From NCBI RefSeq assembly GCF_000787575.1, contig NW_012236499.1, positions 124,001 through 188,000 of the forward strand: DNA of 64,000 bases, given 5' to 3'. The notes beneath the pieces were generated by a model. That model saw nothing but the letters and a program-made list of their open reading frames with translations. It ran no database searches and was not told where the DNA came from. Positions 1-64,000 of this stretch are shown one piece after another (within the stretch, counting starts at the first letter, position 1; each line of letters opens with the position of its first letter). Made by a program: the position numbers and the translations under genes. Source of the stretch: Acytostelium subglobosum LB1. Its lineage: Eukaryota; Evosea; Eumycetozoa; Acytosteliales; Acytosteliaceae.

Positions 1-1844
1 TGCAACCAATTGCTGACCACAATGTTCTTGTGCTAAAGTCTGCCAGATGATGCTGTTCCACCAACATCTCGATCACTCCATCGTGTGGTCCACCCTGCAT
101 CATTGCGAAAGACAACAGTTCATTGCATATCTCTCTTGTAAAGCATTGTGGACGATGTTCCAACAACACCTCGATGACGCCCTGGTCACCTGTTGCCGCA
201 GCCACAAATGCCAAGATGTCCACTGATGAATAACATATCATGTTTGGTTGTTTCCTAAGTACATGTTCCAACAGTGTTTGGACATTAAGAAGTCGAGAGC
301 ATCAATCGATCCCTCAAACAAATTAGATGCGAGTATTTTGTTTGTGTTCAATTTTGGCCATGTTCATCAACTTGATCACATCCAGACTTGTATCGGGATC
401 GTCTGATTCCAGGAAAGTCGTGTAGGGATCAGTCTCAATACAGTATTGAGATCTGAATTGTTGGAGGTCCAGGACAAACTCAGCCCGTGGCAAGCATTGG
501 ATGGCCACCTTGGTCTGCATGATATTGCCATGTTTGATCAATGAGTCAAACAGGATACGAATATATAAACAGAAATATCCACGTGATGTTCTTCCATTGT
601 TGTGAGGGAAGTCTTCATGTTTAGGTAGTACCTTCCACAAGGATGGGTCCATCAAGCATGATATAAGGACATAATCGCCGGTAGCAATATACTCTCGTAT
701 ACATGTTGCCATGATAGAAGGCTGGCTACCCGATCCAGTATCCTCAGCCACCCCCTTGAGAAAGGCATGCATTACTGCGCGTCTTGTATGATCGTCCAAG
801 ATGGAATGGTCAATGACATTGTTTGGACTAATTGCCTTGAGTGTCAACTCCCAAGTGATGGCCAACATATTTGTGATCCATTGATTGATTGATTATTATG
901 TGGTATGATATTCCAGTGCATAAGACGCTCGATGTTGGCAAGGGGCCGGGTGAGAGGATGTGTTGGTGGAGTGTTCGTGTGAGTGCATGACGGACAGCCA
1001 GGACACTTAACATCATCATCTCCAAACAATCCATCAATGATAACTTGATCGCAATCAGATATGGAGGTTGTCTTTACGGGCATTGTATCTGACATCCTTA
1101 ATTAATTAATTCTGGGATATGTCCAAGTATGTAACGAAGGTTATCCCTGAGATGAGGTTCTCTCCATATTGTTCTGCAGTCTCTGATCATACTTGTTACT
1201 AAGTGTTCATTAGGTTATGATGACGATGATGGAGTCAACTGCAGCATGTCGGTGAGGTACCTTGCCATGGGGTAGCGACGATGATCAATGGCCAGCGTGA
1301 TCAATCTACTCATGTCGACTTTAAACTTGATGGGCTCTGTCTGGAACAACAATGTTTGAACGATGGCCATGTTGCCAGCGATCACTCCATTGTCAAGCAT
1401 TGAAGGGTGAGTAAAGTATTGTTTGAAAGATGCATAGAGTTGATTGAATGTGTTGGCGTCAAGATCACTCGACAAGCATATCATCCTGATTGCTTCAACA
1501 TTGATGTTGAGGTGGAGGCCTAGTTTGATGCGATCGCGCAGCAGACCAAAGTGTCGATGTTTGACGATGGCCTGAGCATCAGTCCAATGATGATACTTCG
1601 TTCGAAATAGAGGTAGTTTGGAGCATGTCCACTCCCATCCCTCCTTTTTGTTATGATCATGATCAGTTAAGAATGGAGGGTTGTTGGCCACATGATCAAA
1701 CATTGAGTACAACTCTGATGGTGATAATACTGAACCTGGAATACTTCGAGATAACCTTATTATCCTCTTTAACAAAGTCCTATTTATCAACACACTCTTT
1801 ACAATACATTGATCATTATGTGATATCTGAACATTCTGGACCAT
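1..1844 (-). pseudogene. Degraded ankyrin-like dictyostelid family gene (3' end outside window)
   Basis: Read on the minus strand, coding-type sequence begins at about 1844 (Met followed by VQNVQISHND) and continues to the window edge. The N-terminal part resembles the start of a large dictyostelid family with diverged ankyrin-like repeats: a short helical head, then a segment containing the words KHRHFGLLRDRIKLGLHL. The last 300 bases encode two repeat-like units of the form GDQGVIEVLLEHRP and HDGVIEMLVEQHHL. The reading frame is not continuous. There is an in-frame TAA at 1215-1217, after which the same frame stays coding for about 37 codons; a further stop lies near 1097; and frame changes are needed near 340 and near 285. 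Between 868 and 1095 a stretch starting MSDTMPVKTT could be a separate exon. I read the whole as one decayed gene, but several small genes or sequence errors are possible. Function is unknown. Confidence 0.5.
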
Positions 1845-4800
1845 TATATATCTTGTTAGATTGATTGTTTGTTTGGAAGAGTGATTGAATTGAATGAAAG
1901 GTATTTTTTTTATCATCAATCCCTTTTGGGGGTCATCTAATCAAACAAAGAAATAAAGATAAAATGGACACACCTTTGGATATCAATGGACATAGATAAA
2001 GATGACAATGAATGGATATAATACACTTTTCTTACCTCTGTTACCCAATCAATCACTCTCTCACTAACATACATCCAATATCCTTCTTGACCTATTCTCA
2101 AAACAAAAGTTATAACTTTGTGTGTTCCATTCCATTGCACTTGTCATCAAAGTCAAGAACACCGAACATCATTCATTCGAATGTCGTCCAAATGAAGTAG
2201 GTGTTACGTATATGTGTCATCATTGTCATCATCTTGTTGTTATAACATTATACTTTTACATTATGTGATGTCACAAATGTTACCACTTCACTATGATCAC
2301 TTCACTTACTCACACATTCAATCAATCCATCAATCAATCATTGCCCTGGTCAACATGTCTTTGTGTTTGTACTAGCCACAAACACATACATGTGTCTAAC
2401 ACACACACAAGTTGTAAGACAGGCTCTATTCCAATGTCTAACAATAGCAATGGGAGACCTTCAGCAAGTCTGCCAGTCAGGCAAGACCCAACACCAACTC
2501 CAACGAGCTGTTGCAATCACCATCACTCGAGATTAATTAATCATTCTACACAATCAACAGCAACAGCAGCAGTAGTAGTTCAAGAATGGGGTTGAAGGGG
2601 TTCCATGTCTAATGCCATCTGTTGACATGTTTCGCGTTACATGGAGCATGGAACCAAAGGTCTGTCTGCCAGGTCTGTGTGCTTGACGGTCAAGACAACA
2701 AGTTGAACAAATGAATGAATGAACGAATGAATCCACAAATCATGAAGTAGTATCCCATCTGATGGTCTGAAGAATGAGCCAGTCGTGGATCTGTAGGAGA
2801 TGTGTTGAGGAGCAACATGAACATGTAACACATAACTGAATGATTGATTGAACGTGAATGTTCTCTCTGCCTTTATGAGTGTGAATGAGTGAACGAGTGA
2901 TGTCCAGATTGTTCCCCACTTTATCACCAATCATAAGGTATGTAGATGTTCTATGTTCAGGTACATATCCTATAAACAGCGAATGGGCGATGTGATGGGC
3001 AAAGTCAATTCGACTGATCACCTGATTTGATTGTTTGATTATCTGTGTGGGTGTGTGTGTTTGAGTCAAACCCATCAAACAATCAAACAAACAATCCAAT
3101 CACCACACTGTTTGATCACACCCTTCACTGATCTAGTGACACCCTTACACTTACAGTTACCCCTAAACCTAATCACGCCACGAACTCTCTTTGGACCACC
3201 AATCACCACGACGCGCCACCCTTTACAACACCGTTCTCATTGTCATGGCTCGTGGCACGCGCCTATCTCATCGCCAAAGGGAGGTGTGGGTCTGGGCATC
3301 CGCCCGTTCGTCCGCCATTGGGCACCACCTGATGATTACAGGGCTTGAACAACAACATCATGTAAATAAGTTTGACGTTTATTGGCGGTGGCAACAGCAT
3401 CATGTTGGCGGTCGGTCGTGGAAGGTACTCTGAAGACCTACTTCTCAGGCGCCAGGATTCTCGCTCCCATCGTTGGGGATTGATCACAATGTGTGAGTTA
3501 GTGAGTGGAGTGAATGAATAATTGATTGAATTGTTCGACTGAATGAAGTGAAATGTAATGGAATAGTGAAGAAGAATGGATGAGTTGTCACATGATTGAA
3601 TGGCTGAAGAGAGAGAGTGAGTGGAACTGGCGTGAATGGAGTGAAGGTGAGCGTTGGTACCGATCACTCTAACAAGAGATAAAAGTGGACCAATTGGATA
3701 AGTGACCACAACTTAAAGTCCATTGCAACCCCCTACTAGTACCACTATTATATCTTTAAAAGATAAAGATATAACTTATATTATTTATTCATTTATATAT
3801 TTGTATTAAGGACCCTACACACATATATATATATAAACATAACCCCAACATTATATCACTCACTCACTCAATCAATCAATCAATCTAATTAATTAATCTC
3901 ATAAACACATTATAAATATATAAATATAAAAACTTATTATTATTATTATTATTATTAGGTATGTTCAATCAATCAATCTTGATTCAGTCGATTGATCAAT
4001 ATCACCCCATCCATCTTCCATCCATCTTCCAGCCTTCCATCCTTCCATCCAACAATCAATCAATCAGTCATTCTTTGTCGATATATTGTCAAACTATAAA
4101 CTTGTGCGACCAATTAAATCTTGTTTGACTGGATTACTCCATAATTCATGACATCAATCAATCAGATAATGAATATCAATCAGATTGGATCATGATCGAC
4201 CATGTGACCCGACTTCCATTGACCAACTCACACACATGTGATGTTCACCTTCCATCACATTCATCTATTTCCAACCACATGGCAACTTACTCCATCATCA
4301 TATGTTGATGTTATTAATGTTTATGTATGTTTATATTTATTGTGTCCAATTGATTAATCAATCAACTTGGTGTCTAGAACCCCCCTACATTCTCACTCAC
4401 TCAACAATCAATCAATCAAACCACACCAAGCGTCGAGAGTATTTCGCGGTAATGTGTGTGAGAATGAATGAGTGAGTGAACTTGTGGTATAAGGAGTATC
4501 CGAGTTATTGGGGCACATGGTGGTAGTGGTGTCCTTTCCGATTCGATTGGTTGGCTGATTGATGGACGACCACTTATGGGTTTGTTTGTTCATGACGCAC
4601 TTGCCACACCATCAACATCACCATCAGCTGACCCATCCACCCCATCAGCTGACCATCACCCACTTCCACTCAATCAACACTCACACCCACAAACACACAC
4701 TGAGTGTTTGATCAATCATTCTGATCGCGTGTGTGCGCGACTATTCGATAACCTTTGATGGGAAGAGATATAATGTGATGTTATGTGATGTACAGGTACT

Positions 4801-5093
4801 ATGTTTACATCGACTGATTGATGGAAATAACGAGTGTTATTCCAATGTATCGTCGTTGCAACAAGTACTTACACACTCACTCTCATGTACCCCATAACGC
4901 TACTTAAAACTGTCTCACAGCAGTCCAATCAACAACAACAATTCAAACACCATCCATCCAAATTTGCTTGTCAGTGGCCAGTTTATACCATTCCCGCTAT
5001 CCACTCATAATTATATTTATATATATATACATATAATCAATCAATCAATCAATCAACCCGGAGTTGGAGGCCATTCCAATCACCACACCCCCT

Positions 5094-5134
<41 letters not shown>

Positions 5135-6060
5135 TAATCCACACCTCAACCTATCCCCATGCAACGCATCATCATCCCTGTTGCCAAAGATTCCACATCC
5201 ATCACACTCCACTCCACTCCACTATCCCCATCTATCGAATGATTGATTGAGCGAATCATCAGCTTCAACATCATCAAATGGCAGCGCGTATTTCCTCAAC
5301 TGTTCACTCAGACAGGCAGGCAGGCAGGCTGGCATCCAAGCAGGCACTTCGCCAACTTGTCTCGGCGCACAACTGGTGTCGATGTTGGGGAGCGTGCCAC
5401 GACATGGAATGGCGCGTAGAAGTGTAGCTGGAAACTGTTAAATGAATCCATAACACTGATAAGGTTTGTGCTGCCATAATTACCAACGATCATTTGTTAT
5501 ACATATCGTATTGTCGTGGAGTCGTGTCGTGTCGTATATCATGATGATGAAGGAGCTGGATATTTTTGAGTTGGAGCATCTTACGCGCTGTTCCAACCCT
5601 TCGCACCTATCCCCCATCCCCTTCCACCTCAATATTCTCTCTCATATCCAATTCCAACTCTCTCTCCTCTTCCACACTTTGTCACTCAGTCAGTCATTCA
5701 TTCCATGCGCGTCTATATAACCCAATCATTGGATGACTTCATTCTCCAAGCGCTACTTTGTGAATTCAAACAACAGCCGCGTACTTCCTTTACCTTACTT
5801 CTTGCTCAAAAGAAGCAGGAACACCAACCAACACAATCAACATCAACAATAACAATAACAACATTAGCAATAACAGTAGTAGTAGCCGAGTTGGATGTTT
5901 GACCTCAAGACTAATACCCTACCTACCTCCCTACATTGTCACTCTGCCACGCCATCCACTTCATCCAATCAATCAATCAATCATCTCTGGAATTTTAGTG
6001 TCCGTCCATCCACAGTGTACATAATTTATTCTTTATTTATTATTACTATTTTACTTTAAC

Positions 6061-6095
<35 letters not shown>

Positions 6096-6126
6096 ATAAT
6101 CAATCAATCCATCCATCAACCCGACA
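1845..6126. other. Long intergenic region, microsatellite rich
   Basis: I see no convincing gene in these 4.3 kb. Short open frames are present but have low-complexity, Ser/Thr/His-rich products and no conserved motif. The DNA holds many simple repeats: (TTA)n at about 3935-3958 and 6061-6095, and (TCAA)n at 3867-3885 and 5094-5138. Two patches, about 3160-3480 and 5290-5420, are richer in GC than their surroundings and could hold non-coding RNA, though no known RNA signature was recognised. The final 60 bases before 6127 are AT-rich with oligo-purine character, as expected for a dictyostelid promoter and leader. Confidence 0.5.
5094..5138. repeat. (TCAA)n microsatellite
   Basis: A run of about eleven TCAA tetranucleotides with one variant near the end. 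The same tetranucleotide occurs in short runs in most introns and spacers of this window, so it is a genome-wide habit of this organism rather than a local element. Confidence 0.9.
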
Positions 6127-7960
6127 ATGAAGAATACTTCAGTCCTAATGTTGATGGCCTCCCTGGTATTGACCATGACCGTGGTCAATGCTGGTAACCT
6201 ACCAAAGTCCTTTTATGACTTCATCGTAGTCGGTTCCGGTCCAGCTGGAAGCATCGTCTCATACAGGTAAGTACATCAATNGGGGTTCCAACATCATCGC
6301 CACTCACTCACTCACTGATACACTCAATCACTTACACTCATACACTAGGTTGGCTGAAGAGGGCTACTCTGTATTGGTCCTGGAAGCTGGAAAGCAATCA
6401 ATGGGTAAGCTTGGTGGTGAAGATATTGTTGGTACAAAGGGTGTGATGTCACCTACTGGAGAGTACTTGGCAAAGGAGCGTGTGACAATCTATGATGTAC
6501 CATCAAAGTGGCAAGCTGCATCAATCAGTGGCGCAAAGTGGGGCTACAAGGGCACCGGAATCGCTCAGATCGTCGGAGGCTGCACCAACCACAATGGCAT
6601 GGTCTTCCAACCGGGCACTTGCGCAGACTACAACAGCTGGGGCGTGCCAGGCTGGAACTGCAGTGTGATCACCAACGCCATCAAGAAGCTGTCCACCATC
6701 CAGACGCCAGCACTTGTCAACAGCACTATCCACGGCCACTCGGGTCCGATCAAGATCAACTCGTTGCCATTCGATCGTGAGGGAATGGACTTTATCGCCT
6801 CGTGTAATGCCAGTGGCCTGCCCTTCAACGACGACTTCCAGAAGGAGCCAAGGGATGGCTGCGGCTATTTCAACTTCAACGTCGATAAGAACACCGGACT
6901 GCGTTCGTCGCCCGCCCACGAGTACTTGATCAAGGCCATCAATGATTATAGCACCGACCTTGTTGCCGAGGCCACCGTTCAGCGTATCAAGTGGAGATTT
7001 GACCTGTTCTCGAATAAGTACATGGCCACTGGCGTCGAGTACGTGCTAAAGTCCAATCCTTCGCGCGTCTACACGGTAAATGCTCGCAAGGAGGTGATCT
7101 TGGCCGCCGGCGCGCTCAACACACCCAAGATCCTGATGCAGTCTGGCGTGGGCAATGAGACCTACTTGAACCAGTTCAAGCCACACATCCCCAACGTCGT
7201 GTCAGACTTGCCGGGCGTGGGCCGCAACCTAAAGAACCACTTCCTCTTCTTTGGCCTGTTCAAGTATGATGGTCCCGAGACGCGTCCATCCCTCTACGAG
7301 CAGTTCTCGCTGGACATCCAGTACCAGACCACGGGCGCCGGCTTCCACGGCACACCCGGCTACTCGACCGGCGTGTGGTTGCGCTCCAACCGTAGCGACC
7401 CACTCTCTGTGGAGAATGTGATGATCGTGCAGCCAGGCGCCATCGGCTCAATCACACCATTCAAGTCAGTCATGCTGGGTGTGTCGATCTCCAAGCCCAA
7501 GCCAGGCGTGCACTTCATCGCTCTGAGCACCAACAAGAGCGGTGACTGTTACGAGTTCTTTGCGCGCCATCCAGAGGTCAACTTCACGTTGTTCCAGAAT
7601 CCAGAGGACGCCAACACCTTGCTGAGAGGCTGGAAGGAGGCCAATCGCATCATGTCCTTCCCACCAATGAGCTCGCTGATGACCAACATCGTGCCAGGCA
7701 ATGCCAACAATGATACTGAGATGCTGGCCTACATCAAGTCGAGTGCCGTGCCTCACGACCATTGGTGCTGCACCGCCAAGATGGGACCAGCCACCGATCC
7801 AATGGCCGTGGTCGATCCTCAACTGAGAGTTATTGGAGTCAAGAGTTTGAGAGTGGTAGATGCCTCTGTTATCGTGGATCTGCCTCACTCTTTGATGCAG
7901 GCAACAGTGATGGCTGTGGCTGAGGTCGCTGCCGGTCACATCATTGCTGCATGGTCATAA
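6127..7960 (+). CDS. Secreted GMC-family oxidoreductase (FAD dependent)
   Basis: Two exons, 6127-6266 and 6349-7960, joined across a GTAAGT...CTAG intron, give 583 residues. The first 22 residues (MKNTSVLMLMASLVLTMTVV) form a signal peptide ending near VNA. Immediately after, DFIVVGSGPAGS is the dinucleotide-binding motif of glucose-methanol-choline oxidoreductases, followed by VLVLEAG, the acidic end of the second strand. GAKWGYKGTG and GCTNHNGMV lie in the FAD-covering region. The C-terminal signature is intact: PHDHWCCTAKMG carries the expected active-site His, then LRVVDASVIVDLPHS. The enzyme should oxidise an alcohol or sugar substrate in the secretory pathway or outside the cell; the substrate cannot be read from sequence. 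There are several N-glycosylation sequons. A single undetermined base (6281) lies in the intron. Confidence 0.9.
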
Positions 7961-8535
7961 GTATGATCATTCATTCCATTTTGCCTTGCTGTGTGCCGTG
8001 CTGTGCTGTGTACTACTACATGTTTTGTAACATAATGTCGGAACCGACCGACGGACCGACCTACCAATCGCCGACCGCCGATCAGAACCTGCACCGTCTC
8101 GCAACCAAACTTGGTCGCGTGCCTACCCTTTCAGCTCTCCCTCTCCCTTCTTCCTTCCTTTCCCTCCTACCTACTTTCCTCCCTCCGAACACCCTTCCTC
8201 CTTTTTGTAGCATATCATTCATTCATTCATTCATATTGTATGTACATTACAAGGACCTTTCAGTGCCTTGTACCAATTCACAACCATCATAGGCTATGTA
8301 CTCGATACCAATAAATACCACTCCTCTCTCTCTCTCTCTCTCTACCTACATATACATACATATCTCTATCTCTATCTCTATCTTTATCTCTTCTTCTCTC
8401 AATGTGTGAATGTTTGAAGAATGGTGTTTGGAAACCAAACGCAAAGATCAAGTTGAACTTCACCACAAGCTCATTTTCAACAACATTCAAACAAACACAA
8501 ACAAATACAGATACAGCTACAGATAGAGATATAAT
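7961..8535. other. Intergenic spacer with GC-rich patch and CT/TATCTC repeats
   Basis: No gene seen. The 3' flank of the oxidoreductase has an AATAAA at about 8310. A GC-rich patch at 8037-8130 with repeated CCGACCGA-like words stands out from the AT-rich surroundings. A (CT)n run at 8325-8343 is followed by (TATCTC)n to about 8390. The last 60 bases are AT-rich leader for the next gene. Confidence 0.5.
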
Positions 8536-9781
8536 ATGGGCAATGATACAATGATTGAATCATCCAATATATTGGAGGAAGTTGATAATTCAACACAATG
8601 GTTAAGTGATAATGCTAAACATGTCACAATCAATCTACCTTCAATCGATCAATTCATACAAGACTTGCAACAAGGTAGGTAGTCTGCTGGCTATGGCGCC
8701 AATGATAACAATGTCAATGAAGTTACAATACTCATTCAATCATTCAATCATACAATGAATGAACAGATGATTACAAGTCAAAATCATCCGCAGTCAACTT
8801 CCCTTTGAACTTTAGTGACCACCAACAAGAGATCAACTTCTGGTTCATACTGGACTTGATCAATATTGGAAGGTAATCAATCGACACACACTCATTCAAT
8901 CATACTTTCAATCGATCAATCATTCACTTACATTCATGTACTTCATCAGTGGATTCCGCAAGGAGCTTCATGACGCGTCAAATAGAGGCGCCTACGAGAC
9001 GATATGTTATGGCCTGTTTGGAATGTTCTTGTCGCAGTCGGGTAACTTGAGTGCCAAGTTCTTGTCGAATATGTCCTTGCATGAGGTGTCATCATACTTT
9101 GGAATTCCAGTGTCTGTTGAGGTGCAACAACAGGTTGGCATCTACACATACAAGGACTCATCTCTCAAGCCACTGGCCATTCACATTCATCAGATACTGC
9201 GCGAGAGCGCAAGGATATTGGGCGAGCTTGGCTACAATGACTTTGGCGCAATGGTCCTCAAGGTGACCGACCCTGCGCGCCCAGACTCGGCTGCCAATTC
9301 GGCCGCACTGCTTGTCCAGCGACTCGTCTCCACATTCCCCGCTTTTGCCGACCGCCACACATGCGGAGGCCAGACGATACACATTTACAAGAAGGCTCAG
9401 CTGTTGTGCGCTGACCTGTACAGACGCTTCAAGGTCGACCTGCCCGAGCGCTTTGCCTTCAAGGACATTGACTCGCTGACAGTCTTTAGCGACAATGTGC
9501 TGCCAGCTGTGCTGCGCAAGTACGGCATACTGACGCTGTCGACAGAGTTGGCCGAGTGGGTAGACGCAGGCAAGGAGCTGCCCCCTGGCGAACAAGAGGT
9601 CGAGCTGCGCGCCGTCGCCGTGCACGCCTGTCGCCTCATTGTCAACCGCGCACACTCAATCGACGCCAACCACTTCATTGGCAATCAAGTCACACTCGAC
9701 TACTTCCTGTGGACCAAGGGCAAAGATAATGGATTCCGCCAAGCCGAGCGACATTACACCAAACAGACTATCTTTTATTGA
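8536..9781 (+). CDS. Queuosine salvage protein (Q_salvage / DUF2419, C9orf64-like)
   Basis: Three exons, 8536-8674, 8767-8872 and 8950-9781, give 358 residues. Introns have GTAGGT and GTAATC donors and short AT-rich bodies. The protein matches the family once called DUF2419 and now known as queuosine-nucleoside glycosylase (QNG1), which releases queuine from salvaged queuosine for re-use in tRNA. Recognisable segments are FPLNFSDHQQEINFWFILDL around residues 55-75, then NIGSGFRKELH and GAYETICYGLFGM, and the C-terminal TLDYFLWTKGK with the WTKGK-like end. Length is typical (about 340-360). No signal or transit peptide is seen, so cytosolic. Its stop codon lies 4 bases from the stop of the convergent Use1 gene, so the two transcripts must overlap at their 3' ends. 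Confidence 0.8.
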
Positions 9782-9785
9782 TTGA

Positions 9786-11012
9786 TTAAAGGGAACGCGG
9801 TTTGGGCGTTATCTTCATAAACATGTATGTGCCCATGAAGACGAGCAGCACGACGACGATGATCAGACAGTAGTTGAGCATGTCTTTGGAGCTGCCATCG
9901 GTGTAGTCCTTCAGCTTCTTGGATTGATCGCCAATCTTGGTGCGATTCGACCCCAGCATCACATTGATCTCGCCAATCATCTTGTCATCGCTCTCCAACT
10001 TGCTGGACAGCTTGTTTGATTGATTCTTCAAATGCTCTGTGTACATCAACATCTCCTTTGTAATCTCGTCCTGCACCTTCCTCTGTTCCTCGGTGATATC
10101 GCGTACAGAGTCTTCAGATGTTGTTGTTGATGATGCATTCGATGAGTTCTGGCCGTGACCGCCTCTACTCAGCAAGTCCATCAACTCCCTCGAGTTTGAA
10201 GAGGTCGTACTACCATTGTTGTTGTTGTTTGATTGATTGAACTTGCTTCGATGGATGACTGCCGAGGAGGATGGCGATGATGAGGAGAGGGGAGATGCTG
10301 ATTGAAGTGATGAGGAAGAGAGAGATTGTGGACTGCCCTTGGTATCGATCAATCTCTGTACCATCTTCTTGGTCTCATTGTTCCTTACTTTATACACAGT
10401 ATGTACCTCATCCATCTTATCACTATGAGGTATATTGCTTGATTGTAACTGTACCATTGACAACTTGGTAGCAGCAGGTGTGTTCTATTGTTTTAGTTTG
10501 TAGTTGCAGTGTTAGTCAATGTTGCGATGGGGACAAAGAGAGAGGGACACATACAGACTTCTCCTGACCAAGGAGACTAACCAACATTCCTATCTTCCTT
10601 GCATATTCAAACATTGTCTCTTTGGTAGGTATGCTATATGTGTCACCAGTGACACCTGTCTTGACTGTCTTCTTTGTATTGTGCTCTGTCGTATTGGCAT
10701 TCTCAATCATATCCTTCAACTGTCTATGCTTGGAGAATAGTACTGGGAGGAACTTGATTGATTGAATGAGTTAGTACATCAATCATTCATTCATTCATTC
10801 ATTCATTCATTCATTGATTCAATGATTCGGTATACCTTCTCAACCGATGCCATGTCTCTGTTTGAAGTGTTGGCCATCAACTTCTCACAGGACTGTATCA
10901 GACGCTTGAGGTTAACCTCTAACTTGTGTATCTCATGATTGACATCTTTGATTGTTGATGTCGATTCATTGTTGTTGTTATTCGAACTTGTAATTATAGA
11001 ATCCCTTGCCAT
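9786..11012 (-). CDS. Use1-like SNARE (ER Qc SNARE for Golgi-to-ER fusion)
   Basis: Three exons on the minus strand: 11012-10836, 10752-10555 and 10484-9786, giving 357 residues. The chosen joins (GTATAC and GTATGT donors, TCAAG and AATAG acceptors) keep the frame throughout. The N-terminal exon (MARDSIITSSNNNN...) contains an amphipathic segment, EIHKLEVNLKRLIQSCEKL, as in Use1. The middle is Ser/Asn-rich. The SNARE motif runs from about residue 235 (TEEQRKVQDEITKEMLMYTE) through NQSNKLSSKLESDDKMIGEI to the tail anchor CLIIVVVLLVFMGTYMFM near the C terminus. Use1 works with Sec20 and Ufe1/syntaxin 18 in retrograde transport to the ER. It converges with the queuosine-salvage gene and diverges from the RsfS-like gene. 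Family assignment rests on layout and the SNARE segment. Confidence 0.8.
10786..10813. repeat. (ATTC)n microsatellite inside Use1 intron 1
   Basis: About seven ATTC units in the first intron of the Use1-like gene; no further structure seen. Confidence 0.85.
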
Positions 11013-11410
11013 TGTATATCTCTATCTACTTATCTATCTATCTCTCTATATACATTATAATTATACATTGATTCATTCATTGATTGACACCAACTTCACT
11101 TTAATGTTGTTTCGGGAGTTCCAGACACACACTCACACAATGGGAGAAGTCGATTGATGAGTCACAAAGACAATGGACTACATCAATTGAGTTACTAGGT
11201 CGAACTTCCTTCTTTCTTCAGATCAACCAATCCACCGACTAATAACAACATAGTTATACATTGATCATCTGAAAGAGTGGACGAGGGTGTTGGTCAATCA
11301 GCTGAGTTGGGTTAAAAGTGAACTTACACCTCATCAACTTCACACTCTCTCACTCAACCAATCATTCATTCTAATCACATAATTATAAATATACGGGTAC
11401 AAGCCAAACA
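11013..11410. promoter_or_regulatory. Divergent promoter region, Use1 / RsfS-like
   Basis: These 400 bases separate two start codons on opposite strands and must hold both promoters. The DNA is AT-rich, with pyrimidine tracts just upstream of each start (TCTATCTACTTATC near 11020-11045; ATAATTATAAATATACGGG near 11380-11398, a TATA-like stretch before the ATG at 11411). No specific factor site was recognised. Confidence 0.45.
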
Positions 11411-13216
11411 ATGTTAAATATACTAAGGTCTAATGTTGGACGATCATATCTCGTTGCCAGACCTTTGTTATTGACGACACCAACAACAGTTTACAACAAC
11501 AATAACTACACAACCATTAATAGAACAAGCTCGTTGTTAAGCAACAGCAACATAACATCATCATACACATACATCAATAACATAAATAATAATACACTAC
11601 AACTACAATTACAATGTAGAGGTTACTCAAAGACACATCATTCACATTCAAAGAGACGTTCATTCACACATAAACAAGATGTTCGTGTGATGAAGAAGAG
11701 AGAGTCAAAGAAGGAGGCCGTGCAACAGGGTACACCAGTGGAGGCGACTGAGCATCGTCATTCAAAGTTGTCACATGAGCATACCAAGCCATTGACACAC
11801 GATGATAAGTTGGAGTTAAAGAAGAAGTTAAAGGCTCGCAGGAAGCTAGAGATCAAGGAGGCCAACTCTGAACGTGTCAAGCATCTGATGGACGTCAAGG
11901 AGACTGTTGATAAAGAGGCGGTCACTGAGGAGTCTGTCCGTGTCACCCTTCGCAAACAAGCAGTGGCAAGTGCAGGTTCAGCTGCAGCAATCATTGGAGA
12001 GTCAGGCAGTCGACCACGCAATGGACAGACTGTGGAGTACTTTGAACAGAAAGACGAGGATTACATGGATGATGATCTTGAAGAGAGGGACGAAGATGAT
12101 GATGATGATGATGATGAATATGAAGATGAAGATGATGACGAGTATGAGGATGAGGATGAGGACGAAGATGAAGATGAGGACGAGGATGAGGATGAGGATG
12201 AAGACGAAGATGATGATGATGATGAGGGCGAACAACGCACTCAGATTGTTGAAAGAAGATCACAACGTGGACCATCGTCAGCACCAGCACCAGCACCAGT
12301 ACCACAGTTTGACATAAACAAGATTGATCCATCAAAGATTATCACAGTCACTCAAGAGATGATTGATGAGTTGGGACTGGAACAGATGGAGGAGGGCGAG
12401 GAGGATGAGGACGACACCATCACATCGCCACAGTACATCACCTTTGAGGACGCCAAGGCAAAGTATGGATTCACCGAGACCGAGCTGAGAGAGAACGCAT
12501 TCAATGCTGCAGTGTTGCAAGCGATGAAGACCCAACCTCAAAAGATGTCCAAGGCGGTCAAGGACGAGTACGAGGAGATGGAGGTGGAGGCCATAGCCCC
12601 AGCCCCAGCCCCAGCACCAGCCCCTGCAGTGGAGAAGGAGGCTGCCCCCAAGAAGAAGGCTGCCAAGAAGGAGAAGAAGGTTGTCGAAGTGCAACCAACC
12701 GTATCAACATCAGCTGAGCCCAAGAATGAGTTTCAATCAGTTGATGAGCTGGTACAACATAAATTCCAACAAAAGGAGGCATCCATGAGTGCCAAGACTG
12801 TTGGCTCAGGTCCCATTCAAATGTCCGAAGTGATGGAGGCATTGGCCGACACCAAGATGGAGGACTTTGTTGTGGTCGACGTCAGCGAGAAGTGCTCATT
12901 CACCAAGCACTTTGTAATTGCCAGCTCAGACTCGAATCGTGCTTTGATCAATGCCGAAGAGGACCTGCTGGAGAAGTTCCGCCACCGTTTCAAGAAAGAT
13001 CACAAGCCAAGAAACAATGACGATACCTCTGACGTGTGGCGTGTGCTCGATCTCGAAGTGTGCGTCGTGCATCTCTTTGAGACGGCCACCAGGAACTACT
13101 ACGACCTGGAAACGCTCTGGGTCACCAGGCGCCCCATTGGCACTGAGGAGCAGAGCTGGGACGACGAGAAGACCGACCAGATCCTCGTCAATGCCAACGC
13201 CAGCGCCAAGAAATAA
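11411..13216 (+). CDS. Mitochondrial RsfS/MALSU1 (Iojap)-like protein with acidic linker
   Basis: One exon, 601 residues. The N terminus (MLNILRSNVGRSYLVARPLL) is basic and hydroxylated without acids, as for a mitochondrial transit peptide. The C-terminal 115 residues (about 470-585) form an RsfS/Iojap domain: MSEVMEALADTKMEDFVVVD, then TKHFVIASSDSNRALINAEE, then VWRVLDLEVCVVHLFETATR and YYDLETLW, the family's terminal signature. RsfS proteins bind uL14 of the large ribosomal subunit and block or time subunit joining; the human mitochondrial form is MALSU1. The long insert before the domain is unusual: an Asp/Glu run at about residues 213-273, then Ala-Pro repeats and a Lys-rich stretch. Bacterial RsfS is about 100-120 residues, so this protein is five times longer. 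The gene converges on the F-BAR gene, about 150 bases stop to stop. Confidence 0.85.
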   Translation: MLNILRSNVGRSYLVARPLLLTTPTTVYNNNNYTTINRTSSLLSNSNITSSYTYINNINNNTLQLQLQCRGYSKTHHSHSKRRSFTHKQDVRVMKKRESKKEAVQQGTPVEATEHRHSKLSHEHTKPLTHDDKLELKKKLKARRKLEIKEANSERVKHLMDVKETVDKEAVTEESVRVTLRKQAVASAGSAAAIIGESGSRPRNGQTVEYFEQKDEDYMDDDLEERDEDDDDDDDEYEDEDDDEYEDEDEDEDEDEDEDEDEDEDEDDDDDEGEQRTQIVERRSQRGPSSAPAPAPVPQFDINKIDPSKIITVTQEMIDELGLEQMEEGEEDEDDTITSPQYITFEDAKAKYGFTETELRENAFNAAVLQAMKTQPQKMSKAVKDEYEEMEVEAIAPAPAPAPAPAVEKEAAPKKKAAKKEKKVVEVQPTVSTSAEPKNEFQSVDELVQHKFQQKEASMSAKTVGSGPIQMSEVMEALADTKMEDFVVVDVSEKCSFTKHFVIASSDSNRALINAEEDLLEKFRHRFKKDHKPRNNDDTSDVWRVLDLEVCVVHLFETATRNYYDLETLWVTRRPIGTEEQSWDDEKTDQILVNANASAKK

Positions 13217-13368
13217 AAGATACATCAATCCATTAAATCTTATAATATACTTTATTCTTAAATAATGAAGTGCCGGGCCACGCCAGACACGCCGGTAACG
13301 CCAGCCAGCCAGCCGCAAGGCCAGCCAGCCAGACAGCTTAACAATGAGGGTGGAGGGGTTGTTGGGTA

Positions 13369-14729
13369 TTATACAAGTTCACAGTAGTTGGACGGGAATA
13401 GACCCTCTCGGCCATCGAGTGAGCCCTTCCACCATCCACTCTCATCCTCGCCAAGTACTGTAATGGTGTCGCCTGTGAAGAAATCCAGCTCGGTCGCGTC
13501 CGAACCAACATAGTCGTAGAGTGCCTTCATCTTCTTTGCTGGAGGCTTCCTTGACATTACTGCAGGTGGTGGTGCTTTGGACACGGGTTTGGAGAGGATT
13601 GATGAGGACGATGATGAAGAGGTGGACGACGCACGCGACGACGAGTTGAGTGGTGCTGATGACGAGGCGTTTGTGTTTGAGTATGAGGCCGAAAGTGATG
13701 ATGAGCTGACTGAGCTCGACATTGATGGAGTGTCGCCATAGTCCTTTTGTCGTAGGTTAGTTAATGATCTACGTGGATGTCTACGCCCATCGCGATGACT
13801 TACTCTTGCACCAAATTGTACAAAGGATGGGATGGGAGGTGGGTCTGAGCCAGTCTTGTTCTCGCGAATGAAGCAGTCAATGTCCTCATACTTGTCGACC
13901 TTGCTGATGATTGATGACAGGTTGACATTGCTGCTGCTGTTCTCCAATGAGGTGATGGCCTGTGAGTACTTATCGAGTTGGATCTTGATGCAATCGATAC
14001 GCTCCTCTTCACATCCCTGCAGAGTCTGGTATATGGAGCATGTCTTCTCCACCCAAGCCGGTGCATTCGTTTGCAACTTGTTGACGGCGTCCCTATAGTC
14101 ATTCTCAAACATCTGTCTCTCCTTGTTGGCCTTCTGTGCCTTTGATGAAATCTTTTGGTCCAACTTGATTGTTAGTATTATTGATTGATTGAATGATCTC
14201 TATGATGGCACTCTCATATTCATACCTTGCCAAGATCATTAACATTGCCTCCGCGGGACTTTGCCTGCTCGAGTTGTGAATTGAATTGCTCGGACTGCTT
14301 GGAGTAGTCTTCGTACTTGGTGCGATACTTGGCTATTGAGGACTCTTGATCCTTGCGCTCCTTGGACAACTTCCATGCGTCGTGAAGGAAGGTCTTCTTG
14401 GTCTTCTTTTGGTCCGACTTGAATCTGTCGAACGATGACACGATGTCCATGGACAGCTGTCGCGAGAACTCTGTGTGAATGCCAACTGTGGACTCGACCT
14501 GTCCACGGACGGCCAACCAGGCATCACGCAATGTTCCAAACTCTGTCAAGTTGGCAGTCTTCTTAAGCAGACTTGTTAAACTTTTTGCGTAGGACTCCTC
14601 AATAGATGCACGCTCCTTCATAAAGTATAAGAAGAGCTTAGTACTCTCAGTACCCTGATTGATTCTCTTCTCCAGCTGATCGAATCCTCCAACGCCCCAG
14701 AAGTTGTCCTTAAATGTTTCAGTAGACAT
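13369..14729 (-). CDS. F-BAR and SH3 domain protein (PSTPIP/PACSIN/Cdc15 type)
   Basis: Two exons, 14729-14226 and 14163-13369, give 432 residues. The start is placed at the Met of MSTETFKDNFWG because upstream in-frame codons are hydrophobic leader-like translation of AT-rich 5' sequence, and because FWG near the start is typical of FCH domains. Residues 1 to about 270 form an F-BAR coiled coil (LEKRINQGTESTKLFLYFMK, EESYAKSLTSLLKK). A Ser-rich linker follows. The last 58 residues are an SH3 domain with ALYDY, the acidic RT loop (DATELDFFTGD), the conserved WW of ESGWWKG and the C-terminal GLFPSNYCEL. Such proteins bend membranes in endocytosis or at the cleavage furrow and recruit dynamin or WASP partners through SH3. 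The exact orthologue in D. discoideum was not identified. Confidence 0.85.
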
Positions 14730-15075
14730 CGCTTCTATATTGTTCAAGTAATAATAAAATAGTAATAATAACGATAATGATACAGATATTATATATATAT
14801 ACAAATATAAGTTAAGTAATACGTGTGATTGATTATGTATCAAATAAATGGTCAATCACATGCTCCCACCATGATGGAGTGATTATTTATGTGAGAGTGG
14901 TCCCCAACAACAACGTTGTTGTGAATTTTGACACTAATTTCAAATAATATTTGCAGGTCCTTGCCCATCAATTGGATGACGTTTTGAATACTGGTGCCAA
15001 TGTTGGTGTTTTGCTAAAGGCCGACGTCATTGTCTCTTACTTTATATCCATCATACTATACTATCTATCAATCAA
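14730..15075. other. Spacer between F-BAR and FNIP genes
   Basis: AT-rich upstream region of the F-BAR gene (14730-14870), including a TATATATA tract, then about 200 bases in which I see no gene. An unexplained coding-like stretch near 14955-15030 has no start codon and no recognisable product. Confidence 0.4.
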
Positions 15076-16416
15076 TCAATAAGTGAGCATGCGGAAACTG
15101 TAGGGTAGGATTGAAGATGTGAATATGGCCTGAGTTGGACTTATCTTTCGGATATGTACATGAATGTAGTGGGAGAAGATATAGATGTATCTTTGAACGT
15201 TTGGTATCAGTTTGAGTGTAGAGCAGAATATCTTCTGGCATCCAATGTGATCATAAGTAAGATCGGGCGTATTGATAGTCAATGTGTTCAAATATGCATT
15301 AGATGGCCTTGGTTTGGTTGATACGGCATTGGTGATGATCAGTTGCTTGATTGAATCATGGTCTTGGTATGCATCCATGTACTTGGTCATGTCATAGTTG
15401 AATACAACTAATGTTTGTAGATTCGGGGGCAGTACAACATTGCTTGGCGGTTGATTAAAGTCTCCACCCAGCGTAAGTTTGGTTAACGAATCGGGAAGAG
15501 TTCCAGCGTCCAATATTTGATTGTAATGGTAACCAAACTTTAACTCGGTCAACGATTTGGGGAGCACTCCATTTAAAGGCATGTTGAAGTATTTACCAAA
15601 GGAAAGGTAACGCAGATTGTTTGGAAGGGCTCCATGTTCAATTTCACGTTCATAATCAGCGCCAAGTGACAGAGACAACAGTGATTGTGGAAGAGTGCCT
15701 GGGACAATTCTCGAGTTGAACTTGATCTCATAGGCAAGACTAGTGAGTTGTTCTGGCAACACACCAACATCAAACGATATGTTACACCGCATTGTAAGAT
15801 ACCTGAGTGACAATGGAAAGGTACCAGGGACAATCGTTTGATTAAAGTGGAAGTCAAGCCACAGTCGACGCAGGTTATTTGGAAGCAAGTTTGCAGGGAT
15901 TGGTTGGTTAAAGGCAAGGCCAAACTTCAGTTCTGTAAGTGACTGGGGAAGGCTTCCAGGTGGCAGGTATCGGTCGAATGAATGGCCCAACGTTAGACTA
16001 GTAAGAGACTGTGGAAGTACACCAGGGGGTAATGGCTGATTGAACGAGCCTAAGAGTTCGAGCGTGTGTAATGATTGTGGCAGTGATCCAGGTGCAATAG
16101 GATCGTTACAAGAGCCCCAGAACCTCAATTTCTTGAGTGTTTGGGGTAGTTTGTCTAGACTTTCATGTTCTACAACTTTAGGGTCTTTTACTGTTGTTGA
16201 ATATGATTGATGTTGTTGTAGTTTAGACTGTTCTCTACGTCTTTTATCAATCTCTCTTTCATTAATAAACAAATTATAACATGTCTTTGATGATAGAGCA
16301 AGACAAACTATATCAATACAAGTCTTATTATTATTATTATTATCTGTTGTTGTTGTTGTAGTATCCAATAACAATGAATGAATGAGTTTGAATGCGTATG
16401 TTGGAAGTGTTTCCAT
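15076..16416 (-). CDS. FNIP-repeat protein with F-box-like N terminus
   Basis: Single exon, 446 residues. Residues 1-60 (METLPTYAFKLIHSLLLD, then KTCIDIVCLALSSKTCYNLF after an Asn run) look like a degenerate F-box. From about residue 90 to 350 there are around twelve repeats of about 22 residues with the FNIP pattern, for example LPQSLTSLTLGHSFDRYLPPG and LPQSLTELKFGLAFNQPIP; this LRR-related repeat is expanded in dictyostelids. The C-terminal 95 residues are unique and end SILPYSFRMLTY. Function of the family is poorly known; the F-box-like head suggests ubiquitin ligase adaptors, which is inference. The gene is divergent from the GPR107-like gene across about 390 bases. Confidence 0.85.
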   Translation of the reverse strand: METLPTYAFKLIHSLLLDTTTTTTDNNNNNKTCIDIVCLALSSKTCYNLFINEREIDKRRREQSKLQQHQSYSTTVKDPKVVEHESLDKLPQTLKKLRFWGSCNDPIAPGSLPQSLHTLELLGSFNQPLPPGVLPQSLTSLTLGHSFDRYLPPGSLPQSLTELKFGLAFNQPIPANLLPNNLRRLWLDFHFNQTIVPGTFPLSLRYLTMRCNISFDVGVLPEQLTSLAYEIKFNSRIVPGTLPQSLLSLSLGADYEREIEHGALPNNLRYLSFGKYFNMPLNGVLPKSLTELKFGYHYNQILDAGTLPDSLTKLTLGGDFNQPPSNVVLPPNLQTLVVFNYDMTKYMDAYQDHDSIKQLIITNAVSTKPRPSNAYLNTLTINTPDLTYDHIGCQKIFCSTLKLIPNVQRYIYIFSHYIHVHIRKISPTQAIFTSSILPYSFRMLTY

Positions 16417-16808
16417 CGATATGATATTTTACAATATGGTGTTGAGGATGTGAAGATCTGTATGTCCAAAGAAGGAAATAGTATAATGTATTACTACAAC
16501 AACAACACTATGAATGAAGTGAACTCATCAAGATAACATTGATTGAACAAAGTTGAAATTAATTAAATAATGCATGCTCGCGTGGTTTGTGTGAGCCAGA
16601 CACTTTGGTCTCGACTTTCAAACCAATCTTTGTCAATTCATTCATTCTCATTCAAATATAAATACACATTGTATCTGTAACATAACATATAAATATAATA
16701 CTATATATATTACATCATAAATAATCGATCGATCAATCAATCAATCACAATAATCACAGAAGTATACAGATAGACAAAGGATAGAGATAAAGAAAGATAT
16801 ATAGAGTG
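16417..16808. promoter_or_regulatory. Divergent promoter region, FNIP gene / GPR107-like gene
   Basis: About 390 bases between opposed starts. It contains AT-rich TATA-like tracts (ATAAATATAATACTATATAT near 16690-16710), a short (TCAA)n run, and a purine-rich leader (GATAGACAAAGGATAGAGAT) just before the ATG at 16809. No defined factor site recognised. Confidence 0.4.
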
Positions 16809-18591
16809 ATGACAAGACAGACATCTTTGTTTTTGTCGGCGACGTTGCTGATATGCCTCGTGTTGATATCGACTACAAATGCATTTATACATCATTTGAA
16901 TATTAAGGACGATATACGTCAGGTGTTCCTGATCGAGAGCTTTGGTCTGGGAAAGAATGGTGTGATGAAGTGTTCAGTGGCCAATTGGAAGCTCAATGGA
17001 CAGCCAATAGACTCTTCAATGTCCAATGGAACAGGATTCTTCATCAAGGTCACTGACACTGATGCCAGCGCATTGGTCGACGAAATCATCCTTCAGAAGG
17101 ACTGTGTACATTTCTTTGAGAACCAGAGTTTCTTCTTCACGTACAAGAGGTAAGTCGTCTATATGCTGATTGATGTCACGCGACACCGAGGTGCTAACAT
17201 TGAATGAACCTTAACAACCATACAGCGGCGACACAACCAATTTTGACTTGACAGTTGACGCACCAGGCTTCAAAGAGGGATTCTATAACCTTCACTTTAT
17301 CAATTGTAATCATGGTGATAAAGTCTCTTTCGATGTAAGATTGTTAAATCATATGATTGATTACTCCCCTAATTCATTCACTCATTCACTCACTCACTCA
17401 CTCATCTAATACAGCTTTCATTGGAGCAATACAACGTCGAGTCTAACGGACAAAAGAGTTATCTGTCGATTGGTGACACTCCTTTGCCAACTCTATACGG
17501 AGTGTTCTCTGCTGTCTTCTTTGGATTGTTGCTACTCTGGGTCTTCTTCTTCCTAAAGGGAGAGGGCAAGCGTGTCAACAAGATACATCACCTCTGCACT
17601 GCCTACCTTTTGATTCAGTCAATCTCACTATTGTTCGAGGCTGTATGTACAATCAAAATTATCACTCATTCAATCATCCTAACAACAACATCATCAATAT
17701 AGATTGAGAAGCACTACATCAAGACCACTGGCAGCGCTCATGGTTGGAATGTTGCATATTACATCTTTGCATGGTATGACTCGCTTGTTAGATTGATTGA
17801 TTGATCGATTGATTGAATGAATGACAGTTACTAACCCTACCCTATCAAACACAGCCTTCAAGGATCATTCTTTATTGTTTTGATTGCACTTATTGGTTCA
17901 GGATGGGCATTCATCAAGCCATACCTGTCCGACAAGGACAAGACTATATTCATGGTGGTCATTCCTTTGCAGATTCTCGACAACATTGCATTGGTCATGG
18001 TCGATGAGGAGGCACCAGGTTCCGTCGGTTCGATTGGATGGAAGCACATCTTCACAGTTGTCGATATCATCTGTTGCATTGCCATCTTGATCCCAATCAT
18101 TTGGTCAATCAAACATCTAAAGGATGCTTCGCAGGTTGATGACAAAGGTATGTGTACCTCGACCTCTATCCCTTTGCAGTCCAACAACATACTAATGCCA
18201 ATCAATCAATCAATCAAACATAATAGCTGCCCAGAACCTTCAGAAGCTCACTCTATTCAGACAGTTCTATTTATTTGTAATCTCTTATATTTACTTCACT
18301 AGAATCATCATCACTCTGCTGCGATCGACACTTCCATTCAAGTGGGTATGGTTGGGCGACTGCTTCCAGCTTATTGCCGCACTCATCTTTTACTCCACTA
18401 CTGGGTAAGTAATGGTTCAAAGGAAGAAAGGATGAAGAGAGGACTAACATTAACAACCAATCAATCAATTAACAAACAATAGATATCAGTTTAGACCATC
18501 TTTGGACAACCCATACTTCCATCTGCCACAGAATGAGGATGGTGTACAAATGTCAGAGAGAGGTGTAAACACTGATAGAGACGACGATTGA
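16809..18591 (+). CDS. GPR107/GPR108-type seven-TM protein (LUSTR family)
   Basis: Seven exons: 16809-17149, 17226-17334, 17415-17642, 17703-17773, 17855-18147, 18227-18404 and 18483-18591, giving 442 residues; every junction keeps frame. A signal peptide (SLFLSATLLICLVLISTTNA) is followed by a lumenal domain of about 170 residues with one Cys pair candidate and N-glycosylation sites. The seven-helix part starts at TLYGVFSAVFFGLLLLWVFF and includes KRVNKIHHLCTAYLLIQSIS, GSFFIVLIALIGSGWAFIKP and VVIPLQILDNIALVM, which are hallmarks of the lung-seven-transmembrane/GOST family. Members act in the Golgi and endocytic trafficking rather than as classical GPCRs. The tail FRPSLDNPYF matches the conserved YRPA-x-NPY motif. 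Length is shorter than human GPR107 mainly in the lumenal domain. Confidence 0.85.
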
Positions 18592-19053
18592 GTTTGATCC
18601 TGATCATTAACCAACAACACATATCATACCGCCCCCTTCATTCGATCATTGGAAAGTGTCCAACTCGCGAGTACTTCGTCAATAATAATCATTCATTTAA
18701 TCAAACTCGTTAATATATATAGTATGAACAGGAGTGAGAGGAATGGATACCTCTCGTTTATTTAAGGCCAGTTTGGTCGATGTCGATGTGAACAGAACAC
18801 TTGGTTATGGTAAGGGTAGGGATAATAATATCGACAATAATCGGTTGGATTTGATTGGATTGCATTGGATGGGATTGAATGGAACAGGACAGTATACAGT
18901 TATGGACAGGGGGTTTATGGACATTGGTATGAACAAGCGGGAGGGTAGGGACAGGATGCTGACATCTTGATTGATTGGATTCAGGATGCACCTGGGCCTG
19001 CAGGCAGTGGAAGCGCACAGTCTGGTGTTGGGAAGAAACTACGGAACAGTCTC
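18592..19053. other. Convergent 3' spacer
   Basis: Between the stops of the GPR107-like and cyclin genes. Contains GATTGGATT-type degenerate repeats at about 18840-18885 and no recognisable gene. Confidence 0.5.
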
Positions 19054-20191
19054 TTAAGCGACGCAATCGGGTTGAGGCTGGTATCGAAAGGAAGGGATGG
19101 ATTGGTGTAGATAGGCTGGCTTATTGCTCGAGTCGTCGCAGTTGGACTTGGTATTGATATAGTTATTTACATTATTACCGATGGTGCTGTTGGTGGTGAT
19201 GTGATTGTTGTTGTGATTGCTACTACTACTACTACATGATGAGGCAGTTTGACAGTTTGGGTGGGTGTATGAAGAGGAGGAGGATGATGATGATGTGGAT
19301 TGATGTTGAGTGTTTGGTGATGGTCTAGAGGGGTGTCTCTTGTCCTTTGAAGGCGAATCCTTTAGGAATACTATGCTGTCTAGGAGGTTGACATCTGGAA
19401 AGGCAACGGGCAGTGATGAGGCCACAGGAACACACAAGTGTTGCTGGATCCTCTGGCTGTACATCTCCATCGCCGACGAGTACTCTATATAAGTCTGGAA
19501 GTCGGTGCCGACATCAAACGATAGCAGCTTCAACAAGTCAAGTTCCAAACTATTGATCTCCTTCACGGACACTCCTCCGACTTGCGAATAGAAGTGATTG
19601 TTATAAAATATATCTGTTTGAATTGGAAGGTTTGTTTGATTGTTAGTTGAGTGATTGGAATGATTCCAGGTCATTGTGATACATACCATCAAGGTACTTT
19701 GCAGCTACGAGAATACCAGTGATGAGGATTCGATGGATGTTATAACTATTTACAACGAATCCACGCTTGGTGATGAGTCGGTCTATGTACATGAGGGTGG
19801 TGATAAAGCATTCCTTGGAGCACGGCGAGTATTTCAATATTCTGGCAATGTACATGTCGATGGTGATCATCGGAAGCTTCATATTCTCCGGCAGGAATTG
19901 TGTAAAGTTGTTGGGGTACTGGTCGGCATAGGCCAGGAACTGGTTTGTACATATGATCAGCGACTTTAGCAGACACTCGATGGGACTGTCTGGTTTGGAC
20001 GCCATGTTGATCTCTTGCAATTGCATCTTGCCCTCCTTTAGTATGGACAAGAAGGTGGCTTGTTGCTGAGGGGCTTGTGCCTGTGCCTGTGCTGGTGAGT
20101 TGGCAGCAGCAACAGCGTTTGGAAATTGTGTGGCCATTTGATGTCTATCGTTGGTGATCATTGGGGAGTTGGTCCTAATTGTAGAATCCAT
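19054..20191 (-). CDS. Pho80-like (PCL / cyclin P-U) cyclin
   Basis: Two exons, 20191-19687 and 19613-19054, give 354 residues. The intron interrupts the cyclin box exactly between KYLD and DIFYNNHFYSQVGG, and the joined sequence reads like the PHO80 family signature (AAKYLDD..YYNN.(Y/F)..VGG). Upstream elements of the box are visible: PMITIDMYIARILKYSPCSK and YIDRLITKRGFVVNSYNIHR. After the box come INSLELDLLKLLSFDVGTDF and a long Ser/Asn-rich, probably disordered tail. Such cyclins partner Pho85/CDK5-type kinases, in yeast for phosphate sensing and cell-cycle exit; the partner here is not known. A single undetermined base (20241) lies just upstream of the start. Confidence 0.85.
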
Positions 20192-22339
20192 TATATAAGT
20201 GTAATAATAAATATAAATATAAATAATAATTATAAAGATTNGAAGTAAGGTTTAAAGGTTAGATGACAGGATTATGGACATTAATTCTAGAATTATATGG
20301 ATTGGAAATGATATGTTAATATATTATTATTGACTTTGGTGAAGCCTTATCTTGGGCCAAGAATAAAGGATTGGATGTGTGGGCGAGTGTGTGGCAAGGT
20401 TACCTCAATCAAACAATTATTATAACTTTAGAGATATAGGTTGTGAAGTGAATGAGTTGTAGTAGTTGGAACAACCAATGATCATTGGGTCCACAAACAA
20501 ATCAACTTGATCATTCAATGAGGCACACAAAGGGGCACAAACAACATCAGCGCATATATCATATCGGGTACCAATAAAGGATTCGTATTTAGTATACGTG
20601 ACCGCAGTACAAAGGTGACCCGAGAGACCCATTAACCATATAACAAGATGTATAATGGGTCCATTGTTGTTGACGACGATGATGATAACTTGGGATAGAT
20701 AATGTAGAAGGATGAGGGAAGATGAAGAGACACTCTTCTATAAATAACGCAAATGGTCAATAGTTGAGAAGGTGTCTTGGCCGCCAACAACCAACTGGCA
20801 AAGGGTGGCGGTTGGGAGGACCTGGTGGTCCACAATATTGTTCGACAATAGCAATTTGTGATGTACACTAAGTGATTATAGGTGGGCTCACTAAGGTACT
20901 TGTGATGGAGTGTGTGTGTGGTGGGTGATGGAACATGTGTGTAGTTGTGTGTGTGAAGTGATGTGAGTCGGTTGAGTGATGGAACATGAGTGTGTGTTGT
21001 GTGGGTGGGAGAGGGGTACCGCCACGTACTCCGCCTCGAGCCTCTTTGTTGTTACTGATGTCGGGATGTGGATGTGTCTGTTTCCTGTAGCTGTTGTTGT
21101 TGTTGCTGTTGCTGTTGCTTTGATTGTATTTTTAGGCTCACACAACAACAACATGGATGTTATGCGATTTCCGTAACAAACAACTATATGGTTGGGAGAA
21201 GTGGAGACGAGAGGGACTATGATGGATAGTCCTCATTTGCCTCCACATGAACCGACATTGACAGTATGCCATTGCCATTGCCATTGACAACAATATGAGG
21301 AAGGCTACCTTGAATCTTAAGTCGACAATGACAATATATATTGTTCACCAAAGGAAATCATTGCGGCCAAATTGGTGGGCCATGTTCAACTTCCTTTGCC
21401 AACTGCAAGGCTCACATCATTCAATCACAACACACCATGACAATGTTTGAACGTTAGGTGCAATGGATGAAGTAAGCAGGCACCTAATGTTTATATGTGT
21501 ATGTATAATTGTCCTGTGTGATGTATAAATGCTTAAGGAGGCTTGATTGATTGGAGTGCTGGATCTTGGATAAGATCTGAGTGCTTGTGTTTGTGCTTGT
21601 GTTTGTGTAGCGTGTGAACTTCTGGCAAGTCTAGCCAGGTCCATCGTTCATCCAACAAATAATGGGTATTCCAAACAATGTTTACCTTTAAAGTTAAACA
21701 TAAGATTACTACTTTGTTGTTGTTGTTGTAAGATAACTAGAGAGATAGATAATAACATATATTATGTGTATGTATGTATGTATGATATTGAACTTAATAA
21801 CTAACTAAACTAACAAACAAACTAATTAATTAATAACTAATATTATTATTGATTGGTGATATCACTCTCTCTTTGAATGTGTGGTTGTGTAGTCAACCTG
21901 CGCAGTTGAGTAGTTGTAGAGAGAGAGAGGGAGGGGGTTATAGATAGATAGACAGTGAGGGACCACTCATTCATTCACTCATTTACACTCATTCAAGTCA
22001 AGTCTCGTTCACACTCGTCGATTGTAAGCAATAACAAACTGCCGATGCGATGGATGGTTGAATGAATGAATGAAGATAGAGTGGTTGCGAAGGCTACAAG
22101 ATAGGTTGTGGGGGTGGCCTAAGAGTAACTTCAAAGTATGTATATATGTCCTTCAACGCTTTGAAACGGGTGTGTGATATTGTGTATGTGTTGTTGTGTG
22201 CGCGATTGACGTTGTTGTCAACTAACGCATCAATAATGGATGGATGGATGATTGACTGGATGAATATGGCTAACTATCTCTCATATAGATGTATGATGAT
22301 TGGTAATGAACATGAGTGAGAGAGAGTTGATGTTGACAG
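20192..22339. other. Long intergenic region
   Basis: Upstream region of the cyclin gene, then about 2 kb without a gene I can support. Short open frames at 20420-20632 and 20632-20868 (-) encode Cys/Ser-rich peptides without a family match. Repeats include (GTTGTT)n near 21090-21120 and 21717-21729, TATGTATGTA near 21770-21784 and GAGAGAG near 21918-21935. Confidence 0.45.
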
Positions 22340-22748
22340 TCACCAACTCTCTTGTCTAGATATATTCTGTAAATGGTCTAATAAAGGTCTTGCCATTTGC
22401 AACGCACCATTAATGGATATCACCGGTTTTTTTGATGTGTTTTCCAGAGTTTTTGTGGTCCCTGGTGGAGGCTTCAATGTGAACATGAATGGATGGTGTG
22501 GTGGGGTTATGTTGGATGGACCATAATAAAGGCCATGCATTGAGGCTTCAACGGTTAGGATAAAACAGAACATTGAATGATTGAATAAATGTATTTGAAT
22601 GAATGATACAAGTTATTGTTGTTGACTCATCATTAACGAAGAGATGGTTGTGTTGTACATCGACAGAAGGTGTCGGGTACAAATGCGTGACGTGAGTCAA
22701 TACAAAGGGGTATAGTACTATTATACCAAATATCAACATTAACCTCAT
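22340..22748 (-). CDS. Possible small secreted protein
   Basis: Two exons can be joined on the minus strand: about 22748-22613 (ending in ACTT before a GTATCATT donor) and about 22549-22340 (after GTTGAAG), with a roughly 60-base intron containing a CTAAC-type branch site. The product is about 113 residues. It begins with a clear hydrophobic leader (MRLMLIFGIIVLYPFVLTHV), so it would enter the secretory pathway, and continues through HGLYYGPSNITPPHHPFMFT to an end at NISRQESW. I recognise no family. A real gene is suggested by the signal peptide, the intron-exon contrast and the absence of low complexity, but expression data are lacking. Non-coding origin cannot be excluded. Confidence 0.4.
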
Positions 22749-22784
22749 TAATTAATTACCCTTTGGACCGGGTATACATGACAG

Positions 22785-23051
22785 TTAAAGTCGGACTTTG
22801 TCTATGTATGTGTAATCTCTGTTGTTGTAGTTGAAGTTGAAGTTGAAGTTGAACATGACAAAGATGAAAATGGTGTGACCCTTAGAGTTTCCAAGGTTTT
22901 CCAGATCAGCTGGATTGACTACACCTGGAAATATACAAGAAGTAGTTGACATCGATGGGGTGAGTGAGTCATTGTATGACCCAACATTGGACTTACCTCT
23001 TGAGAATTGGAATATTGAACTTGTACAAGTCTGTTTCTGGACGAAGATCAA
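22785..23051 (-). other. Possible spliced transcript of unknown coding status
   Basis: A well-formed intron (GTAAGTCC donor at about 22995, TTTCCAG acceptor at about 22929) lies within a minus-strand open frame ending at 22785. The frame is open both with the intron removed and with it kept, so splicing does not change the downstream product (GVVNPADLENLGNSKGHTIF then Phe-Asn repeats). No ATG precedes the open frame, so either an upstream exon is missing or this is a non-coding transcript. A TATTTATATACACTC stretch near 23120 could be its promoter. Confidence 0.25.
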
Positions 23052-24323
23052 TCAATCAATCAATCAATCAAATTTCTTAATATAGTATAGTATACAATGA
23101 TAGAGTTAGTTAATAATACAAGAGTGTATATAAATAGGTATTAGGTTTGTTATTAGATTCACAAAATATGTTGGTTTGATTGATTGATTAGTTATGTTGT
23201 GTTGTTGAAGTATGAATGAATGAAGGACCCTATTTGGTAATGTTCAAATTGGACGACTAGTGTGGACCCGTCCAAGCTTGAACGACAGCTCCCCAGTCTA
23301 TTTGTTGTTGTGAAGGAAGGAAATGGTCCTTTTTGGCCGAATAGGTGCATGGTAGATGGGCTCCATTGTCATAGTCATCAACAATCAATCACTCAACTCA
23401 ACTCACTCACCAACAAGCTACAACTTGTCGACCTGGCGCTTGTTTGTTTGTTTAGCCACCTTTGCCACGAATGGTGATGAGAGAGTATAGATCCAAGGGA
23501 GAGGGTAGTGTGAGTGAGGCATGTGGGAAGGGAAAGAGGCGTGGAACTCGGGGGTGGCACTCAATCAATCATTCTCATCATCATCCCCACATCACACACT
23601 ACACACTACGCACCACCTACAGGATGACTGATGATCACATTCATGATCATACATTTACAACCACAACTACAACGTTGTATATTTGTTATACAAGGTGTTG
23701 GTTGGGTGTGTGAATGGAAGGGTTGGTATTCCTCACTCGTTCAAAGGAACTGGCGAGGCAACGTGACAGTGGTAGTGGTAGTGGCAGTCCAAGTCCCCGC
23801 CACCCAGTTTGAGTGGGAGGATAAGTAGTTGATAGAGAGATTGTTTGTGGTGCCGTTGTCATTGACCACCAGTTAGAGTATGAGTAAGACAGCCTCTCAT
23901 CAATCGTTGTTGGCAGCATATAGCTGAAGATGGAGATTTTGGAAAGAGATTGTTGGGCGACTTGATCAACTTGGTAGTTTGGTTAGTTGTTGCCGCCAAT
24001 AAATTGCATGAGAGTGAATGAGGGTAAGGGTAAGGGTAAGGGTAAGGTAAGAGTAGAGGGGTAGGGCAAGGGTAGGGCATTATTGATGGTCCACAAAGAA
24101 GTAGGGTTGTTGTTGTAGACGATCTGATCATAACGGATTTGATTGGATTGAGGTGGTCCTCATTCAATGATTGAGTGGAGCTCACTCGTTCCAGTTGCAT
24201 TGGTTTGATGATGGTCGCACCAACTTGGTATTTATTCTGTCTGACTGACTGGAGGCCTCGATAACTAGCATGCATACATTCGTTCGAACGATTGAGAGAG
24301 AGAGCCTAAACCTTAAGGTTTAG
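23052..24323. other. Intergenic region with telomere-like repeat
   Basis: No gene seen. The region holds (TCAA)n and ATTG tetranucleotides and the G-rich strand repeat described separately. Short open frames here encode repeat-derived peptides only. Confidence 0.45.
24021..24078 (+). repeat. Interstitial telomere-like repeat (GGGTAA)n
   Basis: Four exact GGGTAA units followed by degenerate GGTAAG, GGGGTAG and GGGCAA variants over about 58 bases. The unit resembles the TAAGGG-type telomere repeat reported, as I recall, for some dictyostelids. It lies in a spacer far from any sign of a chromosome end, so it is interstitial. Confidence 0.6.
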
Positions 24324-25099
24324 TTAGTCTTCATTCTCTCCATACATCAGCGCACGAGTGCCACGATAGATTTTGAGCAATACATTGATCCTTGGAATGA
24401 GGTCGTCGAATGCCAGTATCATCTTTTGTTTGCCTTCGACGATAAAGGCCATGTAATATACTACGCGATAGCGTGATATACCTTCGTTGATAATGATCGA
24501 ACTGATCCTAGACTTCTCGATAAACTCCACCGTCTCCTTCAACAAGTACTTCTTTCGCAGTTGTATTCCAAGTTCTCTTATCACTGTCAATGACTCTGAA
24601 TGATTGGTTGGTCGGTTAGTCAAGGTCGCGCGAAGTGAGTGAACATAACATAACATAACATACCCTCGCGGATGATAAACATCTTTAGACAGAGACGAAT
24701 GGCAATGATGGCTATGATCATCACAAACATGAATGACTTGAATATAGAGTAGTTCATTGATATGAGGTAGTATGTTTGCAATGCCAATAGTATCCACATA
24801 CAATAGTCGAATGTATATATAATCGATCTACTCTTTCTTGTAACTCTATACTCTCTAACATCATTATTTATATGTATACAATTGAATGTATATATATTAT
24901 TATTATTATTATTATTACTTTCTATTGATTCTAATATACTATTACTATTATTATTGTTACTGTTATTATTATTCGTAGTTGTCGCGCTATTGTCTTGATT
25001 AGGTTGAGGCAACAAGTCGTTGGTGATGCCTGTTGCCATTATAGATGATGATGATGATGGATCATTGTATATTGATGTGTTTAAAGGTAACCCTGACAT
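24324..25099 (-). CDS. pigH: PIG-H, subunit of GPI-GlcNAc transferase
   Basis: Two exons, 25099-24664 and 24595-24324, give 235 residues. The first 80 residues are Asn/Ser-rich. Two adjacent membrane spans follow (YTFDYCMWILLALQTYYLIS and KSFMFVMIIAIIAIRLCL), the hairpin typical of PIG-H/Gpi15. After the intron comes the conserved cytosolic domain: ESLTVIRELGIQL, then FIEKSRISSIIINEGI, RYRVVYYMAFIVEGK and the terminal PRINVLLKIYRGTRALM. PIG-H works with PIG-A, PIG-C, PIG-P, PIG-Q and PIG-Y at the cytosolic face of the ER to transfer GlcNAc to phosphatidylinositol, the first step of GPI-anchor synthesis. The gene is divergent from the mannosidase and 6 kb from PIG-C. The assignment is by domain pattern and topology. 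Confidence 0.85.
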
Positions 25100-25337
25100 T
25101 GTATCGTAGGTAAGTATATAAGTGTATTAATCGATCGATTGATTGAAGTGACTTCTAATCCTGTCATTCTTCATCATGCTAGTGATTCATTGAATTCAAA
25201 ACAACTTAATTTATGGGACGAACTACCCACAAATGAATATCTCCGGTCCCTCAACTTCAACTTTGTGTTTATATTAACACTCATTTATTAAATATACTTG
25301 TATTACTTGTACTTGTATACATATATATATATTAGAT
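25100..25337. promoter_or_regulatory. Divergent promoter, PIG-H / alpha-mannosidase
   Basis: Only 238 bases separate the two opposed starts. A TATATATATATTAG stretch lies directly before the ATG at 25338 and an AT-rich stretch (TAATACACTTATATAC on the minus strand) before the ATG at 25099. Shared control is possible but not shown. Confidence 0.4.
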
Positions 25338-28300
25338 ATGACAACACCAAGAAGTATTATAGTGGAGAGAATTGAGAAGTTCATCAGTGATACTTACTTC
25401 ACAGATGTGAACATCAAGGGAAAGATTTACCCGCAGTTGGATGCCGATGCTATCAAGCTCCAAGTGTCCGATCAATGTGATCGTATACCTTACCAAGGTA
25501 CAATCAATCAATCAATCAATCAATCATAATGATCATCACTTACTTACTCATCATCTCAAACTTAGACGCACTCAAGTTGCATTATAAAGAGTGCAAGGTT
25601 GGATCATCTTATGGACCAAGTTGGGCTACTTATTGGTTCAAGTTGGAGATCAATGTACCACAAGCATTCAAGGGTAAGGAGGTTCATCTTTTGTGGAACT
25701 CATCATCTGAGGCTTTGATCTGGAACAATGGTGTGCCAATCCAGGGTCTGACCGGTGGCACGTGGAATGATAAACGTGTAGAGTACGTCCTAACCAAGCA
25801 CTCCAACGGTAGTGAGCATTACAGTCTAATGGTATGTATGGTGTCAATATGAATGATGGTTTGATGGTGGATGGATGGACAACAACTCTAACATGTGTAC
25901 ACGACATTGAAGGTTGAAATGGCATGCAATGGAATGTTTGGAGTTGGAAAGGATGGATTGATCAATCCATGTGATCCAAACAAGACCTTTACACTCACTC
26001 GTTGTGAGTTGGGAGTGTTTGATCGTGAATGTTATGACCTGTACACATACCTCACAATGCTCTATGATATCTCCAAGGTATGTTTGGTTGATCAAACACC
26101 AGTCGATCAAATGTATATGTTCTAATCCAAAACCCTCTTAGAACTTCCCAGAGGGATCTCTTAGAAGCAACCAAGCACTTCAGGTCGGTAATCAGATGAT
26201 TAACGTGTGCGATATCAACAATAGGGCTACTTGGAAGCAGTCCACAGCGTTGGCCAAGGCATTCTTTGCTCAGAAGAATGGAGACAGCCAACACAATGTC
26301 AGTGCAATAGGACATTGCCACATCGATGTTGCTTGGCTATGGCCATACGATGAGACAAAGAGAAAGGCAGCCCGTTCGTTCGCCACTCAGATCCTCTATA
26401 TGGACTACTATCCCGAGTACAAGTTTGTACAGTCACAGGCACAGCTATACAGCTGGACCAAGAAGTTGTACCCAGAGCTCTTTGACAAGATCAAGCACAA
26501 GATCAAGTCGGGACAGTTCGTTCCAACTGGTGGTGTAAGTCATCCACTCACTTGTTCCCTCGCCCCAATCCCCTACTCACTTGATCACTCAAACAATCAT
26601 ACTTTAGACGTGGGTCGAGATGGATGGTAATTTGCCATCTGGTGAGTCATTCATTAGACAGTTCTTGTTTGGCCAGAACTTCTTTATGAAGGAGTTTGGA
26701 CTGCACTGCACAGAGTTCTGGTTGCCTGACACTTTTGGATACAGTGGCCAACTGCCACAAGTCATCCGCCACATGGGCATCGAGAACTTTATCACACAGA
26801 AGCTAAGCTGGAACAATATCAACAAGTTCCCTCACTCAACATTCATGTGGGAGGGCATTGATGGAAGCAAGGTGTTGTCGCACTTCCCCCCAGCCAACAC
26901 TTACAACTCTGCCGCCGATGTTAAGGAGGTCGTGCTGTCTGCCACCAACAACAAGAATGCTGAGCTTGCCAACGAGTCACTGCTGGTCTATGGACATGGT
27001 GATGGCGGTGGCGGCCCCACCATCGAGATGATTGAGAGACTCGTCAAGATGCCCAACACAGACGGTATCCCAAAGGTTGGTCTTCGCTCCCCACACGAGT
27101 TCTTTGAGCGCGTCAAGCCCGACGCCGACAAGCTGTACACATGGGTTGGTGAGCTCTACTTTGAGCTGCATCGTGGTACCTACACGACCCAGGCTGCCTG
27201 CAAGCGTGGCAACCGCAAGGGTGAGAACTTCCTTCACGACGTTGAGGCACTCTCCTCAATCCTCGAGCTGAACAACCAGGCTGGCTTCCACTATCCCAAC
27301 ATTGAGCATCTTTGGGAGTTGTTGCTGCTGAACCAGTTCCACGACGTGCTTCCAGGTTCATCAATTGGCATGGTCTACAAGGACTCTGCTGCACACCACA
27401 CTCAGATCGAGAAGGAGTGTCGCCAACTGATCGAGAACTCTCTTCATCTGCTCGGTGGCACACAGGCAGGCACCGATCTCCTCTTGTTCAACCCAACAGG
27501 CTTTGATGTTGAGAGGATCGTCGAGCTCCCTGACAACACCATTGTCACCGAACAAAAGTCTCACAATGGCCTGCCCCTGCACTTGGTCACCATACCATCG
27601 TATGGCTTCACAAGAGTGTCAGCCAGTTCAATCACCAAGAGCACGGCAACAGGACTCTCTGTGCAAGAGAACAAGGACTCGTTCGTAGTCACCAATCGTT
27701 ACCAGAAATGCACCGTCAACAGGAATGGAACAATCAGCAGCATTGTCGATTTGCACACTGGACGCGAGGTCGTCAAGCCTGGCGAACAAGCCAATCAGTT
27801 TGTGCTGTACGATGACATCCCGTTGTTCTGGGATGCTTGGGATGTTGAGATCTACTCACAGCAAAAGTCAAACTTGGCTGGCGTCGCCACCTCTGCCAAG
27901 TTGGTCGAGAACGGTCCACTCAGAGTCGGCATCCAGTTTGATTCATGAGAGCTTTTCCCACGGATCCACTCTGCACCAAACCGTCTACTTCTACTGCAAC
28001 TCGAGCCGCATCGACTTTGACACGAGGGTCGAGTGGCATGAGGCCCACAAGCTCCTCAAGGTTGAGTTCCCGACCACTCTCAGAGCAACAACTGCCAGCT
28101 ACGACATCCAATTCGGACATGTCCAGCGACCAACCCACTTCAACACATCGTGGGATATCGCCAAGTTCGAGGTCTGCGGCCACAAGTGGGCAGACCTGTC
28201 CGAGTTTGACTTTGGTGTCACATTGCTCAACGACTGCAAGTACGGCTACTCAGTGCATCAAGGCAGGATGAAGCTCAGTCTACTGCGTGCACCAAAGGCA

Positions 28301-28726
28301 CCGGATGCCGATGCCGACATGGGCACGCACCACTTTGTCTACTCACTGTTCCTGCATCAGGGCAACCTGCAGCAGGGAGGTGTCGTGCAGCAAGGCTACC
28401 TCGTCAACAACGACGTGCACATCAGCCGTGCCGCACCTACCCAAGTTGTGCCCAAGGGCTCGTTGGTCAAGGCCGTTGGAAGTCAATCAGTGATCATCGA
28501 GACTGTTAAGAAGGCTGAGGATGGCAAGGGATTCATTGTAAGAGTGTACGAGTCTTATGGAGGACATACCAGCTTCACATTCGAGACATCATGTGCTCAG
28601 CATCTCAAGCACATCCAACCATGCAATGGAATGGAGCAACCCATTCGCGAGTCATCATTTGACAATGATGGCAAGACCAAGGTACAACTATCTCCATTCC
28701 AAATCAAGTCATTCAGATTCCATTAA
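25338..28726 (+). CDS. GH38 alpha-mannosidase, cytosolic MAN2C1 type, with a frame break
   Basis: Five exons: 25338-25497, 25566-25831, 25913-26077, 26142-26534 and 26608-28726. The product would be about 1033 residues. No signal peptide is present (MTTPRSIIVERIEKFISDTY), which fits the MAN2C1-type branch that trims free oligosaccharides in the cytosol; D. discoideum manG is the likely counterpart, but I did not verify this. Catalytic features are visible: GHCHIDVAWLWPYDETKRKA with the metal-binding His and Asp, and EFWLPDTFGYSGQLPQ carrying the nucleophile Asp. HGDGGGGPT and LLLNQFHDVLPGSSI are also typical. The frame shifts once near 27941-27948: frame 1 stops at 27946-27948 while the family sequence resumes one frame over at IHESFSHGSTLHQT and runs to the stop at 28724-28726. 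One surplus base explains it; summed exon length leaves remainder 1. A sequencing error and a true mutation are both possible. Confidence 0.85.
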
Positions 28727-28837
28727 GCATCCATCATTACATCAGGATGTTCATTCAATCATACAATCAATCAATCAATTCAATAAATATTCATTCGGAT
28801 CTGATGGTGTACATTAGATAATGATGGCTTGTATTGT

Positions 28838-30213
28838 TTAGAACTCTCCTCCACTCTGGGATATAACCGATGCTTCGTCCCATGGTCCATTGATCTCACT
28901 AAAATGATGGAATGAAGGAGTATGTGTGTTAGTAAATGGACTCGACCATTATTGCCTCGATCAACTACATACTTCTTGTATTTCTGGATAAAGATTAGCC
29001 AGAGTGGACAAACAAAGGTAATGGTTCCAATGATTCCAATGTAGATGAATGTCAACAGAGTACTCATGTGCGAGAGTAGCACGGTGCACGCTACACACAA
29101 GCCAATAGTCAATCCAGAATGGAACTCTAGTGAGTGGCGCTATAGGGTAGGGAGAAGAGCAATGGTAAGTACTCCTTCATGATGAGGACAGTCCAATCAA
29201 TCAATCAATCTCATACCTTAATATGATGTCTGACGATTGGGAAGAGGGCAAACATCTGGATGGCAAAGGTGATGAGGACAAACACATGGATGTTGGAGTG
29301 TAGTCTTGAGCTTAGGAGGACAGAGGCAAAGATTGCCGCATTGAGTGAAATGGGTGCATTGAACACAGTGCAGTCATTGTTGGTGTAGCCATAGTCGTGG
29401 AAGAATAAGTGTGCCAACAGTAATATGAATGTCAATGCCCATATAGTATCATCGCTGAATGAATTGGTCAGTGTTCGCAGTACAGGTGACAGTCCATACA
29501 CTGTTCCAAACAGTAATATAACATGTAATAGACTATCCTTGATTGAGTAAACTATGATAAATGATGAATGATGTTAGTGAATGAATGAATAAGTGATTAA
29601 GTGAGTTATGCAAACATACAGTCTGATGTTGGATCGATCCAAATGATAAGTATGTATCCTACTACAAGCATACCCATTGCCATACTGACAAGGGATGAGA
29701 GTGTCCATGTGCTCTTCAACGCGTGGAAGAATACAATGACAAAGAGTATAACAGATGTTATCTGTTGTGTAACGGTGAAGCTGTCGAATACTATCTTCCA
29801 GAAGTCATATTTAATGAAGTTGGCTAATGAACATGATGAGTGTGTCAGTATCCTCCATCTTGATCATTCAATCAATGAATCAATGAATCAATATTACCAT
29901 TCTGTATCAGCTCTTTGAGGAATGTTTCGTCTGTGTAGTTATCTGGATATGGTTGAGGCTCGTATAGTACTTTCTTCCACTTTGTCGATGCTATTGGTGT
30001 TTGTGCTGTTGAGCTTTCGTCAACTGACGATCGATGATCTACAGAGTCTTTACATCCATTTGGATGATGATGTGGATGATGATGTTGTTGTTGATTATCT
30101 ATTTGTTGTTGTTGTTGATGATATAGACTTGGTGAATTTGGCATTGATCCTCCATTATATGTTGTTGATGTTGATGGATGTAATATAGGTGATCTCTGTT
30201 GTTGTACCATCAT
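28838..30213 (-). CDS. pigC: PIG-C (Gpi2), subunit of GPI-GlcNAc transferase
   Basis: Five exons on the minus strand: 30213-29898, 29823-29620, 29551-29217, 29139-28973 and 28898-28838, giving 360 residues in an unbroken frame. After a Gln/His-rich head, KWKKVLYEPQPYPDNYTDET is nearly the family signature (human: KWQKVLYERQPFPDNY). Hydrophobic spans follow, including ITSVILFVIVFFHALKSTWT and SMAMGMLVVGYILIIWI. The central block TVYGLSPVLRTLTNSFSDDT, HLFFHDYGYTNND, NAAIFASVLLSSRLHSNIHV and FAIQMFALFPIVRHHIK is diagnostic for PIG-C, as is the end EINGPWDEA. The protein is a multi-span ER membrane subunit of the enzyme that makes GlcNAc-PI. It converges on the mannosidase (112 bases between stops). 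Confidence 0.93.
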
Positions 30214-30641
30214 TATAAGTGATTCGAAGAATGTCAGTCATTCAACTCATTCATTCATTCATTTCAATCAATCTAGCAATCAATCAAATACATACATTGA
30301 CAGGTGTATTTGTAGATGATGATTGATGTATCTCACATCCACAGTATTGACATCTATCCTTCATTCTATCTGTATCCCTATATATATGTATTTGTTTGTG
30401 TCTCTATCTCAAGATTCATTCGTGAATGACGCTGAGTCATAATCAAACACCTTTTTCAGACTTGTTGATTCGCGAAACAATGCAATGTATCTTCGAGACG
30501 TGGATGTTCAACAACAACAGCCGATTGATTGGATATGGATGTCTTTATTGGACTGAACAAATTGACCATGGATTGTCATGGACATTATAAACAAACATGG
30601 AACAAACAAACAAACACATTGATTGATCGATCGATCCAAAG
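30214..30641. other. Spacer upstream of PIG-C
   Basis: AT-rich spacer holding the PIG-C promoter, with a TATATATATGTATTTG-like stretch near 30377-30395, and the 3' flank of the ARL6IP1-like gene. No gene seen. Confidence 0.45.
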
Positions 30642-31601
30642 TTATGAGTTCTTCTTTGTGATATCAACGGTGTCGGGATATGCATTGCTGCTTGGTGATG
30701 GTCGTGGTGCATTGTTGCTGTTGCTGTTGCTGGCCACGTTGGCACCTGCTGGTTGTTTGTTGATGTATTGATCGACCAATGATGTGATGGTCGCTGTGAT
30801 TGCCTGTACACTGCTCTCAATCAATGGAAGTACTGTGGACACTATTGAGCTGTGATGTTGATTGGAAATGAATCCTGGCAACAACAAGACAGTGTACACT
30901 ATGTATGTATTCAATATGCAATGGGATTGATTGTTAGTTCATGGCTTCAAAGGAGGAGTAGTGGTCGGTGAGTCAACATACATGTCAGAATGAAGAGTGA
31001 GTATCCAGAGAACAATGTACCAATGTAGGCTATTAACAAGCAGACAAGTGTAGTCTGTGCAAAGAACTATTGAGGTGGAAAAGTTAGGTTAGAGTTGGTC
31101 ATCAGGTGATGTCTGGGGAATGATCATGATCATACCTTGACTGGACTTAGCTGTTTGAAGCGATAGAGGTCAATCACCATCTCACTCATTGAGAACCTGA
31201 TTGAAACCAATGTGTTGACAACTTCAATGAATGCTTCATGTGAGCTGCTGTGTGGCTATTTGAATGATTGAGTGAGCAAGAGAGTATATATTGATTGAAT
31301 GAATGAATGAATGATTGAATGAACTTACGAATACTTTAGAGATGATGTTTAGGTTGGCATTCTGAGCGATTAGTTGAATGAGTAGATAGGTGGGTATAGC
31401 AAGAAAGACAGTGGTGACGACGGACAGGGAGATACCACGAAGGTACCAAAGTGCAGTTGTGAGCAACACGATCAATACACCCAAGTCCACTGGTCTGTGC
31501 CAAAGCAATATGCTTCTAAAGTACTTTATTGGTTCTTCATAGTCTTTCAAACTCTCCTCAAGCTGTCTTCTCAGCAAAGCTTTCTTTTGCAATGCTGTCA
31601 T
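30642..31601 (-). CDS. ARL6IP1-like ER-shaping membrane protein
   Basis: Four exons, 31601-31329, 31255-31136, 31066-30982 and 30898-30642, give 244 residues; all joins hold frame. The N-terminal helix (LRRQLEESLKDYEEPIKYFR) leads into a first hydrophobic hairpin (VDLGVLIVLLTTALWYLRGI, SVVTTVFLAIPTYLLIQLIA). A cytosolic segment, EAFIEVVNTLVSIRFSMSEM, matches the FHEICSNLVKTRRR-type segment of ARL6IP1. A second hairpin follows (TTLVCLLIAYIGTLFSGYSL; FILTLYTVLLLPGFI) with the conserved LLLPG. The tail is Ser/Asn-rich. ARL6IP1 is a reticulon-like hairpin protein that promotes high-curvature ER tubules. The two-hairpin layout and LLLPG motif drive the call; a more distant reticulon-family member is the alternative. 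Confidence 0.75.
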
Positions 31602-32021
31602 TATCTCTAATCAAAACTAAACTAAACTAAACTAAACTATATATATGATATAAGATATTCTATTCTCTATCTCTTGAATGTTTGTTCACAAATGAATTGG
31701 TGAAAGAAGTGTGAGACTGAAGGTCAATCCAACTAAATCACAAGAATTTGAGAATTGTTTTCTCACTCAAGTTCGCTGCAGGTCCAACGAAGTCAATCAT
31801 TTGATTGACAGAATGTCTTGAACAGATAATTATAGAATACCGTTATGTGATGGCTGGGGCAACTAATATCCCTTTCTTCTGAATTGCACTCTAGTTTCAC
31901 CTACACCGTCAATCAAATGATTGACCAACAATAGAATACTTTTGAGGGAGACATAGACCAACTTCATTCATTCATTCATTCATTCATTCATTCACAACAT
32001 CTACAACACAAGTTATAGAGA
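31602..32021. other. Left boundary of the tandem family array
   Basis: Spacer between the ARL6IP1-like gene and the first family copy. Contains an (AAACT)n run at 31613-31637 and two copies, in opposite orientation, of the 16-base inverted-repeat word TCAATCAAATGATTGA (31793-31808 and 31909-31924) that recurs behind family copies further on. An (ATTC)n run precedes the ATG at 32022. Confidence 0.55.
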
Positions 32022-33588
32022 TGGACAACAACTACATCAACAACAACAACAACAACAACTATGAGCAACAGCAGGTGTTGGACTCACCATTATTAATTGA
32101 GCTCAATAAGTTGTTGACAATTGTCAAGGACAAGATAATGTTGTCAGTATCAGTAGACGATACACATTCGATGAGATAGTCAAGGTCATGCCACAGCTTG
32201 CAATTGTATGTATCGGCAACTAGCTAGATTCATGCTTGCAAGACACTAACAAGGTCGAGATGTTCATCTTTGCTCTTGTAGATGTTTGAGCAACATCCAA
32301 TATTGCGTCAATTAATCTCAGATAGTATATGCTCACTAAATATCCATACCTATCGAGAATACAGTCGCTTTCAATCAAGATGGAGCAAGTGTCGACACTA
32401 ATCATCGAAGTGAGGAGGAACTGGATAGATACAAAGTACCATATAGACTATGTCTAGATGTGGATCGACTGTGTGCAAACATTAGACAATGCGGCATCAG
32501 CATTTTTGACATGGTGATCAGTATCCTGTCAATTGGAAGCATTGGCAAACATAGACTCCCATACAGAGAATTCTGGCTCGATACAACTTTCATCCCTGTC
32601 TTGCTCAATGGACTATCAGCGGCCCAGATTGATACACTTTGCACAAAGTACTTGGAGTACTTCATAACATACATTGCAAATGGAGCTAGAAATGATAGTA
32701 CATGGAGTCAAAATTTCAAGGTATACACGATCATCACGGATATAGTTGGCCAGTCTAGAATCTATGATGACATTGAGCAATGGTTGCCCAAGGTACTCCA
32801 GAAAAATGACCAAGAGGGAGCTCAAAAGAACAAAGATGAATACTCTCAACATTGCCAGTCATTACTCAACTATCTTCTACTGTCATTGCCCAACGACAAG
32901 GACAACCGGATCCGTGAAGTAATTGGCAAACACAAGCATCAGACGTTTGGGTAAGTTCCACCTTACCGCGATCGAATTCATTGATTGATTGAATGAGTGT
33001 AATAACTAACTAACATTTTTGTTTGTTGTCAACAACAGTGCTATCCTCAAAGTGATGGACACAAGATTCTCTAGTAATAGTTGGTACTTAAGGGAGAAAG
33101 ACACTGATCACCTCAAGCAGTTAATCAGCTTCACAAAGGTCAACGACTATGATACCAACAGTGACGCCAACACCCATCAACGACAAGGGATCATGAATCT
33201 AATCAAGAGCCACAAGATCCAGTATACGAATAAGATATTCGAATTCCTGCAGCACCACCTTCAGCCAATCGATCAATATTGTGGCATACTCTTCCAATAT
33301 CTCAACATTTTTAAGATGATGGAATTGATCAAACTCATGGGCCACTTGTAAGTTATATCCATTCTTTCAACATTCATATATGCCTAGAATTATACTGACA
33401 TGTCCACCAATCAAAATTGCCTTCTGTTCTCTTCCTATCCCCAGCACTATGCAAAGTGTGAGGAAGTATTCCTTAAAAAAATAGAGTCTTTGAATAACTT
33501 TAATGATCATGACATGGCTAACATGATAATTGAGCTCATAGATGCCATCATAACATCTTTCAAGTCTGTTGACCAACCACTCCCTTAA
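32022..33588 (+). pseudogene. Array copy 1a: broken, truncated family member (long N-terminal type)
   Basis: Aligned by eye to the copy at 50.5 kb. A start with an Asn run (32022) leads to LDSPLLIELNKLL, the frame then changes near 32147 to RRYTFDEIVKVMPQLAI, and an intron brings MFEQHPILRQLI (from 32280). A further frame change lies before ELDRYKVPYRL, after which a long intact stretch carries IRQCGISIFDMVISILSIGS and QIDTLCTKYLEYFITYI to 32951. An intron leads to the exon from about 33041 to 33348 (MDTRFSSNSWYL ... LIKLMGH), then another to about 33445-33588, ending DQPLP followed by TAA. The rest of the gene is missing: the sequence jumps directly to an N-terminal segment of another copy. 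It is therefore a 5' fragment with at least two frame breaks. Confidence 0.7.
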
Positions 33589-35435
33589 GTATTTCGTCTC
33601 GCTCCAGACCGAACAGTATCTTCAAAACGATCAATTGTGCGAGGCATTGTTCACCTGTCTACTTATGGCGATGTCCAGTGATAGTGTAAATCGGTTCAAC
33701 TGATTGGCCAACACAAGTATCAGACACTCGAGTAAGTATGGATGGGATGGAGTTGAAGGTGAATGAATGCTAACTTAGTCCATCATATCCCATCCATTTC
33801 AATCAAAGACTCATCATCCATGTGTTGGATAATGTCTATGCTCAAGGTAGTATTTGGTTTCATAGTAATATAAACTTCAATCAACTTCTCGACTTGACAG
33901 TGGACAACCAAACTCAACAACAACAGCAGCAGCTGCAGCAACAATTCCAACAACTCATCATCAAGTATCCAATCCAATCAAACGATATATTCCTCTACTT
34001 CCAAAGTCATCTCCAACCGATTGAACAATACTTTGGCATGTTCCTCCCACTTCTCAACAATGACAACCTGCTCAAGATGGTCAAGCTCATGGGCCGTGCA
34101 CTGCCATTGAGAACAGTTACAAGGTGGCCAAACAGAAGTTTAGATCGATCACAAACAAGGACAACGATGAGTGTGTAAAACAGAAACAACAGTTCAAGGA
34201 GTACAAACATCAACGATTACTTGTCCACCGAACAAAGAGCAAGACAACCCCAATCAGCACTTTGAATGAAAGTGCATTGCCAACACTTCCACCACTGATG
34301 ATCAATCATATTGTGAGTATGGCCATTCGATTTGGATTCGGCATTGACACATGGCCATTGTCCTTGAATCAGAGATGGTTGATCTCATTGGCATCGGTCA
34401 ATACTCGTTTCCACAAGGCGTGCACGTTGACATTGGCCACATTTACCATCCCATCATTGGTCATACGCAAGACCATCCGCATTGGATCAAAGTACTGTCT
34501 GTTCAAGATGCCACCACTCCATCTCAGAAGTGAATTAGATCAAGCATGTCCCACAAAGGAAAGGTGCGTTGTGTGCCGAGCGATTGGAGAGCTTGACCGT
34601 GCCATTCACCAAATCCTTTAGCTTGGAGGTGAGAGGATCGTTTCCAAATCTCAAGACAATCAACTTTGTTCAGCTCAATTCGGTCCAATCGACGTGGAGA
34701 TCATAAATCTAGACATCCTACCAAATACAATGGCACTAATCAATGGACTCCTCAACTCTCAGGTCAAGGACAAGCTCGGACTTCAAGCAATCTCATTCAC
34801 AACCAATACATTGGACAATCCATATCGCGACCTGCCCCCTCAACCAGAGTTCAACGATCAATCTGAAGTGCCATATCAACCGTTTGGATCTTGGGCTGCT
34901 AAAGGCTGAAACAGCTCCCTCCGAATCAACCATATTGTCACTGTCACACATCACATCGACCAGGATTAGATCCCTTAGCATTCCATTGTTGCACAAGATG
35001 AACAACCTCACCAGTCTGGAACTCCAGTTCCAGCAATCAGTTCAAGACAATGGTCTTGTTGACAAACTTCAACAGTTCTACGCTGGAGCGCACTCACTCA
35101 ACAAGCTTGTGCTCTATGTCACATCGGTGAATGTGATTCACTTGCTGCCTCATTGCCAGACGACACCAATCAAATCACTCAATTTGATGCTCTATGACAT
35201 GAACCATATGGCCTTTCTCAGTGCCAAGGGCAAGCTTCACCAACTGTTTCACACGATGGCCACACATCTCCAGCAGACCATGATCAAACACTTGGAATAC
35301 CTCTCCATCAATATGAACAACAATGGGTTCATATTTGCATTCAACAACCATTATCTGTCAACGTTGATCACAGCACTCCAACTGCATTGTATCAATGATC
35401 GTCTTCCAATAAACTTCTACAGACTCGTCGACTAG
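33589..35435 (+). pseudogene. Array copy 1b: 5'-truncated, internally deleted family member
   Basis: Begins in mid-domain (QTEQYLQNDQLCEALFTCLL) right after copy 1a, so the junction is chimeric. An in-frame stop follows, then an intron and an exon from about 33810 (LIIHVLDNVYAQGSIWFHSN). Near 34108 the sequence passes from KMVKLMGRALP straight to KVAKQKFRSITNKDND, a loss of roughly 250 codons relative to the intact copy at 35.7 kb. The F-box-like part is recognisable (LPPLMINHIVSMAIRFGF, RWLISLASVNTRFHKACT). Frame changes follow near 34535, 34700 and 34890. The last 500 bases (SLSHITSTRIRSLSIPLLHK to PINFYRLVD) are open. The copy is clearly non-functional as a full protein. Confidence 0.7.
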
Positions 35436-35571
35436 TCGTGTAACGTTGTAGGCGACACCTTGGCTCACAGACAAAATCGCAAAGTCAATCAAATGATTGA
35501 ATGATCAATTTCATTAGCATCAGATCTTCACAATAAGTACATATACTAGACAAACTATGTAATGGTGGACA

Positions 35572-35590
35572 CAGGTCAGTCACAGACCAT
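35572..35590 (+). promoter_or_regulatory. Shared upstream motif CAGGTCAGTCACAGACCAT (copy 2)
   Basis: A 19-base word ending 73 bases before the ATG of the copy at 35664. The identical word sits before the copy at 38590. It contains a partial dyad, GGTC...GACC. The surrounding sequence differs more between the two copies, so the word may be a promoter or leader element. Confidence 0.5.
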
Positions 35591-35663
35591 TCACTCACTC
35601 ACTCACTCTCAAGAGTACATCACAAGACTCATACATTCATACATACTCACAAACATAATATAA

Positions 35664-38384
35664 ATGGTTAACTATAACTCTATATATGATATTGTCAATG
35701 AGATCAAAGGTATATCAGAAGATCAGAGGGATACACAATGTATAGAGTACTTGGAGGTGTTTAAGAGATACCTTGTCTATACAGCATATGATCGTAGTAC
35801 ATGGGATGAATGCAATGCAATGTACAGACAAATCGGTTCTACATTCGGCAAGACACGAGTCGATAATGAACTCCACCAATGGGTGCTCACCGCACTCACA
35901 TCATACCAGTATCAACATGACAATCATCTGAGTGATTCATTGTTCACCTATCTACTAATAGCATTGCACAATGACCAAGATAGAAGGATCAAGACATTGA
36001 TCAGCAAACAAGTAAGCAACCATCAGATACTAGAGTAAGTAGGTAATGATGTACAGTACAAGTCAGACTGTGTAGTGTAGTTACTTACCAACATCATGTC
36101 ACCAACTTTATCAAGGCTTGTAATCAATGCAATGGACAATAGATTTGCTACCAATCATTGGTACTTTCTATTTAAAGATCGCCTCGGTCAGGTATTCAAT
36201 CTCACCAAGGATGACAACAACAACAATAGCAATCAACACCAACAAGAGTTGATATTAATACAACAGCTTATCAACAAGCATCCATCGAAATCAAACTTCA
36301 TATTCTACTTCCTCCACAGTCGTCTCCACTTTACTGATCAATTATGTAGAGTGTTCTTACCATTCCTAAACGATGGCCACTTGATAATAATGCTCGCAAC
36401 GATGAAGAGATCAATGACAAACTCTGGCGAAAGAGGACATGGACTTCCAGCGCCACTGCTTCATCACCTGGACACCCTTCCCATTGAATGTAAATATGAT
36501 TGGAAGAGTATATACTATCCAAGGATAATATGGGTGATCTTTCCGCTCATTCATATGTATGACCTTACAAAGTATGCGGCCTACATTGATCTGGCCATTC
36601 AGGGTCTGTTCATTCAGTCAGTTGATGAATCAATCATCAATAACATGTTCCAGTCGTACACAACCGAGATCAAACAGTTCTTCACCATCAAGAGTAATGT
36701 CCACGAGATTCGTATTGTACACAACTTCAACTTTATGATCAATTGCATCGTTCAATCATTCGTCCCGGATCACCTGGTGCCAGCAATGATCGGCAGATCC
36801 TCAATTCAATTTGCCTACAACAAGGTCACATTCATGTCAACTTGCAAAGACAAATCTAGAGCGTCAGTCAAGTTCATCGACCTCATGTTGGAAAGATATT
36901 GTGGGATGCAAATGAACAATGACAAATCCTTCCAAGAAGACACACTCTACTTTCTGGTCATCAATGTACTTGGTTTCGGCCTCTGTGGCCCAGCATTCCA
37001 TCTGCTCCGATCTCTGTACTGTCTCCGGATCAATCATGAAGATGTGTACAAACTAGCCAAATTAAGATTGAGACCGATCACCCACAACAAGGACAACGAC
37101 GATGATTGTTCCAAACATCGCCAGCTATTCAAGGAGTACAAGGAAAATTTACTAATCAACCGAACATACATTAAGATAACTGCATTGGTATTACCAAAAC
37201 TACCACCACTGGTACTCAATCACATTGTAAGCATGGCCATTCGATTTGGATTCAAAAAGGACACTCGGTTGAGTCAGAGATGGTTGGTCTCATTGGCATT
37301 GGTCAACTGTCGTTTCCTCAAGTCGTGCATGGTGACATTGTCCACCTTTCCCATCCCATCATTGATCATCCACGACAACATACGAGTTTCATCAAAGTAC
37401 TGTCTGTTCAAGATGCCACCACTCCATCTCAGAAGTGATGAGATCAAGTGTGTTCCACACAGGAAGCGTCCATTGTGTGCCGAGCGATTGGTCAGCTTGA
37501 CCATCCCATTCTCCATTACTGATTACCTGCTTGTCAAAGGATCATTACCCAATCTCAAGACAATCAACTTTGAAGAGGTTGAGTTTGTTCCAAATCCTCG
37601 CAAGTGGATCGACAAACGAGAGGACATTGGTGTGGAGTTCATCATGCTAGATTCAAGTTTGACCTATCCCGTCATATTCGATCGGCTGCTCAGTGCACAC
37701 ATCAAGAATAGACATGGACTCCAATCAATCAACATTACAACCAATTCAATTGATAATCCTTTTAGTGACATTAAGGACATTCATCCCCAACAGCAATACT
37801 CGACGATCAATCTAAAGTGCCATGTCAATCGTTTGGAACAATATCAGCCGTCCACATCACCAACAATGTTTGACACATTGTCACACATCTCATCGATCAA
37901 GATTAGATACATAGACATTCCACTGTTGCACATGATGACCAACCTCAGCAGTCTGCATCTCCAGTTCAATCAAACAGCTCAAGACAATGGTATAGTTGAC
38001 AAACTTCAACAGTTCTACGCTGTATCACACACTCTCAACAACCTTGAGCTCCGTTTGGCATCGGAGAATGTGATTCACTTGTTACCTCATTACCATACGG
38101 CACCAATCAAATCACTTACGCTGGCCTTGAATGACATTGATCAATTGGCCGTACTCAGTGCCAAGGGCAAGCTGGACGATCTGTTTGGTACCATAGCTAC
38201 ACACCTCCAAAACACTGTGATCAAACAGTTAGAATACCTCACGATCTACATGATAAAGGAGACCAACATAGGTGATAGCATCATTCCATTCAACATCCAA
38301 TGTCTGTCAGCATTGACCACAGCACTCCAACTGCATTGCATCGATGATCATCATCCAATAAACCTCTACAGACTCGTTGAGTAA
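35664..38384 (+). CDS. Array copy 2: intact F-box-like / LRR-like family protein (879 aa)
   Basis: Two exons, 35664-36034 and 36116-38384, with a GTAAGT donor and CAAG acceptor; the join GA+G restores a Glu found in the other copies. This is the most complete copy and the reference for the family. Residues 1-125 are a helical region (IVNEIKGISEDQRDTQCIEY). Residues 125-470 form a second, mostly helical region including NAMDNRFATNHWYF, a Gln/Asn run and FVPDHLVPAMIG. At about 480-540 comes an F-box-like motif: LPPLVLNHIVSMAIRFGF followed by RWLVSLALVNCRFLKSCM. The remaining 340 residues are LRR-like, with repeated strands such as MTNLSSLHLQFNQT, IKSLTLALNDIDQLAVLSAK and IKQLEYLTIYM. I know no named family for it. 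An SCF adaptor role is inference from the motif alone. Confidence 0.8.
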
Positions 38385-38515
38385 CGTTATCTTTGTTTGG
38401 TGTTGTTTGGGGAAGTCAATCAAATGATTGGCAGATTGTCAGGCAGTTCTTTTGTTTCATTCACATCATACATAATTACATAGTTAGACAAGTGATGGTG
38501 ATGGACTGGACAAGA

Positions 38516-38534
38516 CAGGTCAGTCACAGACCAT
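38516..38534 (+). promoter_or_regulatory. Shared upstream motif CAGGTCAGTCACAGACCAT (copy 3)
   Basis: Identical to the word at 35572-35590 and similarly placed, ending 55 bases before the ATG of copy 3. Confidence 0.5.
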
Positions 38535-38589
38535 ATTATTCATACATTCATTCATACAACAACATAAAGAAGTAACAAAGTAAATCATA

Positions 38590-41431
38590 ATGGATACATC
38601 TGATCAGGAACAACATCAACAACGACAACAACAAAGACAAAGGCAGTACACGTCGGTTGAGATTATCAATGAGATCAAATGTCTGTCACCTAAACAGAGG
38701 GATACACAATGCACAAAGTACTTGGAGATGTTCAAGAGATACCTTGTCGATGCTGAATATGTTACTTGGTATGAATGTAACGATGTGTATAAACAAGTCA
38801 TTACTACATTCGGAAAGACACGCGTCAATCGTGAACTTGACCAATGGGTGCTCACCTCACTTACATCAGACCAGCTAAGATATGATAATCAACTTTGCGA
38901 TTCATTGTTCACTCTACTCATAGCATTGCCTCACAAAGCCATCTCTGACCTAATGATTAGGATCAAAGAATTGGATGGTGTTGGCGAACAAGTAAACCAA
39001 CATCTGATACTCGTGTAGGTAAGAGAGCGGACAACAACAACAACAACAACACTTGAACTAACATTAACATATTAATCACTTTCAAAGGTTGATCATCAAT
39101 GCAATGGATAATAGATTTACCAACAATCACTGGTACATACAAGACGAGAGTCGCCTCAAAATGATATTCAAACTCGCCAACGACTCTGACATTAGTGACA
39201 ACAACAACATCGTTCAACAACAGTTGATCAAACAGCTTATCAACAAGCATCCAACTCAAACCAATATCATATTCCACTTCCTTCATGATCGCATTCGACT
39301 AAACGACCAATTCTTTAGCATGCTCTTCCCATTACTCAATGATAACAACCTGATGTTTATGATTGAAAGAATGGGAGTATCATCCCCGTCCAATTCAAGC
39401 CAAGTCCTTTCAATCTACAACTCATCAGTCAGCTTGGTGACATCAAAGATGACAATGATCAACTTTCAATTGAATTATGAGAAGACAGTCTTGACCCTAC
39501 GACTTTTCAAAGATATAAATATGGCTTGCAAGTCCGCTGGACAATCACTTCCAACATCACTGGTACCACCTGAACATCATTACCATTGGACAAGACTTCT
39601 CGGAGAATATCAAAACGACAAAAAGCATGTGGATGATCATTACGCTCATTCAACTTTATGAAACTACAAAGCGATTGGCCTTCTTTGATGTTGCCATTCA
39701 TTTGTTGCTCGTACAATCTTCGACTGAATTCATCATCGACTACCTCTTCAAGTATAAACCAATTCAGACCAAACTATTCTTTATCAACAATGATGTCCTG
39801 ATTGAGGAGATGGACCAGATTAACAACTTTAACTTTGTTATCAACTGCCTCGTTCAATCTTTCATCCCGGACCACCTTGTACCAGTGATCATTTTAAAAT
39901 CTTTTCCATCTCGTTGTGCGAACAACAAGGTCACATTAACATCTTCTTGCAAAGACAAACTCATGGCATCAATCAAGTTCATCGACATCATATAGGTCTC
40001 TGTGGCCCGGCATCCCATCTTCTCAGATATCTTTATAGTCTTAGAATCAATCATGATGCTGTCTACTTTCGAACCAAAGAGAAGCTGAGATCGATCACTC
40101 ACAAGGACAACCACGACGCTGAATGTGCCAAACAACTCTTCAAACAATTCAAAGATCGATCACTTATCGACCTAACGTACATCAAGAACATCAAGCAGGG
40201 GGACAAGGTGACAACCACAACGTATGGTACACTTGCATTGGTATTGTCAACACTTCCACCACTGGTGATCAATCATATTGTGAGCATGGCCATTCGGTTT
40301 GGATTCAACAAGGGCAACGCCTTGCCTCAGGGTTGGTTGATCTCATTGGCATTGGTCAATAGTCGATTCTTCAAGGCGTGCAAGTTGACATTGTCCAACT
40401 TTGCCATCCCATCATTGATCATCTATGACAACATACGAGTTGCATCAAAGTACTGTCTGTTTAAGAAGCCACCACTCCATCTCAGAAGTGATGAGATCAG
40501 GTGTGTCCCATACAGGAAGCGTCCATTGTGTGCCGAGCGATTGGAGAGCTTGACCGTGCCATTCTCCATCTTTGAGTATCTGCATGTCACTGGCACGTTA
40601 CCCAATCTCAAGACAATCAACTTTGAAGAGGTTGAGATTATTCCAAGGTTTCGCAAGTGGCTGGACAAACGTGATGATATTAGTGTGGAGCACGTCATTA
40701 TACCTATATATATGCTCGACCCAAGAGTGATCTACCCAATCGTATTCAGACGGTTACTCAGATCACACATCAAGGACAGACATGGACTCCAATCCATCAC
40801 GTTCACAACCAGAACATTGGACAATCCGTTTGGGGACATGAAGGATCTCCTACAACAAGATCAGAGCGCAACAACTATCAATCTTAGGTGCTACGTCAGC
40901 AATTTGACTAAATACGATACCACAACGACATTCGACTCATTGTCGCACATCACATCGATCAATGAAGGACTCATAGCCATCCCTTGGTTACACAAGATGA
41001 CCAACCTCACCAGTCTCCATCTTCAGTCCGACCAATCAGGTCAAGACCAAGGTATGATTGACCAACTTCAACAGTTCTACTTTGGTACGCACTCCCTTAA
41101 CACTCTGGAGCTAAACATATCGTCAGCGAATGTGATCCGTTTGTTGCCTCGTTGTAAGACGACACCAATCACATCACTCACTTTGGCCTTCACAGATATT
41201 GATCGTTTGGCCGTACTCCATGTCAAGGGCAACCTGCACTCTCTGTTTGGTACCATAGCTACACATCTCCAACAGACCATGATCAAACAGTTGGAATACC
41301 TCACCATCTACATGAAGCCCAACAACATACCATTCAGCAAACATTGTCTGTCAGCATTGACAGCACCACTCCAACTGCATTGCATCAATGATAATCAGCC
41401 AATAAACTTCTACAGACTAGTCAATGTGTAG
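38590..41431 (+). pseudogene. Array copy 3: frame-broken family member
   Basis: Same two-exon plan as copy 2: exon 1 from 38590 to about 39015 (QYTSVEIINEIKCLSPKQRD), intron GTAGGT...AAAG, then exon 2 from about 39088. The frame changes near 39600, where DDHYAHSTL runs into a stop while the family sequence continues one frame over as MWMIITLIQLYETTKR. It changes again near 39990, where about 30 codons present in copy 2 are missing and IDII is followed by a stop; the sequence resumes as GLCGPASHLLRYLYSLR. From there to 41431 the frame is open for 470 codons, including the F-box-like LPPLVINHIVSMAIRFGF and all of the LRR-like part, ending PINFYRLVNV. A shorter protein from the downstream frame is conceivable but unproven. 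Sequencing error could explain the first break but not the deletion. Confidence 0.7.
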
Positions 41432-41554
41432 TAACGTTATCGTTTTTGATCAAAAAATTGGATGTGCTGAGTATGCAAACACTTTCAATCATTCACTCAT
41501 TAATTTGATCACATCGCAACATCATAGATAGAGATAGATAGATTTAGACAAACG

Positions 41555-41581
41555 ATGGCCGTCGAGTTTAAACACAACTAA
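41555..41581 (+). other. Upstream ORF before copy 4 (MAVEFKHN)
   Basis: A complete 8-codon upstream ORF 27 bases before the main ATG of copy 4. Copy 5 has a counterpart at 50385-50429 ending MFKPN. The two share the ending F-K-(H/P)-N-stop and the flanking GATAGATAGAT leader. They may be leader peptides, or relics of an older first exon. Confidence 0.4.
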
Positions 41582-41608
41582 CTAGTTAGTTCATTCATTC
41601 AAGGAGAC

Positions 41609-43850
41609 ATGACATCACAAGGTTTAGACATGAACAATGAGCAGGAACTTAACAACCTGATTGAGATGTTCAAACTCATGGGTCAATCATTGCCACATGT
41701 AAGTCAAGCCCTCGCCTCGCTCGGTCCCGCGTACCCATTGATGACGGCACTGACATTCACTATCATATCATCCTTAGAACTTTGCAACCCACGAGAGTAT
41801 GATCATATCAAAGCTTACCTCTGTTGGATGGGGGAAGAATGAATCATCAGAGTCGGCCTTTCTTCTGTCTGATACCATCATATCATCGTTCAAATCATCT
41901 GGCCTACCTCCTCCATCATCCCTGGTTCAATATTTGAACAGCACTACAATAGATCGTGACCATACACCGCCAAAGGTCGACTTGGTAGAGCTACTCATTC
42001 GCATGTATGACGTGACCAAGCGAGAGACCTACTTTGAGTTGGTGATGCTAATGCTGATCAAGATACCATCGACTCAATCGATGATTGATCGCCTCTTCCA
42101 GTCGCATCCAACCGAGATCAAACTATTCTTCACCAAGGAGTCCAACATTGACAAGATGGCCACAATGGCGATCAACCTCAGCCTGGTGATAAACTGCATC
42201 GTTCAATCATTCGTCCCCGATCATTTGGTACCGTTGATCATCGGCAAATCATCACCATCATACACACGATGTGATAGCAACGTCGTATTCACATCAACTT
42301 GCAAGGACCAGTCCAGAGCATCGATCATGTTCATCGACATCATGTTTGATGGCTATCATGGAGAGATGAAATGGGGCACCGACAAACTACATTCTTACTT
42401 CAATAATGTCAATATGGACTATGTCAGCATACTTGTGAAAAATGTCCAGGAGGTAGGACACTGTGGCCCAGCATACCATCTGCTCAGATACCTATACAGT
42501 CTCCAACACATTTGTATTGGTTACAAAGATGTCAAGCTCAAGTTGAGATCGATCACTCACAACATGGACAACGAAGACGAATGTGCCAAACAACGACAAC
42601 TCTTCAAAGAGTTCAAACAACAATCATTATTCAACAACCAACCAAAGAAGAAAAAGGTCACCAAACGAGTCAACGAGTCGTTGCCAGCACTTCCACCATT
42701 GGTGATCAATCACATTGTGAGTATGGCCATTCGATTTGGATTCAACAACGACACTGGACTGAGTCAGAGATGGCTTATCTCATTGGCATTGGTCAACAGT
42801 CAATTCCACAAGACATGCACTTGGACATTGACCAACTTTGCCATCCCTTCATTGTCAATTGGCCAAGATATCCCAACTACGTCAACCTACGGTCTGTTCC
42901 AGAAGACACCACTACATCTCAGAAGCACAGAGATCAAGCACGTCCCACAAAGGAAGGGTTCATTGTGTGCCTCGCGATTGATGAGCTTGACCGTGCCATT
43001 CTCCAAAGGCGTTTGTTGGGCGGCTAGGGGCTCGTTTCCAAATCTCAAGGCAATCAACTTTATTCAGCTCGATGCTATTCCAAAGCAACAGAATGGCATT
43101 TACAAACGAGATCCCATTGTCGTTGAACGAATGCATCTCGAATCACTAAATGCGCCGACACTATTCAGCCAACTGCTCGGTACTCTTGTCAATGGCAGAC
43201 ATGGACTACAATCAATCAGCGTTACGACCAGTGCACTGGACAATCCATTTGATTACCTACCCCTTCAACAGAGTTCAACGATCAATCTGAAGTGTCATGT
43301 CGACCGTTTGAATCTTGGGCAGCTCACGTCTTCCGAGACAACAACATCCACCATGTCACTTTCGCATATCACATCAATCAAAGTAGTATCCAAAGACATA
43401 CCATTGCTATACAGGATGACCAACCTCAGCAGTCTGCATCTCCAGTTCAATCAACCAGTTCCAGACAATGGTATGATTGATCGACTTCAAGAGTTCTACG
43501 CTGGAACACTCACTCTCAATACACTTGTGCTCCATATGTCGTCAGTGAATGTGATTCACTTGTTGCCTCATTGCCAGACGACACCAATCACATCACTCAC
43601 ATTGGCCTTCACTGACATTGATCGTTTGGCCATGCTCAATGTCAAGGGCAAGCTGCACCAACTCTTTGACACGATGGCCACACATCTCCAACAGACCATG
43701 ATCAAACAGTTGGAATACCTCTCGATCTACATGACCAATCAGTCCAACATCATCATTCCATTCAACATCCAATGTCTGTCGCCATTGATCACTGATCTCC
43801 AATTGCATTACATCAATCCAATAAACTTCTACAGACTCCTCGTCGACTAG
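41609..43850 (+). CDS. Array copy 4: N-terminally short but intact family protein (720 aa)
   Basis: Two exons, 41609-41698 and 41778-43850, with a GTAAGT donor and CCTTAG acceptor at the same place as an intron of copy 5. The protein starts with a new 30-residue head (MTSQGLDMNNEQELNNLIEM) that joins the family at FKLMGQSLPH, so it lacks the first two N-terminal segments of copies 2 and 5. The rest is full: PTEIKLFFTKESNIDKM, FVPDHLVPLIIGKSSPS, GHCGPAYHLLRYLYSLQ, a KKKKVTKRVNE basic patch, the F-box-like LPPLVINHIVSMAIRFGF and RWLISLALVNSQFHKTCT, then the LRR-like half ending NFYRLLVD. The open frame and the normal codon choice support function. The short head suggests that it arose from a 5' truncation that captured a new start. 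Confidence 0.75.
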
Positions 43851-44196
43851 TCTTGTAACGTTCGTTGAATGAGCGATGAGTTTTCAAACTCTTTATTTAT
43901 TTAGTCCTTTGATCACTTTACACTGTGCACACTTTTGATGTATGAACAAAAACAGTAAGTAGACCATTCATCATTGAATATTATCTCGATATCCAAGATA
44001 GTCAAACATACAATTCCAATCGATTGACATACATTCAGCTCATCGATCATTGCAAACTAGTTAAAGTGTGATCGACCAAACATACAACCCAATCTGTAAT
44101 GATAGAAATGGAATGATTACACTTTATTCATGGTTGTTGGGACAGAGGTTAGGCAGGCGTCAATACGGAGGCTGATAGATGGAGGCTGAGACTAGT
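43851..44196. other. Spacer after copy 4
   Basis: AT-rich 3' flank of copy 4 leading into the minisatellite; no gene seen. Confidence 0.5.
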
Positions 44197-44445
44197 GGCA
44201 GAATGGCGACAGAGGTCGGAGACAACATGGCGGCAGAGGTCAAAGACAAGATGGCGACAGATGTCAGTCAGCATGGCGGCAGAGATCAGAGACAACATGG
44301 CGACAGAGATCTGGCAGCATGACGGCAAAGGTCAGAGACAGAATGGCGGCAGAGGTCAATCAGCATGGCGGCACAGGTCAGGCAGCATGGCGGCAGAGGT
44401 CAATCAGCATGGCGGCAGAGGTCAAGAAGCAAGGCGGCAACCGAG
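44197..44445 (+). repeat. Minisatellite, 22-24-base unit with core ATGGCGGCAGAGGTCA
   Basis: About ten to eleven imperfect units, each starting ATGGCGGCAGAGGTCA or ATGGCGACAGAGGTC and ending AGACAAC, ATCAGC or similar. An 89-codon open frame passes through it (WRQRSKTRWRQMS) but reflects the repeat only. The GCAGCATGGCGG core also occurs in the larger array at 48.3-49.5 kb. Confidence 0.85.
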
Positions 44446-46336
44446 GTTCGGGTCTACAAGGTAACAAAGATTCAAGACATGGTTATATGTATGTATGAGT
44501 AATGTGTAAAAGTAAGAGAGATAAGAATGAATTAATCAATGAGAGATGAAGTGCACTGAGTATTTATAGCTGTCTATGTCACACCCACCATTCATCCTAC
44601 CATCATTGACGGATTTTGAAACCCAGCCGTTATCTTTCTGCGGATTTAAGATCATTGGATGAATTCAAATTCAAAAAACCCAATAACCGACAACACCACC
44701 ATTGTGTGAACTTCACTTGTTCGAAGTTCGTCAGTAACAGTGTGGAGGCATTTAGCCCACCAGATATTTGTCGATTCGTTCAACAACACCAACACTTCGC
44801 TCATTCATTACATTAACATTCAATTAATACAACGGTTGCATACTTATAATATATATATTTATCTATCTCATCATTTGGTGTCATCGTGACATTGATTAAT
44901 ATTCATGAACAACAATCAATCAATCAATCTTGTTCATCCACCTGGTGACAATAGCACATTTGTGTAGAGCTACCTCTAGAGGGTCTATCCAATCATGCTA
45001 GTGTCACTAGTTGGATCAAGACATGTATCAACGAGATAACATGGTCACCATGCAATGTGTCTGCTCTACAGACAGTACCAATCATCAAGTCGGCCAGGTT
45101 CGTCGAGCACCTTGGGCAATTCTATGCTCGCCATCCCACACCCGCAGTTGCCCACCAACCATCCTCAACTTCAAGATTCACAATCATCGTGGCGAGGACG
45201 CCATCGTGAAGGAGATAGAGATAATCCCATGGCAGGATTGAATCAATACTCAGTTACAGCAAGATCGAGCACATTCGCCTCATAGCAGGGCCAGTCTCAC
45301 ACTGGTGACATCTTCGTCTAACTTCAAGCGCTCTTGGTACCAAGCCGTAGATGTCCTTGTCGGGCTTGTATGCGCTCTCCAATCGGAATGGTAATTGGTA
45401 TCTTTAACGCCACCCAGCCGGTTGTCAATGAACCTGGCAACTACCGCCTTCAGGATCACATCCAAACTCAAGACTCATGAAGGCCTGCTATATCAAAGAT
45501 GGACACCGCAGAGGCAGTGATGTTGCAGTTCATCATGTCGAGCCCAAGATAAACGTTACTGATAACAACCTGGACAAGAAGCTGTCATCGTCACCAACTC
45601 ATTCGATTGTTACAGTTGCGAATGACAGGTACATCTTGGCAAATCGAATTGGACAATCTTCGTTTGACTCGTTGGATTGAATGATAAGGTCACTCTGTGT
45701 CACTCATAGATCGTTAGTCGCGAGCCACTTCACCATCAATGAATCCTTAGAGCTTTAGGACTGAGCAACATCTAATTAGACAGCACTGGTCCATCAACAT
45801 CAGTGAGGACATGGCTAGACATCATATGGGAAAGGCACCATGTATCGCATCACAAAGGCAAACACATTTAGTCAACATGGCGCCAGTGAGAGAGACAATC
45901 TTGCGAGCAGGTACCAGTCCATCAAATATTGTTTCACGCAGCGCGATAACAACATTGGATCAAATGTCTGTCTAATAGGGTGTGTGTGGGAGCTGGAATG
46001 GCTAGTCAGTCAGTCAGTCAATCAGGCAGGTCGGTCACATCAAGGTCGAGCACATTAGTTCTCCATCGCCAGTTGGGATTGATGAACAAGACCCTAGGTC
46101 AAAATCGATTACAGGCAAACATATCAAGACAAAACCTGGCGAACTCCAATCAAGCGACATGTATCACCATTGACCATTGATACAACATTGCACCAACCCT
46201 CATTCAATCGATTAATCAAACATACATAAACAGGCGGACTGAGATGGTATTGAGTGATACAAATTCAAATGGACCGTTAAATGGTCAATCTGTTAATTAA
46301 ATATATTTAAATATTTAATTCAAAATGTGTCTTTAA

Positions 46337-46367
<31 letters not shown>

Positions 46368-46787
46368 CGGGAGTGTCTCTATCCACCCACTCACAGACAC
46401 TCTCTCATTGCGGTGAATGTCCTTGGACAAGTGGGCATTGACATCACTCATTACCATATCACACTATTACATGTATGTACACATATATAACATTATTACA
46501 ATGTTACTATAATACTATCATCATTCTAATTCATAATACTAACATTGATTCTCTCTCACCAACCATCTAATTCATCAATAAATCAATCAATATCAATCAA
46601 TCATATCAATCTTACATTCTCTCTCACCAATCAATCAATTCAATATCAATCAATCATATTATTATTATTATAGACTCTCTACTTCGGCTTTTGCCAAACA
46701 ATTATCTACACAACTATAATATCACTTTAAACAGTGTTTTCCAACACTACTACGCCTTCTTCAACTCGATTTATTATTATTATTACA
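44446..46787. other. Decayed region without intact gene
   Basis: No intact gene. Bases 44464-44745 resemble 49731-49935, the flank of the second minisatellite (shared GAATTCAAATTCAAA and GTGAACTTCAC words). Between 45000 and 46150 the base composition is coding-like, with short frames such as VTVANDRYILANRIGQSSFD and HNHRGEDAIVKEIEIIPWQD that break repeatedly; part of this (ACAGGTACATCTTGG) recurs at about 50150. I take this as one or more old pseudogenes of unknown family. A (GT)n run lies at 46336-46369, and (TCAA)n/AT-rich DNA precedes 46788. Confidence 0.4.
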
Positions 46788-47521
46788 ATGCAATTTAATT
46801 ATATTCAATCACTCTATCCACCAGCCAAGCCCCTTAGACTGTTGTTTGACCCCACAGTTCCCAAGACCTTGCTTCTGGCCACCAAAAAAGGCACGATCAT
46901 CAAGAAGTTCAAGGTCTTCATTGACATTGGCGCGACACTTCTCATACTCCCATATGTCAAACCAATCAGACCACTGTTCGACAACAGGCGGCCAAAGATT
47001 TTATTTGGAAAGGATCAAGATGGAGTCAATTTCTCACGCAGGGTTCCTCTTGATGTCGCATTTGTCATTGCGAATACTGTCCCATACGCTCCTCTCAACC
47101 AGGAGAATAGTAATGTCCAACTCATTCACTGTATCTGTCTCAGGATATTACGATCGTTACCTGTCTACCCCAGAAGGCAACCAGTATCCACCCCAAATCA
47201 AATGGGACCAAATTGTATGTTTACCATAAAAGAACTCATTCATTCATTGATTGAGTGATGTCTGCCTGTCTGCTGTCAAACCAAGTACTAACCATCCTCG
47301 TCCATGTCCTTTTCATCCAAGACAATGAAATCAATCAACAACATTCCGACCTCCGACCGAGACCTGGAGACCAACTAGATCCAACATTACCATCCAGTCA
47401 TCCAGTCACCCAAGAAGACATTGGCCACCACCAACAACTCAGATACCAATATCCACCATCACCAGATTATTTGGTGGATGAGCCTGTCCTATCTCCTCCG
47501 GTCCCTCTCCTTTTCAATTAA
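46788..47521 (+). CDS. Uncertain two-exon gene of unknown function
   Basis: An open frame starts at 46788 (MQFNYIQSLYPPAKPLRLLF) and can be joined from about 47213, before GTATGT, to about 47322, after CATCCAAG, to end at 47521 (YQYPPSPDYLVDEPVL). The product would be about 208 residues, without signal peptide or membrane span. The middle is doubtful: from about 47105 a second frame (FTVSVSGYYDRYLSTPEGNQ, then YPPQIKWDQI) looks more protein-like than the first, so there may be a frame break there. The word VPLDVAFVIANTVPYAPL faintly recalls the C-terminal domain of arrestin-like proteins, but this is too weak for a call. Codon choice in the first 100 codons is like that of its coding neighbours. 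Confidence 0.4.
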
Positions 47522-48267
47522 TTCTCACCTATATATATCTTGCCGTCGATCAAGCAGATGAGTGATGGGTATAACCCAAATATCTCTCGGCTGGCGATTG
47601 AAACCAATCAACCACCAACAATCAACAACCAACAACAACAATCAACAACAACAACATCAAAGTCGAGTTACCAACCCACCAATCAGTGGTCCTACATCCA
47701 TCACCCGAACCAGATGACACAGTGGAGACGTTGTGATTCATTCACACGATGACCTGTCGTTGCGAGGTCTATTCCCTCCAAGTCAATTCAGTGCCTTGCC
47801 AGTGCCGTGCCAGACCGAGTGCCATGCCGCCGAGCCAAGCCAGGCCAAGCCGAGGTGGACCTTTCCAGGACCGTATACTACTAACATTTCCTCCCATCAC
47901 CATTTGGCCATCTCCGCAAGGAGGTGGCCGTGGCCCATCATGCAAGAGGGATGGGTCGGCCTGTCATGCAAGAGGGACGGGTGGGCCCACCATGTAAGAG
48001 GGGTGGGCACGGCCTGGGGACTACACCTGTCGCTATTAGACTTTGGGCACGTCGAGACAGGTATGGCAGCAACTTTGTTGACTTTGAGAGTTTCTTCTCA
48101 TTGTCACAAGTGCTGCCTTTATTTTTTTTAAAGCCGTTGGGCAGCAACCGTGCCCAGGCGACATCATTGAGTTGTACTTTTCCAATTGTTGTTATTCTCC
48201 TTCCAAGTCACACTTGTACAACTCCTGTCTTCATCGTTTATTAATGCTTTGATTATGATCATTCCAG
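47522..48267. other. Spacer with Gln/Asn-type repeat and short GC-rich repeat
   Basis: A 64-codon frame at 47561-47752 (ISRLAIETNQPPTINNQQQQ) might be a further exon or a relic. GC content rises sharply from 47790 and includes the 26-base tandem repeat listed separately. No supported gene. Confidence 0.4.
47932..48009 (+). repeat. Three tandem 26-base GC-rich units
   Basis: Three consecutive units with the core CATGCAAGAGGG(A)TGGG. They differ from each other at several positions, so the array is not very recent. Confidence 0.75.
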
Positions 48268-48284
48268 TTGGATACACTCATCAA

Positions 48285-49480
48285 CTTGGCAAGATGGCGG
48301 TTAGTCAATGATGGCAACACGGCGGTTGTCAGCGTGGCTGTCTGGTTGGAGACAGAGGTCTGGACAGTGGTCAACTCGAGATGGACAACTTGGCAGCATG
48401 GCGTCGCACTTGTCAGCGTGGCTCTCTGTCTGGTTGGAGTCAGAGGTTGTCGACGGTGGCCATCTTGGCAGCATGGAGGGGCAACAAGGCAGGCGGTAGT
48501 CAACGTGGCAGATAGTCAAGTTGGAGACAGAGGTCCTGAACTATGGTCAACGTGGCAGCATAGTGGCATTCTAGTTGGAGACAGAGGTTCTGGGCTGTGT
48601 CCAACTCGAGATGGACACTTTGGTAGCCTGGTGGTGGTCAGCATGGCGGAGTCTGTCTTGTTGGGTACAGATGTTCATGGCTGTGGACAACTTGGCAGCA
48701 TGGCAAAAGTCCAGATAGAGAAGAGGTTGTGGGCTGTGGTTGGCAACACGGCGGCTGTCTGTCCGGATAGACCACAGAGGTTCTGGACAACTTGGCAACA
48801 TGGTGGACGACTGTACAGATGGAGATAGAGGTTCGTGGCTGTGGTCCACGTGGCAGCACGTCGGCAGTCAGTCAAGTTGGAGACAGAGGTTCTGGGCTGT
48901 GGACAGCTTGGCATGGACAACCTGGCAGCATGGNGGTGGTCAGAATGGCAGAGTCACAATGGGACTGTCTAGACAGAGGTTCTGGGCTGTGGTCAGTCAG
49001 GGCACATGGCGACCTCATTCTAGATGGAGACAGAGGTTCGGGGGTGTAGACAACTTGGTAGCATGGCGGTGGTCAGCATGGCCGAGTCACAAAGGCGGCC
49101 GTCTGTCTAGTTGGAAACACTAACTTGGACAAGGACTACCCAGAGGTCTTCAAGGCACAAGGGAAGACAGAAGAGAAGGGAGAAGAGAATGGTGTAAGTA
49201 AGAAGAGTATAGGTGAGCAGCTGTGCGATCATTGGTGTAGTAGTACTCACTCATTGAGGGACAGAGGTTCAGGGCTAAGGTCACTCAAGGCAGCATGGTG
49301 GAGTCCTGCCGTCTGTTTCGTTGGAGACAGAGGTTCTGGGCTGTGGTCAACATGGCTGTGGCAGACGGCGGACGTCTGTCAAGATGGTGACAAAGGTTCA
49401 TGGTCAACGTGGAAGCACGACGGCAGTCTATCAAGATGGAGACAGAGATTCATTGCAACATGGCAGCACGGCGGACGTGA
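48285..49480 (+). repeat. Large degenerate GC-rich minisatellite (about 1.2 kb)
   Basis: Many imperfect units built from the words TTGGAGACAGAGGTTCTGGG, CTGTGGTCAACTTGGCAGC and ATGGCGGTGGTCAGCATGG, with spacing of about 55-75 bases. An undetermined base lies at 48934. Open frames of up to 186 codons on the plus strand and several on the minus strand pass through because the unit lacks stops in more than one frame; they have no protein character beyond the repeat. The core AGCATGGCGG and GACAGAGGTC words link it to the array at 44.2 kb. Confidence 0.8.
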
Positions 49481-50384
49481 TTGAGATACAGGTGGTGAAC
49501 ACTGACTTTGACAAGGACCACACAGCGGGCTTCAAGGCACAAGGTCAAGGGAAGGCAGAAGAGATGAAGAGGATAGTGTAAGTAAACAGCAAATGGTGGT
49601 GCAATTAGAAGTCAAGTAGTACTCACTCATTGATTGGTATCATAACTCAAACTCATTAGTAACTCATCTGCAGTAGTGAGACAACAAGGCACAACAACAG
49701 TGGTGAGGATACATGTCAATGTGTTGTTTATTATTGATAAATTAGTATAAGTATAAGCATAAGTATGTATATATGTTTATGTGTATGTGTACAAGTAGGA
49801 GAGAGTGAGTGCAATGCCAATGAGATGAGTGGAACATGTGGGCCACACCAACCGTAAACTAGATTAGCATGGGAGGGAATTTCAAATTCAAATTTAATCA
49901 CCCACAACACACACTTTTTGAACTTCACACATTTTAATGGTCAAGAGGTGGACAGTGCCACTTTGATACATGGAGCCCAAGCCCATCATGCTTGTGATGC
50001 TGTCGGACAAGATTGTTCTCTAAGTATCACTCCAAAGGCTTACGCAGGATCAGCCAGTTGATCGTCTATTTCGGTCACTTGTCCAGACCAAACATGCAGC
50101 TTGGTCCCTTCACCTCTTTGGATCACTCGACAATTTCACACAGTTGCGTACGACAGGTACATCTTGGCCACCATGATCAAAAGTACCTACTCCATCGGTT
50201 AGACCCCTGACGTCTAGATTGGACCAAATGTGCACCAGAGTTCGTCACCCAATAAACTTCTGCCGACTCGTTGAGTAACATTAATCAATGCAAATGTGTT
50301 TGATAAATTTGGGAGAGTTAGATTCATTCATTCATTTGTGGTCACAGATACACACATAGAGATAGATAGATAATTAGACAATTG
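49481..50384. other. Flank of minisatellite and relic of an array copy
   Basis: Bases 49731-49935 resemble the flank of the 44.2 kb minisatellite. From about 49950 to 50210 the DNA is coding-like but broken, partly similar to 45.6 kb. The 35 bases at 50244-50279 encode PINFCRLVE and a stop, matching the C terminus (PINFYRLV) of the array family, so a 3' remnant of a further copy lies here. Confidence 0.5.
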
Positions 50385-50429
50385 ATGGCTTCAAGATCAA
50401 CGACTAGTGATATGTTCAAGCCCAACTAG
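50385..50429 (+). other. Upstream ORF before copy 5 (14 codons)
   Basis: ATG at 50385 reads MASRSTTSDMFKPN and stops, 64 bases before the main ATG. It parallels the upstream ORF of copy 4 in place, leader sequence and last residues. Confidence 0.4.
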
Positions 50430-50493
50430 CTCATTCAATCTAATCAACAAGTACTACCTCTGAATAATTTAAATATATATAGACATCATCACC

Positions 50494-53400
50494 ATGAACT
50501 CACCATTCATTATAGACCTCAACAACATGTTGCTCAACAACAAATTCAATAACAATGGAGCAAGACCAAGGTATTCATTCATTGACATTGTCAGTGTAAT
50601 CACACAAGTGGCAACGGTAAGTTTGTTTGATTGATTCAATTGATTGATTGATTGATTGAGGTCTAACACAACCAACCTAGATGTTTGAGCAACATCGGAA
50701 ATTGCGTCCATACATAGTTGAACATTTACGTTCACTAGAGATAAGTAGGGAATACATTGCCTACTACGATGACAAAGAAGGAGAAAGACACTACATACGT
50801 ATTCTGAGTGAGGTGGAAGTGGATCAAAATAGAACACCGTATGAGGTGTTTCTCCAAGTGTGGAACCTTTGTGAAGACATTCGTCGATGCAACATCAGTA
50901 TCTATGACGTAGTGACCAGTCTCTTGTCAATTGCCATGATTGAGAGACGTTGGCTCACTTCACCCAACTTCTTGATCGATACATCGTTTATCTCATACCT
51001 TACCATTGGTCTGTCTCAAGCTCAGATGGATACTTTGTGCACACTGTACTTGGAGTACTTCAAAGGATACATTGACAGAGGTTCCCATACTTGGGACGAA
51101 CATCTTGGCCTGTACAATCTTATCATAACTACGTTCGGCCAGACCCGTGTTGCCCATGGTTTCGAGCGATTGGTGCTCCTCTCACTCCAGAGAGACACTC
51201 TTTGCCAGAGCGATAAACAATGCGTGTCATTGTTCAACTGTTTACTTTTAACGCTTCCCAATGACACTGACCAACGAATCAGTGGAATGATTCGTCAATA
51301 CAAACAACAGACGTTCGAGTAAGTAACATGGTCTGCATTATGTATTCAAGAGTTAATGAACTAACGCCTTGATTGATATAAAGGATCATCATCAATGCGA
51401 TTAAGAATAGAGTATTGGCACGCAAATGGTGGATCAAAGAGGACAGTGTTCTCCATCAGATTATTTACTTGACACAATTGGACAACAGTGACCAAAAACA
51501 ACAACAACAACAACAACAACAACGACAGGAGATCCTCCATCAGGTGCTCAACAAGGGTAGAGACCTAACGAATATCATTTTCCAATACTTCAAACAACAT
51601 TTTCACCCGATTGAACGATATTGTAATGTGCTCTTTCCTCAACTCTACTTAGACAATCTTATCACGATGGTGAGGCTCATGGGCCCATCACTTCCATATG
51701 TAAGTCAATCCTCGCTTGCCACTCTCACCCAATAACCACTGACTCGCATCACTTCAATCTTCGTCCAATTCTAGCACTTTGGAACCCATGGGGCCTATCT
51801 CCTTTCAAAGATTGGCAATTCATCAAGCTTTAAGTGGTACAATTCATCAATACTTCTCACCGATGCCATTGTGTCATCGTTCATTGCAGCTGGCCAACCA
51901 CCTCCACAAATCCTATTACAATTCTTGAACACATTGCCGATCAATCCAAAAATTGATCGAAACAAACCAACCATTGAATGGATAGAGCCACTCATTCACA
52001 TTTTCGACTTGACCAAGCGAGTGGACTTCTTTCAATTGGCGATGCAGTTGCTGTTCAAAACAAAATCATCATCAACTCAATCGATCATGGAGAATCTCTT
52101 CCAGTCGCATCCAACCGCAATCAAGGAGTTCTTCACCAAGCAGTCCAATGTTGACCGGATGGACAATGTAACCAACCTCAGCCTGGTGATCAATTGCATC
52201 GTTCAATCATTGGTCCCTGCTAACTTTATTAAAGTTATCATGGACAAGTCATCTCCATCTCGCTACAACAACAGTGATAACAAGGTCATATTCACATCAT
52301 CGTGCACCGACCTCTCGAAAGCATCGATCATGTTCATCGACATCATGTTTGAAGGTCTTTATGGAACCAGGAGATGGACCAACATCGGTACAGACACATC
52401 CCATTAATCAAAGGGATGTGACCAATTTAGTTGTGGAGCATGTTCAAACAATTGGTCTGTGTGGCCCAGCATTCCATCTGCTCAAATATCTCTACTGTCT
52501 CCAACTCAATGATAACTACTACACCAGTATCAAAAAGAAGTTGAGATCAATCACACACAATGACACCGCTGAAGAATGTGTCAAACACCAACAGCAATAC
52601 ATATTCGACCGAGCATATATCAAGAACATGAAGGAAGGCAATACAACCGTCGCACCAGTTGATACCCGCCTTGGAATGGCATTGCCAACTATTCCAAAAT
52701 TGGTGATAAATCACATTGTGAGTATGGCCATTCGCTTTGGATTCAACAACAACAAGGACAAGGACAAAGGAGAAGAGACGTTGAGTCAGAGTTGGCTTTT
52801 ATCATTGGCACTGGTCAACACCCATTTCCTCAAGGAGTGCATGGTGACATTGACCAACTATGCGATCCCATCACTGATCATTCATTCAACAATCTGGATT
52901 GAATCAGAGTACTGTCTGTTCCAGCAGCCACCACTCCATCTCAGAAGCAATGAGATCAAGTTCATTCCAAAGGAGAACTTACAATTGTGTGATGATCGAC
53001 TGGAGAGCTTGACTGTACCATTCTCCAAACGCACCTGTTTGGCAGTCAAAGGCGCGCTGCCATGTCTCAAGACAATCAACTTTGTTCTGGTCGGCAATGA
53101 TGAATTGCCCAAACTGCAGAATACACGTAATAACTTTGGTGTGTTCCGCTATGATATTCACAAAAGTACTTCACTGTACAGTGTACACATTGATCAAATA
53201 TCATGTCAACACACCTAGACATGGATTCAAATCAATCACTTGTACGACCAATTCTCTCATCAACCCATATCAGGACATACTCCCTGGACAAGCTTCAGCG
53301 ATCCACATGATATGCAAAGTCGACCGTTTGAAATGTGGTCCCACAACAACCAAGAAAACATTGTCACACATCACATCGTTCAAGGATGTATTCGAATCCA

Positions 53401-53864
53401 TAGCATTGTTGCACATGATGACCAACCTTACCACTTTGCATCTTCAACCGTCAAAGTCTAGCAGATTGAACATTGGTATGATTCGCCAACTTCGACAGTT
53501 CTACGCTGGAACACTCACACTCAACACGCTAGTGCTCCACGTAACAACAGTGAATGTGATTCACTTGATGCCTCATTGTCGTACGACACCAATCAAATCA
53601 CTCACACTGGCATTCACTGACATTGATCAATTGACCTTTCTCTTTGCCCTGGGCAAGTTGGATGATCTGTTTGGGGCGATGGCCACACATCTCCAACAGA
53701 CCATGATCAAACAGTTGGAATACCTCACCATCTACATCATCAAAGAGTCCAACTCCGCCATCATTCCTTTCAATATCCAATGTCTGTCAGCATTGATCAC
53801 ATCGCTCCAACTTCATTGCATCAATGATCGTTATCCAATAAATTACTACAGACTCGTGTCGTAG
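50494..53864 (+). pseudogene. Array copy 5: long-type family member with two frame breaks
   Basis: Exons 50494-50616, 50681-51318, 51384-51699 and 51775 onward join with consensus splice sites and phase agreement. They show the fullest N terminus of the family: MNSPFIIDLNNMLLNN, YSFIDIVSVITQVAT, MFEQHRKLRPYIVEHLRSLE and QMDTLCTLYLEYFKGYIDRG, then a Gln run at about 51500. The frame breaks near 52400, after NIGTDTSH, with the family sequence continuing one frame over as INQRDVTNLVVEHVQTIGLC. It breaks again between about 53140 and 53220, where the QISCQHT frame stops and PRHGFKSITCTTNSL resumes. The rest runs to PINYYRLVS at 53864. Only two small shifts separate it from a full-length frame, so this copy is either recently inactivated or affected by sequencing error. 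Confidence 0.7.
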
Positions 53865-54068
53865 TTGTGTGTATCTGTGATTGATTGAAGCACAAAGTGT
53901 GTGATTGATTGAATGGTGTGGGGGGGTGTTGGTGATCGTTTCGTTTACCCCCAAAAGCCTCACTCAGATTTTATTTCGAAATGATGTTCCGGTCTTATTG
54001 TAGTTGTTGTGACATTAGTTTTGTTTGTTGTATTTGTAGAGATAACAAGAGATAGAGATAGATATAAT

Positions 54069-56834
54069 ATGGCATTTGGAAAGAAGTCTGGCAAATATAA
54101 GAAGGTGGTCAAGGGCATCTTCCCTGCTCAGCCAGGTGGTGAGATGCAACTGCAGAACACTAGCAAGCTTGTATACTTCTGTGAGATGAACCCTGAGCTA
54201 CTGCCCAAGGTCGGTCAATACATCAAGCTCAAAGCAGAGAAGAGTCTAAGCAAGAAGAGAATAGAGTAAATATCATCATCATCAATCATTCAATCATTCA
54301 ATCATACATCATCATATTGACATTAAATCATTCAATCAATCATCATTCATATGTGTATGTAGTATTGTAAAGACATGTGTTATTATCATTAGAGAGTTGA
54401 TCATTGGATGTAGGAAGAATATGGTGTTCTTCTCATCTGATGCTACCAAGTTGATGGAGTTGCTATTGCAGCAAGAGACACATCCCGACCTTCAGATTGA
54501 AGCAACAGAGACTGTATGTGTCACTCACTCGAATGCAATGAATGAATGAATGAATGAGTGACACCAACAACTTACACTACCCTCGATACAGTTCATTAGA
54601 TTCTCACAGGTACAGGACGATGCATCACAGTTCCCCGAGGTGGAGAAGTTCATCAAGTACTTTATAACGATGTGTCGTAACAATACTCAGGATGATATGT
54701 TGCGCAGACGTATTCGTGGCGAGGGTATGAGAGGCATGAGTGCCTACATCTCCATCTTGGACCTCGTCGACGAGCTCGATACATTCATCACCAAGCACAG
54801 AGAGATCCTCTCCACCATCCTCGACAACATGCAGTACAGGGATCAGGTACCAACACCGTATGTACAATGTTTGATCGATCGATTGATTGATTGATTGATT
54901 GAATGAGTGATTGACTAATATGTATGATTACACAGGGCATTGATTAGAAGGGCGTCACAGGAGGATGATCAGGGAGTCAACTCACCGCTGCCCACCAATG
55001 TAAAGTCACTGGCTGTCGAGTGTCTGAGGAACTTGTCTCGTCGTGTGGACAACATCACAGTGACATCACTCGTACAGACTATATTAAAGTATGGTACAAA
55101 GACTACTACTTCTTTGATCGCGCCCGACATCATACCTAACATCCACGCCACGCTAATCAATCAATCAATCATACTTCAAGCTACCTTGACACTCAACAAC
55201 TATGGATCGATGGAGCTGGCAATAACTTCCCAAGGGAGTGCATGTTGGCTGTGGCCAAGTCAGTCAAGTCACAACACTTTATTATTATGTTGACGAGCTT
55301 CTTGCGTCATCTAGAGATATCACATCCACCTCCAATCACAAAGGCCATCGTTCACACTGCAGTCTCGATCGTGGAGGACGCACCTCCAGGCGCCATCAAC
55401 ATGGTCGTGTCGCATCTGCTCAAGGTACTGGTGCAGACCAACGAGCTGTCGAACCGCAAGCCTCCACCCGCCGACCTCGACGAGCTGCTCGGTCTTTCAT
55501 CGGCCATCGTCGACGCTATAGGCGTTGTGGCCAAGAACTACCGTCTGACGCACGACAAGATCGAGACGATGAACAACATCATGAACCACCTCCGCAGCAG
55601 CATTCGCACCGGCGCTGCCGCCGATCGCTACAGCCTCATCCAGCTCAACCTGACACAGTGCATTCTTCAAGTGTCGCAGACACTGACCGACGTTCGTCCA
55701 CACACCGTGCTCAACGACCTTACACAGAAGCTGCTGGACCTCTCGGACGTCGCGTCGCCCGAGGTTCGCGTCTACATCCAGCGCATCCTTCACACGATCC
55801 TCCTGCCCAACAAGTCATACGACCAAATGATCACATCCCAGGGTCTTGGCGGCGAGGAAGACGGCGTCGAGGAGTACATGCAGGAGAACGCCTCATTCAT
55901 TAGGGACTCGCTGCTCAAGGGCTTTGGCGAGACGAACAACCAGCCCAACAACTACATCGCCATGTTCAAGACCTTGGTGATCCTGCTGTATCGTGGCAAG
56001 AACAAGGAGATCCAGAACGCGATACCAATGATCTTCCGCATCCAGAAGAAGCAGCGCATTCTCCCATTCAGACTGTCGCGCTCCGTCCATCTGGTAATCG
56101 CCAGCTACCTGCTGATGGTGGCTCGCCTGTACAACAAGCCCGAGCTGGACGCCTACGTGCAGAGCGTGCAGAAGATTCGTCGCGACAAGGACCAGAACTG
56201 CCGCTACCTCACCTTCACCAACTCGGCCCTGACCAACAAGAGTCAACAAAAGATAAATTATCGCGAGCGCGAGAAGAACAAGCCTTCAGAGTGCGAGCTC
56301 ATCGACCAGGACCGCGTGGCCGATTTCATATGCTCGATCGCCACGCTCAAGGAGGTGAACAACCTGCGCACTCAGCTTACAAAGAAGTACAACACGATTA
56401 CTCGTCGCGACCTCGAGTTGCCCACGGACGAGGTGCACCACTCGCCTCCCGTCAACACCATCCCGCTATTTGAGTCGTCCAACGACATGCCCCACGTGGA
56501 CCTCGACGACCACTTCAAGAAGCTCACGTACGACTCGTTCAAGCAGTACACCAAATTCAACACCGACGTCGATGGCGGATCACAGCACTCGGCCAGCAGT
56601 CAGCGACACTCGATATCAAACACTATATTGCTGGCCAAGGACCTGACGTTCAAACACGTCATCACCAACTGCCAGGAGAGCAGCATCAAGATCCAGACAG
56701 AGAGCGAGCTGCTCATGAGGTTGGTACTGCAGTCGGCGCAATCATTGATGGAGCAGGACAATGGCAAGGATGAGCTGTCCTCCACATGCACACTCAAGAT
56801 GAACATACAGAATGTCTTGGAGAAGGTTATATAA
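54069..56834 (+). CDS. efr3: EFR3 homologue, plasma-membrane anchor of the PI4KA complex
   Basis: Five exons, 54069-54265, 54393-54513, 54592-54857, 54936-55088 and 55181-56834, give 796 residues; each join was selected by splice consensus and frame. The N terminus MAFGKKSGKYKKVVKGIFPA, then QLQNTSKLVYFCEMNPELLP and VGQYIKLKAEKSLSKKR, matches the EFR3 head (human: YKRLVDNIFP...). IQVEAT-type words continue as DLQIEATETFIRFSQVQDDA, LRRRIRGEGMRGMSAYISIL and GAGNNFPRECMLAVAKSVKS, then ARM/HEAT-like helices. EFR3 holds PI4-kinase III alpha, with TTC7 and FAM126, at the plasma membrane for PI4P synthesis. The vertebrate N-terminal Cys cluster used for palmitoylation is absent; the basic KKSGKYKK patch suggests a lipid-binding mode as in yeast. 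The 3' end of exon 4 is the least certain junction. Confidence 0.85.
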
Positions 56835-58326
56835 GTCGATTACCACGCGCAGTCATTGCCATGGACCACATGTACTTCATACATTCATTCGTCAACTTCA
56901 AATAACAGGTAGATCGATTCACAATTCGCGAGACAATACGTAATATTGATTGATTGGATTGGATTTGATTGGATTGGACTGGACTGATTGATTGATTCCA
57001 GGATCGAGTGACACGCGCGTTATTCACTTGCGTCAAGTTTGATGTTACATTGCTCACATCCACTCGAGGGTTGTTGGGCCTGCACACATTCGATCAACTC
57101 ACTGAGTGATGAACACAAGGACCTTTTGTTTATATTCGTGATAGTCACAAACAACATCAACAACAACAGGTGAAGCAAGCAAATCAAAGTAAGATTGCAA
57201 TCTTCACCAGACTTAACAAAAGTTGCTTTATAAGTCAAGTCACACGAATAATTATGGGACCTACCCACTACAACTAATGCCCTTTGCCTTGGATCGAGTG
57301 ATGTCCTTTGGTATCGACACCAACACCCAAGATGTAGATGTATATATATATTACTCACACATACAATTTGTTTGATACCAAGGTGCAAAGATGGCCTGTA
57401 TTATTGATAAGTCCTTCAATCAAACACTAAAACACATCTATTTCCATCTGTGATGGATCATCGATCAAAACTACATTTCCCACACACCCGTTCAATCACT
57501 TTCGTGAACCACACACCCCCACCACATCAAACACATATTCGATCACTCACACAACACCAAGTAATGCATTGTATGTTTGTTTAGCTAGTTGATTGTGTGT
57601 GCCATTTGGCCACACACTTTATACAGCTTAATTAAAATGAGGCATTCGTTTGATTGCTGCCGCCAAGGGCTCAATGACACTCATTGGCCATGATAAAATA
57701 CTCCCCTACTGCCTCCATCTCCAACTCCAACTCAAATACACACTCACACATTCGATCAATCACCAATCAATCAATACACACTCTATCATTCTTCACTGCA
57801 CTTTAAAATGTCTTTTCATATTCGATGAAGGTATGTATACAACTCATTCATTAACACGCTCATCATCAATGGGGCGAAGGGGTTTCGGGGTGATCCCCCG
57901 GGACTCTGAAGCTGGCAACTACTGGTGGCACTCAAACAAAATGTCAACACTCTTGTCATTCATTGGCTATCTTAGGGTCGATACTTTATCCCTCCAATCA
58001 TACTCGTGCCAGTTTTTGTGTTTAAGTGTTTGGTGCTCGGATGTGTGTGTTTGTTTGATTGATTGATTGATTGATAGAGTGGAGTGAAGGGAGTTGAGGG
58101 GTATGGTTAAGGAGTTGGGAGTATGAGTCCGTCGCCTCTCCAACCCAAACCTACTTAAGGAATAACTTATTGATCATTCAATTTCATCAATCCAGACTTA
58201 TCAAGTCAAGGTATAATTATATATATATTTTCCAATTGTACATCTAAATATTATCCAACCGAATAGTGTATATATATCCATATCAATCAAATTATAAATA
58301 TATTTATACATTTATATATCTCAAAG
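56835..58326. other. Intergenic region upstream of the CTDC-repeat gene
   Basis: About 1.5 kb. A minus-strand frame ending at 57020 (SSLSELIECVQAQQPSSGCE) looks slightly protein-like, but no start or promoter is convincing. ATTGGATT repeats lie at 56945-56990. From 58200 the DNA is very AT-rich with TATATATATA tracts, the likely promoter of the next gene, whose strong expression in development would fit a matrix protein. Confidence 0.4.
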
Positions 58327-61300
58327 ATGAGATCCATACAAATATTATTATTAATATTATCTTTATCGGTTTTATTAACTCAAGGTATGTGATACATCAA
58401 CATCTTTCCATCATCCATCACTTTCCATGTTTCCAGTTGACCTGGAAATTTTGAAAATGTGACCCCCTCCCTTCATTTTCTTATTTGGACGCGATCACTA
58501 ACTCAATCAAATACATCACATCTAGCTGCCAAATGTCCAAACGGATGTAATGACTTCAACGCATGTACTACTGATACATGTGACAACAAGGGCAACTGCC
58601 AACATGCTCCAATAACTTGTAATGACAACAACGCCTGTACTGATGATAGCTGTAGTGTCTTGTCTGGCTGCCAGTACACACCAAAGTGCTGTGACGACAA
58701 GAACCCATGCACCTTTGACAGCTGTAGCAACTCGACCGGCTGTGTCTTCACGCCCATCGCCTGCCCACCCGCTGACAAGTGCCACATCGGAACTTGCTGT
58801 CCCGACAATGGCAAGTGCCAGCAGATCCCAATCCTGTGTGACGACCACAACAGCTGCACTGAGGACTCGTGTTGTGCCGACACTGGCTGCGAGCACAAGC
58901 CAATCAGCTGTGATGATTCCAACCCATGCACTGTAGACTCGTGCTCCAACTCTACTGGCTGTGTCCACACTCCTGTCTCCTGCCCACCCTCTGACAAGTG
59001 CCACACTGCCTCGTGTAATGGCAAGACTGGCAACTGTGACCAGACCCCAATCAACTGTGACGACGGCAACTCATGCACTGTAGACTCGTGTAACCCTGAG
59101 GGCGGCTGCACTCACACCCCAGTCACATGCAATGACAACAATGCCTGCACCACCGACTCGTGCAACTGTGAGACCGGCTGCGTCAACACTCCAATCGGCT
59201 GCGATGACCGCAACCCTTGCACCATCGACTCTTGCGACGTCACCTCGGGCTGCCAGCACTCCAACAAGACTTGCCAACCAAAGGACTCCTGTCACATCGC
59301 GTCCTGCTGCCCAGACACTGGTGACTGCACCCAGACACCCATCTCCTGTGACGACGGCAACTCGTGTACCACCGACTCTTGCGACTGCGAGACTGGCTGC
59401 AAGCACGTGGCAGTACAATGCAACGACTACAATGCCTGCACCATCGACGCCTGCAACAACTCTACTGGCTGCTCCAACACATACATCGACTGCAATGACT
59501 ACAACGCCTGCACCACCGACTCTTGCAACCCAGAGTCTGGATGTAACTACCAGAGTATCAAGTGTGACGACTACAATGCCTGTACATCCGACTGGTGTGA
59601 TGCCGCCACTGGTTGTGGCTCAACGCCAATCTCCTGTGACGACAACAACCCCTGCACTGTTGACTCGTGTGACAACTCCACCGGCTGTGGCCACACTCCA
59701 AAGGCCTGCCCACCATGCGACAAGTGCCACACTTCTTCATGCAATGGCGAGACTGGTAGCTGTGACGAGACCCCAATCAGCTGTGACGACCATGATGCCT
59801 GTACCATTGACTCATGTAACAAGGAGACTGGTTGCACCCATACCCCAGTAACCTGTGACGACAGCAACGCATGTACTGCCGACTACTGTGACTCGAGCTC
59901 AGGCTGCAAGGCCGAGCCAGTGATCTGTAACGACTACAACCTATGCACTGTTGACTCGTGCTCCAACACTACCGGCTGTGTCTACACTCCAGTGTCGTGC
60001 TCGCCATCCGACGCCTGCCACACCGCCAGCTGCAACGCTCAGACCGGCAACTGCGACCAGACTGCCATCAGCTGTGACGACTACAACGCATGCACTGCTG
60101 ACACCTGTGACAACCAGCTTGGTTGCATCAACACACCAATCGCCTGTGACGACTACAACGCATGCACCTACGATTCATGTGGCAACTCAACTGGCTGCAC
60201 CTACTCCAACGTCAACTGTGACGACTACAACGCATGCACTTCAGACTGGTGCTCGCCAGCTCAGGGCTGCCAACACGAGTCCATCAAGTGTGACGACTAC
60301 AACGCATGCACCAACGACTTCTGTGACTCATCTGTGGGCTGTGTCACCTCGCCAGTGAGCTGCGACGATAACAACCGCTGCACTGAGGACTCTTGCTCCG
60401 CTGAGACTGGTTGTGCACACACCCCCAAGGCTTGCCCACCATGCGACAAGTGCCACACCGCATCCTGCAATGCTGACACTGGCAACTGTGACGAGACACC
60501 AATCAGCTGTGATGACCACAACGCATGCACTGCCGATCAGTGTGACAAGGAGACTGGTTGCACTCACACCGACATCTCCTGTGACGACTACAATGCCTGC
60601 ACCATCGACTCGTGCTCCCCAGACTCTGGCTGCATTCACATCCCAGTTACATGTGATGACTACAACCGTTGCACCGTTGACTCTTGCTCCAACACTTCTG
60701 GCTGTGTCTTCACCCCAACCTCTTGCCCACCAGTCGACGCCTGCCACACTGCCAGCTGCAACGCCGAGACTGGCAACTGTGACCAGACTCCAATCAACTG
60801 TGACGACAACAACGCATGCACTGAAGACTCTTGCGACTGCCACAAAGGATGCCAGCACACTCCAATCACCTGTAACGACTACACTGCATGCACCACCGAT
60901 CAGTGTAACCCAGTAGTTGGATGCACCTTCACTCCAATCGGCTGTGATGACAACAACCCTTGCACTGTAGACTCATGCGACAACTCGACCGCCTGTATCC
61001 ACACCCCCAAGGCATGCGAACCATCCGACGCCTGCCATACCGCCGCCTGCTGCGCAACCTCGGGCGACTGCACCCAAACTCCAATCTCCTGTGATGACCA
61101 AAATGCCTGCACTGACGACCAATGTGATGCCCAGCTCGGCTGCATCCACACACCACGCACCTGCTCAGGCGGCGACGCTTGTAACCTTGCTTCGTGTGCC
61201 AATGACACTGGCTGCCACGTCGAGCCAGTGAGCTGCGATGACCATGACCGCTGCACTGTCGACACCTGTGATGGAGTGACCGGCTGCAGCCACACACCAT

Positions 61301-62487
61301 TCAACTGTGACGACCACAACGCCTGTACCCTGGACAAGTGCGACTGCGAGCGCGGCTGCACTCACACACCATTCAGCTGTGATGACAACAACTCTTGCAC
61401 CACCGACTCGTGCGACTGCGAGAAGGGCTGCATCCACACACCAACAAGCTGCGACGACCACAACTCTTGCACAATCGACTCGTGCAGCAACTCTACCGGC
61501 AGCTGCTCGCACACACCAGTGAACTGTGACGATGGCAACGCATGCACCAAGGACAGATGTGACTGCGAGAAGGGCTGTGTCCACGAGCCAACACCATGTG
61601 ACGACCACAACAAGTGCACCATCGACTCTTGCAACAACTCTACCGGCTCCTGCATTCACACACCAATGAGCTGCGATGATGGTAACGCCTGTACCAAGGA
61701 CTCTTGCGACTGCGAGAAGGGCTGTATCCACGAGGAGTTGTGCTGCGACGACTTTGACAAGTGTACCACCGACTCTTGTGACGCTTCCAAGGGATGTGTC
61801 CACACCAACGTCACCTGTCCAGCACCAAAGGACAAGTGCAAGACCAGCTACTGTGACAAGGCCAAGGGCTGCACCACTCGCGACATCTCCTGTGACGATG
61901 GCAACCCCTGTACCGAGGACTCGTGCGACTGCGAGAAGGGCTGCATCCACAAGCCACGCGAATGCAAGCCAAAGGACTGCTGCCACACTGCCGTATGTGA
62001 TGAGGCTGGTGGCTGCAAGCAGATCCCCAAGCCATGTGACGATGGTGATGCATGCACTGAGGACTTCTGCCAGGTAACCCTCTTTGGCGCCAAGTGTATG
62101 CACAAGCCCAAGGACTGCGGCGACTGCAGTGACAAGTGTATGAGCTCCAGCTGCAAGAACGGAACGTGCTCCAACCAGCCAGTGAACTGTGATGACAACA
62201 ACCCCAGCACATGCGACACTTGTGACAAGAACTTTGGTTGCCGCCACCGCAACTGTGACGACAATGACAAGTGCACGATCGACCGCTGCAAGGACAATGG
62301 CAAGTGTCTCCACACCCCAGTCAACTGTAACGACAACGACCCCAAGACCTACGACTACTGCTGTCCCTTCACCGGTGTCTGCAAGCACAACATAATCGAC
62401 TGCAAGGGCAAGTCATGCTCCAAGCCAGACACTCCAGGTGGTGGTAGTGGCAACGAGAGTGGAAATGATTCTCAGTCCGACGACTAA
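58327..62487 (+). CDS. CTDC-repeat extracellular matrix protein (EcmA/EcmB type)
   Basis: Two exons, 58327-58384 and 58526-62487, give 1339 residues. Exon 1 encodes only the signal peptide (MRSIQILLLILSLSVLLTQ). The mature protein is made of roughly fifty Cys-rich repeats of about 24 residues with the pattern C-D-D-x-N-x-C-T-x-D-S-C-(x)n-G-C-x-H-T-P, which is the Dictyostelium CTDC repeat. A short Gly/Ser/Asn/Asp tail follows (GGGSGNESGNDSQSDD). Proteins of this type, EcmA and EcmB, build the stalk tube and slime sheath of D. discoideum. Position in the matrix is therefore likely, with the Cys residues forming disulfides. Several repeat blocks with the words CPPCDKCHT and CPPSDKCHT recur every six or so repeats, pointing to higher-order duplication. 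Some NST sequons allow N-glycosylation. Which of the many family members this corresponds to is not determined. Confidence 0.92.
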
Positions 62488-62891
62488 ACCTCCAACATCC
62501 AACTTCCAACATCCAAACTTTTTGGATCAATCAATCAAACTCTCTAAACCAGCCAACCAGGTATATGTTTGGCAGGACAACATCCTTTATCGTACTTTTT
62601 AATTTAACTATTTAAACCAAATATTATATTCATTCGCTTCCCTGTTGTTGTTAGTGTACAGTCTTGATGGACTTGGTGATGGATGGCTCCCTCCACATCA
62701 TCATAAATTGTCCTTGTGAAAGGGAGAATTATAATCAATTAAAATAATTTATATTGATTTGAAGAATCACTCAATCATTGGACTTCCAACTTCCATTATC
62801 CAACAACTCTGTATCAATAAATTAAACTCCCTCTACACCAGTGAACTATTCATTGGCAACTAAATACTATTTAATGATAATATATAAACTC
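62488..62891. other. Convergent 3' spacer
   Basis: AT-rich 3' flanks of the CTDC-repeat gene and the ankyrin-like gene; AATAAA-type words near 62816-62822. No gene seen. Confidence 0.5.
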
Positions 62892-64000
62892 CTACTTATA
62901 TATAATAGTTTGATTGATCACTTTCTTGAAGAACAGAGGGTTTCCGACTTGGAAGTCCGACGATCTTTTTGATGCATGTTCTTCATCTTCATCAGTATCG
63001 GCAGGCTCATTGGTCCTTTTTCTCTTCTGGGTATTCTCTGTATATTGTTTAATTACCAATTGAGTTGTTGGATTGAGAGCTTGTTTCCTTGGCAATCCCT
63101 TTAGAGATATCTTTACACCAATGTCAATAAGATGTTGTAGCATTAGGGTCCTACCCATAATGATAAGGTCTTTGGAATATAATGGAAGCACCAATGATTT
63201 GATTCTCACAACCACATCTTTGTGGAGGGCATAGAGCAAACTGTTCAACTCTGGAATACTGTTGTCTTCAACAACAATGTCTCTGACCATACTAATGAAT
63301 GTGTTGGACTTTATATACTGGTCTGCCTCTGACTTCATGCCTGTTATGATCAATCCATGTATTCCTCTTATATCATCCCAACAAATAGGGAGGGGAAATA
63401 CTTTGAATAGTACTCTGACCAAATCTTGATTGTAATAACGAATAATCTCCGAGTGATTAATATTATCGTTTTGGTACTCTTTGAGCATGTGTTCATGTAA
63501 GGCTATCCATTGCAATACAGATATTGTAGGTCTCATCATCATTAAGTTTGGCATCAAATCTGTTAAGTATGGGAGTTGATAGTTTTTGGCAATGTGATCC
63601 ATAATGTCAACCCGTCCGATATATGCAGCAATTCTAAAGCTCCAATTAATATTAATCAATTCTCGTTTTAACCTAACGATATAATCAATTTGTCCAATTT
63701 CAAAAACGACCAATGAACTTGGTCTTAATGGCATTGCAGTATCTGTGTCAGACAACATGAGTTCCAGCATCTCATTGCTCCCTCTGAACAAATAAATATT
63801 GCCATTATCAATAAAAGTCCATTTTCTCTCTATGTATCACTTGAGGATCTCTAATTTGTGGTTGCGGATGTTTGTGTTGTTTGCCAAAGTGATAAGATCA
63901 CTCTCCATGAGTGGATAGTAATCTATGTATGGAGCGGAGAGAAGTGTACTTGAGTATTGAAAAAGACAGTGAACTGCTCCAAGTTACCATACTTCACAAT
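62892..64000 (-). pseudogene. Ankyrin-like dictyostelid family gene, interrupted and cut by the window edge
   Basis: A minus-strand frame runs from about 63836 to the stop at 62892-62894, with repeat-like helical pairs such as SFRIAAYIGRVDIMDHIAKN. Its tail has a basic then acidic stretch, QKRKRTNEPADTDEDEEH, which could act as a nuclear signal. In the same frame upstream of an in-frame TGA at 63837-63839 the sequence is again coding-like (MESDLITLANNTNIRNHKLE), so the gene is interrupted by that stop, and another frame change or intron is needed near 63950. It belongs to the same broad family as the locus at the left edge. A single sequencing error could account for the stop; otherwise this is a young pseudogene. 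Function unknown. Confidence 0.5.

What the first reader, a model, noticed from the sequence alone, without database searches (positions are those of the whole stretch)
32022..53864. Tandem array of an unassigned F-box-like / LRR-like gene family
At least six copies in the same orientation share a three-part layout: an N-terminal helical region, a motif around LPPLVINHIVSMAIRFGF plus RWLISLALVN that fits a diverged F-box, and an LRR-like half ending PINFYRLV. I know no named family for it. Two copies are intact and at least four are broken, the pattern seen for fast-evolving recognition families. A role as substrate receptors of SCF ubiquitin ligases, perhaps in self/non-self or defence, is only inference. 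The directly seen facts are the repeats, the motif and the decay.
Basis: partly seen in the sequence, partly recalled or inferred. Interest (0 to 1): 0.8.

Follow-up and report, generated by a model that had tools for sequence, protein, structure and literature searches.

The report
Large divergent F-box/LRR amoeba gene family
The array is the largest local cluster of a roughly 60-gene family in this social-amoeba-like genome whose proteins most likely pick targets for destruction by the cell's ubiquitin system, using a badly worn F-box that standard domain searches miss.

Summary
Five copies carry the central motif; a sixth is an N-terminal relic; all lie in one orientation. Copies 2 (879 aa) and 4 (720 aa) are open; 1a, 1b, 3 and 5 are broken. 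The array is not isolated: two genome searches together give 60 cores. The window holds the largest of 12 small clusters, and its five copies form one clade. Elsewhere 35 of 55 cores sit in open frames of 680 aa or more.

The motif is a divergent F-box. Pfam nearly misses it, but a profile of 21 family cores matches a profile of 20 ordinary F-boxes of the same genome (probability 92.6, P 4.6e-7), far above shuffles and other family segments. The C-terminal half models as an LRR-like solenoid, the N-terminal half as helices, with modest confidence; the N-terminal half accompanies the core genome-wide.

Best reading: a lineage-expanded family of SCF ubiquitin-ligase substrate receptors. In pairs outside the window the core usually evolves slowest; inside this array its dN/dS is not lower. 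Nothing exceeds neutrality convincingly, so self/non-self or defence is unproven.

The parts
32022..33345 (+). copy 1a: relic with N-terminal exons only (32340-32951 like copy 5 exon 2; 33040-33345 like exon 3)
   Evidence: copy 5 exon 2 matches 32397-32948 at 45%
33440..35435 (+). copy 1b: broken copy; exon 3, F-box core and LRR half kept, most of the helical half missing, several frame changes
35664..38384 (+). copy 2: open two-exon gene, 879 aa (spliced by hand); F-box at 37197-37343 (residues 373-421 of P0001)
38590..41431 (+). copy 3: broken; short N-terminal exon like copy 2, frame change near 39.6 kb, stop at 39993 with a deletion
41609..43850 (+). copy 4: open but N-terminally short gene, 720 aa in two exons (spliced by hand)
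50249..50278 (+). C-terminal scrap, perhaps of a further lost copy (PINFCRLVE-stop)
   Evidence: read by eye; short, so tentative
50494..53864 (+). copy 5: fullest gene layout (exons 50494-50616, 50681-51320, 51384-51699, 51775 onward, by hand) but two frame changes near 52.4 and 53.2 kb

Best explanation
The array belongs to a lineage-expanded family of about 60 SCF-type ubiquitin-ligase substrate receptors. Each full protein has an N-terminal alpha-helical half, a divergent three-helix F-box with a variable insertion between helix 1 and helix 2, a conserved linker (consensus GSxYCLFxxPPLHL), and a C-terminal LRR-like solenoid. The F-box would dock on Skp1/Cul1; the LRR, and perhaps the helical half, would bind substrates, which are then ubiquitinated. 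Copies arise by local tandem duplication, diverge most in the helical and LRR parts, and die by truncation and frameshift. Shown here: family, linked N-terminal half and core, F-box homology by profile, duplication, decay. Partly shown: LRR fold, slower evolution of the core. Inferred: Skp1 binding, ligase activity, substrate binding.
For: F-box: hhalign of A2 (21 family cores) against A3 (20 of the best 23 PF00646 hits of the same genome) gives probability 92.6, P 4.6e-7, score 35.0; best of 100 column shuffles of A2 by P-value scores 16.8, best of 100 shuffles of A3 17.3; of 22 sliding family segments the two with the whole motif score about 36, two with a large part of it about 26, the other 18 at most 13.6. 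In 22 members, one reaches Pfam F-box-like at E 0.0037 and one F-box at 0.027 (whether the same member is not shown). LRR: strand/helix alternation; top Foldseek hits mostly LRR chains, among them TIR1, COI1, D3, MAX2 and FBXL17 entries. Fixed architecture: 25 of 26 genome matches to an N-terminal query lie 0.8-2.1 kb 5' of a core on the same strand, serving 24 cores. Slower core: mean pairwise identity 0.37 (F-box) and 0.41 (linker) against 0.19 (main helical part), 0.32 (segment before the F-box), 0.21-0.23 (LRR); core dN below LRR dN in 6 of 7 non-window pairs. SCF parts: 2 Skp1 matches, several cullins. Precedent: in Dictyostelium 38 Skp1 interactors have F-box-like sequences if insertions between helices are allowed, 24 of these with receptor-like domains; most receptor domains predicted among the interactors are LRRs (PMC9485057, section 7).
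Against: Window copies show no Pfam F-box at E 10 or better; five members scanned, three of them not in A1, gave no Pfam family at E 0.1; none of the 60 cores lies within 600 bp of the 57 Pfam F-box hits of this genome. The AlphaFold models are weak: F-box residues below pLDDT 50 in both, Foldseek TM-scores 0.35 or less. A PDB profile search with the core found no F-box protein. Among the window copies the F-box (dN/dS 0.37-0.77, once 1.41) and linker (0.24-0.76) are not more constrained than LRR (0.38-0.63) or helical part (0.32-0.46); in L017/L020 core dN/dS (0.72) exceeds that of the LRR (0.36). No Skp1-binding, expression or protein data.
Confidence: 0.72

Rival explanations
1. The F-box is ancestral but worn: the proteins bind Skp1 weakly or not at all and act as helical/LRR scaffolds or sensors outside SCF ligases.
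For: Pfam does not recognise the motif in window copies; the most conserved stretch is the linker after the F-box, not the F-box itself (0.41 against 0.37); within the array F-box and linker dN/dS are no lower than those of LRR and helical part.
Against: Family-wide the F-box helices stay more alike than the helical and LRR parts, with core dN/dS of 0.14-0.28 in 5 of 7 non-window pairs (the other two 0.72 and 0.84).
Confidence: 0.15
2. NLR-like intracellular immune sensor: helical part plus LRR, with the F-box match being incidental.
For: Foldseek's first hits for both models are NLRC4 chains and chains of the mouse cytoplasmic lattice (which holds NLRP proteins, recalled); NLRP2, NLRP9 and NLRP14 entries follow for the second model.
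Against: TM-scores of these hits are 0.33 or lower; no NACHT or NB-ARC among the 12 Pfam families listed for 22 members; the model without the helical half gives much the same first hits, so the LRR part suffices to explain them.
Confidence: 0.04
3. Genomic drift: expansion and decay of F-box genes without a recognition arms race, most copies being dispensable. Compatible with the best explanation on molecular function.
For: Four of six array copies are broken; window dN/dS by domain 0.24-0.77 apart from one value of 1.41 on 49 codons and one saturated pair; none above 1 in 7 non-window pairs. Drift has been proposed for plant F-box genes (PMC3030570, search listing and start of abstract only).
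Against: 35 of 55 cores elsewhere keep open frames of 680 aa or more and most non-window cores are under purifying selection.
Confidence: 0.3

Closest known systems
F-box/LRR (FBXL-type) SCF substrate receptors, e.g. plant TIR1/COI1 and FBXL17
   Same: F-box followed by an LRR-like solenoid; F-box homology by profile-profile comparison; these entries are among the Foldseek hits
   Different: long N-terminal alpha-helical half, insertion inside the F-box, a conserved linker; mostly below Pfam detection
Dictyostelium Skp1 interactors with degenerate F-boxes and LRR-type receptor domains (PMC9485057, section 7 and passages)
   Same: degenerate F-box with insertions between helices, LRR-type receptor part; probably the same clade of amoebae
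   Different: no family with this three-part layout is named in the passages seen; homology to individual D. discoideum proteins could not be tested
FNIP-repeat proteins of dictyostelids
   Same: large lineage-expanded LRR-type family; one member lies in this window
   Different: no FNIP match among the Pfam families listed for 22 members
Expanded F-box families of nematodes and plants
   Same: birth and death of many copies with a kept F-box (recalled; plant and nematode cases also from search listings and abstract starts)
   Different: homology beyond the F-box not tested; no selection above neutrality shown here

Membership tests
F-box protein | F-box motif homologous to other F-boxes | tested here: met
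   hhalign probability 92.6, P 4.6e-7; none of 200 shuffles and none of the 18 segments with little or none of the motif comes near. The fold itself is not confidently modelled
F-box protein | recognition by curated Pfam F-box models (diagnostic rather than defining) | tested here: inconclusive
   1 of 22 members at E 0.0037 for F-box-like, 1 of 22 at 0.027 for F-box, bit scores not shown; 0 of 60 cores within 600 bp of the 57 genome hits of PF00646
F-box protein | binding to Skp1 and assembly into SCF | not testable with these tools
   Skp1 and cullins exist in the genome
LRR protein | LRR solenoid | tested here: inconclusive
   top Foldseek hits mostly LRR chains, E down to 2.9e-5, but TM 0.35 or less; Pfam LRR_4 in 3 of 22 members, best E 0.076
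FNIP-repeat family | FNIP repeats (PF05725) | tested here: not met
   not among the 12 families listed for 22 members; a true FNIP protein in the window scores 3.2e-71
NLR (NACHT/NB-ARC-LRR) | NACHT or NB-ARC nucleotide-binding domain | tested here: not met
   not among the 12 families listed for 22 members

The most novel reading that the evidence does not exclude
A private, fast-turnover set of about 60 two-armed SCF receptors, roughly doubling the recognisable F-box repertoire of this amoeba (57 Pfam hits found, a lower bound), in which the Skp1-docking core is kept alike by constraint and local gene conversion while the helical and LRR arms diversify, serving recognition of variable targets such as non-self cell factors or microbial proteins.
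Probability: 0.12. Interest if true: 0.75.

Novelty: new variant of a known kind. Interest (0 to 1): 0.45.

Why it matters
A family of about 60 likely ubiquitin-ligase receptors, about as many as the Pfam-detectable F-box matches found in the genome (57, a lower bound), is nearly invisible to standard domain annotation. It helps explain why protist F-box repertoires are undercounted, and it gives a concrete set of intact genes with which to test whether dictyostelid F-box expansion is drift or target recognition.

Tried and rejected
Pfam scan of ten window pieces: no F-box; LRR_4 at E 0.076, 0.14 and 0.39, and chance-level hits, one of them a viral multigene family (DUF249, E 0.15). PHROGs: nothing for P0001. 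PDB sequence searches: P0001 gave a repebody at E 0.013 and Holliday-junction resolvases at 0.45 and worse; the core profile gave two irrelevant hits. Viral contigs: no match with P0001. Second AlphaFold job on F-box plus LRR only: lower mean pLDDT than the first (52.8 against 64.5), higher pTM (0.48 against 0.37). Considered and rejected: NLR (no NACHT/NB-ARC), FNIP family (no FNIP repeats), transposon or virus origin (no convincing match). Gene conversion: third-position identity is patchy along the window copies (0.62-0.90 in residues 361-480 against 0.31-0.67 in residues 1-300). Longest-run permutation gives P 0.05 or less in 11 of 19 pair tests over three overlapping sets, uncorrected; for copies 2/4 it is 0.001 in two sets and 0.07 in the third. 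Core dS is below LRR dS in 7 of 7 non-window pairs, strongly in L037/L038 (0.029 against 0.127) and L070/L071 (0.185 against 0.917), weakly in L030/L076 (0.917 against 1.115). Suggestive only. The view that the family is not in print rests on searches and on PMC4334915 (section 7 and passages), PMC9485057 (section 7 and passages), PMC10539598 and PMC3559258 (passages only); supplements were not available to me.

Full report
What is there. The window is bases 124001-188000 of contig C23 of a 30.7 Mb, 56-contig genome. Window G+C is 40-48% in 8-kb steps. Between 32.0 and 53.9 kb six same-strand units of one gene family are found. Five carry the central core, one is an N-terminal relic, and a short C-terminal scrap at 50249-50278 hints at one more. 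Copies 2 and 4 are open (879 and 720 aa after splicing by hand); copies 1a, 1b, 3 and 5 are broken. Copy 5 shows the fullest layout: a short first exon, a 213-aa exon, a 105-aa exon and the long exon. Copies 2 and 3 share a shorter N-terminus, and copy 4 starts at a short exon.

Family size. P0001 (the open frame of the long exon of copy 2) hits 55 places, several genes in more than one piece. Searches with cores of two distant members each gave 61 matches from 63 candidates; merged they are 60 separate cores. They fall in 12 clusters (members under 15 kb apart) and 30 singletons; the window's five is the largest cluster. Of the 55 outside the window, 35 lie in open frames of at least 680 aa, 41 of at least 550 and 4 below 300 (open-frame lengths, counted); an open frame does not prove a working gene. 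A tree of 34 cores puts the five window copies in one clade (support 100/99), so the array most likely grew in place.

Architecture. A query from the N-terminal part of an unlinked member matches 26 places, of which 25 lie within 3 kb 5' of a family core on the same strand, serving 24 cores. The N-terminal half is therefore a standing part of the protein, though too diverged to be found before every core; copy 5's own exon found only 7 places, 4 of them in the window. AlphaFold with a 13-row, window-only alignment gives helices from residue 9 to about 422 (10-residue means of 53-91 over 151-350), then alternating strands and helices from 472 to 753 (10-residue means mostly 52-85); mean pLDDT 64.5, pTM 0.37. 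The F-box stretch has helices at 376-389, 399-408 and 410-422, but with pLDDT below 50, so this is weak support. Top Foldseek hits are mainly LRR proteins, among them the F-box/LRR entries TIR1, COI1, MAX2, D3 and FBXL17, with TM-scores of 0.35 or less; lower ranks are mixed. Pfam is nearly blind: of 22 members scanned, three touch LRR_4 (best E 0.076), one F-box-like (0.0037), one F-box (0.027), plus nine other single chance-level families; five members scanned, three of them new, gave none at E 0.1.

Test of the F-box. From the same genome I took 20 of the best 23 of the 57 PF00646 matches, aligned them (A3), and compared the profile with that of 21 family cores (A2). hhalign aligned LP...I...(insertion)...L...VSxxFxxxC with the F-box consensus at probability 92.6, P 4.6e-7, score 35.0. 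In 100 column shuffles of A2 the best by P-value scored 16.8; in 100 shuffles of A3, 17.3. Of 22 sliding 105-column segments along the family alignment, the two that hold the whole motif scored about 36, two that hold a large part of it about 26, and the other 18 at most 13.6. I take the F-box homology as shown at the sequence-profile level. No canonical F-box hit lies within 600 bp of a family core. A search of PDB chains with the core profile found no F-box protein.

Evolution. Mean pairwise identity in 18 nearly full members (four fragmentary rows of A1 dropped, 153 pairs) is 0.19 in the main helical part, 0.32 in the segment before the F-box, 0.37 in the F-box, 0.41 in the linker after it, and 0.21-0.23 in the LRR. 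In seven non-window pairs dN in the core is lower than in the LRR in six; the exception is L017/L020 (0.210 against 0.207). Core dN/dS is 0.14-0.28 in five pairs, 0.72 in L017/L020 and 0.84 in L037/L038; LRR dN/dS ranges from 0.34 to 0.94. Among the window copies the picture is different: dN/dS is 0.37-0.77 in the F-box, except one 49-codon comparison (copies 3 and 1b) at 1.41 where dS is only 0.127; 0.24-0.76 in the linker; 0.38-0.63 in the LRR; 0.32-0.46 in the helical part, one pair there being saturated. So inside the array the core is not the most constrained part by this measure; several copies compared there are broken. Overall: purifying selection, faster arms family-wide, no positive selection shown. 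Synonymous divergence is uneven along the window copies, and core dS is below LRR dS in all seven other pairs; gene conversion is a possible cause, with modest and uncorrected support.

Mechanism. Skp1 (2 matches) and cullin genes are present. In Dictyostelium, 38 Skp1 interactors carry F-box-like sequences if insertions between helices are allowed, 24 of them with receptor-like domains, and most predicted receptor domains among the interactors are LRRs including FNIP (PMC9485057, section 7). The present family fits that pattern: a worn F-box with an insertion between helices 1 and 2, ahead of an LRR-like half. I therefore commit to SCF substrate receptor, with Skp1 binding and substrates inferred.

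Novelty. The A. subglobosum genome paper lists lineage-dependent expansions for families seeded on D. discoideum genes; its Table 2 has FNIP, IPT/TIG, colossin, delta-endotoxin-domain, cellulose-binding and polyketide-synthase families, but nothing recognisable as this family, and 'F-box' has no occurrence in its main text. Whether D. discoideum or other dictyostelids have members could not be tested, as no other dictyostelid genome or proteome was on hand. The kind (expanded F-box/LRR receptors) is known; the three-part layout and this family appear undescribed in what I could read.

Noticed in passing
window 44199-44439: Minisatellite of about 22/46 bp units (CAGCATGGCGGCAGAGGTCAGA) between copies 4 and 5; repeats with similar wording by eye are spread over 48.3-49.5 kb.
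   Followed up: partly
window 15076-16428, minus strand: A 450-aa FNIP-repeat protein (Pfam FNIP E 3.2e-71, 8 stretches) whose N-terminus also looks F-box-like by eye.
   Followed up: partly
window 31236-31610, minus strand: Neighbour with a weak match to the RETREG/ARL6IP reticulon-homology domain, E 0.00037, below Pfam's cut-off.
   Followed up: partly
window 54070-56834: Downstream multi-exon gene; resembles EFR3-type proteins from memory only; no Pfam match at E 0.1 for the long frame 55140-56831.
   Followed up: no
window 45054-45800 and 50040-50240: Two intergenic stretches share phrases such as ACAGGTACATCTTGGC (by eye), possibly decayed gene remains.
   Followed up: no
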